Shown one piece after another: positions 1 through 41,960 of a stretch of DNA of 41,960 bases. Position 1 is the first letter of the stretch, and each line of letters begins with the position of its first letter. Made by a program: the position numbers and the translations under genes. Source of the DNA: Methanobacteriota archaeon. Its GTDB lineage: Archaea; Thermoplasmatota; Thermoplasmata; RBG-16-68-12. The notes beneath the pieces were generated by a model that saw only the letters and a program-made list of their open reading frames with translations, was not told the origin of the DNA and ran no database searches. The DNA lies in assembly GCA_005878985.1 (NCBI GenBank), contig VBMA01000087.1:1-41960 (forward strand). The letters are read 5' to 3'.

Positions 1-266
1 GTGTCATTCACATGAATCGTCGTGAACTTCTGCTCGGCCCACCACCACGGAGGCGCAAGCTCGACGCTGTAATTCGTCCCGTTCGCCGCCGTCAGCGTCA
101 GTTCCACACTCTCATTGAAATGCGGATTCCAATCCACCGCGGTCACGGTGCCTTCGACCGTCACCAGGTTCTCCGGCGACTCGGAGTCCATCGCATGGAT
201 GGCGACTCCGGCACCGACCGAGGTCACGAGGGCCATCGCGAGAATCGCATACAGAGCGTTCGACAT
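1..266 (-). CDS. Small exported protein, 3' end cut off by window edge
   Basis: The reverse strand opens with ATG at 264-266 and stays open to the window edge (88 codons seen, no stop). The first ~20 residues (MSNALYAILAMALVTSVGAG) form a hydrophobic signal or anchor segment. The following part is polar, contains an NGTNYS glycosylation-type sequon and a WWW triplet. A GAGG-like ribosome-binding sequence lies about 8 bases before the ATG, and a TTAAC-type TATA candidate lies near 300-311. I do not recognise the family. It is likely an exported or membrane-anchored protein, but the missing C-terminus prevents a better call. Confidence 0.6.
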   Translation of the reverse strand, partial: MSNALYAILAMALVTSVGAGVAIHAMDSESPENLVTVEGTVTAVDWNPHFNESVELTLTAANGTNYSVELAPPWWWAEQKFTTIHVND

Positions 267-463
267 TTCACTCCTCGGTTCCGCTCCAGGGTCGGCGGCG
301 GGTTAAGGGTTGTTGAACGCTCGTCGAAATGAGAACAATCGGAGGCTCGGCGCGTCACGCCTCGATAGAGCACGGCACATCGGACCTCGCCGTCGGACTC
401 ACCGGGGGCATCGACTCGATTACCTCGCGCCAAACCGCGGGATGCTCGGGATCGGACGATGCC

Positions 464-814
464 TCAGGTTGACGCTCCGGGCCGGCGTCCCCGCGTTAGG
501 GCCGAGGCCAGGAGAGCCACCACTCGTCGAAAGATCTCGTCCGAGACGCGGCCCACTAGGGTGTGGACGAGGGCGCGATGGATCGTGAAGAGCTTCATGG
601 GACGGACCTCGCTTCGCCTCGGCAACCGACCCTCGGCCATCTCGCGATCGTCCAACGGAATCGCATCGCGGCGTCGGGAAATCTTCGAAGTCACGCCGCA
701 GACGATGAGATCCTCGCCGTGGACGATGAGCACGAGGGCGGGACGACGTTTGATGGCGGAAAGGTCGGTGAACGGGAACGAGACGGTGACCAGGGAGCCC
801 GGGCGGAGAGCCAA
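464..814 (-). CDS. MazF/PemK-like toxin of a type II toxin-antitoxin pair
   Basis: The 116-residue protein has the MazF/PemK (CcdB-like barrel) layout. It opens with PGSLVTVSFPFTDLSAIKRRPALVL, where 'G.lv.v.fPftD.s..K.RPalVl' is the family signature, and it ends with SEVRPMKLFTIHRALV plus a helix. Family members are mRNA-cleaving endoribonucleases held inactive by the partner antitoxin; activity here is inferred. The start is TTG at 812-814, preceded by GAGGT four bases upstream. It lies 12 bases after the antitoxin stop and in the same reading frame as it, so the two are surely co-transcribed. The C-terminal tail (ALTRGRRPGAST) is basic. Length is normal for the family. Confidence 0.8.
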   Translation of the reverse strand: MALRPGSLVTVSFPFTDLSAIKRRPALVLIVHGEDLIVCGVTSKISRRRDAIPLDDREMAEGRLPRRSEVRPMKLFTIHRALVHTLVGRVSDEIFRRVVALLASALTRGRRPGAST

Positions 815-826
815 TCGAACCTCGCC

Positions 827-1072
827 TCACACGCCGTCCCAGACATCGTCCTCCGAGTTCTCCCACAAGCTCCTCAGCGCGTCTTCCGTGGCGCGAAGAA
901 GCGGGGCGAACTCGTCGTTCAGGATCCCTTCGACGTCGTCCTTCTTGCGGAGCACGAGGGTGTCTCCGGATTCGAGAAGCACAAGGTCCGTATCCCGATC
1001 GAGTCTGTGCCTTGTACGAACTTCCTTCGGAATCACAATCTGGCCCTTACTCGACATTTTCACGACATGCAC
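827..1072 (-). CDS. AbrB/SpoVT-family antitoxin
   Basis: The N-terminal part (MSSKGQIVIPKEVR..) is the swapped-hairpin AbrB/SpoVT DNA-binding domain with its 'KGQ.viPk..R' signature, followed by a short beta segment (LVLLESGDTLVLRKK). The acidic C-terminal helix (ILNDEFAPLLRATEDALRSLWENSEDDVWDGV) is the expected toxin-binding part. It should bind the MazF-like product encoded just downstream and repress its own promoter, as such antitoxins usually do. The GTG at 1070-1072 is about 29 bases from a TATA candidate (1098-1104), which suits a leaderless mRNA. An internal ATG at 1055-1057 is the alternative and would trim five residues. Confidence 0.85.
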   Translation of the reverse strand: MHVVKMSSKGQIVIPKEVRTRHRLDRDTDLVLLESGDTLVLRKKDDVEGILNDEFAPLLRATEDALRSLWENSEDDVWDGV

Positions 1073-1097
1073 AGGCTTGTAAGGCGGGGCTTACTGC

Positions 1098-1104
1098 TTA
1101 AACC
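1098..1104 (-). promoter_or_regulatory. TATA-box candidate for the antitoxin-toxin operon
   Basis: On the reverse strand this reads GGTTTAA, centred about 29 bases before the GTG start of the antitoxin. That is the spacing expected for leaderless archaeal transcription. Confidence 0.45.
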
Positions 1105-1159
1105 TTGCCCTGAGCGACGTGAAAGCGGATGCGAACGGCCACACCGCACCACGCCGAGC

Positions 1160-1168
1160 TTTAATATC
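1160..1168 (+). promoter_or_regulatory. TATA-box candidate for the four-gene exported-protein operon
   Basis: TTTAATATC stands out from the GC-rich surroundings. Transcription would start near 1190, leaving a leader of about 50 bases before the ATG at 1241. Confidence 0.45.
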
Positions 1169-1240
1169 GAAGCCAGTTCATCCCTCCGGAGAAACGCGGA
1201 GGAGTGCGCGATCGAGCGTTCTGAACGGACGACCTTCAGC

Positions 1241-2101
1241 ATGCGAGCCGCGGTACTCGTCCTCGTCGGCGCTCTCCTTGTCCTGGTGCTCGGCCTCTCG
1301 GCGCCGGGCGTCCGAGCCGCGGGGCCCACTCTGACAATCATCTCTCCCGCGGACCATGCGGTCATCGGGAACGGGACCCCTGTCGCAGTGATTTTCGTCG
1401 TGTCCGACTTCAATCTCACGCCGCCCGGGACCGGTGGGCCGTCGCCGACGGAAGGCCATGTGGACGTCTACGTGGACGGGCTGCTCACGATGGCCACGAG
1501 CCAGGAGACCATCGAGCTCCCGCTCGCATCGGGCACGTACGCGATCCTCTTGCGACTCGTCGCGGACAACGGGACCTCGCTGAACCCGGATGTGACGTCC
1601 TCGATCTCCGTCACGGTGACGCAAGGGCCTGCGGTCGGAACGCCCCGAATCGAGATCAGCTACGTCGAGATCATCTATCCAACCCCGGGACTGGTTCTGG
1701 GTCGCGACGTCACGATCTCCTTCCGGGTAACGGACTTCGCGCTCGTGCCCCCGGGACGCGGCGAGCCCGTCCCGAACGAGGGCCATGTCGCCGTGTTCTT
1801 GGACGATGTCTACGTCATGGCCGTGACGGCCTTCCGACCCATCCCCTTCTCCGACCTCGTCGACGGAAAGCACACCGTCACGGTCCAGCTGGTGGACGAC
1901 GCTGGCCGTCCGTTGACCCCGGACGCGTCCGACTCGGTCACATTCCAGATCCAGTTTGCCGCGATCGTCGACATCAACCCGTATCTCCAGATCACGCAAA
2001 TCATCTTGGTGGGCGCGATCGTCTTCGTGCTGTTCTACCGAGGCTGGGGCCGCAACCTGCTCGCGACGCTCTCGGGCCGAGTCGGGAGGAAGAACGCGTG
2101 A
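1241..2101 (+). CDS. Exported membrane-anchored protein with two DUF4399-like domains (operon gene 1, type A)
   Basis: The 286-residue product has a signal peptide (1-26, ending GVRA), two ~105-residue repeats (about 28-130 and 137-240), one transmembrane helix (QIILVGAIVFVLFY, about 252-270) and a basic cytosolic tail. Each repeat follows 'SP...VI.NG.PV.v.F.V.dF.L..PG...P.EGHV.Vy.DG ... LpsG.hti.lqLV.dnG..LnPD'. The EGHV...DG core followed by a '.L..G.HT..L.L' strand resembles DUF4399-type beta-sandwich domains; this resemblance is from memory and needs a profile search. The domains should face the outside. ATG 1241 was chosen because it begins the signal peptide; the open frame runs upstream without one. 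The stop overlaps the next start by four bases (GTGA). Closest relative in the window is the third operon gene. Confidence 0.85.
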   Translation: MRAAVLVLVGALLVLVLGLSAPGVRAAGPTLTIISPADHAVIGNGTPVAVIFVVSDFNLTPPGTGGPSPTEGHVDVYVDGLLTMATSQETIELPLASGTYAILLRLVADNGTSLNPDVTSSISVTVTQGPAVGTPRIEISYVEIIYPTPGLVLGRDVTISFRVTDFALVPPGRGEPVPNEGHVAVFLDDVYVMAVTAFRPIPFSDLVDGKHTVTVQLVDDAGRPLTPDASDSVTFQIQFAAIVDINPYLQITQIILVGAIVFVLFYRGWGRNLLATLSGRVGRKNA

Positions 2102-2988
2102 GGCCGCCGAAGCCAGATGCGATGTCCGATCCACTGGCGCGTCGGTGTTCAATCCCGCTCGCGCTCTTCGCATTCGCCATCCTGCTGGTCGTTTCGATTT
2201 CGAGCTCGCCGGCGGCTGCGGTGGCGCCGTCCCTGACGATCGTCTCGCCGACCGAAGGAGCCGTGATCGCGAACGGCACTCCCGTCCTCGTCCAATTCCA
2301 GGTGTCGAACTTCGCATTTGTCCAGCCGGGACGGGTGGGACAAATCGGGTCCCCGAACGAAGGTCACGCCAACGTCTTCCTCGACGCACAGCTCGTACGG
2401 CTCCTCACCGACGTCGAGCCGTTCTCACTCTCCCTGATCTCCGGACCCCATACGATCCAGATCCAGCTCGTCGCGGACAACGGCACCACGCTGAACCCGG
2501 ACGTCAGCGCGTCCGTACGCGTCGTGACGACCCTGGGCCCGGGAGGGGGAGTCCCCCGTATCACGATCCTTTCCCCGACGCGGCTCGAATCGACGGGTCA
2601 TGGAATCTACGTATCGTACCGGATCGAGAATTTCACGTTGGTGGAACCGCGAGGCCAACCGAACGCACCGGGCGAGGGTCACGTGCAGCTTCTCGTCGAG
2701 GGCGTCGTCGTGATGGAGGTGATTCAGTACGAGCCGGTCCTCCTCGTATCGTTGCCGGAAGGAGACATCACCATCTCGGCGCGTCTCGTGAACAACGACA
2801 ACACCACCCTGACCCCCGATGCGCGAGCTGACGTGCCAATCCACGTGGTCGCGTCGTCCTCCGTGAGCTTGCCGCTCGTCTCCAACGGCGGAGTCGCGCT
2901 TCTCCTGGCCTTCATCCTGGTCGTCCTGATCCTGCGCCGCCGGAAGGTCGTGGCCCGGCCCCCGAACAATCGCGGGGGGAGTCCTTAA
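2098..2988 (+). CDS. Exported membrane-anchored protein with two DUF4399-like domains (operon gene 2, type B)
   Basis: The 296-residue product starts with GTG at 2098, overlapping the previous stop; an ATG at 2122 (residue 9) is a possible alternative. It has a signal peptide (to about residue 41, SSSPAAAVA), two repeats of the same domain as gene 1, a transmembrane helix near the C-terminus (GGVALLLAFILVVLIL) and a RRRK stop-transfer tail. In type B proteins the first repeat carries FVQPGRVGQ.G.P.EGH and the second carries RGQPNAP.EGH and LVNNDNT.L.PDA. These features are shared with gene 4 and not with genes 1 and 3. Function is unknown; the neighbours suggest the four proteins act together at the surface, for instance as a heteromeric receptor or structural element. 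Confidence 0.83.
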   Translation: MRPPKPDAMSDPLARRCSIPLALFAFAILLVVSISSSPAAAVAPSLTIVSPTEGAVIANGTPVLVQFQVSNFAFVQPGRVGQIGSPNEGHANVFLDAQLVRLLTDVEPFSLSLISGPHTIQIQLVADNGTTLNPDVSASVRVVTTLGPGGGVPRITILSPTRLESTGHGIYVSYRIENFTLVEPRGQPNAPGEGHVQLLVEGVVVMEVIQYEPVLLVSLPEGDITISARLVNNDNTTLTPDARADVPIHVVASSSVSLPLVSNGGVALLLAFILVVLILRRRKVVARPPNNRGGSP

Positions 2989-2989
2989 C

Positions 2990-3808
2990 GTGAACGCGCG
3001 AATCGTCGCCTTGCTCCTCGCGACGGTCGGGGTGATCATCGTCTCGGGATTCGCCTCATCCAGCGTGCGCGCGGCTCCGGCTCCCACCCTGTCGATCGTC
3101 TCGCCGAGTCCGAATGCGGTGATTGGCAACGGCAGTCCGGTCGTGGTCGTCTTTGAGGTGACGAACTTCAATCTCACGGATCCGGGGAACGGAACGTCCT
3201 CACCGGACTCCGGCCACGTCGACATCTTCGTGGACGGTGGGTGGACCGCGAAGGCGAGCGTCAACACGATCGTCCTCGCGCTTCCCTCGGGGCCGCACAC
3301 GATCCGGTTGCAGTTGGTCATGGACAACGGGTCCGCCCTGAACCCGGACGTCACGGCGTCTGTCGCGGTAATGGTGACACAGGGACCCGCGGGCGGCACG
3401 CCGGGCCTTTCGATCTTCTACCCTCGCGAAGGCGCACTCCTCGGGACCGATTCGACGATCTCCTTCCGGGTCACGAATTTCGTCGTGGTCGCGCCGGGCG
3501 GACCCACGGGCGTCCCGAACGAAGGCCATGTCCGCGTGCTCCTCGATGGCGCGTACTATGCGGACCTAACGGACGTTGCACCGTTGCATCTGAACCTGAA
3601 AGACGGTCTCCACAACGTCACGCTTCAACTCGTCGACAACGCCGGCAGTCCGCTGAATCCAGATGTCGCGGTCAGCCTTCACATCACGGTGCAGGCGCTC
3701 GTCGGAAGGGTCACCCCATTCGATGCGACCCCGTTCTTGGCCCTTGCAAACCTGCTAATCGGGCTTGGGATCCTCGCGGCAATCTACCGCAAGCTGGAGG
3801 CCCGCTGA
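2990..3808 (+). CDS. Exported membrane-anchored protein with two DUF4399-like domains (operon gene 3, type A)
   Basis: GTG at 2990 follows the previous stop by one base. The 272-residue product has a signal peptide (1-28, SSVRAAPAP), two EGHV/SGHV domains (about 32-132 and 138-240) and a final hydrophobic helix (FLALANLLIGLGILAAIY) with a short KLEAR tail. It matches gene 1 in the NFNLT..G.G..P..GHVD...DG stretch, the TQGPA.GTP linker between the repeats, and the short C-terminal anchor. The second repeat has PNEGHVRVLLDG. It is therefore a type A paralogue. The ligand is unknown. Confidence 0.83.
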   Translation: MNARIVALLLATVGVIIVSGFASSSVRAAPAPTLSIVSPSPNAVIGNGSPVVVVFEVTNFNLTDPGNGTSSPDSGHVDIFVDGGWTAKASVNTIVLALPSGPHTIRLQLVMDNGSALNPDVTASVAVMVTQGPAGGTPGLSIFYPREGALLGTDSTISFRVTNFVVVAPGGPTGVPNEGHVRVLLDGAYYADLTDVAPLHLNLKDGLHNVTLQLVDNAGSPLNPDVAVSLHITVQALVGRVTPFDATPFLALANLLIGLGILAAIYRKLEAR

Positions 3809-3810
3809 TC

Positions 3811-4695
3811 GTGCGCGCGCCCATGCGACCCTCACACAGCCGCTCCTCGGACGGTCGAGCCGCAATGCCCGGGTTGTGCCTGCTCCTCGGAATCTTCCTG
3901 TTCGCCGTCACGAGTCCACCGGCTGCGGCAGCGGGGCCATCGCTGTCGATCCTCACGCCGGCGAACGACCAGGTCGTCGGCAATGGCACGCCGGTGATCG
4001 TCAGCTTCGCGGTGGCCAACTTCGTCCTCGTGCAGCCCGGTCGCGTCGGTCAGGTCGGTACTCCGACCGAAGGGCATGTGGACCTGTACGTGGACGGCGT
4101 TTACTCCCGGCTTCTCACACGAGTCGAGCCCGTCTCGCTCCCGCTCGAGTCAGGGCCACACACGATTCGGCTGCAGCTCGTCCAGGACAACGGGACGCCC
4201 CTCAATCCCGACGTCTCCGCATCCGTGAGGGTCGTCGCGACCCATGGCCCCGCGGCTGGCACGCCGACGATCGCGATCGTGTCCCCGAAACCGGGTCCGA
4301 CCATTTCCCACGACCTGTACTTTGCAATCGAAGTCACGAACTTCACGCTCGTGGACGCAACCGGCCAACCGAACGCTCCGAACGAAGGCCACATTCAGCT
4401 GCTCTTGAACGGAGTGCTGCACCAGGAGCCGCGCGCCTACGATCTCGGATTCATCGTCGACATGCCCGACGGGAACAGCACGGTCATCGCGCGACTGGTG
4501 AACAACGACAATACCCCGTTGAACCCCGACGCGTCGGCGAGCGTGACGGTCCGGATCCTGGGCGCCGCGGACCCGACCACATCCGAACAGGTGACGGCGG
4601 GGGTGACACTCATCCTCGCGGTCATTTTGCTCGTCTTGCTCCTCCGGAGGCGAAAGGCGGCCGGGCGGTTCGCCCCGCCGAACGTAGAGCCCTAG
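3811..4695 (+). CDS. Exported membrane-anchored protein with two DUF4399-like domains (operon gene 4, type B)
   Basis: GTG at 3811 comes two bases after the preceding stop; in-frame ATGs at 3823 and 3865 are alternatives, and the hydrophobic signal (PGLCLLLGIFLFAVTSPPAAAA) lies just after the last one. From the GTG the protein has 294 residues: signal peptide, two repeats, a C-terminal helix (AGVTLILAVILLVLLL) and a RRRK tail. FVLVQPGRVGQVGTPTEGH, GQPNAPNEGH and LVNNDNTPLNPDAS match gene 2 closely. It ends the operon; a strong AT-rich promoter for the next gene follows within 15 bases. Confidence 0.82.
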   Translation: MRAPMRPSHSRSSDGRAAMPGLCLLLGIFLFAVTSPPAAAAGPSLSILTPANDQVVGNGTPVIVSFAVANFVLVQPGRVGQVGTPTEGHVDLYVDGVYSRLLTRVEPVSLPLESGPHTIRLQLVQDNGTPLNPDVSASVRVVATHGPAAGTPTIAIVSPKPGPTISHDLYFAIEVTNFTLVDATGQPNAPNEGHIQLLLNGVLHQEPRAYDLGFIVDMPDGNSTVIARLVNNDNTPLNPDASASVTVRILGAADPTTSEQVTAGVTLILAVILLVLLLRRRKAAGRFAPPNVEP

Positions 4696-4708
4696 ACCCG
4701 CCCCGGAA

Positions 4709-4724
4709 ACATATATGATAAATA
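4709..4724 (+). promoter_or_regulatory. TATA-box region before the six-helix membrane protein
   Basis: ACATATATGATAAATA is the most AT-rich spot in the first 5 kb. A start of transcription about 25 bases further on gives a leader of only about 8 bases before ATG 4749. Confidence 0.55.
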
Positions 4725-4748
4725 GAACGCCGGTTCTCGTGCATCCGA

Positions 4749-5669
4749 ATGGGCCATCGATTGTTCGGGGACTCAGCGACCGCTTCCGGGGTGAGATGGC
4801 TCCTGATCGCGCTCCTGCTGGCCGCCGTCGGGGACTTGGTCTTGGACGTGCCGTACTATTTCGGTACGGTCATCCCGGGCCTCGCCGCGCTGTCGGGCCG
4901 GTCGTCCTATCGGCTCTACGCATCCGTGCTCAGCGTCGCGCTACCGACGGTCATGGGCCCGATCGGATTCGTGGGCATCCTCCGGATCGAACGAGGCCGC
5001 GGATGGACCCGCGAGTGGCGAGGGGAGCGGGCTCGGCCCGCGTTGTTTGTCGCGGCCGCGGCCGCCGCTTTCCTCTTCGGTTCCGGGGTCGTCTTGGCCT
5101 TAACCCGAGACCCCATTGAAGTCATCTGGAATTCGGTTCGGATGACCGCTCGGTTCGTCATCGTCCTTGCCGGAGGCGTCTATCTGCTCGAGACGTCGGC
5201 GCGAATCGACCCGGGATCACGGAGCGGGCTCGCAACGACCGCGTTCGTCGTCGGCACGTTCGCCGGGGGCGTCCGGATGCTGATTGCGACCTACAACGGA
5301 TTGGTCGCCTCCACCGTTCCCGCCGACTTCGTGCGGGGGCAGGTCGAACCGCTTCTCGCCCCTGCGGCGTTCGTACTTGCGGTGCTTTCGCTCTTCGGTT
5401 GGGTCGTGGTCTATGACCGAATTCGCGGCGGGTTGGCCCGGATGCGGGCCGAAGGGATGCCGCAAACGCCGTTGCCTTTCAGCTCTCGCTCGGACGGGCC
5501 TCCGGTTGGCTCGGAAGCCTCCTTCGAGAGAGCGACCAACCGACCCCCAGTGCCAGGATCCCTCCCAGGATCCACGCCAATGGGAGCCAATCGGGGTTCA
5601 CCCGAAGGACCAAACCGACCACCAGGAACGCAAGAGTCGAAAGACCAAGCGCGCTCCCCATCACAATGA
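4749..5669 (+). CDS. Six-helix membrane protein of unknown function
   Basis: The 306-residue product has about six hydrophobic helices (near residues 16-38, 56-79, 95-117, 127-146, 158-182 and 196-216) and then a 90-residue Pro/Gly/Ser-rich tail with no hydrophobic stretch. I do not recognise the family. The tail from about residue 243 is encoded antisense to the C-terminal helix region of the convergent flippase and looks non-globular. The original stop may have been lost. The dedicated TATA element separates it from the four-gene operon before it. Confidence 0.7.
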   Translation: MGHRLFGDSATASGVRWLLIALLLAAVGDLVLDVPYYFGTVIPGLAALSGRSSYRLYASVLSVALPTVMGPIGFVGILRIERGRGWTREWRGERARPALFVAAAAAAFLFGSGVVLALTRDPIEVIWNSVRMTARFVIVLAGGVYLLETSARIDPGSRSGLATTAFVVGTFAGGVRMLIATYNGLVASTVPADFVRGQVEPLLAPAAFVLAVLSLFGWVVVYDRIRGGLARMRAEGMPQTPLPFSSRSDGPPVGSEASFERATNRPPVPGSLPGSTPMGANRGSPEGPNRPPGTQESKDQARSPSQ

Positions 5670-6759
5670 GGGCCATCGGGCGCCGATCGACGTTGAACTG
5701 CGCCTTGTAGAGCTGGATCCCGGCCTTCGGAAGCGTTGCAAGTAGGAACAGTTGCAAGGCGAGTCCGTGGTTTCCGTACGTGGTCCCACCGACAATCGTC
5801 ATGCCGATTTGGGCGAGCACCACGCCCAGCGCGACCATGGGGACCAGGACCGCCAGCAGGAGGCGGCGCATGCTCGAAGTCAACGAGGACGGCAGGTAGT
5901 CGCGGATCGAACCGTGGGCGAACAGAGACTTCGACACCGACTCCGGGACGTAGTTCAGGACCTCCGCGAGTTGCAAGGCGATGAAGAAGTAGGCGACGGG
6001 ACTCGCCCCGACGAAAATCAACAGGATCGAGGGCCCGAGGCGGCTGGGGAGGGAGTACATCAGACCGTGGATCCAATTCCCGGCGGAGAGTGAGGCGAGC
6101 TCGCGGAAGCGCGTGGGGACCCCTTTCTCATTCCGCGCCGGCCAGACCCGCTGGACGAGGAAGAAGCTCACGATGGTAATGGCGAGCAGGGGCAGCGTGT
6201 ACGATCCAAAGAGGCCGACGACACCCGCCCCCGCGAGGGCGAACACGAGGGCGATTTTGACGAGGCCATAGGCGACCGCGCGGTACGCGAGGTACTCGCT
6301 TTTCCGTGCCGCCAGGATCGAGCCGTCCGTGATCTGGAAACAGGTCTGGGACGTGGTGAGCGCGACGCTCAGCGCGACGAGGACGGCGAACGCCTTGTCG
6401 GCCTCCGCATCATTGCTTAGATGGAGGACCGTCGTGGACAATGCGAGTCCCACGATTGCAGAGAGGACCCCGCCAACGAGGAGAACCTGCCACATCAGGG
6501 CGCGGGGTCGATCGACTCGGGCCGCGAAGCGGACGAGTCCGTTGTCCAGCCCCAGAATTCCGATCGACGTGGCCAGGGATGAAAGAGATACGAGAGCCCC
6601 CGCGGTTCCCACCGCGGTCGAGGTGAAGAGATGCGCCGCGAGGGCCCAGAACGCGAAGCCCAGGATGGAATTCGCGATGCTCCCAGCGAACACCCATCCC
6701 CCTTGCTGTCGAACCAGTTCCGACTCGGACATCGGTTCGGTTCGGAGGACCGGTCTCAT
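5479..6759 (-). CDS. Polysaccharide flippase-like membrane protein (Wzx/MATE-like, MOP superfamily)
   Basis: The 426-residue product begins RPVLRTEPMSESELVRQQGGWVFAGSI, followed by alternating hydrophobic segments consistent with 12 or more helices. The early 'LVRQ.GW.F.GS..NS.LGF.FW.LAAHLF' helix is typical of polysaccharide_synt/Wzx-type flippases, which move lipid-linked oligosaccharides across the membrane. This fits the glycosyltransferases in the window. Start choice is uncertain. ATG 6759 and ATG 6732 both suit the family, but a TATA candidate at 6921-6934 is 25 bases from an in-frame ATG at 6903, which would add 48 residues of non-membrane sequence. Its last 191 bases overlap the convergent membrane protein. 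Confidence 0.78.
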   Translation of the reverse strand: MRPVLRTEPMSESELVRQQGGWVFAGSIANSILGFAFWALAAHLFTSTAVGTAGALVSLSSLATSIGILGLDNGLVRFAARVDRPRALMWQVLLVGGVLSAIVGLALSTTVLHLSNDAEADKAFAVLVALSVALTTSQTCFQITDGSILAARKSEYLAYRAVAYGLVKIALVFALAGAGVVGLFGSYTLPLLAITIVSFFLVQRVWPARNEKGVPTRFRELASLSAGNWIHGLMYSLPSRLGPSILLIFVGASPVAYFFIALQLAEVLNYVPESVSKSLFAHGSIRDYLPSSLTSSMRRLLLAVLVPMVALGVVLAQIGMTIVGGTTYGNHGLALQLFLLATLPKAGIQLYKAQFNVDRRPMALIVMGSALGLSTLAFLVVGLVLRVNPDWLPLAWILGGILALGVGWSLSRRRLPSQPEARPSES

Positions 6760-6920
6760 CCAGGGGAATTCCCAGTCCTCGATCACGCCCACGGACGGAT
6801 AGCATTGAGGATGAGCCGATAAGAGTTTCGCGCAACCTGCAATCGTCGGCCGGCGCCGAGTCGCACCCGCGGTGCTTCGTGTGGATAGACGATTCCGACC
6901 CATTCGACGGGCGTTCCCAA

Positions 6921-6934
6921 ACCGATAAATAGTG
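6921..6934 (-). promoter_or_regulatory. TATA-box candidate upstream of the flippase
   Basis: The reverse strand reads ACTATTTATCGGT. It is the best AT-rich element in the 325-base gap between the flippase and the first phosphoesterase, which otherwise shows no gene. Spacing fits a leaderless start at ATG 6903 or a long leader to ATG 6759. Confidence 0.4.
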
Positions 6935-7085
6935 TGCCCAAGTCTCGGAGTCTTACCCCCGCTGGTGACCCGGATTCTCAGCTCTGGTCGCCCGCACTCG
7001 CCCCCGACAGTCGTCGAATGCGCACACAACGTGCCGCGACACCCCGCTCTCGGCTAACATCCGCTTCGTCCGGGAGAAAACTCTC

Positions 7086-9572
7086 ATGGATTCACGTAAG
7101 AACCGCGTCGGCGCCGTGGCGGCGTCGATCGTGTTGCTCGTCGTCGCGCTCCTTGGCGCGAGCCTCGTTCTCAATCAGCGCGCCGGAACCCTCGCCGGTT
7201 CCTCCGGAGGGGCCGTCCAGGCCCTCGCCGCTTCCGGGCTCAACTTCGACTATGTCGTGATCATCCTGATGGAGAACCACAACATCTGCGACATCTACAC
7301 GCATTGCGGCGGCACCGGGACGTACATGACGGCCCTCGCGGACGCCTATTCGATCGCCCTCCAGGACGACTACTGCAACGTGAATCCGAGCCTTCCGAAC
7401 TACCTCTGTCTCTCGGGCGCCACGGACTTCGGATGTTCGGGATACGACGGCGGCCCGAACTCGAACGCCTGCACGAACAGTGCCTGGAACTCCCCCAGCA
7501 TCGTCGATCGGATCCTCGGGGCCGGGTTGACCTGGAAAGCGTACATGGAAGACATGCCGTCGAACTGCTACGGCAGCGATTCCGGGAACTACGCGGTCCG
7601 CCACAATCCGTTTGTGTATTACAACGACATCGTTAGCAATTCGACTCGGTGCAACCAAGTGGTCCCGGCGGGAACCGCGGGCAGCGCCTTGGTGGCCGAC
7701 CTCGCCTCGACGTCGACCGCCTCGAACTACATGTGGTTCACGCCGGACACGTGCAACGACATGCACGACTGCGACGTTCCGACGGGCGACACCTACCTGT
7801 CCGTCCTCGTGCCGCTGATCCTCGGGAGCAACGTCTTCCTCACCCAACGGGCCGCTCTCCTCCTCACGTTCGATGAGGGCTATGGCCAACCGATCTACAC
7901 GGTCTGGGCGGGTCCCGTCGTCAAGACGGCGTACACCTCGTCGACGGCGTACAGCCACTACTCGGTCCTCTCGACGATCGAGTCGAACTGGAACCTGCCT
8001 CCCCTGACGACGAATGACCAGAACGCCCCGAACATGAACGAGTTCTTCACGACGCCCACGGGCCCGGACTTCTCGCTTTCGGCGCATCCCTCGACCGTTT
8101 CGTTCGTCGCGGGTCAATCCGCGACGTCCACGATCTCTCTTCGCGCAACGGGCGGCTTCAACGGAACCGTCACCCTCAACGCGAGTTCGTCGCCTTCCGG
8201 CCTCACGAGCTCGTGCGTCCCCCTTAACATCAGCGGCAGTCAATCGTCGACGTGCACATTCACCGGATCAACCACGGGATCGTACACCGTCAGCATCACG
8301 GGCACGAACGGCTCGGTCGTCCACACGACCTGGATCGGCGTCACGGTCACCGCGCCGCCCACTCCCGACTTCTCGATCGCCGCAAACCCGACGAGTGTCT
8401 CGTTCGTGGCGGGGCAAACCGCGACTTCGACCATCTCCCTGCAATCCACGGGAGGCTTCGCAGGAACCGTCTCACTCATGGCGGTCTCATCGCCCGCGGG
8501 ACTCGCGATGTCGTGCGTCCCGTCGAGCATCACCGGATCCCAGACTTCCACGTGCACGATCGGCGGGACGACGCCCGGGTCCTACACGGCCGTCGTCACG
8601 GGCACGAACGGAACCCTCTCCCATTCGACGTCGATCGGGGTCGCTGTCACGCCCTCAGGACCGACGGCCCGGTTCACCTATTCCCCGCTGGCGGCCGTCG
8701 CGAACACCCCGGTCCTCTTCGATGCGTCGTCCTCCTCCGATTCGGATCCGAGCGCGACCCTCGAGGCGAGGTGGGATTGGGAAGGCGACGGCCTCTGGGA
8801 CACCGCATGGTCTCCCTCCCTGACCGGGCAGCATGTCTTCAAGGACGGGGGAACCTACGGGGTGACGCTGCAAATCCTCGATTCCCTGGGATTGGTCAAC
8901 ACCGCATCGCAGTCGGTGGTCGTCCGGAGCGCGGACGATAATGTGCCTCCCCAGGTCGCAATCCTCTCCCCGCCCAACGACACGGTCCTCGAGTCGGCCG
9001 ACGTCACGGTCGTGGGAACCGCCTCCGACAACGTGGGAATCGCAACGATCGAGCTGAGCACCGACAACGCCACGTGGACACCGACCACCGGGACGACGTC
9101 GTGGTCCGGGGTCGTCACGCTGAAGGCGGGGACGAACAATATCTATGCCCGCGCGACCGACACCTCGGGGAACAAACACGTGACTGTCATCACCGTGATC
9201 GCGAACAACCCGGACCGAGGTCCCGGAGTGGTGCCCGGCCTGATCGATCCGACCCTCCCGGTCCTGCTCGTCTTCGCGGGGATCTCCGCCCTCGTCGGGA
9301 CCCACGCGTTCCTCTGGAACCGATCCCGGACCTCGCGAGCCGCTCGAAAGAAGCATTCGGCGAGCGTCCGGCGACCCGAGACGGGGATCGCGATCGGAGG
9401 CTCGTCGCCGCCAGAGCGACCTTCCGACGCTGACCGTTCTACGGGCGCCTTCGGTCGCGGGCTCCCCGCGCGGGGCCATCCGATTCCGACGGGAACGGCG
9501 GGAGCGACTTCACGATCTGGCGCGTCGCGGCGCGGAGGGCCACTTCGGTCATCCCGCCGGCGGCGACGATGA
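7086..9572 (+). CDS. Exported phosphoesterase with two Ig-like repeats, PKD domain and C-terminal anchor
   Basis: The 828-residue protein begins with a signal/anchor (about 9-30). Residues 52-325 form a phosphoesterase domain of the phospholipase C/acid phosphatase (AcpA-like) family. Visible motifs are MENHN (62-66), NPSLPNY (100-106), HNPFVYY (173-179), CNDMHDCD (223-230) and FDEGYG (262-267). The E/N of the first and the D/E of the last are the expected metal ligands, and the Ser of NPSLPNY is the likely nucleophile by analogy. At least ten cysteines suggest disulphides outside the cell. Next come two near-identical ~95-residue Ig-like repeats (PDFS..A.P..VSFVAGQ), a PKD domain (520-610), an Ig-like domain (615-705), a helix (about 717-738) and an Arg-rich tail. 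The tail overlaps a convergent gene. GGGAG precedes the ATG by about 10 bases. The substrate is not evident. Confidence 0.85.
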   Translation: MDSRKNRVGAVAASIVLLVVALLGASLVLNQRAGTLAGSSGGAVQALAASGLNFDYVVIILMENHNICDIYTHCGGTGTYMTALADAYSIALQDDYCNVNPSLPNYLCLSGATDFGCSGYDGGPNSNACTNSAWNSPSIVDRILGAGLTWKAYMEDMPSNCYGSDSGNYAVRHNPFVYYNDIVSNSTRCNQVVPAGTAGSALVADLASTSTASNYMWFTPDTCNDMHDCDVPTGDTYLSVLVPLILGSNVFLTQRAALLLTFDEGYGQPIYTVWAGPVVKTAYTSSTAYSHYSVLSTIESNWNLPPLTTNDQNAPNMNEFFTTPTGPDFSLSAHPSTVSFVAGQSATSTISLRATGGFNGTVTLNASSSPSGLTSSCVPLNISGSQSSTCTFTGSTTGSYTVSITGTNGSVVHTTWIGVTVTAPPTPDFSIAANPTSVSFVAGQTATSTISLQSTGGFAGTVSLMAVSSPAGLAMSCVPSSITGSQTSTCTIGGTTPGSYTAVVTGTNGTLSHSTSIGVAVTPSGPTARFTYSPLAAVANTPVLFDASSSSDSDPSATLEARWDWEGDGLWDTAWSPSLTGQHVFKDGGTYGVTLQILDSLGLVNTASQSVVVRSADDNVPPQVAILSPPNDTVLESADVTVVGTASDNVGIATIELSTDNATWTPTTGTTSWSGVVTLKAGTNNIYARATDTSGNKHVTVITVIANNPDRGPGVVPGLIDPTLPVLLVFAGISALVGTHAFLWNRSRTSRAARKKHSASVRRPETGIAIGGSSPPERPSDADRSTGAFGRGLPARGHPIPTGTAGATSRSGASRRGGPLRSSRRRRR

Positions 9573-9852
9573 CCATGACGACCTGGGCGTTGACCTTGCT
9601 CACGAAGACCCGGCGGCCGTCGATCATCAGGGAGACTTCCCGCGGGCTCGCCGCCCCGAGGGCCGTCATCAGGGTCTCGATCGATCCGACGAGGGTCGCC
9701 GACATGATGCTCAAGACGTCGATCGGCACGGGGTTCCGCGTCCAGGCCCCGAGCTGCGCCCCGGTGCGGGTAATCAGGAGGACCGCCTCGAGGGGTTGTT
9801 GAGAGCCGACCGCCGAGGACAGGTCAATCGGGGTCGACGCGGTCACGGACAT
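9439..9852 (-). CDS. Roadblock/LC7-like domain protein
   Basis: The 137-residue soluble protein has the Roadblock/LC7 pattern. It shows LEAVLLITRTGAQLGAW, a helix with IDVLSIMSATLVGSIETLMTALG, then strands REVSLMIDGRRVFVSKVNAQVVMVIVA and a final helix (VALRAATRQIVKSL). Such proteins dimerise and often partner small GTPases as regulators or scaffolds (MglB-like); no Ras-like GTPase is visible nearby. It is a paralogue of the protein at 22163-22612. Its 3' end overlaps the convergent phosphoesterase gene by 134 bases, covering the Arg-rich tail (RGARDRRRP). The upstream gap to the second phosphoesterase holds promoters for both directions, including a TTTTAG element near 9886-9892. Confidence 0.78.
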   Translation of the reverse strand: MSVTASTPIDLSSAVGSQQPLEAVLLITRTGAQLGAWTRNPVPIDVLSIMSATLVGSIETLMTALGAASPREVSLMIDGRRVFVSKVNAQVVMVIVAAGGMTEVALRAATRQIVKSLPPFPSESDGPARGARDRRRP

Positions 9853-9976
9853 CTGGGCTTCCAGAAGCTCCGTGCGTGCCCCAGGCTAAAAGCACCAAGG
9901 TCTCACTATCAAATGCGTCAATTATGAGGAGCCGGGGTCCGCCTCGATCCCAGTCCTGGACCGGTGGTAAACCAAG

Positions 9977-9986
9977 GCTTTATGGC
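9977..9986 (+). promoter_or_regulatory. TATA-box candidate of the second phosphoesterase
   Basis: GCTTTATGGC, preceded by a purine-rich ACCAAG that could be a BRE, is centred about 31 bases before the GTG start at 10012. This fits a leaderless or nearly leaderless transcript. Confidence 0.5.
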
Positions 9987-10011
9987 CCCAGTCGCCTCGA
10001 GCGCTGCTTGA

Positions 10012-11391
10012 GTGTACCAAGGATCCCTGGGACGTCGAGGGCGTTCGATCCCGCTGACGTTCCTCCTGGCCGTGATCGTTTCCGCCGCCGCCTCCGCCGG
10101 GTCCCCGCATCCGGCGCGACCGGCGCTCGTCCAGGACATCCCGAAGGCGTCCGCCGCGGGGACGAACGTTTTCGATTACCTCGTGGTCATCGTCATGGAG
10201 AACCACAACCTGTGTGACATCCTCAAATCGTGCGGCGGCACGGCAACGTACATGTCGAACCTCGCGGGCGCTTGGGGACTCGCCCAGGACGATCACTACT
10301 GCAACGTCAATCCCAGTCTTCCGAACTACCTCTGCCTCACGGGCGGCAGCGATTTCGGCTGCAGCGGTTACGACGGGGACCCGCAATCGAACGCGTGCAC
10401 GAACGCGGCATGGGCCGCGCCGAACATCGTGGACCGAATCGTGACCGCGGGCCTGACGTGGAAGGCGTACATGGAAGACATGCCGTCCAACTGCTACGGC
10501 AGCGACTCCGGGAACTACGTGGTCCGTCACAATCCGTTCGTCTACTACAGCGACATCGCAAACAATGCGACACGATGCAGCCGGGTCGTCCCCGCGGGCA
10601 GCTCCGACAGCGCGTTGATCAACGATCTAGCATCCACGTCAACGGCGTCGAACTTGATGTGGCTCACACCGAACAAGTGCAACGACATCCACAGTTGCCC
10701 GATCGACACGGGCGATGCGTACCTGGCCGACCTGGTTCAGCGGATCTTGAGCAGTCCCGTCTTCACGACCCAGCGGGCGGCCCTGTACATCACGTTTGAC
10801 GAAGGGTACGGCCAACCGGTGTACACCGTCTGGGCCGGTCGCGTCGTAAACCCGACCTACACCTCGTCCGTCGCGTACGATCACTTCTCGCTCCTCGCCA
10901 CGATCGAATCGAACTGGAACCTGCCCACTCTCACCGCGAACGATGCGGGAGCGGCGGCGATGACCGAGTTCTTCACGCCGAACCCGCCGTCGAGCGACAC
11001 GGTCGCGCCAACTATCGCCATCGACTCGCCGTCCAACCATAGCAGTGCGTCGTCGCCGGTGAGTGTCACGGGAACCGCGTTCGACAACATCGCGATTCAG
11101 AAAGTCGAGCTGCGTGTCGACGGAGGCGCCTGGACGACGGCCACGGGGACGACCTCGTGGAGCGGATCCTTCCCTCTCGCGGTCGGGAATCATACAATCG
11201 ACGCGCGCGTGACGGACACGTCCGGCAACTCGAAGGCCGTTGGAATCTCCCTCAGCGTCACCCCCGGAGGCCCTCCTTTTGATTTCCTATCCATCCTCCC
11301 GGAAATTGTCGTGGGGCTCATCGTCGTGGCGGCCGTCGCGGGCCTCCTCATCTATCGACGACGGAAGAAAGCCCGGCCGCCTGAACCGTAG
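10012..11391 (+). CDS. Exported phosphoesterase with one Ig-like domain and C-terminal anchor
   Basis: The 459-residue protein starts with GTG and has a signal peptide (about 12-30). Its phosphoesterase domain is a close paralogue of the one at 7086-9572 and carries the same motifs: MENHN at 62-66, NPSLPNY, HNPFVYY, CNDIHSC and FDEGYG. The cysteine pattern is also conserved, so the enzyme looks intact. It lacks the two Ig repeats and PKD domain of the larger paralogue and has only one Ig-like domain (PTIAIDSPSN.. to LSVTPGG, about 338-425). A helix (IVVGLIVVAAVAGLLIY) and a RRRKKARPPEP tail follow. It probably hydrolyses a phosphomonoester or phosphodiester outside the cell while tethered to the membrane. 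The 3' end faces the DUF835 gene 21 bases away. Confidence 0.85.
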   Translation: MYQGSLGRRGRSIPLTFLLAVIVSAAASAGSPHPARPALVQDIPKASAAGTNVFDYLVVIVMENHNLCDILKSCGGTATYMSNLAGAWGLAQDDHYCNVNPSLPNYLCLTGGSDFGCSGYDGDPQSNACTNAAWAAPNIVDRIVTAGLTWKAYMEDMPSNCYGSDSGNYVVRHNPFVYYSDIANNATRCSRVVPAGSSDSALINDLASTSTASNLMWLTPNKCNDIHSCPIDTGDAYLADLVQRILSSPVFTTQRAALYITFDEGYGQPVYTVWAGRVVNPTYTSSVAYDHFSLLATIESNWNLPTLTANDAGAAAMTEFFTPNPPSSDTVAPTIAIDSPSNHSSASSPVSVTGTAFDNIAIQKVELRVDGGAWTTATGTTSWSGSFPLAVGNHTIDARVTDTSGNSKAVGISLSVTPGGPPFDFLSILPEIVVGLIVVAAVAGLLIYRRRKKARPPEP

Positions 11392-11412
11392 CCGATCGCC
11401 GTTGGCCGCGAC

Positions 11413-11955
11413 CTACCCGCCGAGACGCCGGCTCCACTCCCGGGCGTCGAGTTCCGCTCTCCACGCGTCCACGTCGGCCAGCTCGAGGTCCCGCTCGACC
11501 CGAGCGACTTCCTTCCGCTCCAAGGTCGCGGGGCTCAGCGGGATCAGGACGATCCCCCGTCCTCGCACGACGAGGTCGCTGAGATGTTCGATGAACTGCA
11601 ACACCGCGTCGTACCCGTTGCGGAGGATCAGGTATTCGAGGCCGTCCAGGAGGACGACGCCGCCTTGAGGATGTTCGTCGAGGAAGACCTCGATCGCCTT
11701 CGAGAGGTTCACGATCGCGGTTGGACGGAGGACGTCGTCCGCGGGCGTGTCGGCGAGCCACAGGACCCGGCCGTCCTCGAGGCCGAACTTCTCCCGCGCC
11801 AGGTCAGGATAGACACGGGTGATGCACATCCCCGGGAGGCCTTGGCGCACGAGCTCGCGGTACACGCGGAAGCTCAGCTGCGGCTTCGGCTCCTCCACGA
11901 GGTAGCACGCTCCCTCCAAGAGTTCCACGGAACCCGCACAGGGCTCGCGAGCCAA
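11413..11955 (-). CDS. DUF835 family protein
   Basis: The 180-residue soluble protein matches DUF835, a domain common in archaeal signalling proteins. The match includes YLVEEPKPQLSFRVYRELV, GLPGMCITRVYPDLAREKFGL, 'VLWLAD', and the strong GGVVLLDGLEYLILRNGYDAVLQFI core (about 98-122) followed by LIPLSPATLERKEVARVERDL. The family's exact role is unknown; it is related in fold to RecA-like P-loop domains such as DUF257/KaiC relatives, but no Walker A is visible here. The start is TTG at 11953-11955, with an in-frame GTG nine codons later as an alternative. It lies 28 bases downstream of nothing but the stop of the giant gene next to it, so it may be read through from 11984-14416? No: both are on this strand and the larger gene is upstream in transcription only if its stop at 11984 precedes this start, which it does; co-transcription is plausible. 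Confidence 0.82.
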   Translation of the reverse strand: MAREPCAGSVELLEGACYLVEEPKPQLSFRVYRELVRQGLPGMCITRVYPDLAREKFGLEDGRVLWLADTPADDVLRPTAIVNLSKAIEVFLDEHPQGGVVLLDGLEYLILRNGYDAVLQFIEHLSDLVVRGRGIVLIPLSPATLERKEVARVERDLELADVDAWRAELDAREWSRRLGG

Positions 11956-11983
11956 AGTCGCTGTGGAACACTTTTTGACGGCC

Positions 11984-14416
11984 TCAGACGCGCGGGGCTG
12001 GGCGTCGGGTAACCACCCGCGGCCGGAACCACATGCTCACCGCGAGCATGACGAGTCCCACGATGATTTCGGGAATTCCCGGTGGCGCTGACGGCGGCGA
12101 AACGGGAGGACCCGCGGGCGTCGGATTCGACGCGACGCTGAACTGGATCACGGAGGACTTCACGTTCCCTGCGGCATCGTACGCCCGGACCGCCACAACG
12201 TGGGTTCCTTCCGTCCAGGTACGGGTGAGCGTCGTCTGCAACCCAACGGATACGAACGCGGAGCCGTCGATCGCCACCTCATACCGGCTGATTCCCGAGC
12301 CGCTATCCGATCCGGACCATGAGACCAAACCTTCCGGGGCGAGCGGGTCGATCGGCGAGTTCGCGACAAGGGAGGGCGGAGTCGAATCGACGTTGATCGC
12401 CGCGGACTTCGAGGCCTCCGAATATCCCTGGGCGTCCGTGGCCAGGTACTCCAAGACGTGACGACCGTCGAGCACGACGATCGGATTCGCGTAGGTGGCC
12501 CATGCGTTCCCGTCGAGGCGATACGCGATGGACACGGCGCTTCCGCTCCCGCTCGTCGCCGTGATCGTTACAGTCACGGGGGAAACGTACCAACCGGCCG
12601 CCCCGGCCGTCCCCGTCGAGGTGAGGGTGCTGACCGGGAGTGGATGGAGATCACCGGTGATCCAAATCGACTGGCCTCGGACGACCTCCGTGTTTCCCGC
12701 GACATCGGTGGCGAAGTAGTCGACCAGATGGGTGCCGTTCCCGCGGACGGTGAAGGGTGCGCTGTACGTCCGCCACGGGCCACCATCGACTCGGTACTGC
12801 TCGGATTGGACGCCGCTCGTCACGTCCGAACTCGTCAAGGTAACACTGACCGAGGAAAGGTACGAACCGTCGTTCGCGAGGGTCCCCGACACCTGGGCCG
12901 AACTCACGGGTCCGACCGTGTCGATCTGGAAGGTCGACGTCCGGGCCGTCTCGTTATTCCCGGCGAGGTCCGTTGCATAATAGTCAATCGTGTGCGAACC
13001 GTCTCCCGTGACCGTAACGGGGTTGCTATAGAGCTGCCACGTCCCGCCATCCGAGCGGTAGTGGATCGATGCGACGCCACTCGAGTCGTCCGTCGCAGTC
13101 AACGTGACGTCCACCGGGGAGACGAACCAGTTGGCCGAGCCCGGGCTCCCTGAGAGGGACGCGGTCGCGACCGGGGGCACACTGTCCGGGCCGAAGTCCG
13201 GAGCCCAGGAAACCCGTGGGGCTCCGCTGCCCGCGCCCTCCGTGCCGTTCGAGGCGGATACGGCTTGCCATGAAGCGGCATTCCAGTTGTCGACGACCGC
13301 GAGGTCGCCGAAGATCCGGTCCATGTCCCGCGCCCAGGGGACGTTGCGGCTCGCCGGGCTGATTGGGAAACCCCAGGCCGCCCCGAACTCGTCGTCGACC
13401 TTGCCCGACGGGCTGTACTCCGTCGCGACGGCGTAGACCGACCACGCAGCGTCGTCCACCGTGTATGCGCCGTAGTCCTGGAAGGCATGGGCGAGGATCT
13501 TCGCTGGCTCCGTCTCGAGGCCCATCGCATTCACGTCGACGGAAGGGGGGAGCGCGAGCAGGGACCCCATACGAAGCGCCGGGACGGACCCGCCGTAGCA
13601 GCCGGGGGCACATCCGTCCGCGGTCGTCGCGGGCCAGCGGTATCCGCCGGAGCCACTGTAGTAGTTGTCCGCACCGAGCAAGTTGACCTTCAATGCGTGC
13701 CGGATCATGCCTCCCGGCACGAGCTCCCCCAGCCGGATCACGCCGCCGAGGCTCGACAACATGGAACCGCCGTGCGCGCCGGAGTTGCCGGTCCCGAAGA
13801 GGTCTTCCTTCTCCTGGTACCACCATATCGTGGCGGTCCCGCCACTCGTGCAGCGCGCCATCGGCTGGCCTTGGATGAGCGTGTGGCCGTCGGCCGCGAG
13901 GATCGCGGTCGCGTAGTTCGGGGTCGTGCCATCTGGATTGCCGGACCCGGCCCCAGGGACGACAAAGTCTGCGGGGATTGGCGCCGCAAACAAGACGCCG
14001 CCTTCGGCGGTGCAGCGGCTCCCGCCGCTCCATGCATCGTTGTTCTTCCAGACCGACGTGACCGGGGCGGTCGGCGTCAGGATGAGGACGTCCACATCCG
14101 TGGTCATCCCATAGGCTGTGGGCTTCTTGATGTTGCCCGGGACGTACACGGCATTCGCGCCGATCGGCAGGTTCCAGATGCTATCCCGGGAGAAAGGCCA
14201 AAGGGTCGCGACGCGACCGGTGGCGGACGCGGAGGCCGAGGAAGTCGTCGGAGGGTTGTGAACCAAGGGACCCTCACTGAGAATCGCGAACGAGCCCGCG
14301 ACGAGAATCCCGGTGAGGAGGAGTGCTAGGACCAGAAAGGGGCTACCGCTCCGCTTCGATGCGACGTCTAGCGCACGGCGAATGCGGGTGGCCCGAGAGT
14401 GTGGGATGAGGGTCAC
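11984..14416 (-). CDS. Exported 810-residue protein: 'SIWNxPIG' domain, three OmpL47-like repeats, Ig-like domain, anchor
   Basis: GTG at 14414-14416 was chosen because a TATAT element (14448-14455) lies about 34 bases upstream; the longer open frame beyond it is low-complexity. A signal/anchor helix (about 25-44) is followed by a ~310-residue domain starting DSIWNLPIGANAVYV and including AHGGSMLSSLGGVIRLGEL, HALKVNL, GYRWPATTADG and LETEPAKILAHAFQDYGAY. I recall this domain from uncharacterised secreted bacterial proteins and know no function for it. Then come three OmpL47-like beta repeats (about 405-680; WF.SPV.VTLTATD..SGV..I.YR.DGG.W), an Ig-like domain, a helix near 785-800 and a basic tail (RRPAPRV). 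The repeats match those of the 1485-residue protein next door. Confidence 0.82.
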   Translation of the reverse strand: MTLIPHSRATRIRRALDVASKRSGSPFLVLALLLTGILVAGSFAILSEGPLVHNPPTTSSASASATGRVATLWPFSRDSIWNLPIGANAVYVPGNIKKPTAYGMTTDVDVLILTPTAPVTSVWKNNDAWSGGSRCTAEGGVLFAAPIPADFVVPGAGSGNPDGTTPNYATAILAADGHTLIQGQPMARCTSGGTATIWWYQEKEDLFGTGNSGAHGGSMLSSLGGVIRLGELVPGGMIRHALKVNLLGADNYYSGSGGYRWPATTADGCAPGCYGGSVPALRMGSLLALPPSVDVNAMGLETEPAKILAHAFQDYGAYTVDDAAWSVYAVATEYSPSGKVDDEFGAAWGFPISPASRNVPWARDMDRIFGDLAVVDNWNAASWQAVSASNGTEGAGSGAPRVSWAPDFGPDSVPPVATASLSGSPGSANWFVSPVDVTLTATDDSSGVASIHYRSDGGTWQLYSNPVTVTGDGSHTIDYYATDLAGNNETARTSTFQIDTVGPVSSAQVSGTLANDGSYLSSVSVTLTSSDVTSGVQSEQYRVDGGPWRTYSAPFTVRGNGTHLVDYFATDVAGNTEVVRGQSIWITGDLHPLPVSTLTSTGTAGAAGWYVSPVTVTITATSGSGSAVSIAYRLDGNAWATYANPIVVLDGRHVLEYLATDAQGYSEASKSAAINVDSTPPSLVANSPIDPLAPEGLVSWSGSDSGSGISRYEVAIDGSAFVSVGLQTTLTRTWTEGTHVVAVRAYDAAGNVKSSVIQFSVASNPTPAGPPVSPPSAPPGIPEIIVGLVMLAVSMWFRPRVVTRRPAPRV

Positions 14417-14447
14417 CGTCGGAGGCTGGGTGGTAACCCCGAGGTGC

Positions 14448-14455
14448 GTATATAG
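14448..14455 (-). promoter_or_regulatory. TATA box of the 810-residue exported protein
   Basis: CTATATAC on the reverse strand, about 34 bases before the GTG at 14416; predicted leader about 8 bases. It supports this start over upstream in-frame ones. Confidence 0.55.
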
Positions 14456-14617
14456 GGGTGATTGTACGTCTATCGAAAGTGGTTCCCGGGTCTCGGAACA
14501 GGAACGGCTTTTGTGTCGGGCATCGGCGGTGCGTTTCCAGTGCAAGTCCGAACGTCGCGTAGCGAGAAAGGTTGAAAAGATAGGCTCGATTCCAGCGCCG
14601 GAGGCGGGACCACGCGA

Positions 14618-14833
14618 CTGCAAGAATACTCGCTGAGCGTCGCCCTCCTCGCGCTGTTCTGGGGCCTCGCGTTCCTCGTGATGTTGAACGACATCGATTT
14701 TTTCTCCCTGCAGGATCTGTTCGACACGAGAGAGCTGCATCATGAGCACATCGTGGTCGCCCTCTTCTTCTGCGGCATCGTCGCGGCGGCCATCGCCCTA
14801 ATCTGGGAGAGGCAACGGCGAATCGAGTACTGA
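14618..14833 (+). CDS. Short two-helix membrane protein, start uncertain
   Basis: An open frame with the strong third-position GC of real genes ends at TGA 14831-14833. It encodes two hydrophobic helices (SVALLALFWGLAFLVML and HIVVALFFCGIVAAAIALIW) separated by an acidic/His loop (NDIDFFSLQDLFDTRELHHE), and ends with a charged WERQRRIEY tail. No ATG, GTG or TTG precedes the first helix in frame; an in-frame stop lies at 14573-14575. The coordinates given use a CTG at 14618. A GTG at 14678 or ATG at 14681 would lose most of the first helix. Coding character is convincing, but the start is not. Family unknown. It runs toward the 1485-residue gene, 15 bases apart at the 3' ends. Confidence 0.5.
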   Translation: MQEYSLSVALLALFWGLAFLVMLNDIDFFSLQDLFDTRELHHEHIVVALFFCGIVAAAIALIWERQRRIEY

Positions 14834-14848
14834 CCGTCGAGGTCGATG

Positions 14849-17800
14849 CTACCAGTCCGAGGAATCGTAGTCCTCGGGCGGCATGTCGTATGCGTCCGGC
14901 TCGCCTCGGTCCTCGTCTTCGTCGCGACGGAGGCGTCGGCGCCAGAAGGCGACCGCGAACAGGAGAAGGAACAGCGCGATCGCCGGCAGGATGAGCGGGA
15001 GCGTCTGGAACACTTCGAACACCCCGGACGACGCCGGGTTCACGGTGAACCGGATGACCTTGGCGTCCTGGTTGCCGGCCGCATCGTAGGCCGTCACTCG
15101 GACCGTGTGGGCCCCGTCGGACCAGCTGCGTGTGAGGCTCGTGGTCATGCCCACGGACTCCGTCGGCCCTCCATCGACGGACACCTCATAGCGGGCAATG
15201 CCCGAGGAACCGTCGGTGCCGGTCCACGTGATCGTCACGTCGGGGGTTGTCACGAGCCCGCTGGGAGAACCGTCGAGGGTCGGAGGTGTCAGGTCCACGT
15301 CGATCGAGGTGGATGCCTTCGGTTCGACGAACCCGGCGGAATCCCAGGATTGGTAGTCGAGCGCGTGCCGGCCTTCCGTCAGCATGAACGTCTGCGCGTA
15401 CTGCGTCCATCCGGAACCGTCGACGCTGTACATCGTGAAAATCCCGGTTCCGCTCGGACTCGTCGCGGTCAGTGTGACGTTCACCAGGGAGATGTACCAG
15501 CCGTTCTGACCAGCGGTGCCTGCGAGCTGCAACACCGTCACCGGGGGCCCGAACGACGATCCGCTGATTCGGACGACAGAGCTCTTCGTGCTCTCAAGAT
15601 TTCCCGCGACGTCCGTCGCGTAGTAATCGACCGTGTGGGTCCCATTTCCGCTGACCGGGAACGCGGCCGAATAGGAGCGCCACGCGCCCCCGTCCACCTG
15701 GTACTGGCTCGATTGGACTCCGCTCGTCGCATCTGTCGACGTCACGGTCACAGCGATCGAGGAGATGTACGATCCGTCGCCCGCTAGGGTGCCGGCGAGC
15801 TGGACCGACGAGCTCGGTGCGGTGCTGTCAATCTTCACGGCGACCGACCGCAGCGTCTCGTTGTTGCCCGAGTAGTCCGTGGAGTAGTAGTCGATTGCGT
15901 GGGATCCGTCGGCTTGGAAGGTGAACGGGCCGGAGTAGCTCTGCCACGTCCCGCCATCCGTCCGGAAGTGGATCGCCGCGACGCCGCTGGAATCGTCGAT
16001 GGCGGACAGCGTGACCGTCACCGCAGACGTGTACCAGCTGCCCGCGCCGCCTGTGCCCGAGGCACTGTAGGTCGTCACTGGAGGCGTGATGTCGTTCACG
16101 CTTCCCGGGGAGACCGCGTAGGTCGAGGGCGTCGAGGTCGGGACCGTGAACGAGAGACCGCCGAGGGGCGTCGACTGAGCACTGAAGATCCGGCTCGTTC
16201 CGCCGGTGTTCGTTCGCGTCACGTTGTACGTCGTGCTCGGGGTGAAGCCGGTGCCGTCGAAGACGACCGGCGTGGCGCTCTGGAGTTGGAACGAGATGCC
16301 CGCGGCCGAGAGGCTGGTCACATGGAGATTCGTCAGGGCGCCGGTCCATGAAGCGTGCAACGTCTGCGCATCGATGGTGCTGGCCGTGTCGAAGACCATC
16401 ATGCCGCCGACGATCGCCGAGAGATTCAGGGACGTGCCGGACCATTCAAGGGTCGCGCTGGTCGCCGCCGGAGACGTCACGAAGAGGACCGGCGTGAGGT
16501 CCGTCTTCTTGATTCCCGGTCCGAGGTCGACCACGGTCCCCTGGAAGCCCGTCGGAAGGCGGATTGGGGCGATTGCGACGCTCGAGTACGTCGTGTCGTA
16601 GATCGTGTCCGCCGCGGTGCTGATGCCCGGCCACGCCGAGTTATCGAGCACGTAGATCGCATAGTCGACATCGGAGATCGTGTTCGAGGCGATGACTCCC
16701 TGGTCCGATCCGACTTGGATTCCCCAGTGGAACGTGTGGATCACATTTCCGACGACGGCGGTCCCGTTCGAGAACCACTCCGTCTCGATGCCGCGAGGAT
16801 AGTCCGTCGCGACGGACTTGGAACCGGGATAGTCCATGTAGACGAGGTTCCATCCGATGATCGTGCCGACTGAACTCTCGGAGATGATGCCGCCGGCCGT
16901 TGCGTTCACGACTGTGTTCTGAATCGCGACCATCCCCGTGGCCCGTCGAGCGTCCGTGACGTGGTAGTCGCTGAGATGAATGCCAACCGTGTGGAACGTG
17001 CCGCTGGTGTGCGCATTCACGTAGTTCCCGAAGACCGTGATGCCGTGGACCCCGCGGTCCGTTGCGATGCCGTACACCCAGTCGAAGTTCGCGTCGAGCT
17101 GCACGTAGTTCGCCTCGACGTGGATGTCGCTCGATCCCTCGCGGATCGCGATGCCGTATGCGTGTTGCGCGTTCACGACCTCGTTGTGGCGGATCGTTAC
17201 GTGCTGCGTGCTGATCGTCGCGGGCCAGTGACCGAGCTGGAACGCTTCCCACTGGTTGGTTCCGGCGAGATTCGCGATCCTCACGTTCTCAATCACGACG
17301 TAGGAACTGGTGCCCTCGATCCAGAGCATCGCCTGGGAGCTCGCGTAGAGATTGCCGTCGATGAACCAGTCGCTGATGATGTACGGGTCCGTAATCGTGC
17401 CCGTCCCGCTGCGCACGCCGTTCGCGGCGGTGAACTGCGCATCGCTCCCGATGTAGATCGGACCGTGGGCCTGGAGGACCGTCGGATCCGTCAAGCCGGA
17501 GCCGGGAGGTGCTCCGACGCCTCCGCCTCCCGATGCAAAGACCGAGATCGCCTTGCTGTCCGTGTCGGACAATCCGCTCGAATCCTGGATCTCCAACTTC
17601 ACGGTGTACGTCCCGGATGCCCCGAACGCATGTTGCGCGGTCAGGGTCGAGGAGAGTGAGGTGTCCCATGTTCCGTCGGACTCCCAGTCCCAGCGGGCCT
17701 GTAAGGTCGCACTTGGATTCGAGTCTGTCGAGGTGGACGCGTCGAACGTAATCGTTTCGTTGACGGAAGGCACCGTGGGCGAGTACGTGAACCGGGCCGT

Positions 17801-19306
17801 GGGTCCGGCCGCGGTGATCGTGACGGCCACCGAAGCTGTATGGGCGAGTGCTCCGCTCGTCCCGGTGATCGTGACGGTGTACGTGCCTGCGTTCGTTCCG
17901 CTCAGCGTGCAAATCGATGTCTGGGTGCCACTGATGCTGGACGGCGCGCACGACGTCGTGACACCCGCGGGCGCGGAGGACGCGGTGAGCGCCACCGTCC
18001 CAGTGAACCCGCCCGTCGGGTGAAGGGAGATCGTCGAGGTCGCGGACTGACCGGCCAGGAACGAGACGCTGGTTGGATTCGCGGAGAGAGAGTAATCGGG
18101 TGTGGGCGGCGCCGTCACCGTGGTCGCAATCGGGGTCGTGTGGACGAGAGCCCCGCTCGTGCCTGTAATCGTGACCGCGTACGTGCCCGCATTCGTCCCG
18201 CTTAGGGTGCATGTGGACGTTTGAGTCCCGCTGATGCTGGACGGCCCGCACGACGTCGTGACTCCTACGGGGACCGATACCGCGGTGAGGGCGACCGTCC
18301 CCGTAAAGCCGCCACCCGCAGTCAAGCTGACCGTGGACGCCGCGGACAGACCGGCCACGAACGAGACGGTCGCCGGATTCGCGGAGAGCGTGAAATCCGG
18401 CCCGCCAGCATTGAAGAACTCGACTGGAGACGCAGCGCTCACATCGCCCTGCCCGAGGCTCCCTCCGCCCCAGACGTCCTCCAAGAGCTTCGCGAGCGAA
18501 TAGTGACTGTACGAGACCGTCGACTTGTACGCGAGCTTCGTCGCCGGACCGCTGAAGGACATGTAGATGTACGGAGGACTCGTGTACGCTTCGTCGAACA
18601 TGATGATGAGCGCGGCTTTCTTGCTCCCCATGGCCGTGAGCAGTCCGGGCACCCAGCTCTGCAGCCATGCGTCGCCCGATGACACGGAGTTGTCGTGCAT
18701 GTTGTGATTGTCCGTCGGCGTGAACCAGATGAAGTTCGTGCCGGCGTTCAACGCCGCGACGACGTCCGTCGTGCCGCCGGAGTGGAGGTTCGCGCACCGC
18801 GCGGCGTTGCCCGTGATCGTCGTGTACGATAGGAACGGGAAGTGGTCCTCGCCTCGCTGCGGGCTGATGGAACAGCCGGAGCCGCTGCCTTCCGCGATCG
18901 CGTTCCACGTGTGGCCCGAGGTCTCGATCAGGTCCACCAGGGTGGGATGGTTCAAGTTCGGATGGTTCCCGTCACCGGAGACGCCGAACGTGCTCGCGCC
19001 CAAGATGGCGATGTAGTTCGGCTGGGACGGATTCGTGATGCTCGCCCAGTGCTGTGAGAACGAGTATTGGTCGGCGAGCTGCGTCATGTACGGGGCGGGG
19101 CCGTAGATGTCGTTCAGATTGTGGTTCTCCATGAGGACGACGACGAGCTGATCGAAGTTCCCGGTGGCGCTGGAAGAAATCGGTCCGAGACCAGCCCCGT
19201 TACCGGGAGTGCTGAAGGGAACAATCCCCGAGACGATGAGGGCCGCGAGTACGAGAAGAGCGGAAGCCGAAAGGGCAACGAACGCGCGATGAGGCTGAGA
19301 ATCCAT
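14849..19306 (-). CDS. Giant exported phosphoesterase: Ig, PKD, beta-helix, OmpL47-like repeats and C-terminal anchor
   Basis: The 1485-residue modular protein has a signal peptide (about 8-27). Its phosphoesterase domain (50-300) has MENHN (59-63), NPSQPNY (92-98), HFPFLSY, NHNMHDN (200-206) and FDEAYT (237-242), with metal-binding residues in place but far fewer cysteines than the two other phosphoesterases. Then follow two Ig-like repeats (about 303-495, PDFTLSANP..VSFVAG) and a PKD domain (about 497-590). Next is a right-handed beta-helix region (about 600-920; repeated '.n.V....GI.......V..N.v' turns, NosD-like). Three OmpL47-like repeats (about 1075-1340), an Ig-like domain, a helix (about 1433-1455) and an Arg then Asp/Glu-rich cytosolic tail complete it. 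The beta-helix could bind or process a polysaccharide. GGAAGG lies just before the ATG. Confidence 0.87.
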   Translation of the reverse strand: MDSQPHRAFVALSASALLVLAALIVSGIVPFSTPGNGAGLGPISSSATGNFDQLVVVLMENHNLNDIYGPAPYMTQLADQYSFSQHWASITNPSQPNYIAILGASTFGVSGDGNHPNLNHPTLVDLIETSGHTWNAIAEGSGSGCSISPQRGEDHFPFLSYTTITGNAARCANLHSGGTTDVVAALNAGTNFIWFTPTDNHNMHDNSVSSGDAWLQSWVPGLLTAMGSKKAALIIMFDEAYTSPPYIYMSFSGPATKLAYKSTVSYSHYSLAKLLEDVWGGGSLGQGDVSAASPVEFFNAGGPDFTLSANPATVSFVAGLSAASTVSLTAGGGFTGTVALTAVSVPVGVTTSCGPSSISGTQTSTCTLSGTNAGTYAVTITGTSGALVHTTPIATTVTAPPTPDYSLSANPTSVSFLAGQSATSTISLHPTGGFTGTVALTASSAPAGVTTSCAPSSISGTQTSICTLSGTNAGTYTVTITGTSGALAHTASVAVTITAAGPTARFTYSPTVPSVNETITFDASTSTDSNPSATLQARWDWESDGTWDTSLSSTLTAQHAFGASGTYTVKLEIQDSSGLSDTDSKAISVFASGGGGVGAPPGSGLTDPTVLQAHGPIYIGSDAQFTAANGVRSGTGTITDPYIISDWFIDGNLYASSQAMLWIEGTSSYVVIENVRIANLAGTNQWEAFQLGHWPATISTQHVTIRHNEVVNAQHAYGIAIREGSSDIHVEANYVQLDANFDWVYGIATDRGVHGITVFGNYVNAHTSGTFHTVGIHLSDYHVTDARRATGMVAIQNTVVNATAGGIISESSVGTIIGWNLVYMDYPGSKSVATDYPRGIETEWFSNGTAVVGNVIHTFHWGIQVGSDQGVIASNTISDVDYAIYVLDNSAWPGISTAADTIYDTTYSSVAIAPIRLPTGFQGTVVDLGPGIKKTDLTPVLFVTSPAATSATLEWSGTSLNLSAIVGGMMVFDTASTIDAQTLHASWTGALTNLHVTSLSAAGISFQLQSATPVVFDGTGFTPSTTYNVTRTNTGGTSRIFSAQSTPLGGLSFTVPTSTPSTYAVSPGSVNDITPPVTTYSASGTGGAGSWYTSAVTVTLSAIDDSSGVAAIHFRTDGGTWQSYSGPFTFQADGSHAIDYYSTDYSGNNETLRSVAVKIDSTAPSSSVQLAGTLAGDGSYISSIAVTVTSTDATSGVQSSQYQVDGGAWRSYSAAFPVSGNGTHTVDYYATDVAGNLESTKSSVVRISGSSFGPPVTVLQLAGTAGQNGWYISLVNVTLTATSPSGTGIFTMYSVDGSGWTQYAQTFMLTEGRHALDYQSWDSAGFVEPKASTSIDVDLTPPTLDGSPSGLVTTPDVTITWTGTDGSSGIARYEVSVDGGPTESVGMTTSLTRSWSDGAHTVRVTAYDAAGNQDAKVIRFTVNPASSGVFEVFQTLPLILPAIALFLLLFAVAFWRRRLRRDEDEDRGEPDAYDMPPEDYDSSDW

Positions 19307-19406
19307 TACCTTCCCCGGGGGCGCGTCCAGATGTCAGGCGCCGTCGATGATGGTATTCTTGAAAATGTTGAGATGCGATAATCGCGCGCGATAACAGGAT
19401 GCGAGG

Positions 19407-19443
19407 AAAAAATTCTCGACGCGTATCGTTGAGACTCAACGAT
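19407..19443 (-). terminator. Hairpin plus T-run, candidate terminator (or operator)
   Basis: ATCGTTGAG-A-CTCAACGAT (19425-19443) is a perfect nine-base dyad with a one-base centre. In the reverse direction it is followed 12 bases later by six Ts (19407-19412). It lies about 80 bases after the stop of the 19525-20766 gene and about 120 bases before the start of the giant phosphoesterase. It could therefore end the first or regulate the second. The remaining 218-base gap shows no gene. Confidence 0.4.
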
Positions 19444-19524
19444 TTCTCCATGCGAGGACGGTCTTCTCGCGGGCGAACCGCGTCGTCAATCGGTGACTAC
19501 GCAGAGATCACTCGACGAACCGAC

Positions 19525-20766
19525 CTACTGTCGACGCGCGATTCGCTCCAACGGGGACGGCTTCGTCGAAGCTGGGCGCATCACATAGTAGACGGACATG
19601 AGCGCGTACATGATGAGACCGAGCCACCCGTAGCTGAGGGTGAGAATGGACGCGACGTTCAATTCGGGGTTGAGGACCAAGAACTTATCGACGGCCGGCA
19701 ACAACATCGACGAAGCGGCGACGAATGCCACTGCGACAATGGCCGGACCTGCCAAGGCAACGAACGAACTTGGGGCTGAGGCCGCTTCCATTCGCGAAGG
19801 CAACGCGACCACGTGCTTCTCCAGGACCTCGCGCGCTTTTTCCGCCCGATCGACGGCACCCGCATAGTTACCGGTATCGAGCAACGCGACGGCCTCGGCC
19901 GCAGTCATCTCGGCGGCGTGGACTTGTTGCGTCGTGGATTTCATTCGCTCGATGTCGAGGAGCACCCGTTGCAACGATTCCGCGATGCGTTCCACGAGCG
20001 CCGCTTCGAGCGTGCCCTTCACCTGTTCGACGAGTCGCACGCGCTGCGAGAGATCGGCCTCATGCCCTGCGGCGGCCTCCGCGACCAACCGTCGGAGCTC
20101 GGGCAGGTCGAGACCGACCTTCTTCGCCGCAGCTAAGAGCGGTTTCATGTCGTTGACGAGCCGGAGCAAAACGCCCGCGGTTTCCTTCCCTTCGGAGACG
20201 AGTACCGCAGAGCTCCGTGCGCGCATTCCGGACAGGCGCTCCGCCAGCGTCCCCGCGGCGGGAGGCTCGCCGCCCGTCGGTACCAAGCGAGACAAAGCGG
20301 CCGACACGGCCGCGGCATCCTGAGCCTGTTCAAAATCCTGGTATTCGGACCGGTCGAGCTCCGGGGGATCTTCCAGGAAATCATCGGCCGCCGGCCATGC
20401 GGATTCGGCGGGCGGGTACGCTCGATAATCGGTCGACGTCCGGTCAGAGTCTCCGCGAATCCTCCGCATCACGAGGCCTGTCTTGGGGTTCGCGCTCGAA
20501 CGTGACGGGGAGCCGCCTTTGATGTGAGGCGAAATCGATGCCGTGATGAAGATCCCAATGAGGATCAGGACGCCCCCGACCATCGTCGTCTGGTAGACCG
20601 TTGTGGAAATTCCGGCAGAATAAGCCCCCGAGCTAGTGCGCCGTGCAGCCTGCACGGCGTAGTAACCGACGATGCCGAAGTACGTGGCGAAGATCAGGGC
20701 TAAGTAGCGCGGACGAAGGAGGTTCACGGGACCCCACCCTGCCCGATATCGAGGAGATTCCTGCAT
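19525..20766 (-). CDS. Membrane protein with N- and C-terminal helix pairs around a cytosolic helical domain
   Basis: From ATG 20766 (413 residues) the protein has two N-terminal helices (YLALIFATYFGIVGYYAVQ and TTMVGGVLILIGIFITASI). A disordered acidic linker follows, then a long Ala/Leu/Glu-rich helical, probably coiled-coil region (about 165-320). Two C-terminal helices close it (AIVAVAFVAASSMLLPAVDKF and SILTLSYGWLGLIMYALMSVYYV). The last module matches the C-terminus of the protein at 36632-37381. Family unknown; the layout suits a membrane-linked scaffold or sensor. ATG 20802 and GTG 20727 are alternative starts; longer extensions would run into the neighbouring glycosyltransferase gene, 53 bases upstream. 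Confidence 0.7.
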   Translation of the reverse strand: MQESPRYRAGWGPVNLLRPRYLALIFATYFGIVGYYAVQAARRTSSGAYSAGISTTVYQTTMVGGVLILIGIFITASISPHIKGGSPSRSSANPKTGLVMRRIRGDSDRTSTDYRAYPPAESAWPAADDFLEDPPELDRSEYQDFEQAQDAAAVSAALSRLVPTGGEPPAAGTLAERLSGMRARSSAVLVSEGKETAGVLLRLVNDMKPLLAAAKKVGLDLPELRRLVAEAAAGHEADLSQRVRLVEQVKGTLEAALVERIAESLQRVLLDIERMKSTTQQVHAAEMTAAEAVALLDTGNYAGAVDRAEKAREVLEKHVVALPSRMEAASAPSSFVALAGPAIVAVAFVAASSMLLPAVDKFLVLNPELNVASILTLSYGWLGLIMYALMSVYYVMRPASTKPSPLERIARRQ

Positions 20767-20818
20767 AAAGAGGTTTCGATTACAAGATTCATCGGTTTTC
20801 ATCCGCGAAGGGGGCTTC

Positions 20819-21718
20819 CTAGCGGTCCGTGTGCTCGGCGTGCAAACCGGTGAATGACAGCTGAGGCTCTTTCGCCGCGACGGCCGCACCGGACCCGATC
20901 CGCTTCTTCAGCAGTGCCAGGGCGATCCGCACGCCCTCGTGCAAGTGGAGCTTGGGTTGGCCGATGCGGCGGTCGTATCGGATCGGAACCTCCGTGATGG
21001 GGATGCCCTTCAGCGCGCACTCGGCGAACAGGTCCGCCTCGAGTTCGAATCCTGTCGCGGTCAGCCCGAGCGACTTGAGCGGTTCGGAAACGAATCCCCA
21101 CATACCGCTGCAGACGTCGGAGATTGGCGTGGCAAACAGGAAGGAGGCGAACCAGCTCAACATCCGGTTGCCTACGCGATTCGCCATCGACATCGCGCCT
21201 TCGTTGATGGAGCCCCGGAGACGGGATCCGATGACGACGGGGGACCCAGCGCCGAGCTTCCCGACGATATCCGGGATGACCTCCGGCGGATAGGTGCCGT
21301 CGCTATCCAAGAGCACGACGTACTGATCGCGAATCTTTGGGACGAATTCCCGGAACGCGGATCCCTTTCCGATTCCACTCTGGATGAAGACCTCGGCCCC
21401 GAGCCGCTTCGCAACCGCACGGGTCTGGTCGGTGGAACCGCCATCGAGCAGGTGAACGCTGTACGCGTAGCCTTTCTGCTGGAGCGTCAGCCGCGGAATC
21501 CGGTTGAGGACGTCGGCGATTCCGTCCTCTTCGTTGAGGGCCGGCAACAGAATCGAGAGGCTCTCGAGGGCGGGGTTCGCGATCTCTCCCCAAGGGATTT
21601 GCGGAGCTGGATCGACCGGCAGCGCAGGGACAGGGAACTGGGCGATGGTCGGACCGCTGGGAGCTCGCGCTCCGATGGCTCCTCCCGATAACGCCCACTC
21701 GTCCCCTGGTTGCCCCAT
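20819..21718 (-). CDS. GT2 glycosyltransferase, dolichyl-phosphate-sugar synthase-like
   Basis: The 299-residue protein has the GT-A fold of family 2. Visible parts are SILLPALNEEDGIADVL (about 53-70), LLDGGSTDQT, GSAFREF, and the acidic metal/nucleotide motif VVLLDSDGTYPPE (about 134-146). Acceptor-side motifs are VIGSRLRG and ISDVCSGMWGF, then ELEADLFAECALKGI.ITEVPI.Y. No transmembrane helix follows, as in the DPM1-like branch. By family it would load a sugar from a nucleotide donor onto a polyprenyl phosphate for surface glycosylation. The first 45 residues (Pro/Ala-rich) are atypical and the true start may be further in. It heads a likely two-gene unit with the downstream membrane protein. 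Confidence 0.85.
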   Translation of the reverse strand: MGQPGDEWALSGGAIGARAPSGPTIAQFPVPALPVDPAPQIPWGEIANPALESLSILLPALNEEDGIADVLNRIPRLTLQQKGYAYSVHLLDGGSTDQTRAVAKRLGAEVFIQSGIGKGSAFREFVPKIRDQYVVLLDSDGTYPPEVIPDIVGKLGAGSPVVIGSRLRGSINEGAMSMANRVGNRMLSWFASFLFATPISDVCSGMWGFVSEPLKSLGLTATGFELEADLFAECALKGIPITEVPIRYDRRIGQPKLHLHEGVRIALALLKKRIGSGAAVAAKEPQLSFTGLHAEHTDR

Positions 21719-22162
21719 CCGACTTCGCCCTCCACCAACGACCCGATTTCTTACGACCGACCCAACGCACGTCGATCCGGGGACCGCGTGCCAGGAACCC
21801 GGCGAGACGTTGACGTCGAATACGACGTCGTCTCGACATCTCGTGAGCGCGGCCGCGCCAGTCGCTCGGCCCCGCCCTGAACCCTCGCGTCCACGGCCCT
21901 CGATCTCATGCGGTATTCAGCTAACAGTATGCTATCTGATTTCTGGCACACGTTTTGCCGTAGACGTCGGCCACGCGACCGAGCGATGGAGGAGGCAAAA
22001 ACGCCATTATCGTTCGTTGGAATGTCGATGAATTGGAGAAAAACTGCAAGCGTGTGAACGATAATCGCGCAAGTCCGCGTTCGTCGCGTCAGGTCGGCGC
22101 ACTTCCGCGCGTGCATGGCTACCTTTTTGAGGGGATAGACCAATGGGTCCGTCTCCGCGGGA
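21719..22162 (+). other. 444-base divergent intergenic region, AT-rich in the middle
   Basis: It lies between the reverse-strand GT2 gene and the forward-strand Roadblock gene. I see no credible coding frame. Bases about 21905-22070 are clearly AT-richer than the surroundings and contain an inverted repeat. A pyrimidine-rich CCTTTTTGAG element near 22120-22130 could be the forward promoter (about 37 bases before the GTG). Confidence 0.5.
22006..22065. repeat. Ten-base inverted repeat in the divergent promoter region
   Basis: ATTATCGTTC (22006-22015) is mirrored by GAACGATAAT (22056-22065), with the match continuing imperfectly outward (GCC/GGC type flank). The arms are 40 bases apart, about four helical turns. 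This is more like paired operator half-sites than a terminator hairpin. The nearby winged-helix regulator is a possible binder; that is a guess. Confidence 0.4.
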
Positions 22163-22612
22163 GTGGAAGGGGTCGGTCTGAGTCGAAAATCGCTGTCCGC
22201 ACTGGAGAACGCCTCGCTGTCGTTCCTCTCCGCGATCGACACGGATGGCGGCCTCGACGCGGTCCTGTTCCTTCGAAGGACCGGATCCGTGCTGGCCTCG
22301 TGGACGCGCGACGGCATCCGCTTGGACGTCGTGAGCGTGATGGCGGCGACGATGTTGGCCTCCGTCGACACGATCATCGAGGCGCTTGGCGGGCCCAGTT
22401 CCCGCTCGATCTCGGTCGCGAGCGGCGATCGACAGATCATCGCGACGAAGGTCGGCTCTCAAGCGTTCCTCTTCGTCGTCGCGCCGAGGTCCGTGAGCCA
22501 ACGCTACGTCCGAAAGGCCATCAGGGAACTCATCGCGCGGCTCACGAGCGCATCGGCAATCGCTCCGCAGCGCGTGGAAGCCCGTTCCGCGAAGGTCGAG
22601 GCGCGACACTGA
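22163..22612 (+). CDS. Roadblock/LC7-like domain protein, paralogue of the 9.4 kb gene
   Basis: The 149-residue soluble protein has GLDAVLFLRRTGSVLASW, 'LDVVSVMAATMLASVDTIIEALGG', the hairpin SRSISVASGDRQIIATKVGSQAFLFVVA and a final helix (VRKAIRELIARLTSAS). It can be aligned with the 9439-9852 product without large gaps, down to the SVMAAT/SIMSAT and I.ALG positions. Expected behaviour is dimerisation and regulation of a partner, possibly a GTPase not present here. GTG at 22163 is the start; a later start in front of LSRKS is possible. It is followed 65 bases later by the winged-helix regulator in the same direction, so they may be one transcript. Confidence 0.78.
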   Translation: MEGVGLSRKSLSALENASLSFLSAIDTDGGLDAVLFLRRTGSVLASWTRDGIRLDVVSVMAATMLASVDTIIEALGGPSSRSISVASGDRQIIATKVGSQAFLFVVAPRSVSQRYVRKAIRELIARLTSASAIAPQRVEARSAKVEARH

Positions 22613-22677
22613 ACGAGATGCGCCGCACGCGTGTCGAACAATCTTTGTCACCAGAGAATTGAAATACGTCGTGTTGA

Positions 22678-23265
22678 ATGAATGACGGGGTTCAGGTTCT
22701 CATGGGGGGATGGAGCCGGAGGGATTACGCCTATGCGAGCACCGTCGGGGCGATCAGCATGCTCGTTTGGGCGACATCCCGGACGAGCGCGCGAGTCCTG
22801 CCGTACGGTGGCAGCTCGTTGTTGATCGGACTCGGCCTCTTGGCCGGACTCAAGCATCCCGTCCGCCGGCAGATCTACGATCATCTCCGCCTGCTCCCCG
22901 GAGACCATTTCCGGTCCGTCGCGAGGTCCCTGCGGCTGGCGGTCGGCACGGCCCGGTACCACCTGAACGCGCTGGTCCAGGACGGGCTCATCTACAAACA
23001 GGAGATCAACGGCCGGAGCCGGTATTACGTGTCCGGCGGGGAAGCCGAGGTCAACCGGCTGTATGCGCGGCACTGGGAGTACCGCGACGTCCGCCCCCGC
23101 GTGCTGCTCACCCTCCGACGCATGGAGAACGCGCAGGCGGCCGAGATCGCCAAGGTGCTGGGCATCAGCCGGCAGCTCGCTTCGTACCATCTCCGATGCC
23201 TCGAAAAGGCCGGGCGCGTCCGACGTCATGGCCCGACCTATCGAGTCGTGACCGGCCGACGGTGA
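22678..23265 (+). CDS. Membrane-tethered transcription regulator with two winged-helix domains
   Basis: The 195-residue protein starts with one or two hydrophobic segments (YAYASTVGAISMLVWAT and GGSSLLIGLGLLAGL). Two winged helices follow: about 60-125 (HPVRRQIYDHLRLLPGDHFRSVARSLRLAVGTARYHLNALVQDGLI, ArsR/MarR-like) and about 140-195 (RVLLTLRRMENAQAAEIAKVLGISRQLASYHLRCLEKAGRV). The recognition helices are GTARYHLNAL and RQLASYHLRCL. This arrangement recurs in archaea as membrane-bound regulators. It may respond to envelope state and control the surface genes here; targets are not shown by the sequence. ATG 22678 is used; ATG 22702 fits a TATA-like TTGAAATAC at 22659-22667 as well. Confidence 0.82.
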   Translation: MNDGVQVLMGGWSRRDYAYASTVGAISMLVWATSRTSARVLPYGGSSLLIGLGLLAGLKHPVRRQIYDHLRLLPGDHFRSVARSLRLAVGTARYHLNALVQDGLIYKQEINGRSRYYVSGGEAEVNRLYARHWEYRDVRPRVLLTLRRMENAQAAEIAKVLGISRQLASYHLRCLEKAGRVRRHGPTYRVVTGRR

Positions 23266-23295
23266 CGCGGTCTCCGACATCCTGGTGCGCTAACC

Positions 23296-23303
23296 CTTAA
23301 GGG
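23296..23303 (+). promoter_or_regulatory. TATA-like element before the GT-C-like gene
   Basis: CCTTAAGG, a palindrome, lies about 28 bases before the TTG start at 23327, as for a leaderless transcript. Confidence 0.4.
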
Positions 23304-23326
23304 GGGATGCGCGCTCCGACGAACCC

Positions 23327-25150
23327 TTGGCCAAGCGCGTCTGGCGCCCTGCGACGCTCGACATCGCCGCCCTGGGTACGTGTCTCCTGGGCTTCATCGG
23401 ACTCACCTTCGTCGTATGGCAACTCAAGACCGGAGCCGTCGGAACGCAGCGCGCGCTCCTGCTCATCACGCTCGCGATGATCTGCGCACCGTTCTACGTG
23501 GCCTTCGTTCGAACTCCGAAAATCCCGTTCCTCTTGGCCCCGATCATCACGATTTTCCTCCTGTATCCGATTGCCGCTCCGCACGGCGTTGTGTACTCGA
23601 CGGACCCGATCTTCAATTTCTCCTTCACGCAGGACCTGATCGACACGGGATTCTGGGCGCCCGGGACCGGACTGGCGTTTGCGCGAACGTACTCGTTTTA
23701 TCCGGTCGGAAACGTGTTCGTCGGATATCTCATCTTGAATGCTCCGCTCCCCGCGGACATTGGATACTTGTGGATCGAGCCCATACTCAGGGTCCTCTCG
23801 ATTCCCGCGATCGTATACTCAATAGGCCGACGGCTTTTCGGACCTCGGACCGCGGCGGTCGCCGTCCTCCTGTACCTCGGGACCCCCTCCATCCTGTTCA
23901 ATGAGCCGGTCCAACAAGGTTTCGGCACGATCTTTTTCGGACTCTCGCTGCTCTCTCTCTTGCTCCTGAGCCAAGCCGTGGAGGTCCGGGCCCAGCACCG
24001 CGCTCAGCTCATGTTTGTCGTGGTGGGAGCCGCGATCGTGACGACGCACCATCTCACATCGTACGTATTTGCATTCTGGCTCGGAGCTCTCTCGCTCCTG
24101 ATCCTTCGTCGTCGATATCGGCCGGATTTGCCCGCCCTCCGGATCGGCATCCTCTTGGTGTACTTCATCGTGCTCCTGCTCCTCTACATTCATTTCTTTA
24201 CCTTCCCGATTTTCTTCGGCCACGAGCAGACGCTCGTCTCCGCCGTCACGAACCTGATTGCACCGGAGGAAACCATTCCGGGGACACCGAGGCCACCTCT
24301 GGGTCGGACCTTCACTACATTCGAAATCACTTGGCTGGCTGCCTCCCTAATCACCATGTTCTTGCTCGCTCTCTTCACACTCCGACGGTATCGCGTGACC
24401 CGACACCACCCGTTCGCCGTCGCCAACGGAATCGTGGCGCTATGCCTAATCTTCGTCACCCTTCCCCTCATTGTCACAGCGCTGAACTATGTCCCGCTTC
24501 GAGTCAACGAATACACGAATTTTGTCGTCACGCCCTTCGCCGCTGCGACCCTGATTCGGTGGGGCCGATCTGACTTCTGGAAATCGAGTCGACGCCTGCT
24601 GAGGGTCCTACGAGAGAAGAAATGGGCGCCGCCCGCGGTCGTCATTGCGATCTCGGCCGCCGTCCTGATGGGCGGGAATCTCGCTCCGATCACGTTCCGG
24701 ATGTTTTTCGAGCCGTATCCGCAGTTCCAGGCCACCGACTCGCCGCTGTTCCTCGGCGTCGACTCGTTGCGGGCGGCGGATTGGGCGACGGATCACTTCA
24801 GTACCGACCCAAATTGCGTTCCCCTCAATACGTGCCGCATCTGGGGCGATCAACTTGCGATCGACGTCTTCTCGGGATTCGGGGACATGCCGGCCGATTT
24901 CGGAAGTTCTCGGCTGTTCGCGAATGCAACCCTCGACGCGAACGCGTGGAACATCCTGCATATCGGGGACTACGTCGCCGTGGATTACCTGATGACGGCG
25001 TTGCGCCCCAACTTCCTCCACGAAGGGCTCTGGCCGACCCCGTTGACCGCGGCCCAAATCGGCAAGTTCGCGACAGATCCCAATTTCGCCTTGGTCTACC
25101 AGGATGAGACCTTTTCGGTTTACCGCGTGATGTCGATTCAACAGTTTTAG
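23327..25150 (+). CDS. Polytopic membrane protein, GT-C glycosyltransferase-like
   Basis: The 607-residue protein starts with TTG and has about 12 hydrophobic helices up to residue ~450, then a ~150-residue soluble C-terminal domain. After the first three helices comes a loop with YSTDPIFNFSFTQDLIDTGFW. Its acidic residues sit where GT-C enzymes hold the catalytic or metal-binding Asp. The next helices carry IEPILRVLSIPAIVYSIGRRLFGPRTA..AVLLYLGTPSILF, similar in style to PMT/ArnT-like transferases. The C-terminal part contains four closely spaced cysteine/aspartate features (DPNCVPLNTCRIWGDQ). It may transfer sugar from a polyprenyl carrier outside the membrane. The call is by general architecture only. 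It overlaps the convergent DUF1616-like gene by four bases. Confidence 0.6.
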   Translation: MAKRVWRPATLDIAALGTCLLGFIGLTFVVWQLKTGAVGTQRALLLITLAMICAPFYVAFVRTPKIPFLLAPIITIFLLYPIAAPHGVVYSTDPIFNFSFTQDLIDTGFWAPGTGLAFARTYSFYPVGNVFVGYLILNAPLPADIGYLWIEPILRVLSIPAIVYSIGRRLFGPRTAAVAVLLYLGTPSILFNEPVQQGFGTIFFGLSLLSLLLLSQAVEVRAQHRAQLMFVVVGAAIVTTHHLTSYVFAFWLGALSLLILRRRYRPDLPALRIGILLVYFIVLLLLYIHFFTFPIFFGHEQTLVSAVTNLIAPEETIPGTPRPPLGRTFTTFEITWLAASLITMFLLALFTLRRYRVTRHHPFAVANGIVALCLIFVTLPLIVTALNYVPLRVNEYTNFVVTPFAAATLIRWGRSDFWKSSRRLLRVLREKKWAPPAVVIAISAAVLMGGNLAPITFRMFFEPYPQFQATDSPLFLGVDSLRAADWATDHFSTDPNCVPLNTCRIWGDQLAIDVFSGFGDMPADFGSSRLFANATLDANAWNILHIGDYVAVDYLMTALRPNFLHEGLWPTPLTAAQIGKFATDPNFALVYQDETFSVYRVMSIQQF

Positions 25151-26046
25151 GGCCTGACGTGAACAGGCAACGTGTTCGTCGCAACGAGGACCGGACGGGA
25201 GCCAATCGTTTGGAACAAGTCGAAGCGAAGGTACAGGTCGCCCGTCAGTTCGATTGAAATCGAGAACCGGCGGGTCCAGGATTCACCCGTGGCGAGCACG
25301 AGGGACTCGTTGTGTTCCGCGAAAGCGTCCATCCGCAAAGGCGATGTGAGGATGACGGTGTGATACGTCCCGTTCCCGGTCGCGTTCTGGGGGTAGAGCC
25401 GGATCCGAAGGGTGAATGCGCCCGAGGCCGAACCGGCAAACGCGGAGACGCTGATATTCTGCGGCTGGCCCACGAAGAACTGCGTCGGGAGGACGTCCCT
25501 GTCGCCGGTGATGGCAAGGCCGGCCGAAAGCTGGTCCGGATAACGCACGGAGGAGAGGGAGACGAGCACGACCAGCGTTGCCGTGATCGCGGCAAGGAGC
25601 GCGGCCGCGATCGCTTTCTCGGACCTCGAGTACTCAGAAAAGTCGAAGAGGCCGCGGGAGAACGCGGTAATCGCGGTCAGCGAACCTCTACCGGGGCGTC
25701 GCGTGAACCACGCGAGGATCGCGATTGGCAATCCGACAATCACCACGGCGAAGACCGTAATCGGAATCCCTAGGAGGGAGACGCCGAGGGCGGACAGGGA
25801 GGTGATGAAGATGGTGAGTCCGATGGAAAATGCGAGAATCTCCGACGCCGAAAGCCGAATCGTGTCGCCGACGATCAGTGCGACGGTGCAATAGCCCACC
25901 GCAAAGAGAGCGGCAAAAGACACGGCGGCGCGATACGGGTTCGCGGGGAGAATCGCCACGAGAATGGCGTGAAGCAGGAGGACGGCCGTGGCGAGCCCGA
26001 CATACGGGAACGGCGCCCTCGCGCGGACTCCTGTGCCCGGAATCAC
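25147..26046 (-). CDS. DUF1616-like membrane protein with exported beta domain
   Basis: The 299-residue protein has about five helices in its first ~170 residues. These include IRLSASEILAFSIGLTIFITSLSALGVSLLGI, the 'E.LA.S.GLs..i....' element typical of DUF1616. A ~125-residue exported beta-rich domain follows, with TQFFVGQPQNISVSAF, an NATGNGTYHT sequon region and SWTRRFSISIEL. In DUF1616 proteins the soluble part likewise starts with '.n.tvG......v.v.N.E'. Function is unknown; genes of this type sit in archaeal glycan loci. It is the second gene after the GT4 gene at 26081-27286 (34-base gap), so the two probably form an operon. Confidence 0.6.
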   Translation of the reverse strand: MIPGTGVRARAPFPYVGLATAVLLLHAILVAILPANPYRAAVSFAALFAVGYCTVALIVGDTIRLSASEILAFSIGLTIFITSLSALGVSLLGIPITVFAVVIVGLPIAILAWFTRRPGRGSLTAITAFSRGLFDFSEYSRSEKAIAAALLAAITATLVVLVSLSSVRYPDQLSAGLAITGDRDVLPTQFFVGQPQNISVSAFAGSASGAFTLRIRLYPQNATGNGTYHTVILTSPLRMDAFAEHNESLVLATGESWTRRFSISIELTGDLYLRFDLFQTIGSRPVLVATNTLPVHVRP

Positions 26047-26080
26047 GAGTGCACCCTCGGGAATGGAAAAGTCCGTGGAC

Positions 26081-27286
26081 TCAAGAACCTTCGCGAACGC
26101 CCGAAGGCCGACTCACGTCCGAAAGGGAAACGAAGGTCTTCGCGACCGATTGCCAATCCGGAGACGTCTGAATCCATTGCCGATTCGTGCGCAGAACCCG
26201 CTCTTGAGTCGCCTCGTCGAGAAGCTCTTGAACCGCTCGAGCCAGATTGCGCGGATTGGCGGGGTCGGCGAAGACGAGACCGGTCCGCCCTTCCAACTCT
26301 CGGATCGGATGGACCCGCGTCGTCACCACGGGCAACCCGGTGGCAACTGCCTCGAGGGCGACGAGCGGAAGTCCGGTCCGCACGAACCGGTACGGAAATA
26401 CCGCGACCTGTGAGACTCGGTACGCGGTCCGCAGTTCCTCGCGGGAAAGGAGGCCTCGAACGACGACGAGTTCGTGGGCACCGACACGGGTCCGGGTGGT
26501 CACCGGTTCGGGATTCGTCCCATCACGCAGCAGCAAGACGATTTGGGTCGCCGGATCTCGCGGGAGATAATGCGGGAGCCGAAGCATGTCGCCGACCCCT
26601 CGGGATCCTTCCGGCGGGCCCGTGAAGACCACGCGTCGGCGAGCGGGCGATACGATTCCGCCGAGCCGCGGGCTCGGATCCAAAGGTCCCCGTTCCAAGA
26701 AGAACGGATTGAACGGATGCCGAATGACCGCACAGGAAGATGGCGGGAGCCCCGCGGCGGTCCCGCACTGTCGGTCCGTATCCCACAGGAACACGTAGCG
26801 GTCCACATACGCGGGAGCGTTCGACCAAGTCCCAAGCAGCCGCGACGCGTACATCGCGGCATGATGCCTGTCGTGACGAATCTCCGCGGCCAACGTCGGA
26901 TCCAGAAATCGCTTCGTCAGGTCTCGGCCGCTGTGGAGGGGCCGCAGAAAGATTCCGATCAGGCATCCCCCAAATCCACCCCGAGGCGGACGCCGCCGCA
27001 TCGAGAAAAACAGGCCCGCGGTCAGCCGACACACGCCGATGTCGAACCGCCCGGTCCGCAACATGTTCCGAAGCGACGGCGCGGAGCGGTAATCGTGTCG
27101 CTCGGTGAGGCGCTCGACGGGCACCCCGTTCCATCGCCGCACGCCTTCGGTGCTCGTCACCAGGGAGGTCTCGTGGCCCGCGGCCGCAAGCGCTCCCGCA
27201 AGATCCCCCAGGTATCTCCATGGCTGCAAGTTCAATTGCGCCGGCGGAAGCGTTTCGGTGACAATCGCGATCCGAAGAGTTTCCAA
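26081..27286 (-). CDS. GT4-like glycosyltransferase with altered EX7E motif
   Basis: The 401-residue protein has a GT-B fold: an N-terminal Rossmann start (LRIAIVTETLPPAQLNLQPWRYLGDLAGALAAAGHETSLV) and the C-terminal half RRRVVFTGPPEGSRGVGDML ... YRVSQVAVFPYRFVRTGLPLVALEAVATGLPVVTTRV. In GT4 enzymes the donor-phosphate motif is E-x7-E. Here the second Glu is present (LEA), but the first position is Thr (RTGLPLVALE). The donor site may differ from the norm, or the enzyme may have lost retaining activity. TTG at 27286 is the start. The promoter is the shared AT element at 27351-27362, about 65-70 bases upstream. Confidence 0.78.
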   Translation of the reverse strand: METLRIAIVTETLPPAQLNLQPWRYLGDLAGALAAAGHETSLVTSTEGVRRWNGVPVERLTERHDYRSAPSLRNMLRTGRFDIGVCRLTAGLFFSMRRRPPRGGFGGCLIGIFLRPLHSGRDLTKRFLDPTLAAEIRHDRHHAAMYASRLLGTWSNAPAYVDRYVFLWDTDRQCGTAAGLPPSSCAVIRHPFNPFFLERGPLDPSPRLGGIVSPARRRVVFTGPPEGSRGVGDMLRLPHYLPRDPATQIVLLLRDGTNPEPVTTRTRVGAHELVVVRGLLSREELRTAYRVSQVAVFPYRFVRTGLPLVALEAVATGLPVVTTRVHPIRELEGRTGLVFADPANPRNLARAVQELLDEATQERVLRTNRQWIQTSPDWQSVAKTFVSLSDVSRPSGVREGS

Positions 27287-27350
27287 GAACAGCCCGCGCC
27301 TCTGAATCGGCCGACCTCGGAAGCCGGCGCGGCGAGGATTCGCCTGAATA

Positions 27351-27362
27351 GGCTAAATAACC
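27351..27362. promoter_or_regulatory. Near-palindromic TATA element between divergent genes
   Basis: GGCTAAATAACC reads almost the same on both strands (reverse: GGTTATTTAGCC). It lies 29 bases before ATG 27385 on the forward strand (leaderless spacing) and about 65 bases before TTG 27286 on the reverse strand. Confidence 0.5.
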
Positions 27363-27384
27363 TCGGAACCGTCCCGCGGCGCGA

Positions 27385-29086
27385 ATGTCCGAGGAGGGCT
27401 TCCCGAGCCGCGCTCCGACCCACCCAATTCGGTTCGGTGTCCTGTGCGACGGCCCGATGATCCCAACGTGGCAGGCTCGAACCATTCAGGAATTGAGGCG
27501 CGTCCCCGGGACCAGTCTCGCCCTGCTCGTCTTCCCGGAGGAAGGATCGTTGGACGGCTCACGGCCGGTGGGCCTCCTGTTCCGCGCGTATGTCGCATCG
27601 CACCCTTCCCGGGCGCTCCGGCCGGTGGACATGGCCCTCGCGTTTCCAGGGGTGCCGTCTTTGCGGTGCCATACGATGACCGAACGCGGGGTCACGCGCC
27701 GATACGATGAATCCGACGTTCGCCGAATCCGTGCCTATGACCTGGATTTCCTCCTGCAATGCGGGTTGGGCATCCTCGATGGCGGAATCCTGCAGGGGGC
27801 GCGCTACGGCGTATGGTCGTTTGAGCACGCCGACGAACCTCCCTATGGTGGGATCCCGCCGTGCCTCTGGCCCATCTACGACGGGGAAGCGGTCACGGGC
27901 GCGGTCCTGCGGCGCGTCGCGGGTCGCGTCGGCGGCGGCATCGCACTCCGAACCGGGTGCTTTCGGACCGCCCTTCACTCCCTCCGACAAAACATTGACG
28001 AGGTGCACTTCGGGGTTGTGGGATGGCCGGCGAACGTGTGCCAAGACCTCCGCCTGGGCCAGACCGCATACTTAGAGGGACCGTCGGCTCCTACACCGGC
28101 CGCCCCATCGCGCATTCCTTCGAACCGTCAGATGATGCGACTCGTCGTCCGACAAACTCGAAACGCCGTCCGTAGGGCGGCGCGCGCTCTCCTTCGCCAC
28201 GAAGAATGGTGCATCGGAGTCGCCGACGTGCCCATCAGCGCCTTCCTCGAAACCCGCGGGGAGAAGCGTGTTCGTTGGCTCAATCCTCCGGAGCGTGGGC
28301 GGTTCATCGCCGATCCGTTCGCTGCCCGGATCGACGGGGTCACTCACATCCTGTACGAAGATTTTCAATATGCGACCTCGAAGGGCGTGATCGGGACGGT
28401 CGAGGCCACCGCGACCGGGCCGCCCCGGATGCCCAAAGTCGCGATCGAATTGCCGGTCCACGCATCGTATCCGTATCTTGTCGTCGACCGCGAGGAAATC
28501 TATTGCATTCCGGAGACGAACGAAGCGAGGGAGGTTGGCCTTCACCGTGCGGTCGATTTCCCCACTCGATGGGAAAAGATCGGCACGCTCCTATCCGGGG
28601 TCGCGGCCCTCGACCCCACCGTCTTCCATCACAATGGCCGATGGTGGCTCACCTGTACCGAGCGAAAACATGCCTCTGTTCGTTTGGCATGCACGGAACC
28701 TCGAGGGGCCCTGGGAACCGCACGCGTTGAACCCAGTGAAGACGGACATCCGATCCTCGAGGCCTGCCGGTACGCCTTTCGTCCACGGCGGCATCCTGTA
28801 CCGACCCGCCCAAGATTGCTCGCGCATGTACGGAGGAGCGATTGTGATCAACCGGGTCGTGCGCCTGACCCCCACGGAGTTCGCGGAGGAGCCCGCCGCG
28901 ACCGTCGAGCCGTTCTCGGAGAGCCCGTTCCCCGATGGGATCCACACGCTTTCCGGAGTCGGGGATATCACGCTGATCGACAGCAAGCGACATCGCTTCG
29001 TTCCAAGTGCGATCCCGTACGTCATCCGCAATCGACCGGTTTCCGGGAGGGATCGCGCGATGTCCCACCGCATCGAACGACGGTAA
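27385..29086 (+). CDS. Formyltransferase-like/GINT1-like fusion protein, broken by a one-base frameshift
   Basis: The N-terminal half (about 1-230) resembles methionyl-tRNA formyltransferase-like domains (IRFGVLCDGPMIPTWQARTIQEL; LLQCGLGILDGGILQGARYGVWSFEHAD). The second half resembles the GINT1-N/GH43-like beta-propeller domain seen in surface glycan loci (RGRFIADPF, THILYEDF, DPTVFHHNGRWWLTCTE). After the A-run at 28665-28668 the frame is lost. The other forward frame continues the family sequence (PLFVWHARNLEGPWEPHALNPVKTD, AGTPFVHGGILYRPAQDCSRMYGGAIVINRV, IDSKRHRF) to TAA 29084-29086. Removing one A gives TERNMPLFVWHA and restores a ~567-residue protein. Reading on in frame instead ends at 29124 with an Arg-rich nonsense tail. 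It is a likely glycan-modifying protein; either a pseudogene or a sequencing error. Confidence 0.72.
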
Positions 29087-29168
29087 TCTTCGAGGATCGC
29101 GGGCACCGGGCAGCCTCCGCCTGACCTTCCGCGCCAGGGGGATTCGGCCCGTCGTCTGCGAAGGCCCG

Positions 29169-30281
29169 TCACGGTGCTTTCGAGGGCTGTGCGGTCCACA
29201 TTCGCCGCGTCGCGAACCGGTAGGCCGGCACGAAGAGCTTGAGAATCGAGCCCGATATGCCTCCGGGCCGAAGCCACGTTTCGTCCCACCGATCGACGGC
29301 ACCGAGTCGATACTTGTACTCCTCATTCCCGCGAAGAAAGTCCATCGTCCGTAGTCCGTCCGCTCCTGCGCCCTTGATCGATTCGTTGAACAACAGCCTC
29401 CCGAGTTCGACGGATGCCCACTCGGGACTCCATCCGCTCTGGTAGTACGCGAGGGTGTCTCCCCAGCGCAAGAAGCAAAGGAGCCCGATCATGCGACGGT
29501 CCCGCTCGGCGACCATCGCGATGGGACCCCGAGCGGCGGAGCCCTGCGCAACGAGCCGACGGAACAGCGGTTCGGCCGAGAGGAACCGGCTCGACACGCC
29601 CTTTTCCACCATCCGCGACTTGTGAAGCGCAAAGAAACGCTCCAAGAATGAGTCGTCCATCTGGCTACCGGGAATCCATCGGAACGTGATCCCCGCCGCG
29701 TCGGCTCGCTTTTCGTACCGCCGAAGATGATGTTGCGTCCGCCGCATGCTCGCGGGGATCGCATCGGGCGGATACAGAGCCATTCGCGGACATGGATTCC
29801 GGAACAGGAGTCGAGCCCCTCGGGGCACGTACGGAACGCCCGTTTCCGAATCGAGGTCCTGCAATAGCAACGTGGTACCGCGAGTGCGACGCATCGCATG
29901 CTGCCGCGCCGCCTCCCGGTGCTGGGGGAGGACCGGCCATCCGATGTGGTCTGCGTCTCCAATGCCGCTGCCCGTGACCGTCCAGATCGGCCAGGCCGGA
30001 GGCAGACGCGGGTGAACGCGCCGCATGAGACGACTGAGGAACTGGATTCCTTCCAACGCACCGGAGGAACTCCGCCAGAGAACGAGTTCGGTCGGCGGCA
30101 TTCCACCGATCGTCTCCCACCATGCCAAGACCCAGTCCGGCGTTTGGAAATAGGATGACTGAGGAATCCGGGCCATGAGCCCCACCCACTCGTCCCGGAT
30201 GCCGCTCAGCTGCGAGAGGTCCTCGACCCGGATCGTCTCCGGAGTTCCGAAGCTCACGAACCTCTCCGCCAGGTCACTCAC
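29169..30281 (-). CDS. BioF2/CelD-type GNAT acyltransferase (FemAB-like)
   Basis: The 370-residue protein has two GNAT-like halves: EWVGLMARIPQSSYFQTPDWVLAWWET at the front, and a C-terminal Acetyltransf_6 (BioF2-like, CelD/BcsL) region. Visible there are LRRYEKRADAAGITFRW, FFALHKSRMVEKGV, GPIAMVAERDRRMIGLLCFLRWGDTLAYYQSGWSPEWASVELGRLLFNESIKGAG and MDFLRGNEEYKYRLGA. Family members transfer acyl or aminoacyl groups to envelope glycans and are frequent in polysaccharide loci. GTG 30281 was chosen; GTG 30257 is possible, and longer frames extend into unrelated sequence and into the promoter of the divergent GT4 gene. The 3' end faces the frameshifted gene, 82 bases away. Confidence 0.78.
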   Translation of the reverse strand: MSDLAERFVSFGTPETIRVEDLSQLSGIRDEWVGLMARIPQSSYFQTPDWVLAWWETIGGMPPTELVLWRSSSGALEGIQFLSRLMRRVHPRLPPAWPIWTVTGSGIGDADHIGWPVLPQHREAARQHAMRRTRGTTLLLQDLDSETGVPYVPRGARLLFRNPCPRMALYPPDAIPASMRRTQHHLRRYEKRADAAGITFRWIPGSQMDDSFLERFFALHKSRMVEKGVSSRFLSAEPLFRRLVAQGSAARGPIAMVAERDRRMIGLLCFLRWGDTLAYYQSGWSPEWASVELGRLLFNESIKGAGADGLRTMDFLRGNEEYKYRLGAVDRWDETWLRPGGISGSILKLFVPAYRFATRRMWTAQPSKAP

Positions 30282-30482
30282 CGCTCGAAGGACTGTGTCT
30301 GGGTGGTACCTATGATTCGGCCCCGGGATTACGGTTTCGATGGGGACCGAGCCGGTTGGCCCTTGGAAACGCGGTGGCGCACGCCCCGGGCAGTCGATCG
30401 TGGCGGCGGAAAATTCCCCGCGTGCATGGATTTCAAATACATAGCCGTCGTGAAGCGAATCGGTGACCTCACCCTGAGAATC

Positions 30483-31649
30483 ATGATCGTCGGCGAACGG
30501 ATTTTGCCGTTCCGCCACGCGGGGGACAAGAACTTCTGGCTCGACATGATTCGGAGGCTCCTCGTCGCCGGACACGAGGTCGAGGCGTTGTCGGTGGACA
30601 TCGAAGCGACGCCTGGAAACGGCCTCCCGATCCGCCACGTTCCTCAAATTCCGGTCTACTTTCGACCGGACGCTCGGTTCAACGTCGAGCATTCGCGGTT
30701 CGGAGGCGTGAACAACTACGTGAGCAAGACGACGAACGTGCCGATCATTTTCCGAGAGGTCCGACGGCGTCAGAGGATATTTCGCGCGGACGTGATTCAC
30801 TTCGCGGACAACTTCGGGCCCGCGACGGTGCTACTCCGGGCAATCAGCCGGAGGGTCCCACTGACGCTTTCTGCGCCCACGTACCATCGCAATCGGCCCC
30901 TGTATGACGCCATGTTGTTGGCGAGTTTTTCGAGCTTCGCCGTGGTCGTACCGTTTTCGGAAGCGTACCGACGGCGCCTGCTCGAGCTCGGCTTCCCATC
31001 GGGACGCATGCGCCGCATTCGCTGGGGGATCGACGTCTCTCGATTCACGCCCCCGACCGACGCCGAGCGGGCGGCCGCTCGGGCGAGCCTCGGCCTTGAA
31101 CGCGGGAAGTTCGTGGTCCTGTGGACCGGCTTCACCCAGCAGACGAACGAGGCAGACCTGCAGGAGGCGATGCGAATTGCGACCCTCACGCTCGAGCGTC
31201 GTCCTCTTGAATTCATCTTCTGTTTCAAACCGGAACACTTCAAATCCGATTTCCGGAATTTCGAACGGCCGGGGATCCGCGTGGCGAACGCCCCCGAGAC
31301 ATTCCGGTCGGCGTGCACGGCGGCGGACCTGTTCCTCTGCCCGATTCAAGATCCTCGATCGATCGCCGCACCGCCGCTCGTCTGGCCCGAGATACTCGCG
31401 ATGGGCATCCCGATCTTGACGACGAACATCCCGGGGACCGACGAGGCGGTCGTCGACGGTCAGAGCGGATTTGCCGTCCGTTCCGCGGGGGAGGCCCAAA
31501 ACCGCCTCGAGGAAATCGCAACGGACTCGGCGCTTCAACGACGGCTTCGGGAGGGAGCTCGACGGATTGCAGTAGAGCGGTTCTCGGTGGACCGAGCGAT
31601 GGACGAGTATGTCGACATGTGGTCCGCGCTGGTCGCTCAGTCGCGATGA
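30483..31649 (+). CDS. GT4-like glycosyltransferase, first Glu of EX7E replaced
   Basis: From ATG 30483 the protein has 388 residues: MIVGERILPFRHAGDKNFWLDMIRRLLVAGHEVEAL as the N-terminal Rossmann part with a Gly/Asp substrate loop, IHFADNFGPATVLL, and the C-terminal half (GKFVVLWTGFTQQTNEADLQEAM ... ADLFLCPIQDPRSIAAPPLVWPEILAMGIPILTTNIPGTDEAVVDGQSGF). The donor motif has Ala where the first Glu is expected (APPLVWPE). The longer open frame starts at 30303, but residues before ATG 30483 do not resemble the family; ATG 30426 and GTG 30450 are intermediate options. A TATA-like AAATACATAG is near 30434-30443. The last 13 bases overlap the convergent GT4 gene. Confidence 0.78.
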   Translation: MIVGERILPFRHAGDKNFWLDMIRRLLVAGHEVEALSVDIEATPGNGLPIRHVPQIPVYFRPDARFNVEHSRFGGVNNYVSKTTNVPIIFREVRRRQRIFRADVIHFADNFGPATVLLRAISRRVPLTLSAPTYHRNRPLYDAMLLASFSSFAVVVPFSEAYRRRLLELGFPSGRMRRIRWGIDVSRFTPPTDAERAAARASLGLERGKFVVLWTGFTQQTNEADLQEAMRIATLTLERRPLEFIFCFKPEHFKSDFRNFERPGIRVANAPETFRSACTAADLFLCPIQDPRSIAAPPLVWPEILAMGIPILTTNIPGTDEAVVDGQSGFAVRSAGEAQNRLEEIATDSALQRRLREGARRIAVERFSVDRAMDEYVDMWSALVAQSR

Positions 31650-32794
31650 CTACTCGAGAGCTCGACGGGTTCCTGGACCGGCGCGTCACGGCCCAGGTCG
31701 CCCGCGATGAGACGTTTGTAGAGCTCGAGGAACGCCCGGGTGCAGGCCTCGGAGTCGAGGTTCTCCCGAACATACGCGCGGGCCGCGTCGCCCACGGCGT
31801 GTCGCAGGTCCTCGTGGTTCGCGAGGGTCGTCACCTGGTGGGCCATCTCGATCGGATCCCGCGCCAGGAATCCCGTGCGTCCATGCTGAATCAGCTCGCG
31901 GTGCGGCGGGATGTCCGAGACGACGACGGGCAGCGACGCCGCCATGGCCTCGAGCAGCGCGTTCGGCATCCCTTCGAATTTCGATGGGAATATGAAGATG
32001 TCGCCGGCGGCCAGGTACGTGGGCACCTGGTCCCACGCCACCTCGCCCGTGAAGGTGACTCGATCCCGGATGTCCGGATACGTTGCGAGCAACGTTCGAT
32101 AGTACTCGTCGCTGTAATGCTCCTCCGTGTATCCGCCGACGACCATCGCGTCGACGCCGGGCACGTGACGCACGATCTCCATCAGCCATTCCAACCGCTT
32201 CACCGGGATCACCTTCCCCACGGTGACGAGGAGGGTTCGGCCCTCGGGGATCCCGAGAGAACGCCGGGCCGCGGCTTTCGAACTGAGCTGATCGAACCGG
32301 CGCGTGTCGACACCGCCCTGGATCACGCGCGGGTGGTAGCGACGGAACCTCGCGGCAAGAGCCTGCGAGTTCACGACGAGCGGGGTTCCGGAGATGAGAG
32401 GGGCCATGGCCAAGCGCATGAACGCGTTCATGTGAGGCCCGTACCGCCATCCGACCTCGGCCCTCGGATCGGTCCCGAAGAACACTGCCCGCGGGAACAC
32501 CCGGGCCCAGAACGCGGCCGGCAGCGAGAAGTACGGATCGAGGATTTGGAACAGGTCGTACTCATCCCGGACCTCGCGGACGGCCCGCTCCAGATAGGCG
32601 ATGCCCTTCGGGAACACCAACGGTCCCGCGAAACGGACGCCGGGGATCTCCGCCATCGTCCGATGGACGCCGAGCGCATCGAGGCAGAGCAGGTCGACAT
32701 CGATGTGCCGACGGAGGCCCGTGAACACCTGGAACGTCTGGAGCGCGAGGCCTCCCCCTTTGCCGACGTGGGCTCCGATGAAGAGGACGCGCAT
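31637..32794 (-). CDS. GT4 glycosyltransferase
   Basis: The 385-residue GT-B protein starts MRVLFIGAHVGKGGGLALQTFQVFTGLRRH and has the C-terminal donor half TLLVTVGKVIPVKRLEWLMEIVRHVPGVDAMVVGGYTEEHYSDEYYRTLL. The EX7E motif is intact in PSKFEGMPNALLEAMAASLPVVVSDIPPHRELI. Between them lie GTDPRAEVGWRYGPHMNAFMRLAM and ALAARFRRYHPRVIQGGVDTRRF, the usual GT4 acceptor/hinge signature ending in 'GVD'. ATG 32794 is preceded by AGGGGG about 8 bases upstream; an ATG at 32812 adds six residues without such a site. The next GT4 gene upstream (32889-34076) has the same direction and ends 94 bases before it. Confidence 0.85.
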   Translation of the reverse strand: MRVLFIGAHVGKGGGLALQTFQVFTGLRRHIDVDLLCLDALGVHRTMAEIPGVRFAGPLVFPKGIAYLERAVREVRDEYDLFQILDPYFSLPAAFWARVFPRAVFFGTDPRAEVGWRYGPHMNAFMRLAMAPLISGTPLVVNSQALAARFRRYHPRVIQGGVDTRRFDQLSSKAAARRSLGIPEGRTLLVTVGKVIPVKRLEWLMEIVRHVPGVDAMVVGGYTEEHYSDEYYRTLLATYPDIRDRVTFTGEVAWDQVPTYLAAGDIFIFPSKFEGMPNALLEAMAASLPVVVSDIPPHRELIQHGRTGFLARDPIEMAHQVTTLANHEDLRHAVGDAARAYVRENLDSEACTRAFLELYKRLIAGDLGRDAPVQEPVELSSSHRD

Positions 32795-32888
32795 CACAAG
32801 CCCCCTGGCCATTCGTTGATGCGGTACATCCTACGCCGTTTCTGACCCACCGCCCCCTCCTCCCCCCACCGGTTCGATCCTCCTCGCG

Positions 32889-34076
32889 TTACGAAGCAGC
32901 GAGCACCGCTTCGAAATAATCGAGCGTCTCCGCGCACATGCGAGCGGACGAGAAACGCGCCTGGGCGACCGCCCCCGCCGTCCGGCCGAGCCGCCGTCTC
33001 AGCGCTTCGTCTCCGAGGAGGCGCTCGATCGCCTCGGCGAGCGCCCTCGCATCGCCTGGCGGGACGAGGAGCGCAGAGACCCCGTCCTCGACCATGTCTG
33101 CGGTGCCCGGGATCGCGGTCGCGACCACGGGTTTCTCGAACGCCATCGCCTCGATGAGCGAGTACGGACAACTCTCCATGAAGCTCGGGAGGGCGACCAG
33201 CGTGGCGCGCCGCAGCCGCGAGAGCAACTCGGATCGTGGAATCGCGCCGAGGAACTCGACGCGGTCCGGTCCGAGGCCGAGCGACCGGGCGTACCGACGC
33301 CACGCGCCCACCCGCCCGCTCCCCGTCACGACCAGCCGTTCGGTCCGCCGAACGTGGACCATCGCGCGGAGGAGGACCGCCAATCCCTTCCATCCGAGCA
33401 GACGTCCGGTGTAGAGGATGAACCCCGGTTCTTCGGGGGAATCCGCGGTGTTGCCCGCCGCGCGCAGTTCATTGAGCGCGAGTCCATTTGGAATCAGCGC
33501 CGAGGTCCGGAGCCGCGGATCGTAGGTGCCCACCACTTCGTGACGGACCGCATCCGAAACGAAGAGGACGTGACGGACGCGGTTCCAATAGTACAGTTCA
33601 ATCGGCAGCAGGGCCGGAAGCACGGCCAACGTCGTCCGCTCCGAGTCGTCCAAGGGGCCGCCGTGCCGGACCGCACTCTGGATCCCGCGAGCTTGCCCGA
33701 GAATCGTCGTGTGCGTCGTGACGACGGTCGGGCAGGACGTCGAATCGGTCCACAGGTCGGGCATCTGGGCGTGGTGGACGATGAGGAGGTCCGGCCGGTA
33801 TTCGCGGACGAGATCCGGCCATCGTCGTTGGAGCGCCCTCTGGAACCGGTAATAGTTCGCCATGACGCCGCCCCCGTTCGCGAGGGGCACCGTGCGGTAG
33901 CCGGTGTCCGACGAGGGGGTCTGGCCGCAGAGGATCGTCACCTCGTGTCGCGGTGCGAGGCCCGGGAGGAGTTGCCCGAGGTACGTCCCGATCCCGCCCC
34001 AGATTCGCCCGAATTCCGGGGCCGCCACCGCGATCTTCGTTTCCTGGTCCCTCCTGTTCTCGGATGTGTCAATCAA
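32889..34076 (-). CDS. GT4 glycosyltransferase
   Basis: The 395-residue GT-B protein has KIAVAAPEFGRIWGGIGTYLGQLLPGLAPRHEVTILCG at the start and LIVHHAQMPDLWTD and TTHTTILGQARGI in the acceptor half. The donor half is FILYTGRLLGWKGLAVLLRAM ... VEFLGAIPRSELLSRLRRATLVALPSFMESCPYSLIEAMAFEKPVVATAIPGTADMVEDG. The EX7E motif (ESCPYSLIE) is intact. It uses TTG at 34074-34076. A CTAAATATCT element at 34171-34180 implies a leader of about 70 bases. It would add a sugar to the growing lipid-linked glycan in the cytosol; donor and linkage cannot be read from the sequence. Confidence 0.85.
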   Translation of the reverse strand: MIDTSENRRDQETKIAVAAPEFGRIWGGIGTYLGQLLPGLAPRHEVTILCGQTPSSDTGYRTVPLANGGGVMANYYRFQRALQRRWPDLVREYRPDLLIVHHAQMPDLWTDSTSCPTVVTTHTTILGQARGIQSAVRHGGPLDDSERTTLAVLPALLPIELYYWNRVRHVLFVSDAVRHEVVGTYDPRLRTSALIPNGLALNELRAAGNTADSPEEPGFILYTGRLLGWKGLAVLLRAMVHVRRTERLVVTGSGRVGAWRRYARSLGLGPDRVEFLGAIPRSELLSRLRRATLVALPSFMESCPYSLIEAMAFEKPVVATAIPGTADMVEDGVSALLVPPGDARALAEAIERLLGDEALRRRLGRTAGAVAQARFSSARMCAETLDYFEAVLAAS

Positions 34077-34170
34077 TGCAGCGCTGAGGACCTCGCGTCC
34101 TGGACGTCGCGGAATCCGAACCCACCGGCCCCGCGCGCCTCGATGAGACGCGCCGCCCTCCTGCGCTGGA

Positions 34171-34180
34171 AGATATTTAG
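34171..34180 (-). promoter_or_regulatory. TATA-box candidate of the GT4 pair
   Basis: CTAAATATCT on the reverse strand in an otherwise gene-free 158-base gap. It lies about 95 bases before the TTG start of the 32889-34076 gene. Confidence 0.4.
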
Positions 34181-34234
34181 TGCGCCTCTATTTGAGTCTT
34201 GAGTAACACAACCATCGGAATTCGAAGGGCCGGG

Positions 34235-34963
34235 TCACTCGGGACCGATACCCAGGTATTCCGAAACTTGGGAAACACTCTCCGCCTCCGAGGTCGTCCC
34301 GCTGTCGACCTGACCGAATCCGAATCGGTCCGCGAACCAGGCATAGAGACGGAGCCGCCGCGCGAGCCGCGGATCCAGGGAGAGGATCGGCTTTCGTCGG
34401 ATGAGCTCCTCGCTCGAGGCGGTCACGAGCACGCTCCGGTGCTTCCTCGCCAGGTCCAGCAGGATTCGGCCGGGTGGGAGATCCAGGAAACCTTCATCGA
34501 CCCCGGAGGCGAGCCCCAGGTCCACGAGCGTGTCCCAGGCGAACCGATCGGAGAGGACCGTGCGGCGCAGGATCCATTTCGACAGGGTGACTTTTCCGAA
34601 GTAGCCGAGGAAGTAGTCGAACGTCACGGACCAGGCGTACAGATGCAAGAGCCGGGGATGCCGACGCAGGTCGACGTGGACGTCATCGTGATCGCCCATC
34701 CGGACCGTCTTGGCGAGCCGGGACATCCGGAGGATCCCGAGGACCCCGAGGGTGACGATCCGAGGCGACCGCATCCATACGATCCGGGTCTTGATCCCGC
34801 GCCGGGCTAATCGGTGCACGATGCCCCGCGCGATGGTCGTCTTTCCCGCTCCGTCCGGTCCCACGATTGCGTAGACCCGAGGGACCCATCGCCGAAGCGG
34901 CTCGCTTGCGGCCACGGGATTCGGAGGTTTCGGGCCGCCGGCCTCGCTGCGATGGTACGCCAT
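34235..34963 (-). CDS. P-loop kinase, thymidylate kinase-like
   Basis: The 242-residue protein has a Walker A motif GPDGAGKTT (about 35-43) preceded by the strand VYAIV, and a downstream ILRRTVLSDRFAWDTLVDLGL stretch. That stretch matches the 'DR....D' element of thymidylate-kinase-like enzymes. The rest (LDLPPGRILLDLARKHRSVLVTASSEELIRRKP) resembles the lid and C-terminal region of the family. Housekeeping thymidylate kinases are ~200 residues. The longer, divergent sequence and location inside a glycan locus suggest phosphorylation of a sugar, lipid or polyprenol rather than dTMP; that is inference. It lies divergently from the 35205 gene, with a CTTTATGC TATA candidate near 35041-35050. Confidence 0.72.
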   Translation of the reverse strand: MAYHRSEAGGPKPPNPVAASEPLRRWVPRVYAIVGPDGAGKTTIARGIVHRLARRGIKTRIVWMRSPRIVTLGVLGILRMSRLAKTVRMGDHDDVHVDLRRHPRLLHLYAWSVTFDYFLGYFGKVTLSKWILRRTVLSDRFAWDTLVDLGLASGVDEGFLDLPPGRILLDLARKHRSVLVTASSEELIRRKPILSLDPRLARRLRLYAWFADRFGFGQVDSGTTSEAESVSQVSEYLGIGPE

Positions 34964-35204
34964 GGGAACAGGTCCATCGTAATTTCAGTGGTCCTTCAAA
35001 ACCGTGCCGGAGTCAATCGCCGGCGCAGTCAAAGCACGAAGCATAAAGGTTATAGGACATGGTCCACCATTTTCACTCCGGTTGCACGGAGCGAGGCTTT
35101 TTCAGGCAATGAACCAGAATGGGAGCTGGATCTCCATTCTCTCCGAGCGGGAGCTCGATCGATGCCCCGCCGACGAGAATCTGCGGTGCGGAGGGACGGG
35201 CTGA

Positions 35205-36554
35205 ATGGAGACCCTCAAGTTCGTCATGACCGCCGCGTTCTATCCACCGTACCATCTCGGCGGGGACGCGAACCATGTCCGCTATCTGGCGGAAGCCCTG
35301 GCCGCGCAAGGCCACGAGGTCCACGTCGAATACTCGCCCGCCGCCTTGGCCCTCAAACGCGGACGGCCCGACCTCGACGACGCCGGAGACGGTGGTGTGA
35401 TCCGCCATCCGATCAAAGCGACGACGGGGCGCTTCCAGCCGCTGAGCGCGTGGATCTTCGGCGCGCCTCCCAGCGTCCGGAGGCATCACCACCAACTCGT
35501 CGACGAAGTCCGACCGGACATCATCCACTACCACAACCTGTCCTTGCTCGGACTCGACCTGATCAACGTCCCAAGCACCGCGCTGAAGATGTACACGGCC
35601 CACGACTACTGGGTCCGCTGCCCGAGGAACGACCTGTTCAAGTTCAATCAACGGCTCTGCGAGAAGCCGACGTGCCTGACCTGTCTCACGATCTCCGGGA
35701 AGCCGCCGCAGCTCTGGCGGTACTTGCCCTCCGGGCTCAAGCCCTTCGACGCGCTGGACGTCGCGATCGCGCCGAGCGACTTCCTTCGGGGCATGATCGC
35801 TCCGTACCTTCGCGCGCCGGTCGTCCACATCCCGAACTTCGCACCGGACCCCAATCCGTCGGGCCAGGCGAGTTCTCCGGGAGACTACTACCTCTACGTC
35901 GGCCGCCTCGAGTTCTACAAAGGCATCCCGGAGCTCGCGGCCGCGGCGACCCAGTACCGCGGACCGCATCGGTTCGTCGTCGTCGGAAAGGGGAACCAGG
36001 CCCCCGTCCTCGAAGCGGCGCGGGACGGTGCGGCCCGGCTCGCGCTCCATGGTTGGCTCCCGGCGGCGGAACGCGATGCGACCTATGCACGGGCCCGTGC
36101 CCTGCTGCTTCCTTCGATCTGGTACGAGAACGCGCCGCTCGTCGCGTTCGAGGCGCTCGCATGGGGGACGCCGATTCTGGCCTCCGAGACCGGGGCGCTC
36201 CCCGAAATCCTCCATGGCGGCATGTGTGGCCGGACGATCAAGCCGACGGCGGAAGGGATCCTCGCGGGAATCGAGCAATTCGAGTCCGACGATCTCGCCC
36301 ACGCCCAGCGGAGGGCCGCCCGCATGGCCTACGAGACGTATCACACGCCCGCGAAGTACCTCGAGAACTACCACCGATTGATCGAGGCGACGTGGGAACG
36401 GAAGACGGCCGTGCGAACCGCGGATTCCCCCGAGCTGTCCGAAATGGCCTTCGGGTCCAGACCAGCGACGGACCCGATCTCGCCCGAGGAGCCGTTCGGC
36501 GATCGTCGCAACATGGGGCCCTTCGCGCATCGGGACGAACCTCACGACCCGTGA
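35205..36554 (+). CDS. GT4 glycosyltransferase with cysteine-rich insertion
   Basis: The 449-residue GT-B protein has MTAAFYPPYHLGGDANHVRYLAEALAAQGHEVHV and DIIHYHNLSLLGL, then a cysteine-rich insertion CPRNDLFKFNQRLCEKPTCLTC (about 140-163). Its four cysteines could bind zinc. The donor half is YYLYVGRLEFYKGIPELAAAA ... RARALLLPSIWYENAPLVAFEALAWGTPILASETGALPEIL with an intact EX7E. A ~45-residue polar tail follows position 400. GGAGGG lies about nine bases before ATG 35205, which overlaps the stop of a short upstream frame (35109-35204). The upstream TATA (GGTTATAGG near 35050-35058) implies a leader of about 130 bases. Confidence 0.85.
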   Translation: METLKFVMTAAFYPPYHLGGDANHVRYLAEALAAQGHEVHVEYSPAALALKRGRPDLDDAGDGGVIRHPIKATTGRFQPLSAWIFGAPPSVRRHHHQLVDEVRPDIIHYHNLSLLGLDLINVPSTALKMYTAHDYWVRCPRNDLFKFNQRLCEKPTCLTCLTISGKPPQLWRYLPSGLKPFDALDVAIAPSDFLRGMIAPYLRAPVVHIPNFAPDPNPSGQASSPGDYYLYVGRLEFYKGIPELAAAATQYRGPHRFVVVGKGNQAPVLEAARDGAARLALHGWLPAAERDATYARARALLLPSIWYENAPLVAFEALAWGTPILASETGALPEILHGGMCGRTIKPTAEGILAGIEQFESDDLAHAQRRAARMAYETYHTPAKYLENYHRLIEATWERKTAVRTADSPELSEMAFGSRPATDPISPEEPFGDRRNMGPFAHRDEPHDP

Positions 36555-36631
36555 GCGAGGTCAAACGATCCCATTCTCGTGCGGCGTCGAACCGTCGCGA
36601 GGCGGAAGCGGCCGCATCGTCGCCGACGCCG

Positions 36632-37381
36632 TCACTTGGCGGCAAGGACCAGATTTCGCGCGTCGAAGGTGCTTCGGGTCGTCAGAAGTGAAAGGCCGAG
36701 GACGGCCCACAGGAGGAGGAACATCCATCCGTACCCGAGGAACAACAGGAGCGCCGTGTTCAACTGGAAATGGGAGGCCGCAAAGGTCTCCGCTCCGGGG
36801 AGCATCGCGCCCGCCGCGATCGCGAACAGCAAGGCGACGGCGATCGGACCGGCGATGCTCGGGGCCGCCGATGCGCGAGCCAATTCGACGCGTCCGCGCT
36901 CGATGAGGAGCGCCTTCATCAGTTCCTTTCGGGTCCGCGCGGCCGTGAGGGCGGCCGACACTTCGAAGAGGGTTCCGGTCACCTCGATCTCCATCCCAGG
37001 TTGCGCGCCCGGCACGGGCGTCGCCAGAGCGGTGAGGAGATCATCGACTTCTTCATCGCTCGGCGGCATCATCTTGATCGCCTCGGCCGTCACCAGGGTC
37101 GCCTCGCCCGCCGGCAACAGGTCCGCTTCCGGCATCCCCGCGATGCGGAGCGCGATGCTGCGGCGGGCGTCCTCGAGTCGGCCCAAGTGGCTCACGGCCG
37201 TCGTGGCGAGGGCAATCGCAACGACGACGGCCCCGATGAGCGAGGCCGCGTAGGCCTGCGACGAGACGGCCGGGGAGAACCACGCGGCGGTCGTCCCGCT
37301 TGCCGTCGCGATGGCGAAAACCGCCATGACCACGAAGACGGCCGCGAAGGCCGAATGGATGAGGAGCGTCCGGGATGGCAC
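36632..37381 (-). CDS. Four-helix membrane protein, paralogous C-terminus to the 19.5 kb gene
   Basis: The 249-residue protein has two N-terminal helices (FAAVFVVMAVFAIATA and AYAASLIGAVVVAIALATTAV), a ~110-residue cytosolic helical region (DARRSIALRIAGMPEADLL ... RTRKELMKALLIERGRVELARAS), and two C-terminal helices. The C-terminal pair (SIAGPIAVALLFAIAAGAMLPGAETFAASHFQLNTALLLFLGYGWMFLLLWAVL) matches the last 60 residues of the 19525-20766 product: LP...F....LN, YGW and ALM/AVL align. Start is GTG at 37379-37381 with GGAGGG about 10 bases upstream. It is convergent with the preceding GT4 gene. Function unknown. Confidence 0.7.
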   Translation of the reverse strand: MPSRTLLIHSAFAAVFVVMAVFAIATASGTTAAWFSPAVSSQAYAASLIGAVVVAIALATTAVSHLGRLEDARRSIALRIAGMPEADLLPAGEATLVTAEAIKMMPPSDEEVDDLLTALATPVPGAQPGMEIEVTGTLFEVSAALTAARTRKELMKALLIERGRVELARASAAPSIAGPIAVALLFAIAAGAMLPGAETFAASHFQLNTALLLFLGYGWMFLLLWAVLGLSLLTTRSTFDARNLVLAAK

Positions 37382-37417
37382 AGCGGTCCCTCCGACATTT
37401 CTTTGGTTTGCGTGGGG

Positions 37418-37426
37418 CTATAAAAG
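37418..37426 (-). promoter_or_regulatory. TATA box of the four-helix membrane protein
   Basis: CTTTTATAG on the reverse strand, about 41 bases before the GTG start, giving a short leader that still holds the GGAGGG site. Confidence 0.55.
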
Positions 37427-37550
37427 GCCGGACCGCACATTCTCGCAGGCGATAGATTTGGGAGCGCATGCGTCCGCTCGCTTCTATCATCCGTGACAAT
37501 CACCCCGGAGAAACAGGCCGTCCCCCACACCACGCCGGGCCTCCAAACAA

Positions 37551-37562
37551 CTTACAAATAGC
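37551..37562 (+). promoter_or_regulatory. TATA box of seryl-tRNA synthetase
   Basis: CTTACAAATAGC is centred about 26 bases before GTG 37583, matching leaderless transcription. Confidence 0.55.
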
Positions 37563-37582
37563 CTCGGCCGCATGGGGCCGAC

Positions 37583-38866
37583 GTGCTGGACATCCGGCTC
37601 GTGCGGGAGAACCCCGAGCTCATCCGCAACGACCTCGCGAAGCGCAATGCGCCGGATAAAGCGAAGCTCCTCGCCGACGTGATTCGCTGGGATCAGGAAT
37701 GGCGCAAGGCGCTCGCCGAAGCGGATCACCTGAAGCGGCGCCGCAACGAGATCACGCGGGACATCGCCGAGGCGAAGAAGGCGGGCAAGTCGACGGAGAA
37801 GCTGCGCAAGGAGGCCGCCGGCCTCCCGAAGAAAATCGACGCGCTCGACAAGACGATCGACGGACTCGCGGCGAAAGTCCGCGAGGGTCTCCTGCGTTTG
37901 CCGAACATCCTCCATGAGAGCGTCCCCGTCGGCAAGGACGACACGGAGAACGTCGAGGTCGCTCGATGGGGCACTCCCCGGAAACTCGATTTCGAATTGA
38001 AGTCGCACGGCGAGCTGCTCGAGGCGCTGCGGCTCGCGGACTTCGAACGGGCGCGCAAGATCGCGGGCTCGGGCTTCGTGTATCTGCTCGGGGACCTCGT
38101 CCGACTGGACCAAGCCCTCCTAACCTTCGCAATCGACTACATGCTGAAGCAAGGTTTCACGCCGGTCTTCCCGCCGTTCATGATGCGCCGAGCCGCCTAC
38201 GAAGGCGTCGTCGACCTCGGGGATTTCGAGAGCGTCATGTACAAAATCGACGGAGAGGACCTCTTCCTCATCGCGACATCGGAACACCCGATGGGCGCGA
38301 TGCACATGGACGAAATCATCGATGAGGGGGACTTGCCGATCCTGCTCACCGGACTCGCGACGCAGTTCCGGCGGGAGATCGGCGGCCACGGCGTCGACAC
38401 GAAGGGCTTCTTCCGGATGCACCAGTTCAACAAGGTCGAGCAGTTCGTGTTCTGCCGCCCGGAGGACAGCTGGACGTGGCACGAGAAACTCCGCGCGAAC
38501 GGCGAGGGGATCTATCGCGCCCTCGAGATCCCATACCGCGTCGTGAACGTGTGCACCGGGGACATCGGCACGGTCGCGGCGAAGAAGTATGACATCGAAG
38601 CCTGGTTTCCTCGGCAGAACGCGTACCGCGAGGTCATCAGTTGCAGCAACTGCACGGACTACCAAGCCCGTCGACTGAACACGCGGGCGGGAAAGGTCGG
38701 CGGCGATAAGTTCTTCCCGCATACGCTGAACTCCACTGCGATGGCCACGTCACGCGGCCTCGTCGCGGTCCTCGAGAACTATCAGCAAGGGGATGGCTCG
38801 GTCGTCGTGCCGAGAGTGCTTCAGCCGTTCATGGGCGGAACGCAGGTAATCCGGGGCCCTGCCTGA
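37583..38866 (+). CDS. serS: Seryl-tRNA synthetase, canonical (non-methanogen-specific) type
   Basis: The 427-residue class II enzyme charges tRNA-Ser (and tRNA-Sec where present). Residues 1-105 form the antiparallel coiled-coil tRNA-binding arm (LDIRLVRENPELIRNDLAKR ... EADHLKRRRNEITRDIAEAKKAGK). The catalytic domain has motif 2 (LATQFRREIGGHGVDTKGFFRMHQFNKVEQF) and motif 3 (TLNSTAMATSRGLVAVLENYQ). YDIEAWFPRQNAYREV and SCSNCTDYQARRLNTR are typical of the common bacterial/archaeal SerRS. It starts with GTG and length is normal. It is the only clear housekeeping gene in the window and a useful marker for placing the genome. Confidence 0.97.
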   Translation: MLDIRLVRENPELIRNDLAKRNAPDKAKLLADVIRWDQEWRKALAEADHLKRRRNEITRDIAEAKKAGKSTEKLRKEAAGLPKKIDALDKTIDGLAAKVREGLLRLPNILHESVPVGKDDTENVEVARWGTPRKLDFELKSHGELLEALRLADFERARKIAGSGFVYLLGDLVRLDQALLTFAIDYMLKQGFTPVFPPFMMRRAAYEGVVDLGDFESVMYKIDGEDLFLIATSEHPMGAMHMDEIIDEGDLPILLTGLATQFRREIGGHGVDTKGFFRMHQFNKVEQFVFCRPEDSWTWHEKLRANGEGIYRALEIPYRVVNVCTGDIGTVAAKKYDIEAWFPRQNAYREVISCSNCTDYQARRLNTRAGKVGGDKFFPHTLNSTAMATSRGLVAVLENYQQGDGSVVVPRVLQPFMGGTQVIRGPA

Positions 38867-39175
38867 CAGGCGCGCCTCGTCGCGGCGCTTTGAGCTCGTT
38901 CTGCCAACGGAGGGTCGGGCTTCTCACCGCGTCGGGCCCAAATTGCGAACACTTGAAAATACTCTCTGCTGAGAGCCCCTCTCGTTTTCGATGGACGCTC
39001 TTCGGCCAACCGTTATATGTGCGTCTGGGCATGCGCGGCGTTGGGAGGGGCGCCATGTGAGCTGTGCTCGCCAATGGCAACCAGGCGGAGTTCCCTTGTG
39101 GGGTCCACCGCGCCGGACCACGTCCGTCGCGCATCTCGCACGCGGCCGGCCCTTCTCGTTTGGAGGCGGAGCTCT
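38867..39175 (+). other. 309-base intergenic region with weak terminator and promoter signals
   Basis: No credible gene is visible. A CTCTC-TGCT-GAGAG hairpin (38962-38975) is followed by CCCCTCTCGTTTT, a weak terminator candidate for serS. GTTATATG at 39012-39019 is a TATA candidate for the next gene, leaving a leader of about 135 bases. That leader contains GCCAT/ATGGC inverted segments (about 39052-39080). Confidence 0.4.
39012..39019 (+). promoter_or_regulatory. TATA-box candidate of the propeller-PKD protein
   Basis: GTTATATG in a GC-rich gap; it would leave a ~135-base 5' leader before GTG 39176, unusually long for this window. Confidence 0.4.
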
Positions 39176-41960
39176 GTGCGGAAATCTCGAATCGTGATGG
39201 TCGTCGTACTCGTGGCCCTCGTGATGACTCTTGGGGGGCTCGGTCTCATTGGCCGCGCGCCCTCATCGAATCGCGCGGTGACCATTCCAATCGCATCGTA
39301 CAACACGGGGAAGGCATCGCAATTCCACACTCCCCTGTCGAGCATCGCACAGGCAGCAATTGATCGGGAATTCTCCCTGCACGGCTCCTCACCCAACGTC
39401 GCGGCTCCACCCACCGTGGCCGCCGGGATGCCCAGCGTGCCCGTCAATGCCGTTCGTTTCATCAACGACCTGAGCTACATGCCGCAGAGCGAGACGACCA
39501 TCGCCGTCGACCCAACCAACACGAATCACGTCGTCGGCGGCGTGAATGACGGCCGCTACTTTTTCTGCAGCGACCCGTTCCTCGTGCCGGCGGACTGCCC
39601 GAGCGGCTACACCCTTTCGGTGAGCGGGTTCACCGCCTCGGCCGACGGCGCTCGATCGATCCTCAAGAGCGACGACCTCCCCGGACTGAACGAGAGCGTG
39701 CGAGCGTGGAATGGCACCGGTGTGAATGAATTCATGGCCTCCTGGGGCGATCCTTCGGTCGTAGCCGGCGTCAACGGGGAATTCTTCTACGCTACGTTGC
39801 TGATCAGCACGTACGTCGTAAACGCGACCACTTTCCCTCAGGGGTCGAATGCGAATGGCATCGAACTCTCCGTTTCGAATGCAGGGCTCTTCGATCCCTC
39901 AGCCGCCTGCAGGACCCCCGTCTCGGACCCCGCGCACAATCCGTGCTGGGACCACGCGATGGTCTTCGGAAACCTCACGGACAAAGCCGCGACCTTCGAG
40001 GACAAGGAGTTGCTTGCGGTGGATCGGAACCCGGCGTCTGCCTTTTACGGGGACGTCTACGTCTCATGGGACCATTTCATTTCCCCGAACGCCCAGTACC
40101 CGTTCGGCGCAACCCAGAGCTACCTGTCCCGCTGTACGCCCGCGTTGTCATGCACGATGCTCGCGGGAGACAGTCTGCCCGCCCTCTCCGGACCGGACCC
40201 TTATCCCGCATTCACAACGCCCACGGTGGGGCGGGACGGGACCGCATACTTCACATGGTGCAATTACGGCACGGCGTTCACGCTTGGTCCGCTGACGTGC
40301 AGTGAACGTTCGTATGACCCGGCCACGTCCACATGGAGTCTGATCCACCACGTCGTGAGCTTCGATGGACCCGGGACCGATCTCCCTGGCGACACGGCCC
40401 TCGTCGGGTTCGCGACGGAGCAATTCCGAACCGCGAACATCCCGGTCATCGCAGCGGACACGAGCGCGATCTCGAACGACCTCTACTTCACGGTGGATGT
40501 GTGCACGACGGGGAACTACTACAACTTCGTATTCGTCGCCCCGGTCGAGAATGGGAACTGCGGGCTGTCGGCGACCCTCTTCTCGCGGTCCACCGACGGC
40601 GGGGCCACCTGGTCGACCCCGGTGACCCTTTCATCGCCGGCCGTGAACGTTCAGCCCTGGGTGACCGTAGATCCTCTGAATGGGAACGTGGTGGTCGTCT
40701 ACTACACCACCGAGTACGATCCATTCAACCACCGCACGGACGTCGTTGCAGATGTCTCGACAAACCAGGGAGCGTCCTTCAGCCATCACCGGATCACAAA
40801 CGTGTCCAATGAGCCCGACGCAGACCCCGTGATGTACAATTACCTCGCCAGCGCCGGCTTCGGTGGCTCGTTTGTCGTACCTCAATATGGGGACTACCTC
40901 CAAGCGGATGCGTTCGGCGGAGAAATTTGGGTTTCCTTCACGGGCAACTACGCCTCGGAGAGCGGGACGCTTCAGGCAGACCCGTGGGTAGCCGTTGCCC
41001 CGGAGGGCTCGCCTCTCGCTGTCACCGCGAGCGCAAGTCCGGCGTTGACCGACCCGGGGGTCACCGTGACGTTCCACGCGACGGCGACGAATTCGGCGGG
41101 CACGACCAGCTATGCGTGGACGTTCGGAGACGGGGCCACGGGGACGGGCGCCAGTCCGACGCACGCCTACGCCGCACCGGGGACCTATTCGGCCGAGGTG
41201 ACGGCGACGGATGCGCTCGGGCGTTCTGCGGCGTCCCCGGCCTCCGTGACCGTCACGACCGCGTTGACCGCGCAACTGGCCGCGTCTCCCACCGCGACCG
41301 ATGTGGGTCGGAGCGTCTCCTTCGTGGCTTCCGCCTCGGGCGGTAGCGGCAGCTACACCTACGCATGGGCATTTGGCGACGGAGCCACCGCGAGTACGGC
41401 CGTGGCCGCCCATGCGTACGGATCGGCGGGAACGTTTACCGTCAAGGTTTGGGTGAACGATTCCGGTGGCGCGTCGGTGGCTCCGCTGTCGACCTTGACC
41501 GTGAACCCGCTGCCGGCCGCGAGCGCTTCGCCCGCGACGACCACCACGGATGTCGGTGTCACCGTCGCCCTGATAGGCCAGGCCACCGGAGGAACCGCGC
41601 CGCTCACCTATCAGTGGTCATTCTTCGATGGCAGTTCTGCGACGATCCAGAGTCCGACCCATACGTATGGACAAGCGGGGACGTTCGCGGTCGTCTTGAC
41701 GGTGACGGACGCGGTTGGAGCCACCTCGACCTCTACGGTTTTCGTGGCCGTCAATGCGCTTCCTGCGGCGACCGCGAAGGCCTCGACGAACGCCCCCAAC
41801 GCCGGAGAGATGCTGACGTTCACCGGCTCCGTGGTCGGCGGGACGGGACCTTACACGTACGCGTGGACGTTCGGGGAAGGAGGCACCGACAACACACAGA
41901 ATCCGACCCACGCGTATACGGCCGCCGGCACGTACACGGTGACCCTGAAGGTGACGGATT
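39176..41960 (+). CDS. Exported sialidase-like beta-propeller protein with tandem PKD domains, 3' end cut off
   Basis: GTG at 39176-39178 is preceded by GGAGGCGGA. The frame stays open to the window edge (928 codons). A signal/anchor (VMVVVLVALVMTLGGLGLI) is followed by a ~570-residue propeller-like region: QSETTIAVDPTNTNHVVGGVNDG, EDKELLAVDRNP, and an Asp-box (SRSTDGGATWS). A second, weaker one follows (VSTNQGASFSH), then VQPWVTVDPLNGNVVVVYY and VPQYGDYLQADAFGGEIWVSFTG. At least four PKD domains follow from about residue 610 (TSYAWTFGDG, YTYAWAFGDG, LTYQWSFFDG, YTYAWTFGEG). Asp-box propellers occur in sialidases and in non-enzymatic secreted proteins. No catalytic Arg triad can be assigned by eye, so sialidase activity is not claimed. 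It is probably a cell-surface binding or degrading protein. Confidence 0.8.
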   Translation, partial: MRKSRIVMVVVLVALVMTLGGLGLIGRAPSSNRAVTIPIASYNTGKASQFHTPLSSIAQAAIDREFSLHGSSPNVAAPPTVAAGMPSVPVNAVRFINDLSYMPQSETTIAVDPTNTNHVVGGVNDGRYFFCSDPFLVPADCPSGYTLSVSGFTASADGARSILKSDDLPGLNESVRAWNGTGVNEFMASWGDPSVVAGVNGEFFYATLLISTYVVNATTFPQGSNANGIELSVSNAGLFDPSAACRTPVSDPAHNPCWDHAMVFGNLTDKAATFEDKELLAVDRNPASAFYGDVYVSWDHFISPNAQYPFGATQSYLSRCTPALSCTMLAGDSLPALSGPDPYPAFTTPTVGRDGTAYFTWCNYGTAFTLGPLTCSERSYDPATSTWSLIHHVVSFDGPGTDLPGDTALVGFATEQFRTANIPVIAADTSAISNDLYFTVDVCTTGNYYNFVFVAPVENGNCGLSATLFSRSTDGGATWSTPVTLSSPAVNVQPWVTVDPLNGNVVVVYYTTEYDPFNHRTDVVADVSTNQGASFSHHRITNVSNEPDADPVMYNYLASAGFGGSFVVPQYGDYLQADAFGGEIWVSFTGNYASESGTLQADPWVAVAPEGSPLAVTASASPALTDPGVTVTFHATATNSAGTTSYAWTFGDGATGTGASPTHAYAAPGTYSAEVTATDALGRSAASPASVTVTTALTAQLAASPTATDVGRSVSFVASASGGSGSYTYAWAFGDGATASTAVAAHAYGSAGTFTVKVWVNDSGGASVAPLSTLTVNPLPAASASPATTTTDVGVTVALIGQATGGTAPLTYQWSFFDGSSATIQSPTHTYGQAGTFAVVLTVTDAVGATSTSTVFVAVNALPAATAKASTNAPNAGEMLTFTGSVVGGTGPYTYAWTFGEGGTDNTQNPTHAYTAAGTYTVTLKVTD

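Follow-up and report, generated by a model that had tools for sequence, protein, structure and literature searches.

Duplication of an A-B gene pair gave rise to a conserved four-gene unit of predicted membrane-anchored DUF4399-family proteins in one genus of soil archaea

Soil archaea of one genus carry a unit of four tandem paralogous genes in the order A-B-A-B, which arose when a whole A-B pair was duplicated and which encodes predicted membrane-anchored proteins with two DUF4399-like domains each. The unit is described here for the window, i.e. the whole stretch of 41,960 nucleotides that was analysed, which makes up all of contig C169 in the 2.1 Mb MAG of a soil archaeon; the close relatives of this genome are soil MAGs named 'Euryarchaeota archaeon EA_'. 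With a probability of roughly 40%, we read the four products as a duplicated pair of membrane-anchored envelope proteins that descend from a DUF4399 protein, probably copper-linked, and that are now tied to the export of a surface glycan. The features of the locus are as follows:

1160..1167, forward strand: TATA-like box TTTAATAT, 81 bp 5' of gene 1, candidate promoter of the four-gene unit
1241-2101, forward strand: gene 1, A type; signal peptide, two DUF4399-like domains, C-terminal TM helix (~248-266), basic tail; PF14347 33.1 bits
2098-2988, forward strand: gene 2, B type; architecture as gene 1, with RRRK following the TM helix; its start lies at the GTGA overlap with gene 1; PF14347 18.2 bits
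2990-3808, forward strand: gene 3, A type; PF14347 40.5 bits
3811-4695, forward strand: gene 4, B type; PF14347 24.1 bits; AlphaFold2 model with pLDDT 82.7
4749..5669, forward strand: gene for a multi-spanning membrane protein, preceded by a separate AT-rich box at 4718; no Pfam match
5479..7029, reverse strand: putative MOP-like flippase gene, in convergent orientation to the tetrad; gene 4 has an orthologue beside it in 6/6 genomes with contigs long enough to show it

An earlier note on this DNA had proposed four tandem paired paralogues in A-B-A-B order, and the pairwise identities bear this out: proteins 1 and 3 are 50.2% and proteins 2 and 4 are 50.3% identical, as compared to 39.0-42.3% for the remaining four pairs. 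In the tetrad of genome G012, the corresponding values are 47.4 and 48.1%. The four genes are related to a degree that chance does not explain. In the family profile search they reach E values of about 1e-124 to 1e-133, as expected for the sequences that made up the profile. All the sequence motifs that the note had quoted as shared within the A and B types are present, but LVNNDNT is confined to the second domain of proteins 2 and 4, and protein 4 carries a near-copy (THGPAAGTP) of one of the A motifs. In the protein tree, each of the four genes forms its own group of orthologues. Groups 1 and 3 join as A (support 99/98) and groups 2 and 4 as B (100/99), and within most of the four groups G002 branches first, followed by G012, G016, and then the window together with G010. 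Two outgroup-rooted domain trees also pair 1 with 3 and 2 with 4, and none of the trees groups 1 with 2 and 3 with 4; together with the equal divergence of the two pairs, this supports the duplication of the A-B pair as a unit that the note had put forward. The eight domains are homologous to each other, two per protein, as it had stated. In the domain tree rooted on distant relatives, the split between first and second domains precedes the A/B split, which in turn precedes the 1/3 and 2/4 splits. Moreover, the first domain of a single-copy relative in G001 is the sister of all first domains of the tetrad, and its second domain lies just outside the tetrad second domains. As read from these trees, the order of events was domain duplication, A/B split, duplication of the AB unit and speciation, and the two-domain architecture predates the A/B split. 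Between orthologues, dN/dS is about 0.17-0.46 for each of the four genes (NG86), and by this estimate all four are under purifying selection.

Several properties of the locus agree with joint expression. The junctions are -4 (the GTGA overlap), +1 and +2, just as had been claimed, and the overlap of -4 between genes 1 and 2 is found in 5/5 tetrad species, judged from the start codons (which would be CTG in G012). The window (64% GC) contains nine AT-only runs of at least 7 bp, and the TATA-like box is the sole one between positions 900 and 4700; this box is probably the promoter of the tetrad. In G010, an identical octamer is located at an equal distance from gene 1. No TATA-like box lies between the tetrad genes, and the second AT-rich box stands ahead of the 4749 gene. 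Taken together, the box kept before gene 1, the lack of boxes between the genes and the second box downstream agree with a single four-gene transcript. In the preferred reading, one transcription unit would yield two A-type and two B-type cell-surface proteins, and translational coupling would provide A and B in a fixed proportion. The arrangement is compatible with A and B being working partners; the conservation of the TM helices, considered as a sign of pairing, is not generally above that of the ectodomains.

The A-B pairing that the note had expected to recur is indeed present elsewhere: the ABAB tetrad is found in four more species of the genus. The four genes are complete on single contigs in the window, G012 (L037) and G002 (L039), they are all present and split by contig breaks in G010 and G016, and fragments are found at contig ends in G008 and G015. 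A profile search of 150 related genomes restricts the unit to one genus; a lone A-B pair was never seen in this survey, and wherever the types were found they formed the tetrad. In the class, the domain type itself occurs in 12 of 400 genomes at 1e-6, 8 of them in the genus of the tetrad, and the A and B types are found in this genus only. All placeable carriers belong to one subclade (98/98) of the seryl-tRNA synthetase (serS) tree, which is based on a single gene. The same subclade contains G014 (98% completeness) and the less complete G001, G005 and G013, all lacking the tetrad; thus, loss or non-recovery happens. Since the completeness of the MAGs ranges from 64 to 98%, several of the absences are weak.

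It is possible, and in our view rather unlikely, that tandem duplication just provided four surface proteins that can replace each other, with A and B not acting as partners. The shared gene order would then be explained by vertical inheritance of the operon, and the copies are indeed still able to homogenise locally: In G002, the first domains of genes 2 and 4 cluster together, and their DNA is about 90% identical over codons 103-160, a pattern indicative of gene conversion in this region. However, interchangeable copies would be expected to vanish from some lineages, whereas all four genes are kept in every readable tetrad, under purifying selection and with orthologue identities down to about 54%. 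Moreover, the TM region and the second domain show consistent differences between the copies.

The relation to DUF4399 that the note had suggested is right at the level of homology. The PF14347 profile matches all four proteins; given the curated Pfam cut-off of 28 bits, those encoded by genes 1 and 3 are above and those encoded by genes 2 and 4 below the threshold. The domains have diverged too far for PF14347 to detect them in a search of the genome (no match at 1e-3), and alignment profiles were required. The four proteins are clear homologues of one another, and their ectodomains are tandem copies of the DUF4399 domain type. As judged from sequence, each of them has a signal peptide, two homologous domains and one C-terminal hydrophobic helix, with a short basic tail in most cases, and the predicted topology is extracytoplasmic and membrane-anchored. 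Each protein would thus be exported via its signal peptide, expose two Ig/FnIII-like domains of the DUF4399 family outside the cell and be held by the C-terminal helix. The AlphaFold2 model of protein 4, based on 19 family members, has two beta-sandwich domains followed by the helix; its pTM of 0.50 is low, and the mutual placement of the two domains is unreliable. The model of the G001 relative has an equal layout (pLDDT 84.0). Foldseek searches against the PDB identified FnIII- and Ig-like folds, with the FnIII-like modules of CbhA as the nearest (3pe9_B, single domain, TMt 0.80, rmsd 2.1), followed among others by the biofilm scaffold RbmA (1.4e-5) and cadherin/Ig tandems. Any Ig/FnIII fold would be expected to resemble such scaffold and adhesion proteins. 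Sequence relatives with a meaningful score were found neither in the PDB nor in PHROGs or NCBIfam. DUF4397 (PF14344) was considered as the domain identity, and the genome has no match to it. Weak matches of the tetrad family in large Big/PKD proteins from other families (L012, L015, L018, L020, L064) were dismissed, as these are generic Ig-like domains that lack GHxH. DUF4399 has been termed scarcely characterised, and a DUF4399 protein of Phaeobacter is predicted to bind a DoxX-family membrane protein (PMC13311259). In the literature found, the domain is mentioned in passing and metal binding is not described; a Bradyrhizobium protein annotated as DUF4399 matches the G001 relative.

The tetrad differs from its relatives in conserved histidines. 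The motifs GHxH and NN[DN]H are invariant in the 12 non-tetrad domains of the class. In the tetrad, GH is retained in most domains, and both the second histidine of HxH and the histidine of NNDH are missing from 8/8 window domains, in which the first motif reads GHVD, GHAN, GHVA, GHVQ, GHVR or GHIQ and the second DNG, DAG, NAG or NNDN. Older residues persist in single domains, i.e. GHVH...NDH in domain 2 of G012_3 and GHIH...LHH in domain 2 of G002_3. The G001 relative (L041:2204-3073) is a single-copy, two-domain protein that has all motif histidines in both domains; the single-copy, two-domain relative in G268 (L121:1308-2393), a genome from another family of the class, has them in domain 2 only. 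A gene for a membrane-anchored cupredoxin (nitrite reductase type-1 copper domain, 5e-4) starts 2 bp after the G001 relative, and the DUF4399-like genes in G012 contig C47 and in G021 also adjoin cupredoxin-like genes (nitrite-reductase-like, 3.5e-5). The histidines of the relatives suggest metal binding, and we infer that the ancestor was copper-linked and that the tetrad no longer is. An old single-copy two-domain DUF4399 protein of the type kept in G001 and G268 was duplicated to give A and B, and the A-B unit was then duplicated within the genus; most of the metal-suggestive histidines would have been lost during this expansion in favour of a role as an envelope scaffold or in ligand binding.

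Alternatively, the tetrad proteins might still be extracytoplasmic DUF4399 chaperones that deliver copper or another metal to cupredoxins, with a site that A and B share or that consists of EGH, Asp and Asn residues. Such a function would be in line with the cupredoxin genes beside the histidine-rich relatives, with the retention of EGH in most tetrad domains and of even more residues in the two exceptional domains, and with the abundance of blue copper proteins in soil Thermoplasmata of the order RBG-16-68-12 (PMC9038741). Yet none of the eight window domains has the HxH pair or the NNDH histidine, and no cupredoxin was recognised among the window genes searched, and none was noticed among the genes listed for the tetrad flanks. 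Moreover, the cupredoxin link of the relatives comprises three loci, two of them probably orthologous, and there is no cupredoxin beside the G268 relative. We consider this function unlikely. A search for PF04744 (copper monooxygenase) in the genus gave no match, and the control search was likewise empty.

A connection to surface glycans is suggested by the putative flippase gene that is convergent with the tetrad. An orthologue is located beside gene 4 in the window, G010, G015, G012, G016 and G002, i.e. in all genomes whose contig extends there, and none was found in 12 tetrad-less congeners, in which the best candidates are 24-31% identical or no flippase is present. This linkage may reflect shared ancestry within one subclade. 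The assignment as a MOP-like flippase is weak: The protein itself has no match to MatE or Polysacc_synt, and a distant homologue, L107, matches MatE at 1e-4 (22.5 bits, cut-off 24.9) and Polysacc_synt at 0.0027 (17.6 bits, cut-off 28.2). The 4749..5669 gene is optional: the window, G010 and G015 are the only cases in which it adjoins gene 4. Beyond the flippase, PF04185 phosphoesterase surface proteins are encoded in several species. The genes upstream of the tetrad vary between species, and a conserved upstream partner was therefore dismissed. The window also encodes one GT2 and several GT4-type glycosyltransferases. The four ectodomains contain 16 N-x-S/T sequons, as compared to 6.4 expected from composition, and the genome encodes the oligosaccharyltransferase STT3 (2.6e-20). 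The excess is modest for each protein (p 0.04-0.08), and no excess is seen in the large PF04185 phosphoesterase/Big surface proteins of the window; it is no more than a hint, since several of these sequons belong to turn motifs that were inherited and the proteins do not count as four independent cases. We suggest that A and B may act jointly at the membrane, together with the surface glycan handled by the neighbouring flippase, in a structural or glycan-associated envelope role. It is tempting to go further and to envisage an obligate A-B hetero-oligomer that repeats to build a membrane-anchored layer or pillar of the envelope from two components, that sits on or organises the glycan from a dedicated flippase and that goes back to a metal-handling DUF4399 protein whose metal site was lost; this is a speculative extension, and we regard it as improbable. 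If true, it would be a lineage-specific archaeal envelope module that has not been described before. An adhesin or ligand-binding function in cell-cell or mineral contact, or in binding of the cell's own polysaccharide with export being unconnected, would fit the matches to RbmA and adhesion tandems and the many PF04185/PKD/Big surface proteins in the neighbourhood, but it is quite unlikely given that two short domains provide little reach from the membrane and that the fold matches are unspecific.

The tetrad provides a full, tree-supported record of the path from a single-copy DUF4399 surface protein to a four-gene ABAB module that is conserved in soil archaea. For DUF4399, it offers two leads: in the ancestor type, a histidine site with a link to copper proteins, and in the derived type, a link to a glycan flippase.

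No described system with the layout of the tetrad was found in the literature searched. Compared to DUF4399 (PF14347), whose profile they match, the tetrad domains lack most of the conserved histidines (GHxH, NN[DN]H), and they are organised as tandem pairs on a membrane anchor, encoded by four genes in ABAB order. The CbhA modules of Clostridium thermocellum (3pdd, 3pe9) are the best fold match; at about 13% identity, this is a fold resemblance only, and unlike the tetrad proteins they are part of a secreted cellulase without a membrane anchor. RbmA, the biofilm scaffold of Vibrio cholerae, resembles the tetrad proteins in having two tandem FnIII-like domains outside the cell; it is secreted rather than membrane-anchored, and the likeness is a working analogy drawn from the fold. 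The single-copy relatives in G001 and G268 share the architecture of the tetrad proteins, and in the trees each of their domains groups with the tetrad domains of equal position or immediately outside the tetrad; they differ in being present in one copy only and in having retained more histidines. These two-domain relatives outside the tetrad, the linkage to the flippase gene and the rarity of the family, with A and B types in a single genus, are new here.

In the congeneric genome G002, the paralogous tetrad genes 2 and 4 share a near-identical stretch (locus L039, 2028-2324 in gene 2 versus 626-928 in gene 4, both on the minus strand), and this pattern points to local gene conversion between the two sequences. 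The features around the tetrad and its relatives are as follows:

Window 3-266, minus strand: small exported protein gene at the contig end, weak DUF6152 match (0.002)
Window 464-814, minus strand: PemK/MazF-like toxin gene, recognized by eye
Window 827-1072, minus strand: AbrB-like antitoxin gene, recognized by eye
Window 7086-9572, 10012-11391 and 14849-19306: PF04185 phosphoesterases carrying Big/PKD domains, all three paralogues of one another
Window 27385-29124, plus strand: GINT1_N-domain protein (domain match 1.1e-16)
L043 (G016) 3699-6863, plus strand: 1054-aa protein, by eye possibly a subtilisin-like protease
L046 (G016, contig C137) 1-1815, minus strand: protein with five tandem DUF4399-like domains
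L147 (Bradyrhizobium plasmid pCB82_1) 2647-6002: DUF4399 gene, with a caspase-family gene directly after it

Several neighbours recur in the congeners. The product of the contig-end gene is 89% identical to its counterpart close to the G010 tetrad, and PF04185 phosphoesterase relatives also lie close to the tetrad in G010, G015, G016 and G002. The AbrB-like gene, which together with the PemK/MazF-like gene lies immediately 5' of the tetrad in divergent orientation, has a G010 counterpart with 80% identity. In G016, the gene for the 1054-aa protein ends 16 bp 5' of the gene 1 open frame; it is missing from the syntenic G008 contig.

The GINT1_N protein gene sits within an archaeal glycosyltransferase region; GINT1_N denotes the inositolphosphorylceramide glucosaminyltransferase N-terminal domain, a name taken from plant glycolipid synthesis.

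Among the relatives outside the tetrad, the five-domain protein of G016 retains the histidine motifs GHxH and NNDH in most of its DUF4399-like domains, and its divergently oriented neighbour appears DUF4331-like by eye. A formylglycine-generating-enzyme gene is found in the vicinity of the Bradyrhizobium DUF4399 gene.
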